DNA from: Nitrospirota bacterium
Lineage (GTDB): Bacteria; Nitrospirota; Thermodesulfovibrionia; Thermodesulfovibrionales; SM23-35
Direction of reading: 5' to 3'
NCBI GenBank assembly: GCA_014859105.1
Contig: JACUUX010000012.1
Span: forward strand, 1-56,098
DNA length: 56,098 nucleotides
Below the pieces are notes generated by a model. It worked only from the letters and a program-made list of their open reading frames with translations. It had not been told where the DNA came from and did no database searches. This document shows, piece by piece, positions 1 through 56,098 of this stretch. The stretch's first letter is position 1. The number at the start of each line of letters is the position of its first letter. Made by a program: the position numbers and the translations under genes.

Positions 1-43
1 CCTTTGTTGCCTCTTTTGCCTTATAGATATCTCTCTCATCCAT
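1..43 (-). CDS. 5' end of an unidentified gene (cut by window edge)
   Basis: Only the first 14 codons are visible (MDERDIYKAKEATK), reading out of the window on the minus strand. The start is supported by a strong ribosome binding site, GGAGG seven bases before the ATG. The product cannot be identified from 14 residues. A very short possible reading frame lies about 20 bases upstream on the same strand. Confidence 0.55.
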   Translation of the reverse strand, partial: MDERDIYKAKEATK

Positions 44-62
44 TATGCTTCCTCCCCTGTGA

Positions 63-152
63 TTATTTAAAATATGTTAACACTATAAAAAACAAGCTTA
101 CCAAATGTTCATCCTCTGGAAGCTCGGCCATTTTTCTGTCTAAAGACATCAC
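63..152 (-). CDS. Possible very short ORF or leader peptide
   Basis: A minus-strand frame of about 29 codons starts at GTG (152) or at the adjacent ATG (149). An AAGGAG ribosome binding site stands 8 to 11 bases upstream, and the frame ends 20 bases before the next gene's start codon. The peptide is acidic in the first half and hydrophobic in the second (LFFIVLTYF). It could be a leader peptide, a small membrane protein or chance. Nothing is recognised by similarity. Confidence 0.25.
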   Translation of the reverse strand: MMSLDRKMAELPEDEHLVSLFFIVLTYFK

Positions 153-270
153 CGTTATATCTCCTTACATAAAAGAGTTTATCTCTGGAAGGAAGTTATT
201 TAGCTTCAAGGAAAAACTGCTATCCGATTTTTTGAATAGCGGCCCGGCTGTTCTGCTATATTTAACCTCT

Positions 271-290
271 GGAAATATAGAAATATTTCC
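271..290. promoter_or_regulatory. Inverted repeat, possible operator
   Basis: Arms GGAAATAT and ATATTTCC are separated by four bases, in an AT-rich stretch between divergent genes. The rest of the gap from about 153 to 463 shows only AT-rich, promoter-like sequence and no convincing gene. Confidence 0.25.
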
Positions 291-463
291 GGACCTCTAT
301 CATTTTTACCTATATATACCTATATATATATAAAGTGTCTATTTAATGTCAAGGTCAAGATTTTTCTTACTGTTAAGACATCACTAAACGCTGAAATTGA
401 AAAGACCATTTTTCTCCTTCTACATTATAATTAATCAAGGGGCTCAGTAAAGAATTCTGAAAT

Positions 464-1144
464 ATGGAATTAAATAAACATACTGCCAATCAATTAAAAA
501 AATTATACAGGCTCAAGAAGAGAGAAATAATCTCTCGATTAAAAGAATTCTCAAAAATCTGGACTTACGGAAATGATGAAGAAATCTTTACCGAGTTAGC
601 CTTCTGTATCCTTACACCGCAATCAAGGGCAAAATCCTGCTGGGATGCAATAGTGAGGCTAAAAGAGCAAGATTTATTATTAAAAGGGAATCCCGCGCAA
701 ATTAGACAAAGATTAAACTGTGTTAGATTTAGAAATAAAAAAGCAGAATATATAGTAAAAGCAAGGAATTTATTTATGACCTCTTCTCACATTCATGAAA
801 ATCCCCCTTTCCCCCCTTTACTAAAGCCATTATTAAGCATGTTTACCGATATTTATGAATGCAGGGACTGGTTAGTTGAAAATATAAAAGGTATGGGTTA
901 CAAGGAGGCAAGCCATTTTTTAAGAAACATCGGATTTTGGAGAAATATAGCCATCCTTGACAGGCACATACTGAAAAATTTGAAACTTCTCAATGTGATA
1001 GAAGAGATTCCCGAAGCATTAAGTAGGAAAAAATATCTGCAGATTGAGAAAAGAATGGCTGATTTTGCAATGAAAACAGGTATTCCCCTTCACCATCTTG
1101 ACCTGTTGCTATGGTACAAAGAAACAGGAGAAATATTTAAATAA
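464..1144 (+). CDS. ogg: 8-oxoguanine DNA glycosylase/AP lyase, Ogg2 type
   Basis: 226 residues. Excises 8-oxoguanine and cuts the abasic site. The helix-hairpin-helix motif IKGMGYKEASHFLRNIG carries the expected catalytic lysine (K147), and ILDRHIL carries the catalytic aspartate (D166). This pairing and the short length fit the Ogg2 family of archaea and anaerobic bacteria. An oddity lies at about residues 105-128. Here a low-complexity stretch (NPPFPPLLKPLL) is encoded by a copy of the C-rich dispersed repeat seen elsewhere in the window, so the gene appears to have absorbed a repeat in frame. It sits in the linker before the catalytic hairpin and need not abolish activity. The gene stands alone and converges on the peptidase fusion. 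Confidence 0.85.
   Translation: MELNKHTANQLKKLYRLKKREIISRLKEFSKIWTYGNDEEIFTELAFCILTPQSRAKSCWDAIVRLKEQDLLLKGNPAQIRQRLNCVRFRNKKAEYIVKARNLFMTSSHIHENPPFPPLLKPLLSMFTDIYECRDWLVENIKGMGYKEASHFLRNIGFWRNIAILDRHILKNLKLLNVIEEIPEALSRKKYLQIEKRMADFAMKTGIPLHHLDLLLWYKETGEIFK
800..828. repeat. C-rich dispersed repeat inside ogg
   Basis: CCCCCTTT followed by CCCCCCTTTACTAAAG, matching the copies near 14715, 15679, 24836 and 51557. Here it is translated in frame within the glycosylase. Confidence 0.6.
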
Positions 1145-1156
1145 ACAGCCCTTTAT

Positions 1157-4153
1157 TTAAAGGACAATATTAAACTCTAACTCCCCGTATCCAGCTAAAA
1201 ACTTTTTTCTGAGTACCTTTATCTTAAATTTATCACCCTGTTTTTTACCCGTCATGAAAATCTTTATATCCTCTGTTTCTTTGATCTTCCAATCATCAAA
1301 AGAGACAAAAATATCACCTTCTTCAAGTCCTGCATTATGTGCAATGCTGCCGGGCTGGATTTTTTCGGCTTTAACCCGTTTGTCTTCCTGTTTGAGTCTG
1401 ATGCCGAGCTTCGGAGTAGCCGGCGGTGACATATGCTCGGACAGGAACACAAAGTCTCCGATATCACTTTCAATCTTCTCTGTGGAAGGTATCAAAATTA
1501 CATAATCTTCCCCGTTAAGCCTGTAAGCCCGCTTTGGTATACCTGAACCAAACATAATGTGTCCCGCACCTGCAAGAACGGCAATCTGATAACCGGGGTT
1601 TTTCTTAAGGAAATCATTTATAGTGTGAGCCATGGTTTCATCCCAGAGTATCTGAGACTGATAAAAGTAATCGAAATTTCTGGACTCATGTCTTTTATGT
1701 TGCTCGAATATATCTTTAAGCCTCCTTCTGTAATCCTCATCAGACATGTCCATGGTTTCAGGTATTTCCATTTTCTCAGGTTCTGTCAGTGAGTCAAGAC
1801 CTTCTTCTGAAACCTTTTTAATAATCTCCGACCTTATATTAAGGGCTATCACGGGAATATTCTTTGCCTTTGCAAACTCTATAATCTCCCTGTAATGGTT
1901 ATAATCATGCCTCCATCTTTTGAAATACTCTGTATTTTTTAAAAATTCCCTCTCGCCAATTGCGCCTGAAATATATTCATCAATAGCCTTTTGAAATGGC
2001 CTCTGGAACATCTCCATGCCAATTGCAAACTTCCTGTTGTTTTCGTAGAGACTCATGATAACCTTTAGTTGAACTTTATGGTCCTCATAATTGGTATGCC
2101 GCTCACCCACATAAATAACAGGTTTATCAAGAATCGCGTCTATTACCCTATCAAGCTCAATCAGATCCTGAGGCCGCATGACCGGAACAGGTTTATATAA
2201 ACTGATATTTATCCCTCTTTCAGTCTCATATGTTTTCTTTTCCGTATTTCTCCCTTTTTCAAATCGCAAAAAAGAATAATTCCCGTAATGCAGTATTTTC
2301 CTTGCTACATGGTCAACCTCTTCTTTTGATTCGCTTTGAGCAATGGCAACCACTTTTGATTTTTTTAGAGGATTTTTCCTTACTTCAAAGGTAAATCCTG
2401 TTTCTATCTCTGGAACCTTACCGAAGAACCTTTTCAGAACAGTGTTCTCTGCTTCCAAAACCAGGAGGGATGACGTTTTAATATCCTGATCCGTAATATC
2501 CGTTTCACTCTTTATACCAAAACCCTGTTCCTTCAGTACCTCTATCAGCTCAGAATAATTCTCTGATTCTTTTTCAGGTATAACAATCAACCTCCTTTCG
2601 TCGCCCAGAAGACCTGATATTACAGGGGGATACTCTTCCCCGGAAAGTCTTCGCATAATATCATAGTTTCTGTCAAAAACCATATTTAAAGGAGTTCCTT
2701 TAACAGGTATTTCGAATTTTTCTATCTCATTCTTAATATCCAGTACCCTGCTTATTTCTTCCTTCCCGGTTTTTATCTCAAGTGATACACTGAAATTATA
2801 AAGCTCGCCTTTCTGAACAATCCTGAAAAAGATTGTGGGGATGCCCTCTAAAACAATTACGTCCGGATTTGTGATTTCTATAGATGGAATTCCCTTCCGG
2901 TTAAACCATTGGTCGAAAAACCAATCGAGTTTTTTACCTGAAACTTTTTCAAAGTTTATCCTCAAGTCATCCCACGATGCTTCCTTGAATCTGTTTTCCT
3001 TTAGAAATTCCCTCAAGCCGTCATAGAATGAATCATCTCCTATCATATTTTTAAGCATGTGGAACACCATTGCACCTTTTCCGTATCCGATAGCCCTTGA
3101 TGCAAAATCAAACCTTCCTGTAAAATCCCTTAAAGTAAATTCTTTTTCAGGAGTTACATAACTTTCATAATCTGTCAGCAATTTCTTTCTGTATTCCCAG
3201 CCCTTTCCTTCCATCTCCTTATAAAGATGGTCAGAAAGGTAAGTAGTCAAACCCTCTGACCAGTTTCCGGTTTTATAATCAACGTAAACGGAATTTCCAA
3301 ACCATTGATGAAGTATCTCGTGTCCTAAAGATGTCTCAACAATAAACGGGAGCCGCACCACATCCTGGCCTAAAAGAGTGAACGCAGGCATTGAATAGCC
3401 TGTAGGAAGAAAATTCTCTACAACAGAAAACCTCCCGTAAGGATAAGGGATGAGAAGGTCTTCATACATCCCGATGTATCTTTTAGTGTATTCAATATAT
3501 GTCTTCGCAAGGGGGACATCTTCAGGAAAGAAATAGGCATAAATATCTATTCCGTTAAAAGTCTCGCGGATTTCAATGTAATTGCCGGCTACCAGGTTTA
3601 TTCCATGCACAGGATATGGAAAGTCGAATGAATACTCCAACCCCTGACCTGTCTCTGATACATGAATCCCGTCTGCTTCTGAGATTGCGATAAATCCTTC
3701 CGGAATGAGTGCCTTCAGATTATAATAAGCCATGCCTCTTATTGAAGGATACCACCCTTGTGTCAGATATATGCCTTTTTCAGCAATTACATTTCCGTAA
3801 ACAACACCCCTGTTACCGGGCTTTACTTCCACATCTTCTTCCCTGAACACGCCCTCGTAAGTAATCTCGATCGTCCCTTTGCCGACAACCTTAAATAACC
3901 CCTTTTTTATTTCAGGCATTAGAGGCTGCCCGTTTAACATAACTGAGATAATCTTCAGCGATCCCGTATAAATATTTATTTCTCCGGTTTCCGGCAATTC
4001 AATTTTTGATATACCTTTTATGAGATTTTGTTTGATGTCGAATGAGACAGAAAGGTTACATAACGGATGTTTTATCCGGAGGGGATTTATACCGGCATCA
4101 GCGGTAGATATAAATAATACATTAAGAAATAAAAGAAAAATAAATTTTTTCAT
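1157..4153 (-). CDS. Exported M1-family metallopeptidase fused to ChaN-like and PDZ domains
   Basis: 998 residues with an N-terminal signal peptide (cleavage near A20). Residues about 25-500 are an M1 (gluzincin) peptidase: HEILH at 278-282 supplies two zinc ligands and catalytic Glu, and E300 in WSEGLTTYL is the third ligand. The aminopeptidase exopeptidase motif GAMEN is replaced by a TGYSMPAF segment, so cleavage specificity may differ. Residues about 675-890 form a ChaN/Tiki-like domain (VGERHTNYEDH, IGMEMFQRPFQ), a family linked to haem binding or TIKI-type proteolysis. The last 90 or so residues form a PDZ domain (HNAGLEEGDIFVSFD). It is probably periplasmic or surface-facing. All three parts are intact and in one frame. 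The substrate is unknown. Confidence 0.8.
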   Translation of the reverse strand: MKKFIFLLFLNVLFISTADAGINPLRIKHPLCNLSVSFDIKQNLIKGISKIELPETGEINIYTGSLKIISVMLNGQPLMPEIKKGLFKVVGKGTIEITYEGVFREEDVEVKPGNRGVVYGNVIAEKGIYLTQGWYPSIRGMAYYNLKALIPEGFIAISEADGIHVSETGQGLEYSFDFPYPVHGINLVAGNYIEIRETFNGIDIYAYFFPEDVPLAKTYIEYTKRYIGMYEDLLIPYPYGRFSVVENFLPTGYSMPAFTLLGQDVVRLPFIVETSLGHEILHQWFGNSVYVDYKTGNWSEGLTTYLSDHLYKEMEGKGWEYRKKLLTDYESYVTPEKEFTLRDFTGRFDFASRAIGYGKGAMVFHMLKNMIGDDSFYDGLREFLKENRFKEASWDDLRINFEKVSGKKLDWFFDQWFNRKGIPSIEITNPDVIVLEGIPTIFFRIVQKGELYNFSVSLEIKTGKEEISRVLDIKNEIEKFEIPVKGTPLNMVFDRNYDIMRRLSGEEYPPVISGLLGDERRLIVIPEKESENYSELIEVLKEQGFGIKSETDITDQDIKTSSLLVLEAENTVLKRFFGKVPEIETGFTFEVRKNPLKKSKVVAIAQSESKEEVDHVARKILHYGNYSFLRFEKGRNTEKKTYETERGINISLYKPVPVMRPQDLIELDRVIDAILDKPVIYVGERHTNYEDHKVQLKVIMSLYENNRKFAIGMEMFQRPFQKAIDEYISGAIGEREFLKNTEYFKRWRHDYNHYREIIEFAKAKNIPVIALNIRSEIIKKVSEEGLDSLTEPEKMEIPETMDMSDEDYRRRLKDIFEQHKRHESRNFDYFYQSQILWDETMAHTINDFLKKNPGYQIAVLAGAGHIMFGSGIPKRAYRLNGEDYVILIPSTEKIESDIGDFVFLSEHMSPPATPKLGIRLKQEDKRVKAEKIQPGSIAHNAGLEEGDIFVSFDDWKIKETEDIKIFMTGKKQGDKFKIKVLRKKFLAGYGELEFNIVL

Positions 4154-4248
4154 CTTTAAATTATATTAATTTTTTTTCTTTATTTTTACAACCAGACCCG
4201 CTGTTGCGTCATTCTTGACAATTTATCTAAAAGCTTTAAAATAAAAAT

Positions 4249-4821
4249 ATGAAGAAATTTCTATTCGTTATAATTCCTGTTTTCTTTTTGTTCATCCTCT
4301 CCTGTGCTCCCGTACTCCGTAAGGAGGTGATGGATGTTGCAATAAGAGATGTATCTTTTTCTGATATAAAACAGAATCCTGCATTTTACCGTGGTAAGAT
4401 ATTTGTTCTGGGTGGGATTATTGTAAATACCAGAGCCACACCTGAAGACAGCCTGATAGAAGCCCTCTATGTTCCTGTGGATTCAAGGGGCTATCTGAAA
4501 GGAGTCGGAACATTGCATAACAGATTCCTTGCAATTTTCCCAATGGAAAGCGGCTTATTGGACCCTATGGTCTTCCGGCCACAAAGAGAGATAACCCTTG
4601 CAGGAGAATTTATCGGGACAAGAGAAGGTAAAATAGACGAAATGGATTATGTTTATCCTCTTTTCAGGATAAAAGAGCTTTACCTCTGGGAAGAAAAAAA
4701 AGAATATTATATAGTCCCCTATTATTATGAGCCCTATCCTTATTGGTGGGATTACCCATATTGGGGGTATCGACCTTACTGGCGGTGGAGACACAGCGTA
4801 CCGCCGCCCTACTGGTGGTGA
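4249..4821 (+). CDS. Slp-family outer-membrane lipoprotein
   Basis: 190 residues. It has a lipoprotein signal with lipobox ILSC (Cys19), then an Slp/YeaY-like domain (residues about 35-150, with FYRGKIFVLGG and ITLAGEFIG). The C-terminus, from about 155, is a striking aromatic and proline-rich tail made mostly of Y, W and P. Slp proteins are starvation- or stress-inducible outer-membrane lipoproteins of poorly known function. The tail may contact the cell wall or membrane. Monocistronic and divergent from the peptidase fusion. Confidence 0.8.
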   Translation: MKKFLFVIIPVFFLFILSCAPVLRKEVMDVAIRDVSFSDIKQNPAFYRGKIFVLGGIIVNTRATPEDSLIEALYVPVDSRGYLKGVGTLHNRFLAIFPMESGLLDPMVFRPQREITLAGEFIGTREGKIDEMDYVYPLFRIKELYLWEEKKEYYIVPYYYEPYPYWWDYPYWGYRPYWRWRHSVPPPYWW

Positions 4822-4849
4822 ACTAAAAAAAACTAATTTTTGATTTTTT

Positions 4850-4925
4850 TGGCTCCTGGGAAGGGATTCGAACCCCCGACCAAGTGGTTAACAGCCACCC
4901 GCTCTGCCAGCTGAGCTACCCAGGA
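4850..4925 (-). tRNA. tRNA-Asn (GTT)
   Basis: The minus strand folds as a cloverleaf. The acceptor arm is TCCTGGG/CCCAGGA, and the D arm begins TAGCTCAGCTGG. The anticodon loop CTGTTAA is flanked by GGTGG/CCACT, giving anticodon GTT. The T arm contains GGTTCGAATCC. The discriminator is G, and the 3' CCA is encoded in the DNA. Confidence 0.95.
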
Positions 4926-4961
4926 GTAGATTTTTTTTATATCAAATAAATGGCTTCTTTG

Positions 4962-6035
4962 TCAATCAATGCCCGTTTCATTTACAAATTTTGCAACAAG
5001 ATCACCTACTTCTGACGTACGGTAGCCCATCTGACCCGCAGCAAGACTTTTTAGATATCTGGATGTGGCTTCTATGACCGCTCTTTCAATGAGTATAGCT
5101 GCCTTATTTTCTCCTAACTGTTCGAGCATCATTGCTCCTGCACAAATCGCAGCAAGCGGATTGACGAGATTCCTGCCTGTATATTTCGGTGCAGAGCCGC
5201 CGATAGGCTCGAACATCGATACCCCCTCAGGATTAATATTACCGCCGGCAGCTATTCCCATCCCGCCCTGTATCATAGCACCTAAATCTGTAATAATGTC
5301 TCCGAACATGTTGTCAGTAACAATAACATCAAACCATTCAGGATTCTTCAAAAACCACATTGTTACAGCATCCACATGTGCATAGTCAGTTTTTATTTCA
5401 GGGTATTCTCTTGCAACTTCATGGAATGTCCTTTCCCACAGGTCAAAGGCAAATGTAAGGACATTCGTTTTACCGCAGAGTGTGAGCTTGTTCTGTTTGT
5501 CCCTTTTTTTGCAGTATTCGAACGCAAACCTGATGCAACGTTCAACACCTTTTCTCGTATTAATAGACTCCTGAATTGCAACCTCATCAGGCGTACCTTT
5601 TTTCAGCACACCTCCTGCACCGGCATAAAGGCCTTCGGTGTTCTCCCTGACCACTACAAAGTCTATATCTTCAGGTCTTTTATTCTTTATCGGGCATTCT
5701 ACACCGGGATATAATTTAACCGGTCTGAGATTAATATACTGGTCAAGCTCAAATCTCAAACTCAAAAGTATTCCTTTCTCGAGTATGCCTGGCTTTACAT
5801 CCGGATGGCCTATTGCACCGAGATATATAGCATCGTATTTTCTGAGTTCTTCTATGGCTCCATCCGGTAATGTTTCTCCTGTCCTGACATATCGTTCTCC
5901 ACCAAAATCATAGTAATGAAAATTTAATGTAATCCCTGAGCAGGAAGCCACCGCATCCAGGACTTTAATACCTTCTCTGATAACTTCAGGGCCTGTCCCG
6001 TCTCCGGGAATGACAGCGATATTATAAGATTTCAT
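4962..6035 (-). CDS. leuB: 3-isopropylmalate dehydrogenase
   Basis: 357 residues. Catalyses the NAD-dependent oxidative decarboxylation of 3-isopropylmalate in leucine synthesis. It begins with the nucleotide-fold motif VIPGDGTGPEV. The substrate-binding residues are in VVRENTEGLYAG, the metal-binding aspartates in VTDNMFGDIITDLGA, and the cofactor loop in EPIGGSAPKYTG. Length is normal. It lies 21 bases downstream of leuD on the same strand, so the two are one operon; leuC is not adjacent. Isocitrate or homoisocitrate dehydrogenases share the fold, but the leuD neighbour favours leuB. Confidence 0.92.
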   Translation of the reverse strand: MKSYNIAVIPGDGTGPEVIREGIKVLDAVASCSGITLNFHYYDFGGERYVRTGETLPDGAIEELRKYDAIYLGAIGHPDVKPGILEKGILLSLRFELDQYINLRPVKLYPGVECPIKNKRPEDIDFVVVRENTEGLYAGAGGVLKKGTPDEVAIQESINTRKGVERCIRFAFEYCKKRDKQNKLTLCGKTNVLTFAFDLWERTFHEVAREYPEIKTDYAHVDAVTMWFLKNPEWFDVIVTDNMFGDIITDLGAMIQGGMGIAAGGNINPEGVSMFEPIGGSAPKYTGRNLVNPLAAICAGAMMLEQLGENKAAILIERAVIEATSRYLKSLAAGQMGYRTSEVGDLVAKFVNETGID

Positions 6036-6056
6036 CTCACTTTCTCCTGCCTCCCA

Positions 6057-6572
6057 TTAATCCCCTCCCATCGCTTCAGCCTTTGCCAGCCTTTTCTTCG
6101 TCCACTCCACCAGTCCTCCCGCAACAATCAGTTCCCGCATGAACAGGGGTATTGAATTTGCCTTATATTCCTCATTCGTTGAAAGATTTTTTATTATCCC
6201 ATTGCCTGCATCAATTTCAATCTCTTCATTCTCTTTTATTTTTTCTGATGCTTCTGGAGATTCAAAGATTAGAAGCCCTATGTTAAATGCATTCCGATAA
6301 AAGATCCTTGCAAAACTTCTGGCTATAACAGCACCGACACCTGCTGCCCTTATTGCGATAGGTGCATGCTCTCTCGATGAACCACATCCAAAATTTTTGC
6401 CTGCAACAATAATATCGCCTGTCTTTACTTTAGCCGAAAAGTCTCTGTCAACCCCTTCCATCAGATGTTTTGCGAGTTCATGTTGATCAGAAGTGTTAAG
6501 ATACCGAGCGGGGATGATCACATCAGTATCTATATCATTCCCGAATTTCCATGCCCTGCCTTTAATAAACAT
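6057..6572 (-). CDS. leuD: 3-isopropylmalate dehydratase small subunit
   Basis: 171 residues, the swivelling small subunit that pairs with LeuC to isomerise 2- to 3-isopropylmalate. The family motifs [15 protein letters not shown] and the substrate loop [16 protein letters not shown] are present, as is [17 protein letters not shown]. It is of the short archaeal/anaerobe LeuD class. It is first in the leuD-leuB operon, with a good promoter immediately upstream. The large subunit is not in this window. Confidence 0.92.
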
Positions 6573-6622
6573 TTTCCCTCCGGGTCAATAACATGTCCTT
6601 AGTTTGTGGACAGAGACTAAGT

Positions 6623-6672
6623 ACCCAATTATTATAGGCAATTTTAAAATCGATACACAAGTCGACTATAAT
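6623..6672. promoter_or_regulatory. Divergent promoters for leuDB and the glycosylase
   Basis: On the minus strand, TTGTGT and TATAAT are 18 bases apart ahead of leuD. On the plus strand, TATAAT at 6667-6672 lies with a TTAAAA-like -35 box 17 bases upstream. The predicted plus-strand start of transcription is at about 6679, essentially at the ATG (6681), which implies a leaderless mRNA. A small inverted repeat CTTAGT...ACTAAG (6598-6621) lies in the leuD leader. Confidence 0.5.
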
Positions 6673-6680
6673 AATTCTAT

Positions 6681-7340
6681 ATGTCAGAAAACTCTAAACC
6701 ACTGTTACAGATCTATCAAACTCTCTACCGCACCTTTGGCCCTCAGAAATGGTGGCCTGGTGACACGCCGTTTGAGATTGCAACCGGTGCAATCCTCACA
6801 CAGAATACAAACTGGGGTAATGTCGAAAAGGCAATTAATAACCTTAAAAAGTATAATGCCCTATCTGCAAAAGCTGTACATGATATGCATGAAAAAAAAC
6901 TCGCTGAACTTATAAGACCTGCAGGCTACTACAACATAAAGGCGAGGAGACTCAAATCGTTTATAAATTTCCTCATGAATGATTTTCACGGAAGCATGAT
7001 AAGAATGAAAAAAGAAGACATGAATTCACTCAGGGAAAAACTCCTCGGTATCAACGGTATCGGACCTGAGACTGCAGACTCTATCCTTCTCTACGCACTT
7101 GAGAAACCGGTATTCGTAATAGACGCATACACAAAAAGAATCCTTTCAAGACATGTCATCATGGACCACGGAATGTCTTATGACAAATTTCAGGAGCTTT
7201 TCCACTCTTCTCTAAAAAAAGATGTAAGGCTATTTAATGAATATCATGCACTGTTGGTGAAAGTGGGAAAAACTTACTGCAAATCAAAGAATCCATTGTG
7301 TAAAGAATGTCCATTAACCCGAAAAATGCAAATAAAGTAA
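6681..7340 (+). CDS. EndoIII-fold DNA glycosylase, MagIII-like (probably alkylated-base specific)
   Basis: 219 residues of the HhH-GPD family. The hairpin is LLGINGIGPETADSILLYAL: the position that is catalytic lysine in endonuclease III is E130 here, while the conserved aspartate D148 (VIDAYTKRIL) is kept. That matches the monofunctional 3-methyladenine glycosylase MagIII group rather than a bifunctional lyase. The C-terminus looks like a [4Fe-4S] loop with C200, C207 and C210, but the position expected for the fourth Cys (216) is Met. The cluster may therefore be lost or unusually ligated. There is no Shine-Dalgarno sequence and the mRNA is probably leaderless. The stop codon is the first three bases of a MITE-like element. 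Confidence 0.8.
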   Translation: MSENSKPLLQIYQTLYRTFGPQKWWPGDTPFEIATGAILTQNTNWGNVEKAINNLKKYNALSAKAVHDMHEKKLAELIRPAGYYNIKARRLKSFINFLMNDFHGSMIRMKKEDMNSLREKLLGINGIGPETADSILLYALEKPVFVIDAYTKRILSRHVIMDHGMSYDKFQELFHSSLKKDVRLFNEYHALLVKVGKTYCKSKNPLCKECPLTRKMQIK

Positions 7341-7485
7341 TGCAGATGTTGCGAAAAAATTTATTTTTCGATACCTTAGTGTACCTTTAACTGATGGTTA
7401 TATGAATATTTTTATTCATCAAACGAATTTGGATAATTTAATAATTTCATCGAGTTAAATAAATTTTTGAGAAATATCTGCATTA
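7338..7485. mobile_element. MITE-like element with imperfect terminal inverted repeats
   Basis: The ends TAATGCAGAT...AATTTATTT and its reverse complement (about 29 bases, mismatched in the middle third) bound 148 AT-rich bases with no coding capacity. Further small palindromes lie inside. The left end coincides with the TAA stop of the glycosylase and the right end sits 17 bases before uvrB. No transposase is present. Confidence 0.5.
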
Positions 7486-7502
7486 TTTGGATTAAATAGT
7501 TT

Positions 7503-9500
7503 ATGAATACTTTTAAACTCACTACCTCCTTTACTCCGAAGGGCGATCAGCCAAAAGCGACAAGAGAACTTTCTGAAGGTATCGAAAAAGGCCTGAAGCA
7601 TCAGGTTCTTTTAGGCGTAACGGGTTCAGGCAAGACCTTCACAATTGCCAATGTTATTGCGAACGTAAACAAGCCAACCCTCGTTATAGCACATAACAAA
7701 ACCCTTGCGGCACAGCTATATGGAGAATTCAAAGAACTCTTCCCGGAAAATGCAGTTGAGTTCTTTGTGAGTTATTATGACTACTACCAGCCTGAGGCTT
7801 ATATCCCGACTACAGATACATATATTGAAAAAGATGCACTGATAAACGACGATATTGACAGGATGAGGCATGCTGCAACAAGGGCAGTTCTTGAAAGAAG
7901 GGATACCATTGTAGTAGCTTCCGTCTCATGCATTTATGGCATAGGTTCTCCTCAGGACTATATGGATATGCATCTTGTGATTGAGGAAGGAATGCACACG
8001 CAAAGGGACGAAATACTCAGAAGATTCATTGAAATGCTGTATATACGCTCTGATGCAGATTTTAAAAGAGGGACTTTCAGGGTAAGGGGTGATATTGTAG
8101 AGGTTTATCCATCCTTTTCGCTCGATAAAGGAATCCGTATTGAATTCTTCGGGGATGACATCGACATGCTGCTTGAGTTCGACCCTTTAACAGGTGACAG
8201 GATAAGGAGATTAGACAGGATTGCAATTTTTCCGAACAGCCACTGGATAACACCGAGGGAGAGGCTCGAGCCGGCATTTAAAAATATCGGGGAAGAGATG
8301 GAGGAAAGGATCAAATATTTTCTGAAGGAAGGAAAAACTCTCGAAGCGAACAGGATTGAACAGAGGACGAGGTTCGATTTAGAGATGCTGAGGGAATTCG
8401 GTTACTGTCACGGCATCGAAAATTATTCGAGACATCTGACTGGAAGGGCTCCCGGAGAACCATCGTATACATTAATTGACTATTTTTCTGAAGACTACCT
8501 GATAGTCATCGATGAGTCTCACGCAACAATTCCACAGATCGGAGGAATGTATGAGGGAGACCGCTCAAGAAAACAGACTCTTGTCGATTATGGTTTCAGG
8601 CTGCCTTCCGCCCTGGACAACAGGCCTCTTACATTCAGAGAATTCGAGCACAGGGTTAACAAGGCTATCTATGTATCAGCAACACCCGGACCTTATGAAA
8701 TAGAAAAATCAAAAGGGCGTGTTGTAGAGCAGATAATCAGGCCAACAGGACTCATAGACCCTGAAATGATCGTAAGACCAGTATCAGGACAGGTAGACGA
8801 GCTGCTGAATGAGATAAGAAAACGTGCGGAAAAAGGTGAGCGTATTCTTGTCACAACACTTACAAAGAAAATGGCAGAGGATTTGACAGATTACTATACA
8901 GACCTTGGTATAAGGGCGAGATATCTGCATTCTGACATCAACACCCTGGAGCGGGTTGAAATATTACGGGATTTAAGGCTGGGGAATTTTGATGTATTGA
9001 TTGGAGTTAATCTTTTACGCGAAGGGCTTGACCTTCCCGAGGTCTCACTCGTCGCAATACTTGATGCTGACAAAGAGGGCTTTCTGCGTTCAGAACGTTC
9101 GTTGATTCAGACATCAGGGCGTGCCGCGAGAAATATCAACGGGCAGGTGATTCTATATGCGGATAATATCACGGGCTCAATGAAGAGAGCACTCGATGAG
9201 ACAAAGAGGAGAAGAAATATCCAGAAAAACTATAACAGGAAGATGGGGATTACACCTGAAACCGTGAGAACTAATATAAAGGACATACTCGGTTCTATTT
9301 ATGAGGCTGATTACTGGACAGTACCTGCGGTGGCAGAGGAAAAGGCTGAATACGGACATGCTGAAGAAACAATAAAAAGGCTTGAGTCCGAAATGAAAAA
9401 GGCCGCGAAGCTGCTTGAATTCGAACGCGCTGCAAAGATCAGAAACAGAATTAAGGAGATAAAGGGCAGGATGATAGAGGTAGGGGTGAGGGAAGAATAA
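7503..9500 (+). CDS. uvrB: Excinuclease ABC subunit B
   Basis: 665 residues, the damage-verification helicase of nucleotide excision repair. Walker A is GVTGSGKT. The beta-hairpin [12 protein letters not shown] inserts behind the lesion. The helicase motifs DESH and [17 protein letters not shown] and the arginine-finger region (QTSGRAARN) follow. The C-terminal UVR motif binds UvrC (residues about 625-660). Length is normal. No clear ribosome binding site is visible, and the sequence just upstream is the MITE-like element, which may have supplied the promoter. A hairpin follows the gene. Confidence 0.97.
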
Positions 9501-9505
9501 AACGA

Positions 9506-9532
9506 TAGAAGGGGTTTTCAAAAAACTTCTAT
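9506..9532 (+). terminator. Hairpin after uvrB
   Basis: TAGAAG and GTTTT pair with AAAAC and TTCTA around a short loop a few bases after the stop codon. The U-run after the stem is weak, so it may be a processing or partial terminator. A second inverted repeat (AAGATC...GATCTT, 9599-9629) lies further on. Nothing else is seen in the gap up to 9684. Confidence 0.35.
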
Positions 9533-9684
9533 TAATGCATAATAACTGTTAACCCGGATAATGCAGTTGATGTCAGGCATATGCAGATAAAAACCTTTCA
9601 AGATCGCAATCTGGTTAAATGTGTGATCTTCTTGTTTTATATGAAAACATAAAAGTAAACCGATATTTTTAAAAGGAGGGAAAC

Positions 9685-10467
9685 ATGATAGCCGTCGCTG
9701 ATAACCTGAATACGAGGAATAAGGCTTATATGGAAGCATTAAAAAACAGAGACGTCAAGGCATTGGCAGAACTCGTAAAACACCTCCGGGAAGCGGGCGC
9801 AGATATGATCAATGTCCAGTGCTCTCTGGACGGTTCCGGTGACGACATGAGTCTTCCATGGGTAACAGGCATTGTTTCTGAAATCTCTGATAGCATCTGC
9901 CTTGATTCAAGAAACACTCTCGCCCTGGAAAATGCCTTACCGCTCTGCAAAAAACCGCCTCTCATCAATTTCATATCTGAGACCGAACCTGAAGATCAAG
10001 AGACCCTGCTATCAATAGTATCAAACTCCGGCGCCTCCTTAGTTATAAGGGCGTCAAAGGGAACTATCCCTACATCCATAGAAGCAAAACTCCAGATAAT
10101 CGAGAGACTTATCGAGATGGCAAATGAAGCTGATATTCCTAACGAAAGGCTCTTTGCAGACCCCTCGGTAGTTCATGTCAGCAGCGGGATGGGACAGAAA
10201 CATATTTTGAATTCTTATGAATGCATCAGGGTATTAAAAGATCTCGTCGAGCCCCCAATAAAAACCATCGCCTGGATATCGAATGTCTCCTCAGGGCTGC
10301 CAAGGGTCATTAGAAAACCTCTTGAAGCAACCTTTCTCGCTTACCTTGCAGGTGCGGGTCTTGATGCTGCACTGGTAGATATACATGATGGAAATATCAG
10401 GAAGGCAATATATCTGATAAAATCTTTTAAAGACGAGATAGTCTTTTCGCAGGCGGATATTACTTAA
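9685..10467 (+). CDS. Methyltetrahydrofolate:corrinoid methyltransferase-like protein (AcsE/DHPS fold)
   Basis: 260 residues of the pterin-binding (dihydropteroate synthase-like) family. The AcsE-type signatures are visible: N-terminal ADNLNTRNKAYMEAL, LREAGADMINVQC, CLDSRN (pterin-contacting Asp/Asn), and the late segment ISNVSSGLP. In acetogens and many anaerobes AcsE moves the methyl group of methyl-H4folate to a corrinoid iron-sulfur protein in the Wood-Ljungdahl pathway. No other pathway gene is adjacent, so the partner corrinoid protein is unknown. It has an excellent ribosome binding site (AGGAGGG). The stop codon overlaps the second MITE-like element. Confidence 0.75.
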   Translation: MIAVADNLNTRNKAYMEALKNRDVKALAELVKHLREAGADMINVQCSLDGSGDDMSLPWVTGIVSEISDSICLDSRNTLALENALPLCKKPPLINFISETEPEDQETLLSIVSNSGASLVIRASKGTIPTSIEAKLQIIERLIEMANEADIPNERLFADPSVVHVSSGMGQKHILNSYECIRVLKDLVEPPIKTIAWISNVSSGLPRVIRKPLEATFLAYLAGAGLDAALVDIHDGNIRKAIYLIKSFKDEIVFSQADIT

Positions 10468-10616
10468 TACCTAAATTGAGCGATTCTTTTGTTTAAATTC
10501 AGGACAGCCGGGACGGCTGTCCTGCCAGTTAGGTGATAGGTTAATTTCAGTAGGACAGGCGTCCCGCCTGTCACAACGGATGTTTTTAAAGAAGAACCGC
10601 TCAATTTAGGTATTAA
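10464..10616. mobile_element. MITE-like element with 25-bp terminal inverted repeats
   Basis: Left and right ends are TTAATACCTAAATTGAGCG, A or G, then TTCTT, inverted, with a single mismatch in about 25 bases. Inside are two strong palindromes, GGACAGCC...GGCTGTCC (10502-10522) and GGACAGGCG...CGCCTGTC (10553-10572). There is no coding capacity. It begins at the stop codon of the AcsE-like gene. A half-copy occurs near 19817-19873. Confidence 0.65.
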
Positions 10617-10653
10617 TAGGGCCATAAGTAAGGCCATATAACCATTTCTTTTT

Positions 10654-10713
10654 TGTCATTGTGGCTTGTCCGCAATCCTTCTTAAAGAAAGATTCCCGAC
10701 AAGCGGGAATGAC
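10654..10713. repeat. Dispersed GTCATT/AATGAC palindromic repeat
   Basis: An imperfect palindrome of the GTCATT...AAGATTCCCGACAAGCGGGAATGAC type, related to copies near 14687, 17313, 17493 and 50551. Non-coding. Confidence 0.5.
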
Positions 10714-10760
10714 AATCTGTACGGTTTTACTTATGAACTCCTTAATAATTATGTATAAAT

Positions 10761-12005
10761 ATGAAAATTCTCCTTATCAATCCTAACAGATACAAGTTTC
10801 CGCCGGTCCCTCCGATAGGGCTTGAATATTTAGCAGCATGTCTTGAACACGGAGGACACAAAACTGAAATAATTGATTTATGTTTTTCTGAGAATCTATA
10901 TGAAGATATAGATAATGCATTGGAATTATTCAATCCCGATATTACGGGTATCACAGTCAGAAATGTGGATACAGTCCTCTATCATACAAATGAATTCTTC
11001 CTCGACGAGCTTAAGGATATCGTAAAACATATTAAGTCAAAGCACGGGCTTAAAGTTATTATAGGAGGGACGGGATTATCAACAAACGCCGAAGGAGTCC
11101 TTGAATACCTTGATGCAGATTTTGCGATAGTTGGACCGGCTGAAAATACGCTCAATGAATTATTAAATGAAATAGGAAATTCTGGAAATACAAAAAAGAT
11201 ATGGCACGGAAGACTGAGAAATAACATTAAATGTTCCCGGAGCCCATTTAAAGTCGACTACAAAAGATATTTTGAATCAGGAGGGATAGCAGGATTTGAA
11301 ACACACAAAGGATGCACTTCTTCATGTGTCTATTGTATTGAAGCGAATTCAAGGGTTTTTTTTAAAAACGTTCATGATGTCATATCAGAAATAAAAATGT
11401 TCGTTGATATAGGTTATAAACACTTCCACCTGTGTGATTCTGAATTTAATGAAAATCTTGAGTATGCGATAGATTTCTGTTCAGCGATGAAAGAATCCGG
11501 TCTTGACATAAAGTGGGCTGTTTATATGAAACCTTCTGAATTCAGCAGGAGATTGTTCAGATTGATGAAAGAAACAGGGGTGTACCTTATAACTCTCACA
11601 GTTGATTCATATCAGAAATGTACAGCTTACTGGTCAGACATCGAAAAATTCATCTTCACTGCAAAATCCTGTGGCATAAAAGTTGCGGTTGATTTTCTCA
11701 CCGGATTTCCTTATGAGGATGAAAATCATATTCTGGAGTGCATTGGAACACTGAAAAGACTTCAGCCTGACAGTGTAAGCATTAATACATTTATAAGACT
11801 TTATAAAAATCTCCAGATAACAAATATTATTCTCGGAGATTCAAAATTAAGAGAACACCTCTCAGGCAATATTGATGATTCCACCTTTATTAAACCCGTC
11901 TTCTATAACCAGATTGGCACAGAGAAATTAGAACAGTTGATAGGCGGAGACCCTCTTTTCAGGATCGAGGGACCGGAAAGAAGTGTTAATTATATCAGGG
12001 TATAA
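10761..12005 (+). CDS. B12-binding-domain radical SAM protein
   Basis: 414 residues. The N-terminal third (1-150) is a Rossmann-like cobalamin-binding domain (MKILLINPNRYKFPPVPPIG, LKVIIGGTGLS), without an obvious DxHxxG base-off histidine motif. The radical SAM domain begins near 180 with the [4Fe-4S] motif CTSSCVYC (CX3CX2C) and continues as a TIM-barrel (VDFLTGFPYEDENHI). Such proteins usually carry out methylations or unusual rearrangements on lipids, cofactors or peptides. No substrate gene is adjacent, so the reaction cannot be assigned. It is monocistronic, between repeats and the VanZ gene. Confidence 0.8.
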   Translation: MKILLINPNRYKFPPVPPIGLEYLAACLEHGGHKTEIIDLCFSENLYEDIDNALELFNPDITGITVRNVDTVLYHTNEFFLDELKDIVKHIKSKHGLKVIIGGTGLSTNAEGVLEYLDADFAIVGPAENTLNELLNEIGNSGNTKKIWHGRLRNNIKCSRSPFKVDYKRYFESGGIAGFETHKGCTSSCVYCIEANSRVFFKNVHDVISEIKMFVDIGYKHFHLCDSEFNENLEYAIDFCSAMKESGLDIKWAVYMKPSEFSRRLFRLMKETGVYLITLTVDSYQKCTAYWSDIEKFIFTAKSCGIKVAVDFLTGFPYEDENHILECIGTLKRLQPDSVSINTFIRLYKNLQITNIILGDSKLREHLSGNIDDSTFIKPVFYNQIGTEKLEQLIGGDPLFRIEGPERSVNYIRV

Positions 12006-12087
12006 CCAATAAACTACAGAATTATGAAATAAAAGGGTTAAATAAAAAATTCTTGACTGACTGGCTCTAAAGATATATAAAAATTAT

Positions 12088-12516
12088 TTATCCCTTTGCT
12101 TTATTTTTATGGTAAATAATAACTAATACACTTATTGCTCCTGCAACATCAATCATCCAGTCATAAAATGAGCCTGTTCTTGAAGTAATTAGAGTTTGAA
12201 AAAATTCATCAAGCAAGCCGTAACCAACCGAAATCAAACCCGCATATAATATCCATTTATGGCGGAATATCCTGCTTTTACCACGGAAGGCCCTGAATAA
12301 GAGATAGGCAAGAAATCCATACCCCAGAAAATGAGAAAATTTACGAATCAGCCCGTGAATGGTTTCCAATGCAGGCTGGCTTGCGTCAGGCAGGAACCAT
12401 TTGAGTACGGGGACAATGATAGAAAATGTGCTGTCAGCAGTTAAGCTGTCATTGGTCGGGAAAATGAAGAGCATCCAGGCAAGGAGTGGAAGCCAGTAGT
12501 AGATAAAATATATCAT
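12088..12516 (-). CDS. VanZ-family membrane protein
   Basis: 142 residues with four predicted membrane helices and the family motif GLLDEFFQTLITSRTGSFYDWMIDVAGA. VanZ-like proteins often accompany exopolysaccharide loci. It follows the truncated sugar transferase by 9 bases on the same strand, so it is likely co-transcribed with the polysaccharide block. Confidence 0.8.
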   Translation of the reverse strand: MIYFIYYWLPLLAWMLFIFPTNDSLTADSTFSIIVPVLKWFLPDASQPALETIHGLIRKFSHFLGYGFLAYLLFRAFRGKSRIFRHKWILYAGLISVGYGLLDEFFQTLITSRTGSFYDWMIDVAGAISVLVIIYHKNKAKG

Positions 12517-12525
12517 CCCTTAATC

Positions 12526-13113
12526 TTACACTTTCTTGTCTCTGGATTCCCACTTGCCTCTGAATGTTATCCAGAAAGAGAGAAAAATAAGCTTCAGGTC
12601 CAGTAAGAACGATTGTTGTCTGATATAAAGGAGGTCGTATTTGAATTTCTCCTTGCGAAGTGCATCAGTTGGCAAATAGACCTGCGACATGCCGGTCAGC
12701 CCGGGCCTTACAGCAAGCCGTTGATCATAGCCCGGTATCTTTTCAATATCTATCTCCTCAGGGTTTCCATGCACCTCCTTTTCTTTCGGCCTTAATGCCC
12801 CGGGCTCCACAAAACTCATATCTCCTTTCAGAATATTTACAAGCTGTGGGATCTCATCCATTGCAGTGGCCCTCAAAATCCTGCCTGTCCTCGTCACCCT
12901 CGGGTCATCCTCAACAGCCTGCACAGGACCCGACTCTTTCTCCGCATCCTTAATCATGGAGCGGAATTTCATTGCCCTGAATATCCTGCCTTTCTTACCC
13001 ACACGCTCCTGAAAGTAAAAAAAGGCCACCCGTCCTCTATCAGGATCGCCAGTGAGAATAGAATCCAGAGCGGTGATGAGCCCAATGTTTACATTCTCGC
13101 CTTTTATTCTCAT
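12526..13113 (-). pseudogene. Bacterial sugar transferase lacking its N-terminal anchor (toxin-fused 5' end)
   Basis: A 195-codon frame. From about residue 32 onward it is a polyprenyl-phosphate glycosyl-1-phosphate transferase (WcaJ/RfbP type): FQERVGKKGRIFRAMKFRSM, DEIPQLVNILKGDMSFVEPG, and PGLTGMSQV. The usual start of this family, a basic motif and one membrane helix followed by KxDSPGPVFF, is missing. Instead the first residues (MRIKGENVNIG) match the middle of a RelE-type toxin, whose 5' part lies just upstream in another frame. The gene therefore looks truncated by recombination and fused to a toxin fragment. Whether a soluble enzyme is still made is unclear. Normal enzymes prime surface polysaccharide on undecaprenyl phosphate. 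Confidence 0.65.
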
Positions 13114-13210
13114 TAAAAACTTCTTTTAGTTCTTCTCTAACCTCGATGCGGATGTTTTGCTTTTCAATAAACTTTTCTGCATCTCTCGAATAATCTATCC
13201 TCCATTTCAT
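13040..13210 (-). pseudogene. RelE-type toxin gene, frameshifted and truncated
   Basis: A 56-codon frame starts with an ATGA overlap on the antitoxin stop codon, the classic TA arrangement. Its first 32 residues (MKWRIDYSRDAEKFIEKQ...) are the N-terminus of a RelE/ParE-like toxin. A one-base frame change near codon 33 then moves the homologous continuation (FLMRIKGENVNI) into the frame that runs on into the sugar transferase. The toxin core strands and C-terminus are gone, so it should be inactive. Confidence 0.6.
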
Positions 13211-13407
13211 ACTTCTACAGTCTCACTGCGGACTACTTCTTTATCTGGCGATGGTTTGACGTATAGTTTTTTGATATCTTCCATCTCTTCTTTCGATACC
13301 GCTGGAATGCTTTTAAGAAATAACTCTAATGTCTCTTCATGTAATACCTCTTTAACAGCCTTTTTTATAAGGTTATAAAGTTCATCTTTATCAATGGTAA
13401 TTTCCAT
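13207..13407 (-). CDS. Antitoxin of a broken RelE-type TA pair
   Basis: 66 residues, charged and helical (ITIDKDELYNLIKKAVKEVLHEE). It has a good ribosome binding site (GGAGGTAAG) and its stop codon overlaps the toxin start. No DNA-binding motif is obvious. Its toxin partner is broken, so this is an orphan antitoxin that may persist because it is harmless or protects against related toxins. Confidence 0.6.
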   Translation of the reverse strand: MEITIDKDELYNLIKKAVKEVLHEETLELFLKSIPAVSKEEMEDIKKLYVKPSPDKEVVRSETVEV

Positions 13408-13499
13408 CTTCTTACCTCCTGGAATCTGCCAATTTGGGTTTTATTATAACCTAAAAAGAATAGAGAAGGTCAGAGTCATAATGCCTGAATTGTGGCTGA

Positions 13500-13673
13500 T
13501 CATGCCGGAATTTTCTCCGCCTCGTCTATAAGCATTACGGGGATATTTCCCCTTATCGGATAAATGAGCCTGCAGTTTTCACAGATTATGCCGCTACCGT
13601 CTTCTGAAAGTTTAATGTCCCCTTTACATTTCGGGCAGACAAGGATATCGAGGAGGTTTTTATCTATGGGCAT
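13500..13673 (-). CDS. Trm112-family zinc-ribbon protein
   Basis: 57 residues (MPIDKNLLDILVCPKCKGDI...). Two CxxC pairs (VCPKCKG and ICENCRL) form a zinc ribbon, followed by YPIRGNIPVMLIDEA, which is diagnostic of Trm112/YcaR (UPF0434). In eukaryotes and archaea Trm112 activates methyltransferases; bacterial YcaR-type proteins often sit by lipopolysaccharide genes. It lies 24 bases after rmlB on the same strand. Confidence 0.85.
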   Translation of the reverse strand: MPIDKNLLDILVCPKCKGDIKLSEDGSGIICENCRLIYPIRGNIPVMLIDEAEKIPA

Positions 13674-13697
13674 ATAATCCTCCTTTGTTTCTGGATT

Positions 13698-14660
13698 TCA
13701 TCTTATTTTACTGTTCACCCAGTCCATATGATTTACATACCATTTAACAGTCTTTTCTATACCCTCGGAAAAATCCGTACTGCTTTTCCAGCCTGTTTCT
13801 TTGCTTAACTTGTCTGAATTCAGAGAATACCTGAAATCATGTCCCGGCCTGTCTTTTACAAATTCGATCAGATCCTCTGATTTATCCAGCAACTTGAGAA
13901 CGGTCTTCACAACATCTATATTCCTCTGCTCATTACCGCTCCCAACATTATATATTTCCCCGATCTCCCCTTTTTCGAGTATTTCAAATACTGCGTCAAC
14001 ACAGTCAGACACATAAAGCCATTCCCTTATATTCAGTCCCTTTCCGTAAACAGGGACTTTTTCATCGCGCAATGCCTTAAGAATAATCACAGGGATAAGT
14101 TTTTCAGGATACTGCCATGGGCCGTAGTTGTTGGACGGCCTGACTGTTATCACAGGCAGACCGTATGTCCTGTAATAAGCCCTGCCGAGCATGTCTGCTG
14201 AAGCCTTGCTGACAGAGTAAGGCGAATTGGGATTTAAGGGAGATGTTTCATAAAACTGTCCTGATTCCGGCAGTTCACCATATACCTCGTCGGTTGATAT
14301 GTTTATTAACTTTTCCACTTCGTATTTTTTTGAGATATCGAGGATTACCTGTGTTCCCTTCACATTCGTATCAAGGAAAGGAGACGCGTCATCTATGCTC
14401 CTGTCAACATGGCTTTCTGCTGCCCAGTGGATTACACCTTCCGGCTTTTCTTTTTTAAAGATATCCTCTATAGATTGCCTGTCTTTTATATCAACCTTAT
14501 GGAACTTGATCTTTTCCCCTAACTCTTTTATTCTTGCCGGGTCTCCGGCATAACTGAGTTTGTCTACAACTGTCATGCCGTATCCCCTCTGTACACCCTG
14601 CCTGACAAATTCGCTTCCGATGAACCCGGCACCGCCTGTAACAAACAGTTTTTTATTCAT
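13698..14660 (-). CDS. rmlB: dTDP-glucose 4,6-dehydratase
   Basis: 320 residues of the extended SDR family; second step of dTDP-rhamnose synthesis. It has the NAD-binding motif TGGAGFIGSEF, WAAESHVDRSID, the catalytic triad STDEVYGE and YSVSKAS, and RPSNNYGP(W)QYPEKLIP. It is the last rml gene in the minus-strand order rmlA, C, D, B. It is separated from rmlD by 171 bases that contain a nested repeat, so it could be read through or have its own promoter. Confidence 0.93.
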   Translation of the reverse strand: MNKKLFVTGGAGFIGSEFVRQGVQRGYGMTVVDKLSYAGDPARIKELGEKIKFHKVDIKDRQSIEDIFKKEKPEGVIHWAAESHVDRSIDDASPFLDTNVKGTQVILDISKKYEVEKLINISTDEVYGELPESGQFYETSPLNPNSPYSVSKASADMLGRAYYRTYGLPVITVRPSNNYGPWQYPEKLIPVIILKALRDEKVPVYGKGLNIREWLYVSDCVDAVFEILEKGEIGEIYNVGSGNEQRNIDVVKTVLKLLDKSEDLIEFVKDRPGHDFRYSLNSDKLSKETGWKSSTDFSEGIEKTVKWYVNHMDWVNSKIR

Positions 14661-14686
14661 AGCGAACTCTGCTCCAATAGCCGTAT

Positions 14687-14782
14687 GTCGTTCCCGCTTG
14701 CCGGGAATCCTTCTGAATCCCCCTCAGTAAAGGGGGTTAGGGGGTTGTTCAAAGAAAGATTCTGGACAAGCCAGAATGACAG
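14687..14782. repeat. Nested dispersed repeats between rmlB and rmlD
   Basis: A GTCGTTCCCGC...GAATGAC-type palindromic repeat is split by a C-rich repeat copy (14715-14745, CCCCCTCAGTAAAGGGGG). This fills most of the gap between rmlB and rmlD. Confidence 0.55.
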
Positions 14783-14831
14783 AATTGAAAAACTTAAACA
14801 ACTTTTAAGATGTTCGATGATTAATAACATC

Positions 14832-15674
14832 TTACGTTATGGTTTTTATATACCTGTCAATACCCAGTCTCCAGTCCGGGATATCAATATTTAATTCTTT
14901 TGAGAGTTTGAGGTTTGACATTGCGGAAAAATACGGCCTTCTTGCAGGAGAAGGGAAATAATCGGAGCTTACAGGCAGCACGAGGTTATCAAGGCTGAGC
15001 TTTTCTATAAAATAACGGGCAACTTCATACCGCGAAGCATAGCCGCTGCTGGTCAGATGATAGAGCCCCCTCAGACCTTTATTTAACGCAAACATTGTAA
15101 TACTTGCGACATCCCCTGTAAAGGTAGGCACGGATATCTGGTCAGAAACAATCTTCAGAACCCTTTTCTGTTTTGCCCACTCCAGTAATTTATAAAGGAA
15201 GTTCTGTTTGCCCTCTCCGAACACCCAGCTTAGCCGGAATATCAGATAATTATCTGACTCTTCTTTTAAAAATTCTTCTCCCAGCAGTTTGCTTTTTCCG
15301 TAATTGTTGATGGGACCAGGCCTGTCTTGTTCTGTATAAAAATCCTCTTTTGTCCCGTCAAAAACATAATCGGTACTGAAGTGAACCAGTAAAATTTTCT
15401 TTTTCCTGCAGGCGAATGCCAGGTTTCTCGGTCCCGCTGCGTTTACATTATATGCTATGTCAAAATCCTCTTCAGCCATCTCCACAAAATTATAGGCAGC
15501 ACAGTTCAGAATAACATCAGGATTGTATCGGGATATTGCGTCTTTAACTTTATCGAGGTCAGCCATATCGAGATCTTCTTTTCCGAGGGCTACTATTCCA
15601 TAATTGAAATCTTTCAGGACCTTCTGGAATTCCTTCCCGAGCTGGCCGTTAGCACCTGTTACAAGAAATTTCAT
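14832..15674 (-). CDS. rmlD: dTDP-4-dehydrorhamnose reductase
   Basis: 280 residues. Reduces dTDP-4-keto-rhamnose to dTDP-L-rhamnose. The NADPH motif TGANGQLGKEF, the typical NCAAYNFVEMAEED, HFSTDYVFDG and the YGKSKLLGE catalytic Tyr/Lys are visible. Normal length. Between rmlC and rmlB in one operon. Confidence 0.92.
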   Translation of the reverse strand: MKFLVTGANGQLGKEFQKVLKDFNYGIVALGKEDLDMADLDKVKDAISRYNPDVILNCAAYNFVEMAEEDFDIAYNVNAAGPRNLAFACRKKKILLVHFSTDYVFDGTKEDFYTEQDRPGPINNYGKSKLLGEEFLKEESDNYLIFRLSWVFGEGKQNFLYKLLEWAKQKRVLKIVSDQISVPTFTGDVASITMFALNKGLRGLYHLTSSGYASRYEVARYFIEKLSLDNLVLPVSSDYFPSPARRPYFSAMSNLKLSKELNIDIPDWRLGIDRYIKTIT

Positions 15675-15678
15675 TCGC

Positions 15679-15710
15679 CACCCCCCTTACTTCCCCCCTG
15701 GCAAGGGGGC
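15679..15710. repeat. C-rich dispersed repeat overlapping the end of rmlC
   Basis: CCCCCCTTAC...CCCCCCTGGCAAGGGGG. It supplies the last eight codons of rmlC (IAPLPGGK) and the rmlC-rmlD spacer. Confidence 0.55.
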
Positions 15711-16271
15711 TATAGATGGGTACTCAAAATTATTATCCGCATCACTCAATCGGGGATGTCCGAGGTCTTTTTCTGAAAGAACCGGGTGTTTTACAGGCCA
15801 TTTTATCCCTATATCAGGGTCGTCCCATATGATACCCCTGTCGTCCTCCGGTGAGTACTCCCCTGTACATTTATATAAAACTTCTGCTGATTTGCTCAGA
15901 ACCACAAAACCGTGAGCGAATGCAGGAGGCACATATAAAATAAGATTATTCTTTTCAGAAAGTACAACGCCAACCCACTGCCCGAATGAAAGAGACCCTT
16001 TTCTTATATCAACCGCCGCATCAAATATCTTTCCTTTTATGCACTGCACTAATTTCCCCTGTGCATTAGGGTTCTTCTGGTAATGAAGTCCCCTCAGTAC
16101 ACCCTTGACAGATTTTGAATGGTTATCCTGAACAAAATGCTCTTTAATACCCATCCTGACAAAATCAGAGTGTTTATATGTTTCCCTGAAAAACCCCCTG
16201 AAATCTTCATAAACTTCAGGTTCTATGAGTATGATATCGTGAATTTCAAGTCTTCTGAAATGAAAAGGCAT
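15687..16271 (-). CDS. rmlC: dTDP-4-dehydrorhamnose 3,5-epimerase
   Basis: 194 residues of a cupin-fold epimerase. The motifs EDFRGFFRETY, QDNHSKSVKGVLRGLHYQ (catalytic His), DAAVDIRKGSLSFGQWVGV and VPPAFAHGFVVLS are present. The C-terminal tail ends in a proline/glycine stretch encoded by a dispersed repeat, beyond the normal fold. Part of the rmlACDB operon, 5 bases after rmlA. Confidence 0.93.
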   Translation of the reverse strand: MPFHFRRLEIHDIILIEPEVYEDFRGFFRETYKHSDFVRMGIKEHFVQDNHSKSVKGVLRGLHYQKNPNAQGKLVQCIKGKIFDAAVDIRKGSLSFGQWVGVVLSEKNNLILYVPPAFAHGFVVLSKSAEVLYKCTGEYSPEDDRGIIWDDPDIGIKWPVKHPVLSEKDLGHPRLSDADNNFEYPSIAPLPGGK

Positions 16272-16276
16272 GGTTT

Positions 16277-17149
16277 TTATTTTAAAACCCTTGAAAGATA
16301 TTTTCCATATTCGTTGTGATTTAGCTGCTGGGCAAGACTGTGCAACTGCTCTTTATCTATATAGCCCAGTTTATATGCTATTTCTTCTATGCATGCTATT
16401 TTCAGGCCCTGTCTTTTCTCTATAGTTGCGATAAACTCCCCGGCCTCCAGAAGGCTTTCATGGGTTCCTGTATCAAGCCAGGCATAGCCTCTTCCAAATA
16501 GCTCTACCCTGAGTTTGCCGCTTTTCAGATATTCTCTGTTCACATCTGTAATCTCAAGTTCACCCCTCCGTGAAGGCTTTAACTTTTTCGAAATATCCAG
16601 CACGTCGTTATCATAGAAGTAAAGACCTGTTACTGCATACTTTGACCGGGGAATCCTCGGTTTCTCTTCTAAAGACAGGACAATACCTTTTTCATCGAAT
16701 TCGACGACCCCGTATCTTTCAGGGTCTTTGACGTAATAACCAAAGATAGTGGCGCCGCCCTTTGTTGTCACATCATCTGATGCTTTTTTAAGCAAATTTG
16801 TAAGTCCGTGGCCGTAAAAAATATTGTCTCCCAGCACGAGACAAACATTATCATTTCCTATGAATTTCTCTCCGTGAATAAATGCCTCTGCAATGCCTCC
16901 CGGCCGGGGCTGCTCCTTATAAGAAAAATTAAGCCCTAAATGGGACCCGTCACCGAATATGTTGATAAAACGGGGCAGGTCATGGGGGGTGGAGATTATC
17001 AGTATATCCCTTATCCCTGCGAGCATGAGCACAGACAGGGGATAGTAGATCATGGGTTTGTCATAAATAGGCAAAAGCTGCTTGCACACACATATTGTTA
17101 CCGGATAAAGCCTTGTTCCGGTTCCGCCTGCCAGGATGATGCCTTTCAT
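16277..17149 (-). CDS. rmlA: Glucose-1-phosphate thymidylyltransferase
   Basis: 290 residues. Makes dTDP-glucose from dTTP and glucose-1-phosphate, the entry to dTDP-rhamnose. It has the nucleotidyltransferase motif [13 protein letters not shown], the sugar-contact segment [22 protein letters not shown], and [20 protein letters not shown]. Normal length. It is first in the operon; its promoter must lie in the 450-base gap upstream. Confidence 0.94.
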
Positions 17150-17598
17150 GTCTGATATCTTAATTTATTTCGTTATTCCGTTTCTACAGTAAACGAATAT
17201 CAAATTCAATTATCTACCCATGACTGTGTTACGGAAATATCATTTGTGTGCCATTTGTAAAAATCATTTATTGACCATCGATTTAATATTAATTGTGAGA
17301 ATGTTACATTCTGTCATTCCTGCGCAGCAGGCAGGAATCCATAGAAATCAAGGACTGGATTCCGCATCAAGTGCGGAATGACAATACAAAAAGTGTAAAG
17401 AACTGTTAGGGACAGTACACTATTGTGGTGTCCGTAACCCTTCTTTACACTGTTATTGCGAGGGATAAAGTCATGAAGCAATATCACTAAAAGATTCCCC
17501 GCTCCGCTCGAGATGACAACCGAAGGGCTCGGAGATGACAGAACAGTGAAGATATTTAGCTGACAGCGCACTGTAATTAGCAGGCGGAAATGCTAAAA
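17150..17598. repeat. Gene-free gap with dispersed repeats
   Basis: No supported gene. It holds palindromic repeats: GTCATTCCTGC...GGAATGAC at 17313-17383, and a second family member with GATTCCCCGCTCCGC and two AGATGACA copies at 17493-17545. The rmlA promoter probably lies in the AT-rich part 17150-17300. Open frames here are translated repeats. Confidence 0.5.
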
Positions 17599-19689
17599 CT
17601 ACCCCTGAGCAACAGCAAGCTTCGAAAAATCGGCAATCTTTGACACAGTCCTCCATATTTCGTTCAATAAGGCAAGCCTGTTGTTTTTAATTTCTGCTCT
17701 TTTATCCATTACGAGAACCTGATCAAAGAATTTATTAACAGGCTCTGTCAGAGATGAAAGGAGAGCAAGTGCATCATAAAATCTTCTGCTTGTCAAAAGT
17801 GCCGTCAGTTCAGACCTTATATAATCGAGCTTTTCTTTCAGGCTTTTTTCTGCGTCTTCCATCAGAAGCTCTTCCTTCAGTCCGGATATCGGAGTCTTCG
17901 GAATAATATTGTGAACACGCTTTATGGCTGTCAGAAAATCTCCAAACTCTTTTTTCCCCATAAACTTCTGAATTGCATCAAGCCTTTCCTTTATCTCTTT
18001 TAATTGAATGTCTGTTGAAAGTGAGATAATTGATTGTATAAGTTCCGGACGGTATTGCTGATCTGAAAAAAACGTCTCCAGCCTGTTACCGAAAAATCTT
18101 AAAATATTTTCTCTTGATTCTTTCGAGCCTTCTATATGCGAAAGGTTTTCCAGGGCTTTATCGATTAGCTCTTTTAATATTACTTCATAACCTTTATCCA
18201 TGATTATCGCTATAATGCCGAGTACCTGCCTCCTCAGTGCAAAAGGGTCTTCAGAGCCTGTGGGAGTGAGACCTATGGCAAAAAACGAAGCTATGTTGTC
18301 AATCTTATCAGCTATGCTGAGCAAGGCTCCTGTATCTGTACGTGGTAATCTCCCGCCTGAATGCGGAGGGAGGTACTGATCTTCAATGGCTTCTGCAACC
18401 TCCCTGTCTTCTCCGTTATGAATAGCATAATATTTTCCGATAACACCCTGGAGTTCAGGGAATTCCCGGACAACACCCGTGATCAGATCCGTTTTTGAAA
18501 GCCACGCAACTCTCGCTAGTTTCTGTTTTAACGAAGGCAGGATTTTATCACCGAGGAAATCAGCTATTGATACCAGCCGTTCTGTCTTATCATAAAGGCT
18601 GCCGAGACGTTCCTGGAATATTACTTTTTTCAGTTCCTCTATCCTTGCAGACAGTGGTTTCTTTATGTCCTCTTCATAATAAAATCTTGCATCCTCAAAA
18701 CGTGCTTTAATAACCCGTTCGGCCCCGATTCTTACAGTGTCTGAAATCTCTTCACCTGTGTTGCTTACCACAATGAAGCGACCGGTAATTCTTCCCTCTT
18801 TATCTTCTGCAGCAAAATACTTCTGATGATCTTTCATTACTGTTATGAGCAACTCCTCTGGAAGTTCGAGATATTCCTCTGAAAAATTTGCGAGAACAGG
18901 TACAGGATACTCAACGAGATTTATAACTGTTTCGAGCAGTTCAGGATCATCAACAGGTCTTTCATTGCAGGCTGATAGAAGTCCTTCCATCTTTTCTGTT
19001 ATGACCCTCTTCCTTTCCTCCTGGGAAACTATTACATAGTTGTTGGCAAGCAACTTTTTATAAGATGGGATTTCTTTAATCTGGAAGGCAGCAGGCGATA
19101 AAAATCTATGCCCCATGGTCATATTGCTGCTCTTTATCCCGTCTATCTCAAAAAAAATAACCTCTTTATCAAAAAGAGAAGTTATCCACCTTATGGGTCT
19201 GACAAACCTTACATTGCTGTTGCCCCATCTCATTGCCTTAGGAAGGTGTAATGAAAGCACAATTTTTTTGAATATCTCAGGCAATATCTCTCTGACATTT
19301 AACCCTTTCTCCTCTACAACTGCCACGACATACTCTCCCCTGTCCTTGCTTTTTATGATCAGATCTTCGACATTCACACCTAATGAATTTGCAAACCCTC
19401 TGGCAGCTTTTGCAGGTCTTCCGTTTTCATCAAAAGCAGCCTTTCTGGAAGGACCGAATACTTCCCTGACCCTGTCCTCCTGAACCGGAGGTATACCATC
19501 TGCTATAACCGCAAGTCTCCGTGGAGTCCCGTAGGTCTTTATGTCATTGAATTTTATATAACTTTCTTTCAGTATAGCCCCGGTATTTTCTTTCAGTTGT
19601 TGCAAAGCAGGAGTGATAAACCTTGCAGGCAGGTCCTCTGTCCCTATCTCGAGTAAAAATGAAGATTTCTGATTTACAGATTCACTCAT
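17599..19689 (-). CDS. glyS: Glycyl-tRNA synthetase beta subunit
   Basis: 696 residues, the tRNA-binding subunit of the bacterial alpha2beta2 enzyme. It starts with the family signature LLEIGTEDLPARFI. It has FGPSRKAAFDENGRPAKAARGFA, MRWGNSNVRFVRPIRWI, the HD-like domain (ITGVVREFPELQGVIGKYYA, DKIDNIASFFAIGLTPTGSEDPFALRRQ) and a C-terminal anticodon-binding domain. The alpha subunit glyQ, normally adjacent, is not beside it here. Confidence 0.95.
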   Translation of the reverse strand: MSESVNQKSSFLLEIGTEDLPARFITPALQQLKENTGAILKESYIKFNDIKTYGTPRRLAVIADGIPPVQEDRVREVFGPSRKAAFDENGRPAKAARGFANSLGVNVEDLIIKSKDRGEYVVAVVEEKGLNVREILPEIFKKIVLSLHLPKAMRWGNSNVRFVRPIRWITSLFDKEVIFFEIDGIKSSNMTMGHRFLSPAAFQIKEIPSYKKLLANNYVIVSQEERKRVITEKMEGLLSACNERPVDDPELLETVINLVEYPVPVLANFSEEYLELPEELLITVMKDHQKYFAAEDKEGRITGRFIVVSNTGEEISDTVRIGAERVIKARFEDARFYYEEDIKKPLSARIEELKKVIFQERLGSLYDKTERLVSIADFLGDKILPSLKQKLARVAWLSKTDLITGVVREFPELQGVIGKYYAIHNGEDREVAEAIEDQYLPPHSGGRLPRTDTGALLSIADKIDNIASFFAIGLTPTGSEDPFALRRQVLGIIAIIMDKGYEVILKELIDKALENLSHIEGSKESRENILRFFGNRLETFFSDQQYRPELIQSIISLSTDIQLKEIKERLDAIQKFMGKKEFGDFLTAIKRVHNIIPKTPISGLKEELLMEDAEKSLKEKLDYIRSELTALLTSRRFYDALALLSSLTEPVNKFFDQVLVMDKRAEIKNNRLALLNEIWRTVSKIADFSKLAVAQG

Positions 19690-19721
19690 CGGCTTTCATG
19701 TCTTTTGAAGCAAAAATGGTG

Positions 19722-19859
19722 TTATTCCTTTATCTCTAACTCGTTCTTAAGCCAGGCCACTATCTTTTTATTTACAGGGAACATCCCGAAATATTCTCCA
19801 GGCTTACCTTTCAGGTGGGACAGCCGTACCGGCTGTCCCTGATTTGTCAAAAGAATCGC
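19722..19859 (-). pseudogene. Possible 3' remnant of an unidentified gene
   Basis: An open stretch on the minus strand ends in a protein-like sequence (PGEYFGMFPVNKKIVAWL, then KNELEIKE and stop), 33 bases before glyS. Upstream it runs into the palindromic half of a MITE-like repeat and a stop codon. It has no good start. It may be the tail of a gene cut by the repeat, or chance. Confidence 0.25.
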
Positions 19860-19873
19860 TCACATCAGGTATA
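19817..19873. repeat. Half-copy of the 10464-10616 MITE-like element
   Basis: The palindrome GGGACAGCCG/CGGCTGTCCC is followed by AAAAGAATCGCTCA...AGGTATA, which matches one terminal inverted repeat plus its neighbouring palindrome. The other end is missing. Confidence 0.5.
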
Positions 19874-20014
19874 AGATATTTTAAAATTTAACATATCTGG
19901 TAATTTTTTATCTATTATTCCGGGAAACTCCATTAACACAATTAAGATTTACCTTGAGAGAAAAAAAGCTTATAATGAAAAAGTGAAGATTGAAAGAACT
20001 AAGGAGGATAAAGC

Positions 20015-21229
20015 ATGCTCGATATCAAAAGAATCGGCGTCATAACAAGCGGCGGGGATTGCGGAGGGCTCAATGCTGTGATTAAGGGAATAGCAAGAGA
20101 AGCCTACTATTCCGGGATTGAATCAGTTGCTATTCCTCACGGTTATGCAGGCCTTTATAACCTCGTAAAACTCGATGAAGTCGTGCTTCTTAATGCAGAA
20201 CGGGTAAGCCGTATAGAGGCTTCACTTGCAGGGTCAGAAGCAGGTCATTCACGCGTAAGGATAAGCAAAATAGAAGATCCGAATAAATATGACCGTATAA
20301 AGGACGGATTGAAAAAGTTTAAGATAGATGCCCTCATAATAAGCGGGGGTGACGATACGGGAAGTGTGGTGATAGACCTTATTTCTCAGGGGATTCCCTG
20401 TGTTCATGTGCCAAAGACAATGGATCTTGATCTTCAGTCATACAGCGTAGGCGGTGATTCTGCTATCAATAGAATAGCAGTCTTTACAAGGGACTTAAAG
20501 ACAACAGGCATGAGTCATAACCGGATACTTGTAATTGAGGTATTTGGGAGATATGTTGGTCATACTGCTTTCCGCGGCGGAATCGGTGCCGAGGCTGATT
20601 GCATTCTTATACCCGAAATACCTGTCGACTTCGATATAGTTTATGAGCATATGAAAACGACTTTCTTTGCCAGAATAGAAAGGAGTGATGTAAGGGCAGG
20701 GACATATATAACCGTTGTTGCAGAGGGAATCAAAACAGCTAACGGCGAGTTATTATACGATGAGACATCTCCTGTCGATGCCTTTGGCCACAGAAAACTT
20801 GCAGGTGCAGGAAGATATGTAAGGCAGCAGCTCGAAAGAAGGCTAAGGAGCGACCCGGAAGTAAAAGACTTCATGCAGAGGACCGGTATGTTCGCACAGG
20901 GGGTCTATGAAATACCGGAGGTCAGAGAAATAGTCCCGAGTCACCTTGTAAGGTCAGGCCATTCTTCTGCCTTTGATGTCAATTTTGGATATAAGGCAGG
21001 CGCAGCTGCAGTTTTTCTTTTAAAAGAGGGTAAAATCGGGAACACAGTCGTCAATATTGACGGCCATACGATTTACTACCAGCCAACTGCAGAGGTTATA
21101 AAGCGCAGAGAAGTGGACCTGACAGAGGTGTCAATCTTTGAAAGCCTCGGAACATGTTTTGGAAGAAAGCCTCAGAAGTTTGAATATGATCTCGCTGAAA
21201 TAAAAGGCCATATAGAAAGGCATCTGTGA
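20015..21229 (+). CDS. 6-phosphofructokinase, probably PPi-dependent
   Basis: 404 residues. Phosphorylates fructose-6-phosphate. GGDCGGLNAVIKG is the phosphate-donor loop. GGDDT (111-115) has Asp where ATP-dependent enzymes have Gly, and PKTMDLDL has Lys134; this pair is the known mark of pyrophosphate use. D137 is the catalytic base. MGRxxG is replaced by EVFGRYVGHTA, and the substrate loop AEG is present. The ribosome binding site (AAGGAGG) is good. PPi-linked glycolysis fits an anaerobe with low energy yield. Monocistronic. Confidence 0.85.
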   Translation: MLDIKRIGVITSGGDCGGLNAVIKGIAREAYYSGIESVAIPHGYAGLYNLVKLDEVVLLNAERVSRIEASLAGSEAGHSRVRISKIEDPNKYDRIKDGLKKFKIDALIISGGDDTGSVVIDLISQGIPCVHVPKTMDLDLQSYSVGGDSAINRIAVFTRDLKTTGMSHNRILVIEVFGRYVGHTAFRGGIGAEADCILIPEIPVDFDIVYEHMKTTFFARIERSDVRAGTYITVVAEGIKTANGELLYDETSPVDAFGHRKLAGAGRYVRQQLERRLRSDPEVKDFMQRTGMFAQGVYEIPEVREIVPSHLVRSGHSSAFDVNFGYKAGAAAVFLLKEGKIGNTVVNIDGHTIYYQPTAEVIKRREVDLTEVSIFESLGTCFGRKPQKFEYDLAEIKGHIERHL

Positions 21230-21244
21230 GCAACTTCAATAAAC

Positions 21245-22138
21245 TCATATATTGAGCCCCCAGATTGAAGGCTCTTCTGCCTTGACATCAGCCACATATG
21301 CGTTTACTTCCTTCCTGTATGCTTTATGAAGGAGTTTCGTTACATTGCCTATATTATATTCAGATTTATCGGTCTTTGAGACCGGCATTACCTCAAGGGT
21401 AGTGTTGGTAATAAAAACCTCTTCTGCTGAGTAAATATCTTCTTTAGTGAATCTTCCTTCTTTAACCTTCATGTACTCCCGTATCGCAAGGTCTATTATA
21501 GTCCCGCGGGTTATACCGTCAAGTATTCCGCATTCCAGTGAGGGAGTATAGAGTACGCCACTCTTGTAAAAGAAAACGTTGCAGACAGTACCTTCGGTAA
21601 GCTCTCCATTTGCGTTTAACATGATAGCTTCATATGCACCTGCCCTTTTTGCTTCTATCCTTGCAAGTATGTTATTGAGAAAATTCAGGGACTTAATCTG
21701 TGGATTTATTGCCTCTTTCAGGTTCCTTCTTATGCTGGAAACGATCATGCTTATTCCATTCTGATAGAGTGTCTTCGGATATTCCTTAAATTTTTGTGCT
21801 ATTATTACAACCGTAGGCTCCGGGCAGAGTTCCGGATTAAGACCCAATGCTCCCCGTCCTCTTGATACAGTCAACCGCAGGTAAGCATTTCTCAGGCTGT
21901 TGGCGATCAAAGTCTCATATACAGAAATTTTTAAGGCGTCTGTTTCAAGCGGAATAGTAAGCCCGATGAGTGAAGCAGACCGGTAAAGCCTTTTTATGTG
22001 TTCATCGAGCTTGAATATAACACCATCATATACCCTCATTGTTTCATAAATCCCGTCGCCGTAGAGAAAACCGTGGTCAAAAACAGAGACTGATGCCTCT
22101 TTTGAAGGTACAAGTTTTCCGTTCAGATACACGTACAT
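21245..22138 (-). CDS. ilvE: Class IV aminotransferase, probably branched-chain amino acid aminotransferase
   Basis: 297 residues, a PLP enzyme of fold type IV. YLNGKLVPSKEASVSVFDHGFLYGDGIYE is the canonical start (read in pieces). K149 in PQIKSLNFL is the Schiff-base lysine, ELTEGTVCNVFF carries the cofactor-contacting Glu, and GILDGITRG the phosphate loop. The sequence favours branched-chain specificity, but D-alanine aminotransferase or aminodeoxychorismate lyase cannot be excluded from sequence alone. The next gene on the same strand lies 33 bases upstream. Confidence 0.82.
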   Translation of the reverse strand: MYVYLNGKLVPSKEASVSVFDHGFLYGDGIYETMRVYDGVIFKLDEHIKRLYRSASLIGLTIPLETDALKISVYETLIANSLRNAYLRLTVSRGRGALGLNPELCPEPTVVIIAQKFKEYPKTLYQNGISMIVSSIRRNLKEAINPQIKSLNFLNNILARIEAKRAGAYEAIMLNANGELTEGTVCNVFFYKSGVLYTPSLECGILDGITRGTIIDLAIREYMKVKEGRFTKEDIYSAEEVFITNTTLEVMPVSKTDKSEYNIGNVTKLLHKAYRKEVNAYVADVKAEEPSIWGLNI

Positions 22139-22171
22139 GTTTGCATTATACCATTAACCCGGAAAAATGCA

Positions 22172-22981
22172 TTACCGCCTGAAATTCCATTCATCTGACA
22201 TATATTTCCGAACTTCAAGCTCCCGGGCAAGTTCAATCTCCTGCTCCGATGGATATGAAAGAATCAGCTTGATGTTAAATATCTCTTCGAAAGAATTCCT
22301 GATACTGTTCTTGACTTTATCTGTCTTTATTGCCGGAAATAAATCCCTCAAGCCAATAAGTGACCTGCTTAAATCAGGGGTGTTATCAATTCCGAATATC
22401 CTGATCGTCTCTTTTTTATCAACACTAAAAGGTATAGTACCCTGCTGAAGCAGGCCGTCAGTCCATCTCTTCTGTGCAGAGCCTATAATCTTCGTATCGT
22501 TTACAGTTATCTCACAGTATGAAACAGAGTTGAAACATAAAGGATTTATTTTCCGGTCTATAGCCTGCAACGAACGGGGGTTTTTTCTGTTCATCGCAAT
22601 CTCAGCTGAAAGGCCGATTTTCGATAATGATGAAATTAGCGCCGTGCTTATTTTTTTATAACTATCTATCAAACCCTTTGAAAAAGGCCCTGATATTGTT
22701 TTTACAGAAAAGCTGTATGTAACCCCTTCTCCGTGCAGGATTGCACGGCCTCCTGTAGCTCTTCTTACGATAGGGATATTTTTCCCGCTGCAATATTCAA
22801 CATCGATTTCGCCGGACTTCTGAAAATATCCTATGCTGACTGCTAATGTGTCCCATCCGTAAATCCTCAGGGTTGGCGGCATAATCTCTTTTCTGACTGA
22901 AACCGCTATAGCCTCATCAATAGCCATATTGTAAGCAGCACCGCAAATTCCCGAATCTATAAAACGCCAGGTGTCAGTCAT
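22172..22981 (-). CDS. Lipoate-protein ligase A / LipM-like octanoyltransferase
   Basis: 269 residues of the biotin/lipoate A/B family. RRATGGRAILHGEGVTYSF is the acyl-binding loop, and KIIGSAQKR has the conserved lysine. A cysteine in PLCFNSVSYCEI sits where LipM octanoyltransferases carry their acyl-enzyme Cys. It may thus be LipM (moving octanoate from ACP to GcvH) rather than an ATP-dependent ligase. The ligase C-terminal domain is not obvious. The 33-base spacing suggests co-transcription with the aminotransferase. Confidence 0.78.
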   Translation of the reverse strand: MTDTWRFIDSGICGAAYNMAIDEAIAVSVRKEIMPPTLRIYGWDTLAVSIGYFQKSGEIDVEYCSGKNIPIVRRATGGRAILHGEGVTYSFSVKTISGPFSKGLIDSYKKISTALISSLSKIGLSAEIAMNRKNPRSLQAIDRKINPLCFNSVSYCEITVNDTKIIGSAQKRWTDGLLQQGTIPFSVDKKETIRIFGIDNTPDLSRSLIGLRDLFPAIKTDKVKNSIRNSFEEIFNIKLILSYPSEQEIELARELEVRKYMSDEWNFRR

Positions 22982-23068
22982 GGAAAAATATAAAATGGAT
23001 GGTCTATATTAATCAATGCTGGCAAGAAAAAGTTTTCTGTGGTATGCTTTTTGATTATGTCGAATATA

Positions 23069-23722
23069 ATGGTCAAACACCTTAAAGTTAACATCCTGAT
23101 TCCGGCATTTTCTATCCTTATTTTTTCTGTTTTACTTTTTACCCTGTCTGCTGCTTCTGCTGCTCAGGATGAAGTTAAGAAGATACAGAAGGCTTATGAA
23201 GATATTAAAGATATGAGCGGTAGTTTTATCCAGAAGAGTTACATAAAGGATCTGAACCGTACGGATATATTTACAGGTCAATTCTTTATAAAAATGCCGA
23301 TGAAGATGAAATGGGATTATAAAGGAGAAGACCCTCAGGAAGTTTCAATAAATAATGACGAGATCATTATTTATCAGAAAAAGGAAAAACAGGCGTTCAG
23401 GAGCAAATTTGACAGGGAAACCTATGGACAGGCGCCTATAGCCCTTTTGGGCGGGTTCGGGAAAATACAGGAAGAATTCCTTGTATCCGGGAAAAACGAT
23501 AAACTGCTTCTTAAGCCAAAAAAGCCTACGGGCAACATCGTTTCTATTGAAATTATACTTTCTGAACATGGTTTCCCGATAAGCTCTTTCATCATTTATG
23601 ACTTATATTCAAACAGAATCGAAATAGCATTGAAAGATATAAAGATTAATACAGGCATAGAAGATAAAATGTTTGAAATTTCATTTCCTGAAGGCGTGAG
23701 TATTTACGAATATAACCCTTGA
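23069..23722 (+). CDS. lolA: LolA-like outer-membrane lipoprotein carrier
   Basis: 217 residues from the preferred start MVKHLKVNILIP; alternative starts are an ATG at 23057 and a GTG at 23039. It has a signal peptide with cleavage after SAASA. The mature domain is an unclosed beta-barrel: VKKIQKAYEDIKDMSGSFIQKSY, GQFFIKMPMKMKWDYKGEDPQEV and VSIEIILSEHGFPISSF match LolA. LolA ferries lipoproteins across the periplasm; LolB or other Lol genes are not adjacent. Ribosome binding site weak. Confidence 0.82.
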   Translation: MVKHLKVNILIPAFSILIFSVLLFTLSAASAAQDEVKKIQKAYEDIKDMSGSFIQKSYIKDLNRTDIFTGQFFIKMPMKMKWDYKGEDPQEVSINNDEIIIYQKKEKQAFRSKFDRETYGQAPIALLGGFGKIQEEFLVSGKNDKLLLKPKKPTGNIVSIEIILSEHGFPISSFIIYDLYSNRIEIALKDIKINTGIEDKMFEISFPEGVSIYEYNP

Positions 23723-23842
23723 ACATTCATGAGAACTTTCTTCTGTCCATTTTTTTATTATTCTTTAATTTATTGTATATTGAAATAATTTTTAATATCC
23801 TGAACATTAGTGACATGAAATATCCGTTTAAGGAGGCATTCT

Positions 23843-24313
23843 ATGCTTGAGGTTGATATCCCCGGATTTGGTCTGGTAAAACTCAGGCATTTAGTCTCTG
23901 ATTTCACAGGAACACTGTCTGTTGATGGAAAACTCGGTCCAGGAGTAAAAGAGACGCTTAATAAGATAGCCGAATTTCTTAAAATTCACATACTCACTGC
24001 AGATACATTCGGCAGAGCAAAAAAAGAACTCGAAGGAGTTTTTTGTGAAACACATATTATCACAGGGAAAGACCACGATGTTCAAAAAGAACTCTATATT
24101 AAAAAGCTCGGTGCTGAAAGTGTAGTTGCCACCGGTAACGGAATCAATGACAGAAAGATGTTAAAGGCAGCAAAAATCGGGATAGCAGTCTGTCTTAAAG
24201 AGGGATGTGCAAAGGATGCATATGTATCTTCAGATATTATTGTTGCATCTGCCCTTGATGCCTTAGAGCTGTTACTGAACACAAAGAGGCTGAAGGCAAC
24301 TTTAAGGTTTTAA
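23843..24313 (+). CDS. HAD-superfamily phosphatase (P-type-ATPase-like soluble domain)
   Basis: 156 residues. Motif I is SDFTGTL (nucleophile Asp in DFTGT), motif II ILTADTFG, motif III lysine KKLGAESV, and motif IV GNGINDRKMLKAA. This is the compact HAD core resembling the catalytic domain of P-type ATPases, without any membrane part. Such small proteins occur in many anaerobes. The substrate is unknown. It has a strong ribosome binding site (AAGGAGG) and stands alone. Confidence 0.82.
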   Translation: MLEVDIPGFGLVKLRHLVSDFTGTLSVDGKLGPGVKETLNKIAEFLKIHILTADTFGRAKKELEGVFCETHIITGKDHDVQKELYIKKLGAESVVATGNGINDRKMLKAAKIGIAVCLKEGCAKDAYVSSDIIVASALDALELLLNTKRLKATLRF

Positions 24314-24314
24314 T

Positions 24315-25082
24315 TTAATAAACCATCTGCCCTGTAATAAACCTGTATGCCCTTTCATCTTTTGGCCTTTCAAAAAATTCTTTTTTCGTTCCGTAATCAA
24401 CAATTCTTCCGTCATACATGAATAAGACCATATCTGCAAGTCTTTGAGCCTGAAAAATATTATGAGACACCATAATAATGGTCATCCTGTCACGTCCTTT
24501 TAATCTGGAAATCATCTCCTCTATCATCTCGGTACTTTGAGGATCCAGAGAAGCAGTCGGTTCATCAAGAAAAAGCACTTCCGGTTTCAACACAATCGCC
24601 CTCGCTATGCCAAGTCTCTGTGTCTCACCGCTTGAAAGTGTCAGTGCATTGAGTTTTTTCTTATGTGCCAGGCCTACAAATTCCAGAACCTCGTTTACCT
24701 TTACCTCAATGTCTCTCTTTTTATATACGCGTATCTTCAAACCGTACGCTACATTATCAAATACAGTTGTGTTGAACAGGCCGATTTTAGGGAGCACAAG
24801 GGTTATTTTACGTCTGAGCTTAATATCTTTTTTTAAACCCCCCTTTAATCCCACCCCTGGTAAAGAGGGATTCAGGGCAGTAGTATCTGAATAATATTTC
24901 ACCTCTCCGCTATCAGGATCTTCCAGGAGCGCACATATTCTGAGAAATGTAGATTTTCCGCTGCCATTGGGTCCCATCAGAATATAGACGCACCCTCTAT
25001 CAAAGGAAAAAGAACATTCTTTTAGAACAGATTTTCCATTGTAACTTTTACAGACATTGTCTGCTGTAAATCTCAGGCTCAT
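24315..25082 (-). CDS. tupC: Tungstate-type ABC transporter ATP-binding protein
   Basis: 255 residues. Walker A is GPNGSGKST, the signature motif LSSGETQRLGIARA, Walker B VLFLDEPTASLD, and the switch His is in MVSHN. Close to TupC by its LFNTTVFDNVAYGL segment and by the adjacent tupB. Residues about 67-84 (LNPSLPGVGLKGGLKK) are an insertion encoded by the C-rich dispersed repeat, between strands of the ATP-binding lobe. The frame is intact. Start and tupB stop overlap as TAATG, so translation is coupled. Confidence 0.88.
   Translation of the reverse strand: MSLRFTADNVCKSYNGKSVLKECSFSFDRGCVYILMGPNGSGKSTFLRICALLEDPDSGEVKYYSDTTALNPSLPGVGLKGGLKKDIKLRRKITLVLPKIGLFNTTVFDNVAYGLKIRVYKKRDIEVKVNEVLEFVGLAHKKKLNALTLSSGETQRLGIARAIVLKPEVLFLDEPTASLDPQSTEMIEEMISRLKGRDRMTIIMVSHNIFQAQRLADMVLFMYDGRIVDYGTKKEFFERPKDERAYRFITGQMVY
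24836..24880. repeat. C-rich dispersed repeat inside tupC
   Basis: ACCCCCCTTTAATCCC...CCTGGTAAAGAGGGATTCAGGG, the same family as the copies at 800, 14715, 15679 and 51557. It is translated in frame in the ATPase. Confidence 0.55.
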
Positions 25083-25783
25083 TAACCTCTCCGGGACCCC
25101 CTCTTCTGTATGTAATAAAGAGCGATGTTGATAATGAACGAAAGTGTTAGTAATATTATCCCCAGTGCTATTGCAAGTTCAAAGTTTCCCTTATCCGTTT
25201 CGAGTGCTATTGTGGTTGTCATAACCCTCGTGTAACCGGCAATATTTCCTCCGACAATAAGTACTGCCCCGACTTCTGCCATTACCCTGCCTAAAGCTGC
25301 TATTATGGCTGCCATGATACCATATCGGGCTTCTTTAATTACAGTAACAGCCATCTGGGAAGGTGTTGCTCCGAGAGTAAGAGAAGCATGTCTGATTACA
25401 GGATCGACTTTTATTATGGCAGAATGGGAAATAGCTGCAACAATAGGAAAAGCAAGTATGCTCTGGGCTATTACCATAGCTGAGGGCGTGTAGAGTAACC
25501 CCATGAAGCCGAATGGGCCGCTTCTCGACAATATAAGATAGAGAAAAAGTCCGGCAACAACAGGAGGAAGTCCCATAAAGGTATTCATAACGCTTATGAG
25601 CAGTCCGCGTAAGGGAAACTGTTTTAATCCTGTAAAAGCACCGAGTAAAAGTCCCGAAACTCCGGCTATAAAAAGTGCAAGACCTGATACTTTGAGTGAT
25701 AGGAAAATGATACCCAGTAATTCTGCATCGAGATGTATGATTAAAAGAAAAGCCTTCCTGAATCCTTCTATGATAGTATCCAT
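25082..25783 (-). CDS. tupB: Tungstate-type ABC transporter permease
   Basis: 233 residues with five to six membrane helices. The permease loop is RHASLTLGATPSQMAVTVIKEARYG (in the usual EAA position), followed by AALGRVMAEVGAVLIVGGNIAGYTR, which is typical of TupB/WtpB relatives. It partners TupA outside and TupC inside. It lies 224 bases behind the DUF3373 porin gene, in the same direction. Confidence 0.88.
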   Translation of the reverse strand: MDTIIEGFRKAFLLIIHLDAELLGIIFLSLKVSGLALFIAGVSGLLLGAFTGLKQFPLRGLLISVMNTFMGLPPVVAGLFLYLILSRSGPFGFMGLLYTPSAMVIAQSILAFPIVAAISHSAIIKVDPVIRHASLTLGATPSQMAVTVIKEARYGIMAAIIAALGRVMAEVGAVLIVGGNIAGYTRVMTTTIALETDKGNFELAIALGIILLTLSFIINIALYYIQKRGSRRG

Positions 25784-25879
25784 AATAAAAAATAAAGAAA
25801 AACCAACAGACTTTAATATTCTACATTAAAAATAAACAAGGTGCTGGAAATGTTATTCAAAGGCATAGATAACATGCTG

Positions 25880-25898
25880 CCCTGAATCAAGTTCAGGG
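25880..25898. repeat. Small hairpin repeat upstream of tupB
   Basis: CCCTGAA...TTCAGGG, part of the dispersed palindromic family, in the gap between the porin gene and tupB. It could act as a partial terminator or mRNA stabiliser within the cluster. The rest of the gap shows nothing. Confidence 0.4.
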
Positions 25899-26007
25899 TA
25901 TTTCAGCTGAAAAGACAACTGCGAAATCAAAATCAAAGAAAGCAAAAACATAGAGAAGTAAAAACCGTAGCGTTTGATTAAAAAAGCATTGAGCCCCGGA
26001 TATCTTT

Positions 26008-27912
26008 TTAGAAGAATATCTTCCACTCAAGATGCGGATACCAGTATGATTTACGCCCGGAACTCCCGATAATAGTATCATCTAAGTCCCGTTTATTATG
26101 GTTAAAGTACATGGTTCCTAAAAGAAGATACGTCCTCGGACTTAAGTAGTATGTTACACAGGTATCAATAACCCTTGAATGGAAAGGATAATATCCAACA
26201 GCTATCTGATCTTTACTGAAATTTTGATTATAGAAGTAATTATTTGACAGATAGTGCACTGTACCTTTTCTCCTGTAGCCTTTCACATTAAACGGATTTA
26301 TCCAATAATCACTCCCCCATGTCACATCAAACCAGAAGACAACTTTGTCATTAATCAAATTGCCTGTGTTAAACCCGACAAACCAGGCACGTCCTGGAAA
26401 ACTGTCACCCTCGTAAAACTTTTCGTAAGTACGGTCACCGACTCTTTCATATCCATGCTGTGGGTCTTCCGGATCTACCCCTTTGGTTTGGAGCGCAGCC
26501 AATCCTTCTTCAGAGAATGTCCATCTATGCTTGTGAGGAGCGATTTTAAAGTGACTATAATAAAATGCCCCATATACCTGAAACCGCCAGATCTGCGTGT
26601 CTAACCAGATTCCACCTAAATGGTAGGGTTCTGGTTCAATATAGGGAACAACAAGCTCATTTTTTAACCCGTCAGTATAGGGCTCAGTCCCTTTGAACGT
26701 ATGGCCACTCGAAGTATAAAAGGTGTAACGAGGCATGTAATAATTGTCCATATAAGCATAATTAAAGAATACCTGTGTATCCTCAGTTAGTTTCAGTTGA
26801 AGCTGAGATATAAAGACATTTGAATCAGGACCCTTACCGTCGATGCCCATAAGGTTTTCAAACTTTCCTCCAGGTCCGCTCAGACTCTGATCAGCGTATT
26901 TAAGATAGCCGATATATAGTTCATTTCTCTCTTTCAATTTCTTAAAATAGTTCGACCGGGCAATTCTACTAAATTTTCTTTCTTTTTCGGTCTCTGTCGG
27001 TTCCGGTTGTTCCCCTAAAAGGTTACAACGCAATTCTGTAAATGTATCCTCAAAAGGAAGTTTAGGAAGTTCAACATTAATCAATCCACCTTCGATTTCT
27101 GAATCGACAAATAATCTTGGAAAAATCGTGTTAGATGATCTTGTAGGCGGCCCTTCATAGCCGGGAAGCCTTCCGAATATTAATTTTGTGGGTAATATTT
27201 CATTATAATAAAGGTACGGCGGTTTCGCCACAGCATAAAAGTTTTCCAGCCTCGGTGTGATATCGCCGCTCTGATGTGCTGCCCAGGAATTCATCCAGTC
27301 ATGAGGATTGTCCCCTGCTCCTATGTATGTGATATTTCCAAACCTTTTATTTAAGGTCAATCTCCCATAAATATCAAGGTACTCAGGAATAACGGACGAC
27401 TCAAGATTGAGTCTGAATCTCATAGGCCAGGAATTGTAGTCCTCTTCATCTTTGTCTTGATCAGGGATTCCAGGGTATACAAAGTCTGCAGGAGTATCTG
27501 CAAATGTCGCATCGGCACGGAATCGAATTTCTCCTGAGAGTTTTATACGCGTTTTGTCCTCCAATTTTTTAAGGGTGTCTTCCATTTTATCCAGGATGCC
27601 TGCTTTTTCTTCCAATCTGGTTAATTCCGCATCAGCTTCTATTACCCTTTCTGCCTTTTTTTCAACCTCTTCGATCTTCTTTTCAGTTTCAACGGTCTTC
27701 ATCCGGGTCTCAGCCTGTTTCTTCTCTAAATCCTCTATCCTGTTAAGAAGTTCTTCCATATCTCTTTTAAGCTGTTGTTCCTGTTGCTGGAGTCTCCTGA
27801 TCTCATTTTTCAGTTCTTCGATTTCCGATGCTGATCCCACAGCCACCGCAGGTATAACTAAAAATAAAAACGAAACGAGACAGAGCAGCAGAGAGAATCC
27901 CGGTCTATTCAT
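26008..27912 (-). CDS. Outer-membrane beta-barrel porin with coiled-coil N-terminus (DUF3373-like)
   Basis: 634 residues. It has a signal peptide (cleaved near residue 25), then a heptad coiled coil (about 30-125, rich in E, K, L and Q), then a long barrel domain of alternating aromatic strands (SGEIRFRADATF, WPMRFRLNLE, FGRLPGYEG, YWYPHLEWKIFF) ending in Phe, as outer-membrane barrels do. The coiled coil probably crosses the periplasm or binds peptidoglycan. It lies 18 bases after tupA and before tupB/C, which suggests it is the outer-membrane channel for the same oxyanion. That role is inference. Confidence 0.8.
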   Translation of the reverse strand: MNRPGFSLLLCLVSFLFLVIPAVAVGSASEIEELKNEIRRLQQQEQQLKRDMEELLNRIEDLEKKQAETRMKTVETEKKIEEVEKKAERVIEADAELTRLEEKAGILDKMEDTLKKLEDKTRIKLSGEIRFRADATFADTPADFVYPGIPDQDKDEEDYNSWPMRFRLNLESSVIPEYLDIYGRLTLNKRFGNITYIGAGDNPHDWMNSWAAHQSGDITPRLENFYAVAKPPYLYYNEILPTKLIFGRLPGYEGPPTRSSNTIFPRLFVDSEIEGGLINVELPKLPFEDTFTELRCNLLGEQPEPTETEKERKFSRIARSNYFKKLKERNELYIGYLKYADQSLSGPGGKFENLMGIDGKGPDSNVFISQLQLKLTEDTQVFFNYAYMDNYYMPRYTFYTSSGHTFKGTEPYTDGLKNELVVPYIEPEPYHLGGIWLDTQIWRFQVYGAFYYSHFKIAPHKHRWTFSEEGLAALQTKGVDPEDPQHGYERVGDRTYEKFYEGDSFPGRAWFVGFNTGNLINDKVVFWFDVTWGSDYWINPFNVKGYRRKGTVHYLSNNYFYNQNFSKDQIAVGYYPFHSRVIDTCVTYYLSPRTYLLLGTMYFNHNKRDLDDTIIGSSGRKSYWYPHLEWKIFF

Positions 27913-27930
27913 ACCATATCTCCTCCTTGA

Positions 27931-28749
27931 TTAATTAGCATTCGGTATAAACAGCTGATTACCATATTTATCCTTGAATGATGCTATAGCATGCTGGCCA
28001 TCTCTGGATATAATCCAGTTTATGAATTCCATAGCCTCTTTATATTTCACATGTCTATGTCTTTCAGGATTTACAGCCATAACACCGTATTGATTAAACA
28101 ATACAGGGTCACCTTCAAGGACAATTGTCATTTCGAGTCTATCCTTTTCTTTTGTGGCAAGCCACGTGCCTCTGTCTGTCAGGGTGTAGGCGCGCTTTTC
28201 ATTGGCGATACGCTGGGTTTTTTCCATGCCCTGGCCGACTTCAAGATACCATTTTTGTCCTTTCGGGTCAATATTTATTTTTCCCCAGATTGATAATTCT
28301 TTTGTATGGGTACCTGATTTATCTCCTCTCGATACAAAAGGGAATGCACTTTTCGCAATGTTACGGAATGCCCCGGCAGCAGAATTTAATCCTTTGATCT
28401 GCACAGGATCATCAGGAGGGCCAATAATTATAAAATCGTTATACATCACATCATGACGGTCTAAAAAATATCCCTCCTCTACAGCCTTTAACTCAAGCTC
28501 CTTTGCATGTACAAAAACTACATCAGCATCTCCTCTTTTCCCTATCTCTATCGCTGCGCCAGTACCAACAGCCACCACATCTACCTTGATTCCCGTCTTT
28601 TTCTCGAACAAAGGCAGGATGTAGTCAAGCAGGCCCGAATTCTGCGTGCTTGTGGTCGATGCACAACGAATCCTTGTTTCAGCAAAAACAGTGGAGATAA
28701 GAATTACCGATAGAATCAATACCATCAGAAAAAAACTTTTGATTTTCAT
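27931..28749 (-). CDS. tupA: Tungstate-binding periplasmic protein
   Basis: 272 residues with a cleavable signal peptide (ending in VFA). The mature protein begins with the TupA signature CASTTSTQNSGLLDYILP, whose TTST residues bind the oxyanion. It has VDVVAVGTGAAIEIGKRGDADVVFVHA and the arginine/serine site FVSRGDKSGTHTKE. It supplies substrate to TupB/TupC further along the cluster. Molybdate selectivity cannot be excluded. Confidence 0.9.
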   Translation of the reverse strand: MKIKSFFLMVLILSVILISTVFAETRIRCASTTSTQNSGLLDYILPLFEKKTGIKVDVVAVGTGAAIEIGKRGDADVVFVHAKELELKAVEEGYFLDRHDVMYNDFIIIGPPDDPVQIKGLNSAAGAFRNIAKSAFPFVSRGDKSGTHTKELSIWGKINIDPKGQKWYLEVGQGMEKTQRIANEKRAYTLTDRGTWLATKEKDRLEMTIVLEGDPVLFNQYGVMAVNPERHRHVKYKEAMEFINWIISRDGQHAIASFKDKYGNQLFIPNAN

Positions 28750-28879
28750 TTTACCTCCTCTTTTATGTTTAACCCTTTTAATTCACAAATTTTGCAGATA
28801 TTGACAGATACAGTATTTAAGCGGGGTTAAATTCTTTCTTAAATATTATTTATTTTATGAACAGCCTTTACAATTTATG

Positions 28880-29656
28880 CTATTTCCCCATAACGGATGG
28901 AATAGCATCCGGATAAAAAAGATTCATTCCATGTTTTTTGTAATTCCCTATTAATTTTTGACCTTCAAGCGATGTTACAAAGGCTATAAAATCCATAGCC
29001 TCTCTGTATTTAACATGCAAAAATCTATCAGGATTAACAGAAATAACACTGTAGTTATTTCTCAATACTGGGTCGCCTTTAAACAGTACTTTTAAAGTGA
29101 CCTTTGATTCATAATTGAGAAATGTTCCTATATCACTCAGTGTGTAGGCTTTCTTCTGATTTGCGGTAAGCAAAGTATCTCCCATTTTTGCCCCTGCCTC
29201 GAAATACCAGCCTTTCCCTTTGGGGTTGATTCCGGCATCATCCCAGATATCCATTTCCTTCATATTTGTTCCTGAGTCATCCCCTCTTGATACAAAGGGA
29301 TCGCCTTTCTCTGCGATTTCCTCAAAAGCCTCTATTGCTGTCTTACATTTACCGATCTTAGCAGGATCATTGCCGGGTCCGACAATTACGAAATCATTAT
29401 GCATGACAGCCCTTCTGTTCACACCATATCCCTCGGCAACAAATTTTTCCTCCCTGAATGGGTCATGAACAAAAAGTAAATCAGCTTCTCCTTTCTTAGC
29501 AATCCGTATTGCTTTGCCGGTGCCAACTGCGATAATTTCAACCTTGACATGATATTTTGTAGACTTTTCATAGGCAGGGATAAGGATGTCAAAAAGCCCT
29601 GAATTTTGTATGCTTGTAGTCGATGCTATTACTAACTTATTCTTTCCTCCAGACAT
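28880..29656 (-). CDS. TupA-like oxyanion-binding protein without signal peptide
   Basis: 258 residues from the ATG of MSGGKNKLVIAS, chosen because GGGAGG stands seven bases upstream; a longer start at 29683 adds only MNQIKREAN. All ligand motifs are kept (STTSIQNSGLFDILIP, VGTGKAIRIAKKGEADLLFVHD, FVSRGDDSGTNMKE), but no signal peptide is present with either start. It may therefore act in the cytoplasm as an intracellular tungstate buffer or sensor, or be exported by another route. It is upstream of tupA, in the same direction, and is preceded by a perfect palindrome. Confidence 0.82.
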   Translation of the reverse strand: MSGGKNKLVIASTTSIQNSGLFDILIPAYEKSTKYHVKVEIIAVGTGKAIRIAKKGEADLLFVHDPFREEKFVAEGYGVNRRAVMHNDFVIVGPGNDPAKIGKCKTAIEAFEEIAEKGDPFVSRGDDSGTNMKEMDIWDDAGINPKGKGWYFEAGAKMGDTLLTANQKKAYTLSDIGTFLNYESKVTLKVLFKGDPVLRNNYSVISVNPDRFLHVKYREAMDFIAFVTSLEGQKLIGNYKKHGMNLFYPDAIPSVMGK

Positions 29657-29726
29657 ATTTGCCTCCCTTTTTATTTGATTCATTTATTCCCGAACATCAC
29701 ATATATATTAAAATTTTCTAATAATT

Positions 29727-29742
29727 ATTACATGCATGTAAT
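29727..29742. promoter_or_regulatory. Perfect 16-bp palindrome, possible operator
   Basis: ATTACATGCATGTAAT, 71 bases upstream of the signal-less tupA-like gene, next to AT-rich promoter-like sequence (TTTTAATATATAT on the minus strand). It could bind a dimeric oxyanion-responsive regulator. Confidence 0.45.
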
Positions 29743-29842
29743 CAGCAATCAGTCTAAGAATCGAGAAATATGGGATCAGGGGAAGTCAGGTAAATAATAA
29801 AATTTACAACTTCCTGCATACAATATCAGCGTTATAATTACA

Positions 29843-30655
29843 TTAATCAAGCCTGTAAACTATCGGTATTATTATCCGTGCCTCTACAGGCGGTTTTGGT
29901 AAGGGTGATGCATCGTTAACCGCTTTAGTAGCGCCTGTATCAAGAACTTCTTTGCCGGAACTTTGTATCACTTTTATATCCCTGACATTTCCATCAGAGG
30001 ATATGATAAACGAAACTTTAACCCTTCCTTCCCATCCCATCTGTCTTGCCAATCTTGGATAAGTTACCTTTTTTTGAATCACGTCCCTTATGTATGAAAA
30101 GTTCTCCTTCAGATACCTGCTCCTGCGGAGCATATCAGAATCAGAATTTCCATAGCTGCCGCTGGATGTCAATTTAGTGCCTTTCCCTGCTAAGCCACTC
30201 CCCCCCAGCTGGCCTCGCATACCATCGCCTGTAGAAGTCGAAAAATTGGTTTGCACAGACTGTACTGACTTGTATTGAAAATCTGCAGTTTCAGGATAGG
30301 CTGAGACCGGAACTTCTCCTTCTGATACTTGTACCTGAGTGTCAAGGGTTGGTGTTGGTACTATTACCTCTTTTGATTCTTTGACCTCCAGTTGTTGTTT
30401 CTTTGTCTCCGTTTCCCTGTTTATGACCTTTGGCTTCCGCTCCCTGATTTTTGGTTTATTTTCAGGCTTTGTTTTTGCAATATCTACTGTTCCTGCTCCC
30501 GAACTTTCTCCATTCATTGAATCCTCGATACTAAAGTCAATAACTATTACACTATTGGCTGGAACAACAGAGGAACTACTCATGCCAATAATAATGAGAA
30601 TAATCAATGCATGGAAAGCAAGAGAAAACTGGACTGCTTTAAATTGATACCTCAT
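29843..30655 (-). CDS. tonB: TonB energy-transducing protein
   Basis: 270 residues. One N-terminal membrane anchor (about 8-28, with the conserved His at 16 in SLAFHALIILII), then a charged/proline-containing linker (50-185), and a C-terminal TonB domain (about 190-270, YPRLARQMGWEGRVKVSFIISSDG). It couples the proton-driven ExbB/ExbD motor to outer-membrane receptors. It is last in the operon after the receptor and the repeat lipoprotein. ExbB/ExbD are in the neighbouring operon. Confidence 0.92.
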   Translation of the reverse strand: MRYQFKAVQFSLAFHALIILIIIGMSSSSVVPANSVIVIDFSIEDSMNGESSGAGTVDIAKTKPENKPKIRERKPKVINRETETKKQQLEVKESKEVIVPTPTLDTQVQVSEGEVPVSAYPETADFQYKSVQSVQTNFSTSTGDGMRGQLGGSGLAGKGTKLTSSGSYGNSDSDMLRRSRYLKENFSYIRDVIQKKVTYPRLARQMGWEGRVKVSFIISSDGNVRDIKVIQSSGKEVLDTGATKAVNDASPLPKPPVEARIIIPIVYRLD

Positions 30656-30688
30656 CTCTTTTTTTTGCCCGATCCCTGCCTTTGTAAA

Positions 30689-31303
30689 TTAATACTCAAA
30701 AATTGAAGATTCCTTCATTACACTTTCCGCATCATAATCAATTTTCTTTGTCTTGTTTCCGCTGGGATCATACTCGAAGATTGAACAGGACGTTATGGCA
30801 CCATCATTATTGTATGTGGTTTTTTTCGTCCTCTTTCCCTTTTCATCGTAAGCATAAGTCACGCAGGACTCAAACTTGTTCTCAGGGGTGTACTGATTTC
30901 TTTTCACCCTTTTGCCATTATTGTCATATTCATAGGTAAAGTATTTTTTTAATTGATCACTGGAATCAAAGATATTCTTTTCCGTCCTTTTCCCTTGCAT
31001 GTCATAATCATAAGTCGTATAAGAAAGTATATTACCTCCTGGATCGTAGTCAACCTTTTTAGAACGCTTCCCCTTATTATCATATGAATACATGGAATAC
31101 TTCAGGAGTGTCCCTGAGGGAGAAAAATGATCTTTTCTCTCTTTATCAAAGGCATTGTACTGAAAGGTGTGGTAGGACTGCACCTCTCCTTTAGCATTGT
31201 AAATGACCTTTTTTGTTTTCTCTTGCTGAGTAGTTTTCACGGCCTTCATTCCACACCCCGCAACAAGGAGACAAATACAAAAAACAGCAACAAACGTCCT
31301 CAT
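30689..31303 (-). CDS. Lipoprotein made of 26-residue YD-type repeats
   Basis: 204 residues. The lipobox LVAGC gives lipidated Cys17. The rest is six to seven tandem 26-residue repeats of the form YDxxGKRxKKxxYDxxGxxxSYxxYE, resembling toxin/RHS-like YD wraps but shorter. It lies between the TonB-dependent receptor and tonB in one operon, 33 bases before tonB. It is probably an outer-membrane accessory lipoprotein of this receptor, perhaps binding ligand or carbohydrate. No known function. Confidence 0.7.
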   Translation of the reverse strand: MRTFVAVFCICLLVAGCGMKAVKTTQQEKTKKVIYNAKGEVQSYHTFQYNAFDKERKDHFSPSGTLLKYSMYSYDNKGKRSKKVDYDPGGNILSYTTYDYDMQGKRTEKNIFDSSDQLKKYFTYEYDNNGKRVKRNQYTPENKFESCVTYAYDEKGKRTKKTTYNNDGAITSCSIFEYDPSGNKTKKIDYDAESVMKESSIFEY

Positions 31304-31366
31304 AGCATAACCTCCTGTAACCTGTAAAGATATTCTGACACTTCAACCCCTATTCCTCATAAACTA

Positions 31367-33340
31367 TTAAAGATTAACCGTTACCCCCCCATAAATAAAT
31401 CGCCCAGCCTGGGGGAATCCATAACTTTCTTCATAATCTTCATCAAAGATGTTATCTGCCCCGAGATAGAGATTCACTCGACCTTTCAGTAATGCTTGAT
31501 TGAGTTTTAGATTGAACAATGTATAATCATTTAATTTTTTCTTTTCTAAAGGGGTTGTCCTTGAATAAAAAACCTGGTCGGCCACGTGCATAACATTCAT
31601 ATATGCTAAAAGACCAAAATTGAAGGAATATCTACTCTCGAAGGTAACAGTATGTTTAGGCCTGTACTGGAGTTCATCCCTTTCAGTGCCCGGCGACTTA
31701 TCTTTTGTGTATACGTATGTGTATCCTGCCCTCAACAGAAGGTTCTTCAGGTATCGATTCTCTGCAGCCAGTTCAGCACCCTTAAATTGATATTTTGCGT
31801 TGTTAATAAATTTAGTGCTTACAGTTTCAATAAATTCAATATAATCCTTTGCATCGATGAGAAAGCCGGTCAGAGTAACTTTACTGTTCAAGGGGAGCTT
31901 CTGCTCGATTCCAAGTTCGTAATTGTTGGATTTTTCTGTTTTCAAATCAGGATCTCCTCGACTTACGTCATAGAGCTGGCGAATGTCAGGAAACCGTATC
32001 TTCCTTGCAAAAGAGCCCCTTATCCGGGTATTCTCATGGATGTCGTAATAGGCTCCTACGAGATAACTCCCCTCATTATCGTCACCTTCGTCCTTTTCCA
32101 GCCAGTTATGACTGTAACCAAAAACCAGGCCTAAATTCTTTAAGGGAACCACTTCATACTCAAGAGCGGCTGTATAGACGTTGATATCTCTTTCATCCCG
32201 TACATCCACACGCCCGGTACGGGTTATATCGTACCCATCGACCTCCCATTCTTCTTCTCTGCCTTTAAGCCCGAGCGTTAAAAAGCCGGCTGTCTTCAGA
32301 TCACATGTTGTCTGTAAGGCAGCCCCTTTGATTCTTGTTTCATTATTGTGATGGAATGTACCATTACGAGTTATTGATTCAAAATTGCCATCGTCATACC
32401 GGTTCTCTTCCTCTGTCAATTGATTGAAAAAGATCCATGATCTCAGTCCGAAAGGTCCGGGCAAATCATAGCTTAGTGAAAGATGCCCGGAATAACCTTC
32501 AAAATTATCCATTCGTTCATATCTTTGTGCATCTGAAAAATTATCCCTGGGGAAAATTGTGGTCGAAGGTTTACCGAATTCTCCTTTAAGATAGTTAAAA
32601 ACCGCTCCGATAAGCACTTTGTCACTGGGAGCAAAATTCACATTTGCAAAGAAATTATTTCTCCTTTTGTCACTATTTTCTCGAATGCCCCCATCTTCTT
32701 CAGGTGTTTTGTCAAAATCATCAGAAAGGCGGAATCCATTCCTTTCGAGAACACTCCCGCTGAGGAAAAAGTCAACCTTTTCATGGACTCCGGAAAAATT
32801 AAAGCTGCCCAGATAATGATCTCCCTCTCCTGCCTCGCCTGAGACCATGCCATGAACACCCTTCTTCCCTCTCTTTGTAACGATGTTGATAACTCCACCG
32901 AGCCCTCCATCTCCGTAGAGCACCGAATGTGTACCATAAGAAACTTTTATCTTCTCGATGCTCTCTACAGGTATCAGACTAGGGTCAAAATTACCATCAA
33001 AACTGGAATTGATGGGAATACCATCGAGAAGGAGAATAACGTGTCTCGAACGAAAACCCCTGAGGTCCACCCGGGGAACCCCATCAGCCCCTGTCCTCAT
33101 ATACAGACCCGGCAACAACTCTATTGCTTCATCCAGAGTCCTTGCTCCTTTGCTTTCAATATCTTCTGCTGTAATCTCCCGAACTGTCCCGACAGCCTCA
33201 ACACCCTCTCTTTCCGCTTTTACTACAACTTCACCGAGTGTATAGGCACCTGTGCCTTCCTGCATCTCTGAACAAACCACGGCTGGAGCAGTCATCCAGA
33301 TAAAAATCCACATTAGGAAAAGCAATAAAATCTTCCTCAT
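31367..33340 (-). CDS. TonB-dependent outer-membrane receptor 1
   Basis: 657 residues with a signal peptide. The TonB box region is YTLGEVVVKAE. The plug domain (about 45-165) has GARTLDEAIELLPGLYMR, DLRGFRSRHVILLLDGIPIN and GGLGGVINIVTK. The 22-strand barrel follows, ending in the aromatic-flanked VTVNL. Its size suits siderophore, cobalamin or other metal-complex transporters; the ligand is not predictable here. It heads the operon with the repeat lipoprotein and tonB, under a promoter shared in design with receptor 2. Confidence 0.9.
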   Translation of the reverse strand: MRKILLLFLMWIFIWMTAPAVVCSEMQEGTGAYTLGEVVVKAEREGVEAVGTVREITAEDIESKGARTLDEAIELLPGLYMRTGADGVPRVDLRGFRSRHVILLLDGIPINSSFDGNFDPSLIPVESIEKIKVSYGTHSVLYGDGGLGGVINIVTKRGKKGVHGMVSGEAGEGDHYLGSFNFSGVHEKVDFFLSGSVLERNGFRLSDDFDKTPEEDGGIRENSDKRRNNFFANVNFAPSDKVLIGAVFNYLKGEFGKPSTTIFPRDNFSDAQRYERMDNFEGYSGHLSLSYDLPGPFGLRSWIFFNQLTEEENRYDDGNFESITRNGTFHHNNETRIKGAALQTTCDLKTAGFLTLGLKGREEEWEVDGYDITRTGRVDVRDERDINVYTAALEYEVVPLKNLGLVFGYSHNWLEKDEGDDNEGSYLVGAYYDIHENTRIRGSFARKIRFPDIRQLYDVSRGDPDLKTEKSNNYELGIEQKLPLNSKVTLTGFLIDAKDYIEFIETVSTKFINNAKYQFKGAELAAENRYLKNLLLRAGYTYVYTKDKSPGTERDELQYRPKHTVTFESRYSFNFGLLAYMNVMHVADQVFYSRTTPLEKKKLNDYTLFNLKLNQALLKGRVNLYLGADNIFDEDYEESYGFPQAGRFIYGGVTVNL

Positions 33341-33495
33341 GGTAACCTCCTTCGATAATGTATATTTTTGAATAAAGAACTGATGCCCCTATTCATCTTT
33401 ATGTACTGATTTTGCTTACAGGTAGTATCTCCCCCAAAAACATCTATTCTTAAAACCAGACGATATTTAAGACTCGTCTGAGAAACTGAAAATTA

Positions 33496-33590
33496 GTGCA
33501 GGGTCTTTCTCGGAGGGTTTGCATAAGTCGGTCACTGCCACTACTCAAAAAAATATGAGAACAATAAAAATAAATCAAAAGACCCTGCAC
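33496..33590 (-). ncRNA. Structured leader of receptor 1 operon (candidate attenuator)
   Basis: On the minus strand a perfect 13-bp stem, GTGCAGGGTCTTT with AAAGACCCTGCAC, encloses about 69 bases, followed by an AATTTTC tract. It begins about 14 bases after the predicted transcription start. A second hairpin (CAGACGA/TCGTCTG, 33457-33480) followed by TTTT comes next, 117 bases before the gene. The same closing stem with covarying bases occurs before receptor 2. Confidence 0.55.
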
Positions 33591-33635
33591 TTCTCCATAA
33601 CTTTATAATTTATCTTTAGATTTCAGGGAAGTGTA

Positions 33636-33678
33636 AGTCAAATTCATTATTTTCATTCACAATATGAAATAATTTCAT
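33636..33678 (-). promoter_or_regulatory. Promoter with LysR-type box for receptor 1
   Basis: The palindrome ATGAAATTATTTCAT (33664-33678, T-N11-A) is 22 bases from TTGACT (33636-33641). The palindrome centre is about -65 from the predicted start, the usual recognition position of LysR activators. Layout and spacing are identical before receptor 2. Confidence 0.6.
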
Positions 33679-33759
33679 ATCAGCATACATGAAATTTGAC
33701 ACCGAATGAATTTTTCAGACTTTAGGGAGAAAAAGAACCATATGTTCTACCCCGCTTAT

Positions 33760-34140
33760 TCAGGTCTTCTCCTCTGTCTGCAGGCTCACTTTTTTGAATC
33801 CGAGGTTCTTTACAACATCAAGAACACTGACGAAAATCTGGAGGCTTATATTTTTATCTGCCCTTATGAGAATCGGGATATTTTTATCCATAGGTCTGAG
33901 AGACTGTCTCAGATCATCAACTGATAGATATCTGGAGTTCAAATATATATCACCTTTTTTATCTATATCTATGGTTTGATTTTTCAGAATATCTTCATAA
34001 CTCTTTGATGCCTTTGGAAGCTCAACAGGTATAATTCCTGTGGCAATGAATGTAGAAGTCGTGAGTACTATAGTAAGAAGCACGAGCATTACATCCACAA
34101 GCGGGATGACATTAATATAATCAAACTCTTTCTCTTCCAT
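33760..34140 (-). CDS. exbD: ExbD proton-channel subunit
   Basis: 126 residues with one N-terminal membrane helix carrying the essential proton-carrying Asp ([19 protein letters not shown]). The periplasmic domain ([35 protein letters not shown]) matches ExbD/TolR. Its start overlaps exbB by 20 bases, so translation is coupled. It is last in the receptor 2 operon. Confidence 0.92.
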
Positions 34141-34555
34141 TCCTGATCTCCCATTGCAGGATAAGAACCTTTACCTTCCTTAAAAGAAAATTATAAAGTG
34201 CAACTGATGGGATAGCCACCAGAAGTCCTACAGCAGTTGCCTTTAAAGCAAGAGCCAGTCCAACCATGATTTTACTTGTTTCAACAAACCCTTCCACTCC
34301 CATAGTATAAAATGTGAGCATAATTCCGAGAACTGTACCTAAAAGTCCAATATAGGGAGCGTTACTCCCGATAGTTGCTATAACATGAAGCTTCTTTGTC
34401 AGATCAATCTCAAGTGACTTTTTATCTAAAAAGTTTTCTAATTTAATATGTCTATAAACCATATACCTCTCTATAGCAATTGCGACTGCAATAATACTTA
34501 GGATGATTAAAAATCCGATGATTCCGTACTCAACTGTATCTTTAAGCCATTCCAT
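34121..34555 (-). CDS. exbB: ExbB motor subunit, short form
   Basis: 144 residues with three membrane helices and the family motif [25 protein letters not shown]. Helix 3 ([22 protein letters not shown]) lines the channel. This is the short ExbB version found with TonB systems of several anaerobes. It overlaps the permease gene upstream by 14 bases. Confidence 0.92.
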
Positions 34556-35870
34556 TATCGTATCCTCTTTGTAATTTTTTATTTTTCCAAAAATAAAACG
34601 GCAATCCAGATAGGGTAATCAGAATTCCGGCTATTGAAGTCACTGGCTTGTCGTACATAATTTGAACAGCAATCACCGAATAACAACCAATAAACAAAAT
34701 AGGGACAACAGGATAAGCCCAGGTGCGGTAAGGCCTATGCATATCAGGTTTACGCCAGCGTAATACAAGGTGAGCAAACCCTGTTGCAATAGATGATAAT
34801 AGCATAACAAAGACAACATAACTTAAAAGCTGTTCAAATGTTCCTAACAAAACTAAACTGGATGCCAGGAACATCTGGCTCAGAATAGAAAGATGCGGGG
34901 TATTATAGAAGGGGTGGAGTCTTTTTAAAGGAGACCAAAAAATCTTATCTGCAGCCATTGCATAATAAATACGAGCACCGGCAAGGATAGTAGCATTTAT
35001 ACTTGCGGTAATGGCAAGGATGATGGAGAAAGAAATAATGTTAGTGAAAACCGGGCTAAACAGCTCACCTGCTGTAAGTTGTGCTACATTAACAATCCCT
35101 TTAAGACCTGAAAGTGGAAGTGCGTAAAGATAGGTGATGTTAATAAGAGTATAAAGGATAGCAACAATACTCGTTCCGAGAAGGAGAGAAAGGGGGAGAT
35201 TGCGTGTAGGATTTTTTACTTCATCACCAATGTAAGCAGAAACAAACCAACCACTGTATGTAAAAATTACTGCAATCATTGCTGGTCCAAAAAGTTTATC
35301 AACCGGTATCGATTCGGCATGATCAAGAGTAAAGTGATGCCAATTTCCATTTTGAGATATCAAACCTCCTGCAATTAAAGCTACAACAATAAACAGATTC
35401 CCTAAGGTGAAAATATCCTGTGTTGTTCCACCTAAGCGGACACCTCGGTAATTGATAAAAGAGAGAAAACAAATAATCCCTATTGCGAATAATTTTTCTG
35501 AGAAAATAGTATTAAACAAGAAAAAATGTTTCACATAATTTATTAAGGCAATCGATAGTGCCGCAACAGAACCTGGATTAATAATCCAGAAGCTTACCCA
35601 TCCCACGATAAAGCCAGCCCATCGGCCATATGCAGCTTTTAAAAATTGGTAATCTCCGCCTGAATACGGGAACATACCGGCCATCTCAGCATATGTTAAA
35701 GCTCCACATAGTGTAAGGAGTCCTCCAATAACCCAAATACCTATGAAAAAAATCGGGTGGGGCAGTTCACCAGCTAAAAAACCGCTTGTTGTGAATATGC
35801 CTGCCCCAACAACATTCCCGATAACAAGGAGGGTAGCATCGAAGAGGTTAAGTCTTCGTTTTAATTGCAT
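34542..35870 (-). CDS. APC-superfamily amino-acid permease
   Basis: 442 residues and about 12 membrane helices. The helix 1 break [16 protein letters not shown] (substrate-binding GAGIF) is typical of LAT/APC transporters, with [28 protein letters not shown] following. It sits inside the receptor/ExbBD operon, between the haem-methylase fusion and exbB, with overlaps on the exbB side. Its position suggests that the imported ligand or a breakdown product is an amino acid or amine. That is inference. Confidence 0.85.
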
Positions 35871-35871
35871 T

Positions 35872-37617
35872 TTATTGCAGGCATGGTCCGATATAAATCA
35901 TTCCCAGAGACTGCTCTTCCTCTTTTTCCGTAATGTTCATGATATCGCGAAATGTGGTCTTTATGAGGCGTTCACTGTCAGAATATCCCGCCCTGTACAC
36001 GACAGTCACAGGAGTTGTTTCGGGATAATATTTCCGGAAAAGGGGCATCAGATTCTTCATCTCCCTGAGGCCGATGAAGATAACGAGAGTATCGCCGCTT
36101 TCAGCCACAGATTTCAATAAGGCTTCATTGGCCTTCAGCCCCTTCGGAACGGTAAGAATGATTGATCCTTTGCATTCCTCGCATAAAACGTTTCTGATCA
36201 TTGCATTCGATACATTAAAAGCGCTGAGACCCGGAATAATCTCTATCTGATCCATAAACTCCTGGAGCCAATATCTCCAGCTTCCGTAAAGCGTCGGGTC
36301 GCCGTATTCCAGCAGGGCAACATGTTTTCCTGCTTTGATGGCATCTCGTATTGACTGAATATTTCCAGCCCTCTGGTCTTCCAGTTTTTTCTTCGCTTCC
36401 GCGTCCGACAGGCCCGGGTTCATTTTTCTGAAAAAGGGCTCTGCATTCAGGAGAGGATCAAAGAGCACGGTTTTATTCCCTATATATTTTGCAAACCTGT
36501 TTCTTATGTCCTCAGTGCAGAGAAAAGCATCCGCTTTCGCCATCTGTGAAACAGCTTCCAGTGTGAGAAGGCTTGTGTCACCGCACCCCACACCGATGAT
36601 AGAGAGTTTGGGCTTTTGCTTGAGCGAGATAACCTCTATTCTGCTCACGGCCTTTACCCATCTGTCTGCCGAGAGGTCATCAGGGAGGAGAGCAATAAAT
36701 TTGCCGTTCTCTTTCAGTGGTTGTCCTTCGGCCATATCGGCTATGATGATATTGCGACCGTACGGTCCATAAAATAATTCACCATATGATATGAGTGACC
36801 GGTAACCGTCAGGGGCGGAAATGAGTATGACGGAATTCATATCGGGGTTAATACCGGCTTTCTGTATTATTTCAGTTAATGGAACGCCAGCATAGGTATT
36901 TAAACCGTGATATCCTTTCCCGTCTCCCGTCGTCTTGGCGAGAGCTTCAAGACGCGGATAAGAAGAAATATCAGAGATCTCCAGCTGCTTCTTAACACTT
37001 CCACTCAGCACAAATTTTGGGGAGAAGAGGTTTTTCATTTTCTGTGAAGTCATCGATGGATGAAGGTCAATGACCTCAATCGAAGTAATGTTTTCCAGAG
37101 AACGGTCTGTATAGAAATCAATTGAGACGATAAGCTTGGGCAGCCCGACGTCACGCTTCAGATGATCAAACCATGGTTTGAAAACCTCAGGTGTGTGGCA
37201 TCCGGAACATTCTTTATGGGGCATAATCGGTGTTGCTGAGAAAGCTATAAGAACCTCTGCAGGGTTCCGGTAAAATATTTCTCCCCATGAAAGTACAGTC
37301 TGTTGTCCTTCCTTATTCTTTATAACAATCGCCATATCAACAGGTTTAAAGAAATCGGATTCTTCCTTCTGAACAGTCGCGAGTTCGAGCAGTGTTCTGA
37401 GCGGTACCCCGCGATAGGAGAATACTCCGTGAAAGTTTTTGTCCGAGGTGACTTCATTCAGTCTGGCGTTTACGGATTCGAACCTGCGGATGTCATCCAT
37501 GGACAAATTTAAAGGCTGTTTAACTACACCTGTAATGCTTATAGATGATGAAAATGCTACTCCTGAAAAAACAAAAAGAATAAATATAACAAATACAACC
37601 CCTAAAATTTTCTTCAT
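35872..37617 (-). CDS. Exported CXXCH haem protein fused to a tetrapyrrole methylase domain
   Basis: 581 residues. An N-terminal signal peptide (MKKILGVVFVIFILF...) is followed by two repeats of a sulfite-oxidase-like, molybdopterin-binding-type fold (about 25-130 and 203-330) that lack the usual Mo-binding Cys. The first ends in a single c-type haem motif CSGCH (137-141). Residues about 337-581 are a complete SAM-dependent tetrapyrrole methylase: GVGCGDTSLLTL, EYGDPTLYGSW (437-447) and PGLSAFN (462-468). A methylase of this class is normally cytoplasmic, so export of it with a haem is unexpected. The genes just upstream, resB and ccsA, could ligate this haem. Function unknown. Confidence 0.75.
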   Translation of the reverse strand: MKKILGVVFVIFILFVFSGVAFSSSISITGVVKQPLNLSMDDIRRFESVNARLNEVTSDKNFHGVFSYRGVPLRTLLELATVQKEESDFFKPVDMAIVIKNKEGQQTVLSWGEIFYRNPAEVLIAFSATPIMPHKECSGCHTPEVFKPWFDHLKRDVGLPKLIVSIDFYTDRSLENITSIEVIDLHPSMTSQKMKNLFSPKFVLSGSVKKQLEISDISSYPRLEALAKTTGDGKGYHGLNTYAGVPLTEIIQKAGINPDMNSVILISAPDGYRSLISYGELFYGPYGRNIIIADMAEGQPLKENGKFIALLPDDLSADRWVKAVSRIEVISLKQKPKLSIIGVGCGDTSLLTLEAVSQMAKADAFLCTEDIRNRFAKYIGNKTVLFDPLLNAEPFFRKMNPGLSDAEAKKKLEDQRAGNIQSIRDAIKAGKHVALLEYGDPTLYGSWRYWLQEFMDQIEIIPGLSAFNVSNAMIRNVLCEECKGSIILTVPKGLKANEALLKSVAESGDTLVIFIGLREMKNLMPLFRKYYPETTPVTVVYRAGYSDSERLIKTTFRDIMNITEKEEEQSLGMIYIGPCLQ

Positions 37618-38399
37618 ATATCCTCCTTTTTGTTATTTTTAATGTCTCTGTTAATTTTTGGGAAATACCACAACATAAGCAAAATCAGAACAGTAAAGCC
37701 GACCAGAATCAGTCGTACTCCGGGATCACGTTTTATGGAAATTTTTAATTCAGGAGACTTACTTGACCTTTTATCCATACCAAGATGGAAACTGTACCCC
37801 TGCCAGTAAAGGGGATGTAGAAAACTAATATGTTTTTGTGCCGTATCCCCCTGTGTTTGCAGTTCAAAGGAAACAATGCATTGTTTAATAAACCCCTTGA
37901 GAGATTCAGGTGATATGTAATAATCACATTTTTGCTCTGTTATCTCTATATCTGACTGTATCGGCAACGATGTCTTCGCTCCGGCTTTTGCCGGTAGCAC
38001 CCCGTTATAACCTGATATCATGCTAAAGAGGTGTCCGCACAGGATTACGAGAAAACAGATATGGGTTAAGGAAGGAGTGATTTTCAGGAAGAATATCTTA
38101 GTGCTCATTTGTTTCCGTTTTGAAAAAAGACTAATCAACCGGTTCAGGGTACATACACCCGTATTAATCCCAAAGGCAAAGAGAGAGACCAGAAGTATCA
38201 CCAGCCACCATAGTTTTTCAGGATAATATTGACCGTGAAGTATAAACCAGTCCTGAAATAGAGAATGATTCAGGTGCTTAAAAATCTGAGGATTGTACTT
38301 GACATAGTAAGAACCTACGGCAAGACCGGAGGCAATAATCAACAAAAGCCAGAAGGTTACCTTAACACTGCCACAGAAATTCCAGATTTTTTTCAACAA
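37614..38399 (-). CDS. ResB-like cytochrome c biogenesis protein (short)
   Basis: 261 residues with four membrane helices. The N-terminal motif GSVKVTFWLLLIIASGLAVGS and the periplasmic domain (FLHPLYWQGYSFHL) match ResB/CcsB, but the protein is shorter than the usual 330-450 residues. With CcsA it forms the system II haem-ligating complex that attaches haem to CXXCH proteins. It overlaps the haem-methylase gene by 4 bases and follows ccsA directly. Confidence 0.78.
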   Translation of the reverse strand: MLKKIWNFCGSVKVTFWLLLIIASGLAVGSYYVKYNPQIFKHLNHSLFQDWFILHGQYYPEKLWWLVILLVSLFAFGINTGVCTLNRLISLFSKRKQMSTKIFFLKITPSLTHICFLVILCGHLFSMISGYNGVLPAKAGAKTSLPIQSDIEITEQKCDYYISPESLKGFIKQCIVSFELQTQGDTAQKHISFLHPLYWQGYSFHLGMDKRSSKSPELKISIKRDPGVRLILVGFTVLILLMLWYFPKINRDIKNNKKEDI

Positions 38400-39158
38400 T
38401 TAATTGCCCCCCAACCGCAGCATATTCATTTCGCTAAAATGGCTGCTATAGCTAAAGAAAAGGAGCAAGATAAAACCTGCCAGAGAAAAAAGTGCCTTTT
38501 TCTTCATATCCCAGGCAGGTAAAAAACGCAGATGTAAGAAGGCTGCATAGAAACACCATACAGTTGCTGATTGCATATGCCTGTCGCTCCAGTTAAAGAG
38601 ATTTGCCCAGCCTAAATAACACCAGATGGCACCGACTACCTGTGCAATGCTGTAAAAAATAAACCCCCAAATGACCATGGAATGGAAGATTCGTGCGTTT
38701 TCTTTTCCTTGCAGGTATAAAAGAGAAAACCATGCTCCCAGGCCAAAAAATGCATGGGCAAGGATTTCAGAAAAATGAAATAGAGGTGAGAAAATAGTCT
38801 TCACCTTTGGAGAAGGGGGAAATATTCCTTTAGGATAAATAAGAGCTATGAGCGAGAGAAACAAAATAAGTATAAGTGCAGTGTAACCCAGGTCCCTATC
38901 CTTAATGAACAGCCTCAGTCCCAATACCAGAAAAGCCAAACACCACGGCAAAAAAAAGACCCCTTCGAATATCGCATTAGGGGTAAAGATACCGATAAAC
39001 CATCCCCGGCTGATCTGGCTTATTGTATGAAGAACAAAGGCGGTGATGAATAAAAACTCAGCAAGCCTCTCCTTTTTCAAAAAGAAAAAGAAGAGGCTAC
39101 CCGTATACCCGCCTATTGCAGTATGCAAACATGTCAAAGAGACGCTGTATAGAGACAT
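38400..39158 (-). CDS. CcsA/CcmC-type cytochrome c assembly protein (divergent)
   Basis: 252 residues with about eight membrane helices. It keeps conserved histidines (LHTISQISRGW, HFSEILAHAFFGLGAWFSLLYL, FYAAFLHLR) of haem-handling proteins. The tryptophan-rich WGxYWxWD signature is degraded to WCYLGWANLFNWSD, losing the usual Asp. It may bind haem differently, or be specialised for one client. It lies directly between receptor 2 and resB with no gap. Confidence 0.75.
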   Translation of the reverse strand: MSLYSVSLTCLHTAIGGYTGSLFFFFLKKERLAEFLFITAFVLHTISQISRGWFIGIFTPNAIFEGVFFLPWCLAFLVLGLRLFIKDRDLGYTALILILFLSLIALIYPKGIFPPSPKVKTIFSPLFHFSEILAHAFFGLGAWFSLLYLQGKENARIFHSMVIWGFIFYSIAQVVGAIWCYLGWANLFNWSDRHMQSATVWCFYAAFLHLRFLPAWDMKKKALFSLAGFILLLFFSYSSHFSEMNMLRLGGN

Positions 39159-41273
39159 TTAAAAACGTGCGGCCAATCCAACGTAAAAGCTCCGCCCAGG
39201 TGCAGGAAACCCAATTTCTGGTTCATAATTTTCATCCAAGATATTATTAATGGCCACATAACCTTCAAAATATTTGGCGAAACTCTTTGAGACCCTCGCA
39301 TTCATAACGTAGTAGTCATCAACTTCGATCACCTCTGCTGTCGGTCTATCTGGTGTAGGAAGCTGACTGTAAACTTTTCCCATGTAGAGACCTGTGAGGT
39401 CAAGACGGGTCTTTATATAGGGAATAGTATAGTATACCCCCACATCTACTTTATGTTCCGGGACATTGACAAAATCCGTTGTTACCCGGTTAGGACTTCT
39501 ATCCCGGGCGTTAATGTAGGTGTATCCAGCCCGCACCAAGAGATCCTTTACTGGATTGACTTCTCCTGTCAACTCAACACCTGCCAGGCCAACCTTGGCA
39601 AAATTTTCATATGGCGCATCACGGTCCGGAGTTGCCCGTGCGATAAAATCATCAACGTCATGATAAAAGAATGCCAGTTCACCTCTCGCATAACTGGAAA
39701 AACTATGTGAAACTCCCAGTGTATAATTAATGCTCGTTTCAGCTTGTAAATCTAAATTTCCGCCCCTCGAATGATAAAGATAAAACAGGGTGGGAAATCT
39801 TACCTTCCGGGCTATAGAACCGAAGAGTCGTGTGGAATCGAAAAGGTTATAAGTCATACCAATCATGGGGTTAAGCTCGTCCATCGTGTCCGGCTTCCCT
39901 AAATCATCCTGTCTTATAAAATCGCCTGTATTACTATCAGTTATGTTCTTTTTGGCCTCGGTCACCTTATACCAATCATAACTTGCTCCTACAACCAAGG
40001 ATAGATTCTGTATTTTGTTGAACTCATTCTCTAACGCCAGTGACCCCGTGTGAGATATTCTCTCTTCAAATGGCAGATATGTGTCATCTCGCTGTTTATG
40101 ATTTTCGTCCCTGTACTGAAAAGCAAACCGCAGGATATCCCATTTTACAGGTCTAAAATCTGCCGAAAAGGATCCACCAATCAGATGATCTTTATATCTG
40201 CTTGAAGCTAATTTGTTCGTGAAGTTATAGTCTGAATAACTATCAAAATCATCCACGTGATTGTGGTAAAACAATTTGGCCTTCAGGGTTAATTCATCAG
40301 TGATTTTCTGCTGTCCGCTCAAGTCTATCCCCCAATCGGTATATTTTGGCAGCTCGGCAAAGTGAGAGAAGGCTGGTCTAAATGTAATAACTCTTACGCT
40401 CTCTACATGGGGTGGATAAGCCTTTTCTCTGTCTATGTAATGGAAATTGATATAGTATTCGCCCCCTTCAGGTTCAATGCCCACTTTAGCCCAGATACTA
40501 TCACTTTTAAAATCAGAATTATTGCGAACGCCACCATCCTCAAAAACTGCCTCAAGTGGTGGCGGTGGTGGTGGTGCTGGTCCCTGCCTTGTAATAGTTC
40601 CGAGAATTGGCTCGTAGTCATCAGACATTCTCCATCCATTAGACTCATGATGTGTATAATTTAACCAGTAATTGAAGATACCTTTTTTCATGCCATGGGA
40701 AAGGGAGAATTTATACGTGGCATAGTCTCCGACTTCCGTGAATGCTTCAAAAGAAGGTTTTTCAGTAGGTTTTTTTGTAATGATATTGATTACACCTCCT
40801 AATGCATTCGGTCCATAGAGCACTGATGAACCACCTTTGGTTATCTCAATTTTCGCGATGTTGTCGACAGGGATCTGGTTCAGATCAAGTTTGCCATAAT
40901 TGGTTTCGTAGTAAGGAACGCCATCAATCAAGACCAGGTTTCTGTTCTGCGAAAAACCACGGATTTGAATATCCGGCTCATTTTTAAAACCCGTCGAAAC
41001 TCGAATTCCTGGGACGTAACTCAATGCCTCGGCAACTGTCCTACTGTTTGTGGACTTTATTTCCTCTTCAGTAATCACTGTGGTTACAGCTACATCCCTC
41101 ACAGCCGGTAACCTCTCTCCCTTTACAAATATCTCGCCGAGGTCAAACACTTCATATTCTGGTTGTTCTCCCGATTTCATGGCTTCTTGAGCCCGTGCTG
41201 GAGCAAAGAAAATAAATAGAGTGACTATTAAGACAGGAAATGAACACGTCAGAAACCTTGAATGGATTGTCAT
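39159..41273 (-). CDS. TonB-dependent outer-membrane receptor 2
   Basis: 704 residues with a signal peptide (cleaved after ARA). TonB-box region FDLGEIFVKGE. The plug has TVAEALSYVPGIRVSTGF, IQIRGFSQNRNLVLIDGVP and GPNALGGVINIITKKP. The barrel ends in GLAARF. It differs from receptor 1 throughout the barrel, so the ligand probably differs or the two recognise forms of one ligand. It heads a seven-gene operon: receptor, ccsA, resB, haem-methylase fusion, permease, exbB, exbD. Start supported by AAGGAGG. Confidence 0.9.
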   Translation of the reverse strand: MTIHSRFLTCSFPVLIVTLFIFFAPARAQEAMKSGEQPEYEVFDLGEIFVKGERLPAVRDVAVTTVITEEEIKSTNSRTVAEALSYVPGIRVSTGFKNEPDIQIRGFSQNRNLVLIDGVPYYETNYGKLDLNQIPVDNIAKIEITKGGSSVLYGPNALGGVINIITKKPTEKPSFEAFTEVGDYATYKFSLSHGMKKGIFNYWLNYTHHESNGWRMSDDYEPILGTITRQGPAPPPPPPLEAVFEDGGVRNNSDFKSDSIWAKVGIEPEGGEYYINFHYIDREKAYPPHVESVRVITFRPAFSHFAELPKYTDWGIDLSGQQKITDELTLKAKLFYHNHVDDFDSYSDYNFTNKLASSRYKDHLIGGSFSADFRPVKWDILRFAFQYRDENHKQRDDTYLPFEERISHTGSLALENEFNKIQNLSLVVGASYDWYKVTEAKKNITDSNTGDFIRQDDLGKPDTMDELNPMIGMTYNLFDSTRLFGSIARKVRFPTLFYLYHSRGGNLDLQAETSINYTLGVSHSFSSYARGELAFFYHDVDDFIARATPDRDAPYENFAKVGLAGVELTGEVNPVKDLLVRAGYTYINARDRSPNRVTTDFVNVPEHKVDVGVYYTIPYIKTRLDLTGLYMGKVYSQLPTPDRPTAEVIEVDDYYVMNARVSKSFAKYFEGYVAINNILDENYEPEIGFPAPGRSFYVGLAARF

Positions 41274-41345
41274 AACACGCCCTCCTTATAAAAAAAATAG
41301 GTATTACAAGATTTATAGCTAAAAAAAATTATCCTGAAAAAATTT

Positions 41346-41446
41346 GTGCAGGGTTCTTGTTTTTGGTCTGACCTCAAGCCCATTGAAGTCTATGCCCAGG
41401 ACCAACCGATAAAAAAGTTAAAATAAATACACCAAGAACCCTGCAC
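41346..41446 (-). ncRNA. Structured leader of receptor 2 operon (candidate attenuator)
   Basis: On the minus strand GTGCAGGGTTCTTG pairs perfectly with CAAGAACCCTGCAC (14 bp), followed by AAATTTTTT. The enclosed region has an inner stem TTGGTC/GACCAA and a small hairpin. The first nine bases match the receptor 1 leader. The following bases differ but stay paired. Confidence 0.55.
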
Positions 41447-41528
41447 ATTCCCCCAAACACCCGGAGGGTTGAATTTCTTTCTAAAAATAGTTCTTTTATA
41501 GAATTAAAATAAGTTACTGTGCGGTAAG

Positions 41529-41571
41529 AGTCAAACTCAAAATATTCATTCTAAATATGAATTGTTTTCAT
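41529..41571 (-). promoter_or_regulatory. Promoter with LysR-type box for receptor 2
   Basis: The palindrome ATGAAAACAATTCAT (41557-41571, T-N11-A) is 22 bases from TTGACT (41529-41534). Homology with the receptor 1 promoter extends across the intervening ATT..GAATGAA block. It lies 75 bases from the divergent LysR gene, so autoregulation is possible. Confidence 0.6.
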
Positions 41572-41645
41572 GAGATGATTTATTGACAAGGTTTCTATGA
41601 CAATTTAGAATTGACAGTGCATATAATAGAATTGAAGGGATTATC

Positions 41646-42551
41646 ATGGAAGACCACAGGTTGAAGGCATTCTGTCTTGTTGTTGAGATGAAGAGCTTCT
41701 CAAAGGCAGCAGAAGCAAAATTCATGACGCAATCCGCCATGAGCCACCTCATAAAGAATCTCGAAGATGAAATGGGAATAAGATTATTCATCAGAAAGGC
41801 CAAGGCGGTCATACTAACACCTGCCGGTAGAATTCTTTATGAACATGCAAAAAAGATCCTCAAACAATACGAAAATATGGAGGGTGAAATTTATGCCTTC
41901 TCTAAGAAGATAAAAGGCCCCTTATATATGGGTGCAAGTACTATTGTTGCAACTTATTTACTTCCGCAAGTCTTTTACAATTTCTCTAAAAATTATCCTG
42001 AGGTGCATATAGAACTCTTTGTATCAAATACTGAAACAATAATAAATAGCCTTTTTGAAGGCAAAACAGATATTGGAATCGTTGAGGGGCAAATAAGAAA
42101 CTCGAAAGTTTATTTGGAAGAAATTGCAGAGGACGAGATAGTCATAATTGCATCTGATGAAAACCCTTTATTAAAAAAACAGCCGCTGACAGATCAGGAT
42201 CTTGTATCCCAACCATTCATAATGCCTGAGGTGGGTTCGGGAATTAGAGAATTTATAGATGATTTCTTTATTGATGCAAAAATAGATACTAAGGATATAA
42301 GGGTTGCTATGACCCTTGCTAATCCAGAACTGGTTGTTCAGATGGTACAGGCGGGGATCGGCATATCTTTTGTTTCAAAATGGGCTGTCTTTAAAGCAAT
42401 AAAAGATGGGTCAGTCAAACTTTTGAATATATCAGACAAGAAACTGAAGAGAAAATTTTATCTTGTCAGTATGGAAAAAGAGCCCTCAACAATAGTAGGG
42501 AAGACTTTCTGGGAATTTACAAAGGGATATAGATTTTTCATGCCTTTCTAA
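41646..42551 (+). CDS. LysR-family transcriptional regulator
   Basis: 301 residues. The N-terminal winged helix-turn-helix (about 3-62, FSKAAEAKFMTQSAMSHLIKNLEDEMGIRLF) is followed by a periplasmic-binding-like effector domain (about 90-290, GPLYMGASTIVATYLLPQV, VQMVQAGIGISFVS). It is divergent from receptor 2, the standard LysR arrangement, and the T-N11-A palindromes before both receptor operons are its likely targets. The effector is unknown; the imported ligand is a natural candidate. Confidence 0.88.
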   Translation: MEDHRLKAFCLVVEMKSFSKAAEAKFMTQSAMSHLIKNLEDEMGIRLFIRKAKAVILTPAGRILYEHAKKILKQYENMEGEIYAFSKKIKGPLYMGASTIVATYLLPQVFYNFSKNYPEVHIELFVSNTETIINSLFEGKTDIGIVEGQIRNSKVYLEEIAEDEIVIIASDENPLLKKQPLTDQDLVSQPFIMPEVGSGIREFIDDFFIDAKIDTKDIRVAMTLANPELVVQMVQAGIGISFVSKWAVFKAIKDGSVKLLNISDKKLKRKFYLVSMEKEPSTIVGKTFWEFTKGYRFFMPF

Positions 42552-42557
42552 TAGAGA

Positions 42558-42716
42558 TTAAAGAATTTTCTTAAAGCCAGTTGTCATCTTACTCAGTTCC
42601 TCTAATTTGGCAATAATCTCATCTTCAGGAAATATAATTGAGTTTTTGACTGATTTATCGATGTCGGTGAATTGGTTTAATTCAATGGTAATATGACTTT
42701 CTTTGAAAGTGCCAAT
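42558..42716 (-). pseudogene. Remnant of an unidentified gene
   Basis: An open stretch on the minus strand without a good start encodes a protein-like tail (HITIELNQFTDIDKSV, then FPEDEIIAKLEELSKMTTGF). A stop codon interrupts it upstream. It probably is the 3' end of a decayed gene, just downstream of the RelE-like toxin. Confidence 0.3.
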
Positions 42717-42759
42717 CTAAAAGTGTGGATCATAAAATACAATTGAGCCTTATCGTCAT

Positions 42760-43029
42760 TTAAAATTGTGAAATTAATTTATCATATTCAGCATGAGACC
42801 CTATCCAAAACCAAATTATGTGTTCACCTTCCTTAACCCCTACTGCTCGCCAACCAAGAGCTATCCTCACTGAGTATATTGGCCTATGTTTATGTACCTG
42901 TTTAAAGTGTAAACTTTTGTGATAAGGATTTTGTTTCCAAAGTCTATAAGATTTTTTTGCTATATTTTGAATATCTTCTGGGAGTTCTTGGAAGGCTTTC
43001 CAGAAACGAGCTGTTGTATGAGATATCAT
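42760..43029 (-). CDS. RelE/ParE-type toxin
   Basis: 89 residues. FWKAFQELPEDIQNIAKKSYRLWKQNP and YSVRIALGWRAVGVKEGEHIIWFWIGSHAEYDKL are the typical helix pair and beta-sheet of this mRNA-interferase/gyrase-poison fold, with a histidine near the C-terminus. It follows its antitoxin by 8 bases. Confidence 0.82.
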   Translation of the reverse strand: MISHTTARFWKAFQELPEDIQNIAKKSYRLWKQNPYHKSLHFKQVHKHRPIYSVRIALGWRAVGVKEGEHIIWFWIGSHAEYDKLISQF

Positions 43030-43037
43030 TCCTGAAG

Positions 43038-43247
43038 CTATAGATCAAGAGGTTTTGTCTTACCCTTTTTAAACTCTTCGAGAGCTTCATCTGCAAGCTG
43101 AGAAAGTTTATCCTGTGATTTTGCAAATAGCTCGTCCCATTTTTGTTCAGAAGCGATTTCATCGAGTATGAGGGCGGCTATTGCTTCTTGTTCTGATTGC
43201 GGTAGCTTAGAAACCTCATCGAATGCTTTTTTTAGTAAAGTGGTCAT
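43038..43247 (-). CDS. Antitoxin partner of the RelE/ParE-type toxin
   Basis: 69 residues from the ATG of MTTLLKKAFDEV, preferred because GAGGTG stands seven bases upstream; a GTG start would add three residues. Acidic and helical (LPQSEQEAIAALILDEIASEQKW), of the short addiction-module type that often precedes RelE toxins. Confidence 0.75.
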   Translation of the reverse strand: MTTLLKKAFDEVSKLPQSEQEAIAALILDEIASEQKWDELFAKSQDKLSQLADEALEEFKKGKTKPLDL

Positions 43248-43495
43248 TTCTATCACCTCTATAATAAATCTATATTAGCACGGCAGGTTTAATCAAGCAT
43301 TGAGTAAGATGAGAAAACTATAATCCGCGTTCCGTAATTTATGCATCACGGGGAGGTTGTTCTATCTCACTAATTCGGAAACTTTTCTACATCTTCACAG
43401 GCTGCTTTAAACAGCTCAATGCTCTTTTGCCACACAACCAAATCTCTAAAACTGCCTATCCTTTTCTTCACATTTATGCTCTTAGGTTAACTACA

Positions 43496-43597
43496 GTCTA
43501 AGAGTTTTCAGTCTAAAAGTCTAAGAGTTGGATACTTTTCCATTAACTTTTAGACTCTTAGACTGCCTTTGTTCCCTCTTCGTTGGGAAGTTAACTT
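43496..43597. repeat. Leader-like inverted repeat plus orphan CRISPR repeat
   Basis: AGTCTAAGAGTTTTCAGTCT...AACTTTTAGACTCTTAGACTG (43496-43565) is followed by a degenerate CRISPR repeat, GTTCCCTCTTCGTTGGGAAG plus TTAACT (43567-43597). The same two pieces in the same order precede the real array. No spacer follows. Nothing else is seen in the gap 43257-43676. Confidence 0.6.
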
Positions 43598-43676
43598 ATA
43601 CCAATCGTAAACGAACAGAACGCTTAGTTTACACTTTTAATTCATCTGTAATAAAAACCAGCATTGTTTGTTATTC

Positions 43677-44621
43677 TTAAAAGAAAATCCCGCGAAGCCC
43701 CTGTATTTTCGCCTTCAATTGTATTTCTAAATCCAACATACTTTTATATTCGATCCTGTCAAGACCTGCCAGGTCCGAGATTACCTTAGAATTCTTTTCC
43801 AAAATCAGGATTGCGGGCTTCCCGAAGCCGTAGGCAAGACCAAGCTCCCAAGTAACATTTGGTTCGGGTTTATTACATTCGTTGCAAACCTCCGAAATGT
43901 CATAAATACCAAATTTCGACGAACGGATTTTATGACATATCTTACATTTAATATCACCTCTAAGTTCTTGGTCAGCATAGTATGGTTTGATAACCGGAAA
44001 TACCGTGCCTATTGCTCTATCGATAGCCGTTCTCAAATCATCTATTTTTTCCATAGTAAATTTATGTGCCACAAAATACTCATTTGTTGGACGTATATCA
44101 TCTGTACAATATTTGTGTATTATTGGACACCAATGCCTAACTACCTCCGCGAATATGTCCTTAATTGCTTCAGGGTTGTCTAATCGACTAACGACATCAA
44201 GGATAATCTCAGCCCTTTCACCTGTGCTTTTAAGCAATGAGCCTTTTAAGGCTGTTATTGCTCTTATATCAGTGAGTCGCTTAATGTTAGCAATAAGGCA
44301 CTCAGAAGCTTTTCTATAAAGTCGCAGCTCGCTCTCAGTTCCCAGTATGCCTATCAAGACCTCAATTCCCTGAGCATCTTCGACATCGGAGAAGATATCT
44401 ATAACATGCCAGCGAATTGTTTCATCTGGATATTTCAAAAGTTTCCTTAAAGGAGATATCAAAGAATTAATAAACAACGGGAGAGGAGTTGGTATAGGAA
44501 ACCCCCTAATTTCCTTCAATGCTTCTCTAACGACGACTGGATCATCTGACTCAAGAATCTCCGTCAGTCTTATAACATCACTGTTCTCTACCATTTTTTT
44601 GATGTCGTTTGAGGTCATCAT
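43677..44621 (-). CDS. HEAT-repeat protein with TIR-like nucleotide-hydrolase-type domain and zinc knuckle
   Basis: 314 residues. Residues about 10-165 are alpha-helical HEAT-like repeats (DPVVVREALKEIRG, DETIRWHVIDIFSDVEDAQGIEVLI). From about 180 there is a TIR/deoxyribosyltransferase-like fold: YFVAHKFTMEKIDDL, then PNVTWELGLAYGFGKPAILI with the likely catalytic E259. A zinc-knuckle insertion (C226, C229, C246, C249) interrupts it. Related domains degrade NAD or bind nucleotides in anti-phage defence. It lies 84 bases downstream of the type III CRISPR genes on the same strand, so it may be their effector. It has no CARF or SAVED sensor. Role inferred, not shown. Confidence 0.65.
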   Translation of the reverse strand: MMTSNDIKKMVENSDVIRLTEILESDDPVVVREALKEIRGFPIPTPLPLFINSLISPLRKLLKYPDETIRWHVIDIFSDVEDAQGIEVLIGILGTESELRLYRKASECLIANIKRLTDIRAITALKGSLLKSTGERAEIILDVVSRLDNPEAIKDIFAEVVRHWCPIIHKYCTDDIRPTNEYFVAHKFTMEKIDDLRTAIDRAIGTVFPVIKPYYADQELRGDIKCKICHKIRSSKFGIYDISEVCNECNKPEPNVTWELGLAYGFGKPAILILEKNSKVISDLAGLDRIEYKSMLDLEIQLKAKIQGLRGIFF

Positions 44622-44705
44622 TTAAGCCTTTAGATTAGCTCTTTAGGTTTTAGAGAAACAGCCCTTTTAACTTTTAATAAGTAATAGAGACGTAGAAAAT
44701 GCCCT

Positions 44706-45461
44706 TCAGTTAACTGGAGTAACGGTAATTCTTACCCTGCCGCAACCTCGTGATTTAAAGCCTCCAAAGAATTGAAGGTTTTGCAGTCTATCAATAATGA
44801 GATCCTTTATAATCTTTTCTTCTGTCCATTCACCGGATTCAAGCCATTTATCGCCGTTAGAATCCGAAAGGCTGCGGGATTTCCCAAACTTCCAGCCTAA
44901 AATATCATCCTCTTGAAGCAAGTAAAGATTCCCCTTGAACGTATTGCCTTCAGGAATAACCTCGAATTTACCGATCCTTCCCTTCGCCGAGACTCCAGTT
45001 ACCCTATCTATGCCTATAAATTGCAATCTGGCTATTTCTTCGATCTCCATATTCAAGAAAGGTACAGATGCAAAGCCGGTCAGCCCTCTTGCACCTAACA
45101 GATAACATATAGGGCATATGGAACTATCAAAGCCAGGATAGCTACAGCAGTATTTATATATGCCCTGGTCAACCAGTTTTTTCTCGTCATTAGAGATACT
45201 TCTTTCGTCGGCTGGAATACATGGCTGAGTCCATTGGTCTTTCCATTTCTTATTAGCCTTATCGTAAGATGTATCAATTAGATATCTTTCCAGTTCTGCA
45301 CGATATGCACCCTTAAGAGATGTACTTTGCACTACTATCCTATCTCCTACACGGACAACAGGGCTGTCCACATCGGTAGTGCCGGGTATTGGTCTTTCCC
45401 CTCCAATTCTAAAAGGTGTCAGTGTCTCCAATTTAATCTCAAACTCCCTCCATTTACGCAT
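44706..45461 (-). CDS. Type III CRISPR Cas7-like RAMP protein (Csm3/Csx7-like)
   Basis: 251 residues from the ATG of MRKWREFEIKL, supported by AAGGAGG nine bases upstream. LTPFRIGG and VVQSTSLKGAYRAELER are the RAMP RNA-binding signatures (S-S/T-x-K-G). CPICYLLGARGLTGFASVPFL is typical of Csm3/Csx7. The C-terminus has the glycine-rich loop FFGGFKSRGCGRV. It would form the backbone along crRNA. An aspartate for target RNA cleavage may lie near the N-terminal third but cannot be placed with certainty. It is the only clear Cas7 in the locus. Confidence 0.78.
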   Translation of the reverse strand: MRKWREFEIKLETLTPFRIGGERPIPGTTDVDSPVVRVGDRIVVQSTSLKGAYRAELERYLIDTSYDKANKKWKDQWTQPCIPADERSISNDEKKLVDQGIYKYCCSYPGFDSSICPICYLLGARGLTGFASVPFLNMEIEEIARLQFIGIDRVTGVSAKGRIGKFEVIPEGNTFKGNLYLLQEDDILGWKFGKSRSLSDSNGDKWLESGEWTEEKIIKDLIIDRLQNLQFFGGFKSRGCGRVRITVTPVN

Positions 45462-45462
45462 C

Positions 45463-45744
45463 TTATCGGCCCTCCTTAAAAGACTTAATTGCATTCAGTT
45501 TTTTAAATACTAAAGTGCCTATCTCTTTTGGTATTTTTCTTTCTTCAATAAGACCAAGTATTTTTAAAAGTACCTTTGTCTGTTGCTCATCCTTCTTTCT
45601 TCCAACCAAGAAAAGACGTACTGACCCATATCCATATCTTGTGCACATCTCACCAACATCGTTTAAAAGACCGCCACTAAAGTAAGTTGTTTTCACATCA
45701 TTGTCTCTTTTTATTATTTCTATTAATTCGTCAACGTTATCCAC
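45463..45744 (-). CDS. Small protein of the type III locus, candidate Cas11
   Basis: 93 residues starting at GTG, with AAGGAGG nine bases upstream. It sits between the two RAMP genes with one base to the next. The C-terminal half is helical (TKVLLKILGLIEERKIPKEIGTLVFKKLNAIK). No family is recognised. Position and size suggest the small helical subunit (Cas11), though it is shorter than Csm2 or Cmr5. Confidence 0.6.
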   Translation of the reverse strand: MDNVDELIEIIKRDNDVKTTYFSGGLLNDVGEMCTRYGYGSVRLFLVGRKKDEQQTKVLLKILGLIEERKIPKEIGTLVFKKLNAIKSFKEGR

Positions 45745-45757
45745 TCTTATCGCCTCC

Positions 45758-46441
45758 TTAGATCAAAAATCTGGGCCCTATTATCTTGCTTTTCTCAAAG
45801 ACGGCAAGTACATATCTACCCGATACCCTTCTCTCATCTGGTTCAAATAGATACCCAAGTTTAGGTTCTATAATCTCTCTGATCCCAAATTTCTCTGTAA
45901 GGAATCTCGTGGGGTTCGCTGTCTGAATGAATTCTTCGTATTCCTCATTATTTTCTGGCTTGATCGGTATTCGAGTATTTAAAAATCCTGGTATATTCTT
46001 ACCATTTTCATCACTGGGAATATCTTCAGTATCAACCTCATCTATTCTTCTTAATGCGCATTTCCCAAATCCTTTCGATCGAAAGGCACCCATAAAGATT
46101 TCGAATCGGTTAAGTGGTTCAAAAAGCCTCTCTGTAACTTGATTTTTTAAAATATACACTTTTCCCCAGACATTTGTTAAAAACTCAATTTGCAGCGGTA
46201 TCTTGCTTACACTCCTAAACCGATCTCCTGGGGAATAAATTAGAGAATCGGCTATATTATGTTCATTATCCGTTATCAAATGACCTACTGCATGGATTTG
46301 ATCAGAACCGAGGTATTCTTTAAGAGCACCCGTAATTTGACTGTAGCGGATTGTCCTGCAGCAGGGTCTAAGTAATCCGCCCTTAACTCGCTCACCCATA
46401 CATAATCTATCAGCTTTCAGTTCATATTCAAAAAATTTCAT
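45758..46441 (-). CDS. Type III CRISPR RAMP protein, probably Cas5-like
   Basis: 227 residues. The ferredoxin-like RAMP features are a short N-terminal strand, then SQITGALKEYLGSDQIHAVGH, and a glycine-rich loop FMGAFRSKGFGKCALRR. It is more divergent than the neighbouring Cas7-like protein, as Cas5/Csm4 subunits are. It would cap the 5' handle of the crRNA. The start is two bases after the cas10 stop. Confidence 0.65.
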   Translation of the reverse strand: MKFFEYELKADRLCMGERVKGGLLRPCCRTIRYSQITGALKEYLGSDQIHAVGHLITDNEHNIADSLIYSPGDRFRSVSKIPLQIEFLTNVWGKVYILKNQVTERLFEPLNRFEIFMGAFRSKGFGKCALRRIDEVDTEDIPSDENGKNIPGFLNTRIPIKPENNEEYEEFIQTANPTRFLTEKFGIREIIEPKLGYLFEPDERRVSGRYVLAVFEKSKIIGPRFLI

Positions 46442-46443
46442 CT

Positions 46444-48423
46444 TTAATCACTCCGGATTTTCGCTAAAGTCAGGATATCTTCAAACCCCAGTCCCATTGG
46501 TCGCTCATATTGAAGCATGGAGTACGTCTTATAATCTCTATCCCGTTTATCGTAAAGTGTTGCTTCGGCCAGTTTTTCAGAAACTTTTGCTATTTCAGCC
46601 AGCTTGTGAAGCGCTGTTTTCTTACCGAACTTTGCCACCGATAGAATCCAATCAAGATTTTTGACACTTGCCTTCATTTCGCCTTTTTCAATAAGGTAAA
46701 CGTAAACATCGGTTTTGGGATTGCGGAGAACTGGCCATAGTTCAAAAAATGGATATTTTACCGAAGAGCAGATTAATGAAATGGTGATCGGTGATTCTTT
46801 GATCTCCTTGAATTTTTTGAAGAATTTATTGAAAAGACTATTATAAATGTCTAAAAGGCTGATTATCTGATGAAGATTCTCAATCTTAATACAAAAAAGA
46901 TCGCTCAATGCCTGTTCAACATTTTTCTCTTTAAACTTCTCACAAATCATCACGTGAAGCTTTCTGAGAAAATCTTCAAAGTCTTTTTGAAAATCGGAAA
47001 GCAAGGAAAACCTGACCTCATATTCCTCCTCTTTTATTTGCCGTAAAAAATTCTCTGGTATTTTACTTTTTAGGTATTCAAGATAAAGATTCTTCAGAGT
47101 TTCTCTAAGCTTTTCTATGTCTAAATTTACCTTTGTCCATAGCATCTTAATACCAAGTTCGTAAGTCCACTTATCCAGTTTGTGAAGATGGGCAGCTTCG
47201 CCCCTGATTCTGAAACAGTTTCCGCAGAGATCCTCAGTAGTCTTTTGCTCAAGCCACTCACCAAGTTCAACTTGGCAATTCTGGCACATCAGTCCTGCAT
47301 CTACAGGCCAGAGGTTATTTCTCATGATTCCCTTACAATTGCCACACAGCTTTTTCCTTTCAAGCAGCATGTCCTTTGGCCACTGTTTGGTCGCCTGAGC
47401 CATCTGACAGATCTCACAGATCGGGATAGAAATCTCTTTTGAGAGATCGGGGCTATATTTCAAATATTCTGAAAATCTGACATCTGTTCCTGTACCTTTG
47501 GCTCTATCTACAATTGCCTTTGGGGTGGGGCAAGCATTACCCAAATTGGTTACCAACTCCTGAACTTTTACTTGAAAATTTGAGTCAAGAAAGGGTTTGA
47601 TCAAATTATAGAAAATATCATTACCGCTACCCCCTTTTCCCTGAAAAAGAGCTAAAAACTCATTAGAGGTATGGAACAGGACATTATCGCTGCGAGCTAT
47701 CTCATTTATGGTTTCATGTAAGTTTTTGAAGACGTTAAGATCGTGAACACGAAAATGGTACCCTAGGGGCTCAACTGTGCATTTTAATAGCTTCACCTGC
47801 CAATTTTTTTCTGCTTGTTTCCATGAGTCAGCAAGCCTACCGAAAAAATTTACCTTTATATTAGGCTTTTCATAGTTAATTACTTCGGTACTGTTTTTTA
47901 AAAATCTGTAGAGTTTACCGGTTAACTCTGAATGTGTGAATAGAGTAGTTATGTTTAACCCTGGCAGCATCTCCTCCGGTCGCTGGATTAGCCGCTCTTC
48001 GTATTTTTTAAAATAGTTTTCAGTATCAGGATCGCTGTCCACAAAATTCAGGAGATCCTTAATTTCCGCTTCATCTTTAATAAACTCGTAGGCTTTTCTA
48101 TGTTCACCTCTCCAAAGGCTAAAGACTTGCGCAACTTTTTTCTCCGTTTTTTTAGCTTTCCTAATAGCTCTGGTTAAAGAGTCCTCCAACGCTCGTGAAA
48201 CCCCAGAAGCTAAATGATCTGCCATCGTCAAAAGTAGCAAATCTGCATTTATGGAAACATCATGGTGATGTTTGACTCCTTCCCATGTTTTGGTCGAAGG
48301 TTCCTTAAAGTTGTCAAACTTGAAATATTTGAAGGTGTGATTGTAACTCCCTCGTCCCAGTATTTCATCAGCAACCAATTTTCCAATATCATGCATCTCG
48401 GGCACGAACTTACTGTCTGCCAT
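46444..48423 (-). CDS. cas10: Cas10-like protein with HD domain but no GGDD motif
   Basis: 659 residues from ATG (GGAG upstream). The N-terminal HD nuclease has H11-D12 (HDIGK), HHHD at 52-55 and ADH at 68-70. Four CxxC motifs form zinc ribbons (CEIC, CGNC, CQNC, CGNC) in the middle. No GGDD motif occurs anywhere, so synthesis of cyclic oligoadenylate is not expected. The C-terminal 250 residues are helical. This domain makeup (HD kept, cyclase lost) resembles Cas10 of type III-F, and the small number of partner genes agrees. Confidence 0.72.
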   Translation of the reverse strand: MADSKFVPEMHDIGKLVADEILGRGSYNHTFKYFKFDNFKEPSTKTWEGVKHHHDVSINADLLLLTMADHLASGVSRALEDSLTRAIRKAKKTEKKVAQVFSLWRGEHRKAYEFIKDEAEIKDLLNFVDSDPDTENYFKKYEERLIQRPEEMLPGLNITTLFTHSELTGKLYRFLKNSTEVINYEKPNIKVNFFGRLADSWKQAEKNWQVKLLKCTVEPLGYHFRVHDLNVFKNLHETINEIARSDNVLFHTSNEFLALFQGKGGSGNDIFYNLIKPFLDSNFQVKVQELVTNLGNACPTPKAIVDRAKGTGTDVRFSEYLKYSPDLSKEISIPICEICQMAQATKQWPKDMLLERKKLCGNCKGIMRNNLWPVDAGLMCQNCQVELGEWLEQKTTEDLCGNCFRIRGEAAHLHKLDKWTYELGIKMLWTKVNLDIEKLRETLKNLYLEYLKSKIPENFLRQIKEEEYEVRFSLLSDFQKDFEDFLRKLHVMICEKFKEKNVEQALSDLFCIKIENLHQIISLLDIYNSLFNKFFKKFKEIKESPITISLICSSVKYPFFELWPVLRNPKTDVYVYLIEKGEMKASVKNLDWILSVAKFGKKTALHKLAEIAKVSEKLAEATLYDKRDRDYKTYSMLQYERPMGLGFEDILTLAKIRSD

Positions 48424-48519
48424 TCTCACTCTCCTGTATAGCTCTCAATGCCTTTGATAAAACAACATAGAGATTATAACACTTTTCTTTTTAGAAGGAG
48501 TAAATGGATTGAGGTGTTC

Positions 48520-48604
48520 ACTTTTAGACTCTTAGACTAACCACTCTTAGACTGATGTGTTCCCTCTTCATTGGGTCTTTCGGAGAAGCATTCATTGGGG
48601 GTCT
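48520..48604. repeat. Second leader-like repeat with degenerate CRISPR repeat
   Basis: ACTTTTAGACTCTTAGACT (48520-48538), a second shorter copy of the motif, then GTGTTCCCTCTTCATTGGG (48557-48575) and a further fragment TTCATTGGGG (near 48590). It sits just upstream of cas10. Together with the copy at 43496 it brackets the type III genes. Confidence 0.5.
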
Positions 48605-48649
48605 TTCAAATAAAAAAGAAATATCCTTTTTTGATATGCGTTATAGACC

Positions 48650-49111
48650 TCAGTAGTTTTGGACCAATATTTTGGGAGTTATGACCTCAACTTCAGGGAA
48701 ATATCCCATAAAATCCCTCGGATTGGTAGTCAATAACCTTTTTGAGTAGAATTCGGCATTTGCACCTATTAAAAAGTCGGGAATTAGAATATCCCTTTTC
48801 CCACCCCTTTTTCTATATTCAGCTTGGGCCTTAGCTGCCCTTCGAGCAATCAAAATATTATCAGAAACAACTCTGGCATCGATAGACCTCAGCATACTAT
48901 TTAAGTCACTTATTGACCTGCTTTTTTCGGTGGCATCATCGATTAACTCAATCCCCGTCCAAATTTCGGAATAAGTTACCAGTGAAACAAAGATTTTAGT
49001 ATTCCATGACCTGAGTTTGGAGATGGCCTTGATAACGTGTTCGCTATGTTGATCCTCGGTCAGATTCGATATGATTATGCTGGAATCAAGATTTATTTCT
49101 GTCAACTGCAT
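48650..49111 (-). CDS. PIN-domain toxin, VapC-like
   Basis: 153 residues from ATG (MQLTEINLDSSIIISNL). The usual PIN acidic residues are visible: Asp in NLDSSI, Glu in YSEI, and Asp in LIPDFLIGANAEF, with LLTTNPRDF near the end. It would cleave RNA. It overlaps the antitoxin by 26 bases. Flanked by orphan CRISPR material on both sides. Confidence 0.78.
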   Translation of the reverse strand: MQLTEINLDSSIIISNLTEDQHSEHVIKAISKLRSWNTKIFVSLVTYSEIWTGIELIDDATEKSRSISDLNSMLRSIDARVVSDNILIARRAAKAQAEYRKRGGKRDILIPDFLIGANAEFYSKRLLTTNPRDFMGYFPEVEVITPKILVQNY

Positions 49112-49301
49112 CCGGACCCCGGAGCCACTCAATAATAGCCTTAATATCCATGTTGGCAAAGACGGGGTGATTTTTCCAGTGTCCCCTTGTTTCTTGCCAT
49201 ATCTTCAAAGGGGTCTCATCTATTCTCCCTAATTCTTCGGGAATAAACTCTATCCCTTCGTCGAACTGAGCTTTAATGATGTTCACATTCCTTTTGTTCA
49301 T
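49086..49301 (-). CDS. Antitoxin partner of the VapC-like toxin
   Basis: 71 residues from ATG (MNKRNVNIIKAQFDEG), with GAGGAG six bases upstream; a TTG four codons earlier is less likely. It overlaps the toxin start. The sequence has no obvious DNA-binding fold, and the C-terminal half (TRGHWKNHPVFANMDIKAIIEWL) probably clamps the toxin. Confidence 0.65.
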   Translation of the reverse strand: MNKRNVNIIKAQFDEGIEFIPEELGRIDETPLKIWQETRGHWKNHPVFANMDIKAIIEWLRGPDAVDRNKS

Positions 49302-49413
49302 TGCACTCCTCAAAACAATTTAAGTTTTGATATCGTAACTACAGATTATCATCAACTTGTTAGCAAAATCAATCAAAAACAAAAATTTGAAGCCTGCCTA
49401 AATATAGGACATC

Positions 49414-49506
49414 AGTCCAAAAGTTTTTTAGTCTACAAGTCTAAGAGTTTTTGCTTTTGAAATCTGTTCAACTTTTAGACTTCCTGACTTTTAGACTCTT
49501 AGACTG
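49414..49506. repeat. Inverted-repeat block at the distal end of the CRISPR array
   Basis: AGTCTACAAGTCTAAGAGTT...AACTTTTAGACTTCC...TTTTAGACTCTTAGACTG, the same family as 43496-43565 and 48520-48554, immediately before the first, most degenerate CRISPR repeat. Confidence 0.6.
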
Positions 49507-49511
49507 TCGTT

Positions 49512-50428
49512 ACCTCAGTTCCCTCTTCATTGGGAAATAAACTGCATCACCAGCTTTATGAGTATTACACTGAAAACTATGGACTTTCAGTTCCCTCTTC
49601 ATTGGGAAATAAACTGCATCTTATGCCGTCTTTTACCGGAGCCGGGCGGTTCGGAACTTTCAGTTCCCTCTTCATTGGGAAGTCAACTGCATCCCTGTGG
49701 ACCGGCATGATGTATACAATTCTTCAGCCTTTCAGTTCCCTCTTCATTGGGAAGTCAACTGCATCACCCTGAGATGGTCGCTGTTACAACAAAAGATTTA
49801 TGCTTTCAGTTCCCTCTTCATTGGGAAGTCAACTGCATCTTGGTCAAGGACAGAAAACCGTATGCATGCGTATATGGCTTTCAGTTCCCTCTTCATTGGG
49901 AAGTCAACTGCATCTTTCACTGAGATATGGGAGCGGTGCATATCAGGTTTCTTTCAGTTCCCTCTTCATTGGGAAGTCAACTGCATCTCGGCATCTTCAC
50001 CTGTGGCATTGCCGTCTATCCACCTTTCAGTTCCCTCTTCATTGGGAAGTCAACTGCATCAGACATTGCTGGACATGGAGCTATTAGAGGCTTTTACTTT
50101 CAGTTCCCTCTTCATTGGGAAGTCAACTGCATCGTCAATAAGCATCAATCGCTCGCCGCGTGTGAATTTACTTTCAGTTCCCTCTTCATTGGGAAGTCAA
50201 CTGCATCACCGTTCAAACATGAATCCCGGTTATCGTATCAAATTCTTTCAGTTCCCTCTTCATTGGGAAGTCAACTGCATCGATTTGGCCTCTTTTAAAG
50301 TATCCATTCTTTCTTGACTTTCAGTTCCCTCTTCATTGGGAAGTCAACTGCATCTAAAGAACAGCATCGTTCTGGCCTCAAACAATAAAAACTTTCAGTT
50401 CCCTCTTCATTGGGAAGTCAACTGCATC
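49512..50428 (-). CRISPR. CRISPR array, 13 repeats of 37 nt and 12 spacers
   Basis: Repeats start at 49512, 49584, 49657, 49729, 49803, 49878, 49951, 50024, 50097, 50171, 50245, 50318 and 50392. Spacers are 35-38 nt. On the plus strand the repeat begins CTTTCAGTTCCC and ends AGTCAACTGCATC, with an inner palindrome TTCCC/GGGAA. On the minus strand it ends in ACTGAAAG, the typical type III/I 5' handle, so transcription is probably leftward from the cas4 side. The first repeat (49512) has lost its 5' part, and the first two carry AAATAA in place of AAGTCA. This marks 49512 as the old, distal end. Confidence 0.97.
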
Positions 50429-50698
50429 CGCTGTTAAAATATCAGAAAATCAATGGTTTTTGCAACAGCTTTTGTCGAAATTTTCGCAAACCTATTTTCT
50501 GCTTCAAAACCCCTCAGGTTTGCGAAAAGAGATGCTTCACGGAGTTTACCCTGAGCAAGATTCTTCGGTCGGTCGTGCCGACCTCCCTCAGACCTGTCCC
50601 GAGCGAGTAGATTCTTCGGCTGCGCCTCAGAATGACATAAAGCGAGGGAATGACAACAAGTGAAGGGTTCAGCATGACATATTGGACAAGGTTTTGAT
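50429..50698 (-). promoter_or_regulatory. Probable CRISPR leader with 13-bp inverted repeat
   Basis: Region between array and cas4. A perfect stem TTTTCGCAAACCT (50481-50493) with AGGTTTGCGAAAA (50516-50528) is followed by dispersed repeats of the GATTCTTCGG...AGAATGAC type (50551-50653). No gene is supported. Confidence 0.5.
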
Positions 50699-51283
50699 CT
50701 AAAAGACATCTCCGCAGTAGTTTTTGTACTCGCAATCGAAACACTTGTTTCTATTATCTGAGGCCGGAGGCATCTCCTCTCTTCTGAGCATCTGCCGTAT
50801 ATCAGATAGCATCTTTACAGTCTCATCTTTCATCGAATCAGTCATCTCAAAAATAACTGCATCTTCAAGAGGTATAAGATAAACAAAACCATTTGTTACT
50901 TTTTTATGATATATATCCTCGAGGATAAGGGCATAGCCGCAGAGCTGATAAATATGGTTTTTATGTGGTCTCCCTTTCGTATATTTGAAATCAACAGGGA
51001 TATATTCTTCCTGTGTTTCGATGAGCATGTCGAGTTTCCCCGAGAGAGCAAGTCTATCAGAATTTATTGCGAGATGAAAAAGCCTTTTCCCCTCAGTAAT
51101 ACCATATTTCTTAAGCTTACGCCTTGTCTCAAGTTTATCTATCCTTGCCTCCTCAAGTTTTCCGTAATCCATCTTGAACGTGGTCTTTTTCCCAACAGGC
51201 ATAAGATATTGATAGTACACAACTCTTGGACAGTAGACAAATTGCTTGAGATCACTCACTCTGAGAGGTATTTGACTTTGCAT
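50699..51283 (-). CDS. cas4: CRISPR adaptation protein Cas4
   Basis: 194 residues from ATG (MQSQIPLRVSDL), with GAGG six bases upstream; an upstream TTG would add eight residues. Cas4 is a RecB-like exonuclease that trims prespacers and checks the PAM. The first iron-sulfur Cys is in QFVYCPRVVYY. The active site has LSGKLDMLIE and PVDFKYTKG, and QLCGYALIL follows. The last three Cys are in CFDCEYKNYC. It overlaps cas2. Confidence 0.92.
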   Translation of the reverse strand: MQSQIPLRVSDLKQFVYCPRVVYYQYLMPVGKKTTFKMDYGKLEEARIDKLETRRKLKKYGITEGKRLFHLAINSDRLALSGKLDMLIETQEEYIPVDFKYTKGRPHKNHIYQLCGYALILEDIYHKKVTNGFVYLIPLEDAVIFEMTDSMKDETVKMLSDIRQMLRREEMPPASDNRNKCFDCEYKNYCGDVF

Positions 51284-51542
51284 CCTCTTCCTCTTTGATA
51301 TATTCAAGAATGCTTTTGAAATCTTTCTCGCATACGGGAAGGATCAGAATCTTCCCTGAGCCTTCCTTTATAGCATCTGTCAGTTTCAAGAAGAATTCTT
51401 CCCGCCTGTTCCGATTCAATCTCCCCGCAAAACCGCTGAATTGAATACGCTCAAGGCCATAGTCCTTACATATCTCAGCAATCTTGTTTCTTATCCTGTC
51501 AATCTCAATATCGTAGAAAACGTAATGTGTAAGTTCTTCCAT
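51252..51542 (-). CDS. cas2: CRISPR adaptation protein Cas2
   Basis: 96 residues with a ferredoxin-like fold. YVFYDIEIDRIRNKIAEIC has the metal-binding Asp, followed by YGLERIQFSGFAGRLNRNRREEF and a closing strand GKILILPVCEKDF. It is the dimeric bridge of the Cas1-Cas2 integrase. It overlaps cas4. Confidence 0.9.
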   Translation of the reverse strand: MEELTHYVFYDIEIDRIRNKIAEICKDYGLERIQFSGFAGRLNRNRREEFFLKLTDAIKEGSGKILILPVCEKDFKSILEYIKEEEDAKSNTSQSE

Positions 51543-51556
51543 TACAAACCTTCAAA

Positions 51557-51600
51557 GCCCCCCTTACCCCCCTTTTCTAAAGGGGGGGCGTGGGGGGATT
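51557..51600. repeat. C-rich dispersed repeat between cas2 and cas1
   Basis: CCCCCCTTACCCCCCTTTTC followed by TAAAGGGGGGG, the clearest hairpin copy of the family found inside ogg, tupC and rmlC. It lies within the cas operon and could modulate read-through. Confidence 0.55.
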
Positions 51601-51688
51601 ACTAATTTTCATGTTCCTTTGTGCATGCCGGCATGAACGTTTACAAGGTTTTTGTTATATTTGCCTCCTCATTTTTGAAATGTTTAGG

Positions 51689-52879
51689 TTACCATTTGAA
51701 AGTAAAAGGCTTGTACTCCTGTTGTCCTCTTAAAAAAGATGCCAGATTTCTTGCCTGCATCTGGATAATAGAGCGTATCTGATATTTCTTGCCTCTGTAA
51801 GTTTCAACAGATTCAAGCCTTTCAAGGATTTTACCTCCAATCAGCCTTCTTGTTTCTGTATCCAGAAGCCCCTGTTCCATTTTTATCTCCTGTCCGAGAT
51901 TTATATATGAAATAACAATTTTATCTACCACTGGTTGACGAAATTCCTCTATAAGATCAAGGACAAGGGAAGGCTTTCCCGGCCTATCCACATGCAAAAA
52001 CCCTGCAAAGGGCTCAAGTCCAGCATTAACAAGTGCACCCCAGACAGTTGAATAAAGGATTCCGTATCCATAATTAAGTAGGGAATTTACAGGGTCTATG
52101 GCACCCCTCGTCTCCCTGCCGAAAAACTCTATCCTCTGCATCAATATTTCCTTAACACCGCCCCAGTACAGCCTCCCTGCTGTGCCCTCAATACCGATGA
52201 GGGTATTTCTTTTCTCATCAATATGGTTGCCTGTAATCGTCTTAACTCTTCCTCTCAGTTCCCTGAGTTCTCCGGCAAGAGACTCTATTATCCTGAATCG
52301 TTCCGGGTCAGTCTCTTTGATATACTTCCCGAAATATCGCAGGAGTCTTTCCTGATTGGTTATTTTCCCGTAAACAATTGCCTTTGAGAACTCAATGCCT
52401 CTCTGATCTTTCATTGCTTCAAGCTGTTCTCTTCGAGCCTCTATAGTTGCAGTGAGCATAGGAGAAGTAATCATAGCATAGGGCTTATTCACTCCTGAGA
52501 GAAAATGGAGAGTGATCCCCCTCAGACAGAGTTCCTCAATCAGGTCTGATGATATGGTAATGCCTTTCGAGGCAATAACCACATCTTTCAGTCGAAACAA
52601 CGGGAATTGATAAATAACATCCTTCCCTTTTCTTACAAGAAGCCGCTCGCTCTTTTTCGAAAGAAAAATCCCATAGCCCGAGAGTATAATCTGGGAAGTA
52701 TCGTCAGTTTTCACCATGGCAATCCCTTCATCTACTCTTATTTCGCCTTCAGGTTGTTCTTCTACGAGTATCGGGATAGCTTGTGCTTCGCCTGTGAAAA
52801 GGTTATACTGGGCAGGGTGAAGAGGCTTCTCTTCAGGCTTGTATTCGGGATGAATCCTCTGAACCTTTGCATCAGCCAT
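51689..52879 (-). CDS. cas1: CRISPR integrase Cas1 with N-terminal extension
   Basis: 396 residues, longer than the usual 320-340. The first 60 or so residues (HPEYKPEEKPLHPAQYNLFTG) precede the normal beta domain, which starts at about SGYGIFLSKKSERLLVRKG. Catalytic residues are E in GIEGTAGRLYWGG, H in GFLHVDRPGKPS and the acidic residue in LVLDLIEEFRQP. It inserts spacers with Cas2. First gene of the cas1-cas2-cas4 set. The start codon has no clear Shine-Dalgarno sequence. Confidence 0.93.
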   Translation of the reverse strand: MADAKVQRIHPEYKPEEKPLHPAQYNLFTGEAQAIPILVEEQPEGEIRVDEGIAMVKTDDTSQIILSGYGIFLSKKSERLLVRKGKDVIYQFPLFRLKDVVIASKGITISSDLIEELCLRGITLHFLSGVNKPYAMITSPMLTATIEARREQLEAMKDQRGIEFSKAIVYGKITNQERLLRYFGKYIKETDPERFRIIESLAGELRELRGRVKTITGNHIDEKRNTLIGIEGTAGRLYWGGVKEILMQRIEFFGRETRGAIDPVNSLLNYGYGILYSTVWGALVNAGLEPFAGFLHVDRPGKPSLVLDLIEEFRQPVVDKIVISYINLGQEIKMEQGLLDTETRRLIGGKILERLESVETYRGKKYQIRSIIQMQARNLASFLRGQQEYKPFTFKW

Positions 52880-52992
52880 GGATAACTATTATCACAGAAG
52901 ACAAGAATTGGCAAGGATTTTAATCACAAAGTTGCAAGGAAGGCAGTATTATTGACATCGTAAAAAACTCCTCCATATACTTTTACAAAGGT

Positions 52993-54552
52993 ATGAGCAT
53001 CAGCAAAACCGAAAATATAGAGTTCAATGAGATGTTTCAAATGGCCATTGACCGGATGGAGAATACCTCCAGGCATGTGTTCATCACCGGAAAGGCAGGG
53101 ACTGGCAAGTCCACTCTCCTTGATTATTTTCGAAACTATACGAAAAAGAAGCTGGTTGTGCTGGCACCTACCGGGGTGTCTGCGCTGAATGTGAGAGGAC
53201 AGACCATACATTCCTTCTTCAGATTCAAGCCCAATGTCACCCTGAAATCAATTAAAAAATTCAAAGGAAGAGGCAAGAACATTTACAAGGAACTGGATGC
53301 CGTTATCATTGACGAGACATCAATGGTCCGTGCAGATTTACTGGACTGTATAGATAGATTCCTGAGGCTGAACACCGGAAAGAAGAAGCCTTTTGGAGGA
53401 GTCCAGATGATCTTTATTGGCGACCTTTATCAGCTTCCGCCTGTAGTAACCGGTAGTGAAAAGGAGTTCTTCAATACACATTACAAAAGCCCTTTTTTCT
53501 TCGATGCAATGGCAACAAAGGATCTTGAGATGGAATTTATAGAACTCGAAAAAATATACCGCCAGAAGGATGAGGATTTTATTGCTACTCTCAATGCTAT
53601 ACGCAACAATTCAGTCACCGACGAACAACTGTCTATCCTGAATCGACAGTGTAATCCAGAATTCGTTCCGGACCCGAAGGATTTCTACATCTGGCTTACC
53701 TCTCTTAACAGCGCAGCAGAAAAAATTAACAGGGAACACCTATCCAGGATTGTCTCTTCTCTGATTACTTATCACGGAAGCATACACGGCGACTTTAAAC
53801 AGGATTCTCTCCCTACACAGGTTGACCTTCAGGTCAAGAAAGGTGCACAGGTTATGCTTCTGAACAATGACCCTTTTTCTCGCTGGGTGAATGGGAGCAT
53901 CGGAAAGATCGTGGATATTGTGAAGCAGAAGGGTGAGGATGATGTTATTATTGTAGAATTGGTAACTGGAGAAGTTGTGGATGTCCTGCCCTACAGATGG
54001 GAATTGTTCAACTACTATTTTGATAAAAGCAAAAATAGCATTGAGTCTGAGGTCATAGGCTCATTTACCCAGTATCCCCTTAAACTTGCATGGGCTGTGA
54101 CCATCCACAAGTCACAGGGCAAGACCTTTGATAGGGTGGTAATAGACATCGGGAGAGGGACTTTTGCAAGCGGGCAGGTCTATGTGGGCCTGAGCCGGTG
54201 CACACGACTTGATGGTATAGTGCTTAAAAAGCCGTTAGAGAAAAAGCATATTTTCATGGACTGGAGAGTGGTGAAGTTTATGACACAATTCCAGTATAAA
54301 CTTTCTGAAAACCATTGTCCTGTTGAAGAAAAGCTGAATCTGATAAAAGACGCTATAAAGACAAACCAGAGAATCGAAATTCTCTATCTCAAAAACAACG
54401 ATGTTAAATCCCGAAGGGTCATTAGTCCCGTATTTGTTGGTGAAATGCAATACAGTGGTAAAACATACCTTGGAATGGAGGCATTCTGCCATTTAAGAAA
54501 TGACAGAAGAGTATTCCGCCTCGACAGGATTCTGGAGATCAGAGAAGTGTAG
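52993..54552 (+). CDS. PIF1-like DNA helicase with C-terminal WYL domain
   Basis: 519 residues. Walker A is GKAGTGKST (33-41), Walker B IIDETSM, motif III IFIGDLYQLPPV; late SF1B motifs are KLAWAVTIHKSQGKTFD and QVYVGLSRCTRLDGI. Residues about 455-519 are a WYL domain (IEILYLKNNDVKSRR, YLGMEAFCHLRNDRRVFRLDRI). PIF1 unwinds G-quadruplex and stalled-fork DNA 5' to 3'; WYL domains bind ligands or nucleic acid and are common near CRISPR. It is divergent from cas1 across a 113-base gap. Confidence 0.9.
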   Translation: MSISKTENIEFNEMFQMAIDRMENTSRHVFITGKAGTGKSTLLDYFRNYTKKKLVVLAPTGVSALNVRGQTIHSFFRFKPNVTLKSIKKFKGRGKNIYKELDAVIIDETSMVRADLLDCIDRFLRLNTGKKKPFGGVQMIFIGDLYQLPPVVTGSEKEFFNTHYKSPFFFDAMATKDLEMEFIELEKIYRQKDEDFIATLNAIRNNSVTDEQLSILNRQCNPEFVPDPKDFYIWLTSLNSAAEKINREHLSRIVSSLITYHGSIHGDFKQDSLPTQVDLQVKKGAQVMLLNNDPFSRWVNGSIGKIVDIVKQKGEDDVIIVELVTGEVVDVLPYRWELFNYYFDKSKNSIESEVIGSFTQYPLKLAWAVTIHKSQGKTFDRVVIDIGRGTFASGQVYVGLSRCTRLDGIVLKKPLEKKHIFMDWRVVKFMTQFQYKLSENHCPVEEKLNLIKDAIKTNQRIEILYLKNNDVKSRRVISPVFVGEMQYSGKTYLGMEAFCHLRNDRRVFRLDRILEIREV

Positions 54553-54641
54553 ATCACTGTAATGGATAATCTACTAAAGTTCTGCATCAGTATGGCGTTC
54601 GAGACATAATGGAGAGAAAGATTATGGTTACTCTCTTATAG

Positions 54642-54658
54642 TTACTATATTATAGTAA
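54642..54658. promoter_or_regulatory. Perfect palindrome after the PIF1-WYL gene
   Basis: TTACTATA-T-TATAGTAA, 90 bases beyond the stop codon. It may be an operator or a weak terminator. The remaining gap to 54735 is AT-rich and unassigned. Confidence 0.35.
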
Positions 54659-54735
54659 TAATGATAAATCAAGAATAAATGCATGAGACCCTTGATAGAA
54701 CGTAGGTATAAAATAAGAGAAATTAAAATTGTTAA

Positions 54736-54788
54736 AGTTGTCAAAGAACAAACGGATGTTTTCTATAGAGAACCCAGTTTTCGCTTCG
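54736..54788. repeat. 53-nt repeat behind toxin gene, copy 1
   Basis: AGTTGTCAAAGAACAAA...GAACCCAGTTTTCGC. Four differences from copy 2 (55485-55537). It lies 26 bases beyond the stop codon of the DUF5615-type gene. Confidence 0.75.
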
Positions 54789-54814
54789 GCGCTCTTCAGC
54801 GAGGTAGTTAACAA

Positions 54815-55162
54815 TTAAGGGATGCGTACACGGATACGATATCTATCAACCGTTATCAAAGCCTTTTTTTCGATGTCATCTTTGTAAGTTTCTACCAGCT
54901 TCAATAATACTTCGCCTTGCTTCCTTGCAGGGATATCAACAAGCCTTATTATCGTTGGATGTGGAAGATTTAAAACAAACACGAGTTCTCCAAAGTCTTT
55001 ATCTGCTGTAACCAATATTACTTCTTCGCTAAAAGCTTGCTTAATGATTTCCTCATCACCCGGGTCTTTGCCTGATTCCGGTATCCATAACACCACATAC
55101 CCGGCATCTCGAAGGGCTTTTACAGCAAAGCCTGAGATGCAACTGTCAATAAGGAACTTCAT
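54815..55162 (-). CDS. DUF5615-type PIN-like toxin
   Basis: 115 residues. The PIN-like acidic residues are visible in FLIDSCISGFAVKALRDAGY, GDEEIIKQAFSEE and LVTADKDFGELVF. Family members pair with DUF433 antitoxins, as here, the antitoxin lying two bases upstream. Predicted RNA-cleaving or related toxin. Confidence 0.82.
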   Translation of the reverse strand: MKFLIDSCISGFAVKALRDAGYVVLWIPESGKDPGDEEIIKQAFSEEVILVTADKDFGELVFVLNLPHPTIIRLVDIPARKQGEVLLKLVETYKDDIEKKALITVDRYRIRVRIP

Positions 55163-55164
55163 TA

Positions 55165-55410
55165 CTACTCATTCAATAAGGCAGGCTCTATTCTTTCATG
55201 TGCGACCATACGGTGGGCATAAACAAGGCAGGCCTGTATGTCTTCTTTCTCTAAAAATGGATAACCTTCCAGTAGTTCATCAATGGTTGAACCTGCGGCA
55301 AGCATTCCAAGAATATGTTCCACAGCTATACGCATACCACGAATAATCGGTTTCCCACCAAATATTGAGGGATTAAAAGTGATACGCTTCAGAAGCTCCT
55401 CTTCTTTCAT
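55165..55410 (-). CDS. DUF433-type antitoxin
   Basis: 81 residues. RITFNPSIFGGKPIIRGMRIAVEHILGMLAAGSTIDELLEGYPFL is the family signature (a winged helix-type fold, read in two segments), followed by LEKEDIQACLVYAHRMVAHER. It is first in the pair with the DUF5615-type toxin. Confidence 0.88.
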   Translation of the reverse strand: MKEEELLKRITFNPSIFGGKPIIRGMRIAVEHILGMLAAGSTIDELLEGYPFLEKEDIQACLVYAHRMVAHERIEPALLNE

Positions 55411-55484
55411 TTTTATTATCAGCCTCCTGATAGCTACATCGTGAAAATATTATAGCATAATCACATATTGAGTCTTTTAAAAGA

Positions 55485-55537
55485 AGTTGTCAAAGAACAA
55501 AAGGATGCTTTCTATAAAGAACCCAGTTTTCGCCTCG
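55485..55537. repeat. 53-nt repeat behind toxin gene, copy 2
   Basis: Same as copy 1 with four substitutions. It lies 7 bases beyond the stop codon of the DUF3368 toxin and upstream of the DUF433 gene. The two copies thus bracket the DUF5615/DUF433 pair. Confidence 0.75.
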
Positions 55538-55544
55538 CCGTTCC

Positions 55545-56036
55545 TTATACTATCCCAAACCTTTTTAAACTGTTATTAATCAAATTTTCATCGAGCCTAA
55601 TATTCATTTCTTTCATCTTTTGATAGATCTCCTTTAGATTTGTAACCAGTCTTTTCTCATAACAGATCTCAATAAATCCAAGGGTTCCAATTACTGCCAT
55701 GCCATAAGAGTTAGCCACGATCCTTGCTCGTTTTTCATCCACTAATAACAGGTCTGTTTTTAATTCCTTTGCCAGTATTATTGATGATGCTTCTCCAGAC
55801 CCCAAATTGTAGGCTATTCTTATATTTTCAATCTCTTTTCTATTTAGGGCAAAACGTTTATCAATCCATCTGGCTTCCTTAACTTCTCTTGAGCCAGGTT
55901 TGTTTTCTCCCGCAAAGACTATCTCATAGTAAATTTCATCAGAGATAAATATCGTCTTGAAGATCTTTTCAAGCAGATAGAAATAATCAATCTTGGCAAG
56001 TGAAATCAGAGGAGAAGCATTTGAAACTACGATCAC
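55545..56036 (-). CDS. DUF3368-type PIN-domain toxin
   Basis: 163 residues starting at GTG (read as M, IVVSNASPLISLAKI). PIN residues: the first acidic site is SNASPLI (Asn in place of the usual Asp, as is common in this family), then GSGEASSIILAKEL, LLLVDEKRARIVA and GTLGFIE. It overlaps the antitoxin stop by two bases (GTGA), the classic coupled arrangement. Confidence 0.85.
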   Translation of the reverse strand: MIVVSNASPLISLAKIDYFYLLEKIFKTIFISDEIYYEIVFAGENKPGSREVKEARWIDKRFALNRKEIENIRIAYNLGSGEASSIILAKELKTDLLLVDEKRARIVANSYGMAVIGTLGFIEICYEKRLVTNLKEIYQKMKEMNIRLDENLINNSLKRFGIV

Positions 56037-56098
56037 AAGCCAAGCCTTTTAGCTGTTTCCCTATCAGCAACCAAATCTTCTAAAGTATAATGTAGATT
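56033..56098 (-). CDS. 3' end of an UPF0175-like antitoxin gene (cut by window edge)
   Basis: Only the last 21 codons are seen (LHYTLEDLVADRETAKRLGL). The DL..D...A..L pattern is like the C-terminus of UPF0175 antitoxins, which commonly precede DUF3368 toxins. The stop overlaps the toxin start. Confidence 0.6.
   Translation of the reverse strand, partial: NLHYTLEDLVADRETAKRLGL

Follow-up and report, generated by a model that had tools for sequence, protein, structure and literature searches.

A signal-peptided fusion of two sulfite-oxidase-like domains and a tetrapyrrole methylase fold in a putative TonB-linked tungstate/molybdate uptake operon of a Nitrospirota bacterium

The uptake of tungstate and molybdate has been described mainly for the inner membrane (ModABC, TupABC and WtpABC). 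To our knowledge the passage of these oxyanions across the bacterial outer membrane is poorly known, and we know of no sulfite-oxidase-like (SUOX-like) partners among the parts of the described ModABC/TupABC systems with molbindin (Mop/TOBE). The locus analyzed here resembles these systems in its Tup-type ABC genes and in the position of SUOX-like genes near Mod and TOBE genes in relatives, but it also encodes a TonB receptor and a multi-domain protein predicted to be exported. The molybdophores of Azotobacter (PMC3440940) appear comparable with respect to the uptake of chelated molybdenum; in contrast, no chelator genes were recognized at our locus, and the accessible part of that publication mentions no SUOX-like partner. 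With sulfite oxidase, SorA and SoxC the exported protein shares the Oxidored_molyb domain (PF00174), present in two copies above the Pfam cut-off; unlike in these enzymes, the copies are of a short stand-alone type without the cysteine ligand to molybdenum, a haem loop is inserted, and the gene is linked to transport genes. With the cobalt-precorrin-4 C11-methyltransferase CbiF/CobM (TIGR01465; PDB 4e16, 1cbf) it shares a class III methylase domain over the whole length, and CbiF is closest to its C-terminal half. This half differs, however, in its score of 82 bits, its own long branch, a GCGD loop, the predicted export and the fusion to SUOX-like domains. CbiK of Desulfovibrio and HmuS of Bacteroidota (PMC13227078) are likewise tetrapyrrole-enzyme folds reused around haem handling, but they are chelatases, not methylases, and have no SUOX-like part. 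A literature search, thin in subscription journals, found neither a paper on a PF00174-PF00590 protein nor one describing SUOX-like proteins in a TonB-linked Mo/W system. Each part is of a familiar kind; the way in which they are combined and the repeated association of short SUOX-like domains with Mo/W uptake look new.

The DNA analyzed, called the window in the following, is a stretch of 56,098 nt from contig JACUUX010000012.1 of a Nitrospirota bacterium (lineage SM23-35, assembly GCA_014859105.1). As assembled in the contig, the gene at 35872..37617 on the minus strand is one unbroken, ATG-initiated open reading frame of 581 amino acids. Reading frame, Pfam and hydrophobicity together delineate a signal peptide (residues 1-22; 37552..37617, minus strand), a first SUOX-like domain (D1) with a CXXCH motif, a second one (D2) and a tetrapyrrole (TP) methylase. 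The N-terminus, MKKILGVVFVIFILFVFSGVAFS, is of the Sec type: KK is followed by about 19 hydrophobic residues, and VAFS precedes the likely cleavage site. Hydrophobicity amounts to 2.96 across residues 4-22 and to at most 1.35 everywhere past residue 40. This call, made by hydrophobicity and the -3/-1 rule, agrees with the original prediction of a signal-peptided N-terminus, and a signal peptide is also present in the protein of a relative described below. A search by hydrophobicity for a second membrane span revealed none after the signal, and the methylase half of the exported fusion is therefore predicted to be located in the periplasm. The alternative raised earlier, a methylase facing the cytoplasm, is not what this topology predicts. 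AlphaFold2 on two sequences gave a mean pLDDT of 39.4, too low for a usable structure.

D1 (37048..37551) and D2 (36613..37029), both on the minus strand, were delimited by Pfam and alignment. PF00174 matched in two stretches with 48.6 bits (cut-off 24), and the halves exceeded the cut-off also when scored singly (27.4 and 29.2 bits), so that the two sulfite-oxidase-like folds claimed originally are both found; these scores and that of the methylase below lie far above what chance would give. An alignment with stand-alone SUOX-like proteins demonstrated that D1 and D2 are complete short domains and confirmed that neither has a cysteine at the position of the Mo ligand; some of the stand-alone proteins retain it (MVCQSG in Pseudomonas, LRCFTT in Burkholderia). 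The protein thus has the domain of a sulfite oxidase-type molybdoenzyme without its cysteine ligand to molybdenum. The single CXXCH motif, C137-H141 (CSGCH; 37195..37209, minus strand), is as originally described, evident from sequence and alignment and retained in the relative. It sits in a loop insert of D1 that the stand-alone domains lack. With its signal peptide and CXXCH the product is a candidate c-type cytochrome, with haem attachment being putative.

The TP methylase domain (35875..36609, minus strand; motifs GVGCGD, EYGDPTLYG, IIPGLSAFN and CEEC) was characterized by Pfam, alignment and a tree; it follows ISLKQK at once, without a linker. The TP_methylase profile PF00590 matches residues 337-559 over profile positions 1-211 of 212 with 114.5 bits (cut-off 27.8), which places the domain in this superfamily and supports the claim of a full-length methylase. 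The methylase motifs had also been called complete, which has to be amended in one point: the first motif reads GVGCGD and not the usual cobalamin-type GxGPGD. Outside the GPGD motif, 16 of 28 near-invariant columns are retained in the methylase half, and of the 85 columns that are near-invariant in CbiF it shares 29. The proteins for this comparison had been selected by a GPG-requiring pattern, so that GPG invariance is built in, and the motif columns were left out of the count. The core residues of the putative SAM pocket, GDP and PG, are retained, with GPGD reading GCGD. The latter is no proof of inactivity, since CobF, DphB and RsmI are active members of the superfamily that also lack this proline. 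CbiF (TIGR01465) was the best curated family, with a score of 82.1 bits where 259.65 are required for the equivalog. In a tree of 71 domains the methylase half forms a long branch and groups neither with CbiF nor with CbiL, its exact place being unsure because of the branch length and the pairing with another long branch. Among 396 sampled Nitrospirota genomes no close relative of this half was found; the best match reached about 33% and covered only part of the domain.

The host genome (completeness given as 100) contains three TP methylases in all; the other two, named by size and sequence, are a 556-residue CobA-HemD-like frame and an RsmI-like one. CbiC was not found in this genome, and the rest of the pathway expected around a corrin biosynthesis enzyme is lacking. 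There is consequently no corrin route that the methylase domain could serve, and precorrin methylation is unlikely. A riboswitch search of the window found neither a cobalamin riboswitch nor a Moco motif. The best reading of the methylase half is a divergent CbiF-like fold, acquired as a lineage-specific C-terminal fusion.

The sole close relative found lies in a Thermodesulfovibrionales MAG (JAVHLL010000001.1; G008, L005/L036 in our numbering) that belongs to the same family but to a different genus. Its protein, SUOX2, likewise combines a signal peptide with two SUOX-like domains and the CXXCH motif, shows 68-71% identity to the window protein and ends about 30 residues past the start of the window's methylase; no methylase adjoins the gene. 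Since SUOX2 of the relative stands alone without a methylase, the two halves are separable. The suggestion that they might be separate genes in relatives is thus borne out for the first half, which is free-standing, and not for the methylase, which is absent. With two genomes compared, a gain of the fusion in the window lineage is simpler than a loss in the relative. In 230 genomes searched, the N-terminal half had no carrier in the class besides the window and the relative, and a search of Nitrospirota genome contigs with an alignment of this half recovered only the relative's locus. No second carrier of the full fusion was detected in Nitrospirota genome contigs, and none in viral contigs. 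A 516-aa frame (L046) considered as a second fusion was rejected; it consists of two corrin-type methylases joined. Tracking of the amino-acid permease encoded next to the fusion gene, performed to seek the methylase cassette elsewhere, yielded nothing close in the class (best 34%).

The fusion gene is part of a presumed operon on the minus strand whose first gene encodes TonB-dependent receptor 1 (39159..41273; profile match, 62% identity to the relative). A CcsA-like haem-handling membrane protein (38400..39158; profile match) and a ResB-like membrane protein (37614..38399) follow, the latter with a TTG start as listed and a 4-base overlap with the fusion gene; it was recognized by sequence, the ResB Pfam score of its counterpart in the relative being below the cut-off. 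Profile matches identified, on the same strand, an amino-acid permease directly downstream (34542..35870), ExbB and ExbD (34121-34555 and 33760-34140), TonB-dependent receptor 2 (31367..33340), TonB (29843..30655), two TupA-like tungstate-binding proteins (28880-29683 and 27931-28749), and a TupB-like permease with an ABC ATPase (25082-25783 and 24315-25082). Divergently oriented (41646..42551, plus strand; profile match) is a LysR regulator of the selenium-metabolism family NF040786 (259.4 bits, cut-off 250), which is also divergent in the relative with a score just under the cut-off. The family of this regulator hints at a common control of selenium and tungsten/molybdenum genes.

In the relative the gene order is LysR (divergent), TonB receptor, CcsA-like, ResB-like, SUOX2, TupA, TupA, TupB and ABC ATPase, and the window shares this set at 47-79% identity gene by gene. 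Only the window has an insert after the fusion gene, comprising the amino-acid permease, ExbB, ExbD, the second TonB receptor, a lipoprotein and TonB; the permease and ExbBD/TonB are absent from the relative's locus. The window also has an exported protein of 634 residues between TupA and TupB (26008-27912, minus strand), with a coiled coil, then possibly a barrel, and without a Pfam match. In another Nitrospirota cluster with Mod genes (L170) an alginate-export-type porin lies beside ModA.

A TonB receptor, ExbBD-TonB and Mo/W-type ABC genes occur together in the window, as in a TonB-dependent Mo/W system, with transport being putative. The NCBIfam scores of the two TupA proteins (224.7 and 258.7, required 400) and of TupB (164.7, required 320) lie below the equivalog cut-offs, and both TupA proteins matched no other NCBIfam family at 1e-5. 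Because of these scores tungstate is only the best guess for the substrate of the ABC genes; molybdate or another oxyanion is possible. For both TonB receptors the siderophore, haem and B12 receptor families scored about equally, all below the cut-offs. Candidate tungstoenzymes of the aldehyde ferredoxin oxidoreductase type, a family that mostly uses tungsten, are encoded in the genome (PF02730, 189.5 bits). The TupA-like protein at 28880-29683 (minus strand) has no obvious signal peptide and the second copy has one; the pair occurs in both genomes, with 79% identity between the signal-less protein and its counterpart in the relative (L036:11047-11838), and the signal-less protein may store or sense tungstate in the cytoplasm. 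ResB-like proteins are widespread in the phylum, occurring in 73 of 296 genomes, and 20 such loci had no Tup, SUOX-like or TonB-receptor neighbor, ExbBD-TonB genes occurring in two of them. The ResB/CcsA pair therefore looks generic and may serve only to mature the haem of the cytochrome.

Other features were noted elsewhere in the window. A CRISPR array with 13 repeats at a spacing of 72-75 (49494-50429) is flanked by RAMP-like genes (44706-48429) and Cas4/Cas1-like genes (50699-52879), named by eye. Beside these type III-like CRISPR genes a HEAT-repeat protein (43677-44621, minus strand) with a weak, below-cut-off CAP12/Pycsar TIR match is a candidate effector. An exported protein of 998 aa (1157-4153, minus strand) has, by eye, aminopeptidase-like, ChaN-like and PDZ-like parts.

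The strongest new evidence is that short SUOX-like domains recur in the company of Mo/W uptake genes. On plasmids such genes are accompanied by ModA, TOBE and a permease (Deinococcus), by NifQ and a ModE-like regulator, in one strain also by ModA/ModB-like and Mop-like genes (Caballeronia), by a ModE-like gene (Burkholderia) or by ModD and Mop (Nostoc); on a P. aeruginosa plasmid the SUOX-like gene is overlapped by a TonB receptor gene, with moaA and nar adjoining. Counter to an uptake function, the SUOX-like genes of Rhizobium, Bradyrhizobium and Embleya lack Mo neighbors. When 376 Nitrospirota genomes were searched with a profile, 11 strong matches were obtained besides the window and its relative. 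ModA/ModB genes accompany eight of them, mostly together with TOBE; three of these eight loci also have ExbB and ExbD, and a fourth has ExbD. The remaining three have a common gene arrangement, made up of TonB receptor, TOBE-like protein, FecCD permease, ABC ATPase and TonB, receptor and permease being Pfam-confirmed in one locus each. Mo/W genes were found at none of seven weak matches examined and at none of 20 control loci of the same phylum. The linkage of strong matches to Mo/W genes is significant by Fisher's test (p 3e-6 by locus, 9e-4 with strong matches counted by genus), to be read with the caution that the profile drew in part on plasmid proteins whose location in Mo clusters was known beforehand and that the control loci were picked around ResB-like genes, not at random. 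Within these loci, double SUOX-like proteins lie beside ModABC and TOBE (L169, L173-L175), several with PEP-CTERM-like tails and some also near ExbB/ExbD; in L175 a type II secretion C-like protein (Pfam) is near. In L166-L168 a double SUOX-like protein with a PEP-CTERM-like tail lies near the TonB receptor, FecCD permease, ATPase and TonB, which possibly serve to take up a metallophore.

We read the protein of the window as a (redox) accessory that acts in the periplasm and belongs to an operon for the TonB-dependent acquisition of tungstate/molybdate, with a probability of about 0.5. Domain architecture, predicted export topology, gene order, the lack of the methylase in the relative and the linkage of SUOX-like domains to Mo/W clusters are computational results; the binding, redox and release steps and the role of the methylase we infer as follows. 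Receptor 1, powered by ExbBD-TonB, would import bound W or Mo, as a chelate, thio-complex or pterin cofactor, to the periplasm, where the SUOX-like domains, with the fold kept and the Mo-ligand cysteine lost, would reversibly hold the metal species or pterin instead of catalyzing a reaction. CcsA and ResB might fit haem to the CXXCH motif or supply electrons, and the haem could support a redox step that aids the release of the oxyanion, perhaps from a chelate or thio-complex. Periplasmic TupA would pass tungstate to the TupB permease and the ATPase, for the tungsten enzymes of the genome. The C-terminal methylase would most likely be a ligand-holding module without SAM chemistry. The full combination would be a new kind of machinery for acquiring metal, in which exported SUOX-like domains capture Mo/W, maybe as the whole Mo/W-pterin, after import by a TonB receptor and the class III methylase fold of this lineage is a SAM-free ligand module; we put it forward as a tentative and rather unlikely reading.

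A ligand-holding role without SAM is preferred since the protein is exported and its methylase frame has stayed intact across 245 codons; that the fused methylase is carried by one sequence only weakens the case. Nearly as likely, on this single fusion sequence, is that a small deletion joined SUOX2 to an adjacent methylase gene and that the domain is exported as an idle, decaying passenger. The tight joint (ISLKQK, then the methylase start), the restriction to one genome, the alteration of about half of the near-invariant columns and a somewhat different base composition of the methylase half (GC3 52% vs 43%) speak for such an accident. Against it stand the intact frame, a match of 114 bits from end to end and the lack of the GPGD proline also in the active CobF, DphB and RsmI, and overall we give it a low probability. 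Very unlikely is a working SAM-dependent methylase that stays in the cytoplasm through an internal start or through inefficient export: the retained core residues GDP and PG of the putative SAM pocket would suit such an enzyme, but no convincing internal start was recognized, the sole candidate near the joint being a GTG with poor ribosome-site spacing, and a corrin pathway as customer is missing.

A different proposal is that the operon acquires haem, sirohaem or corrinoid and that the exported methylase fold binds the imported tetrapyrrole; the periplasmic CbiK of Desulfovibrio would be a parallel. The chelatase-like HmuS of Porphyromonas (Bacteroidota), which participates in haem metabolism (PMC13227078), would by analogy be a second tetrapyrrole enzyme at the envelope. 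Signal peptide and predicted topology are compatible with this, CcsA/ResB haem handlers adjoin, and a genome that makes no corrin ring might need import. However, the gene order is shared by the relative, which has no methylase, the neighbors are tungstate-type ABC genes and not BtuFCD, the window lacks a cobalamin riboswitch, and only 29 of 85 CbiF-invariant columns are kept, so we regard tetrapyrrole acquisition as unlikely. The original prediction had proposed reuse of the methylase for tetrapyrrole binding; of this, a methylase with predicted export in a genome without corrin pathway stands, whereas support for tetrapyrrole binding did not emerge and the neighborhood points to W/Mo uptake. 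Least probable is a periplasmic oxidoreductase of the sulfite oxidase kind, with Mo/W-pterin turnover and the haem as electron carrier: the PF00174 fold in two copies and the c-haem motif would fit, but both domains lack the Mo-ligand cysteine and match short stand-alone proteins over their full length.

The pairing of short SUOX-like proteins with Mod/Tup and TonB genes recurs in several phyla; it supplies a marker at the gene level and a candidate that can be tested for the outer-membrane step of tungstate/molybdate uptake. Genes annotated as molybdopterin-dependent oxidoreductases may accordingly include transport accessories rather than enzymes. Should the exported methylase prove to hold a ligand independently of SAM, it would clearly exemplify how a biosynthetic fold can be reused beyond the cytoplasm.
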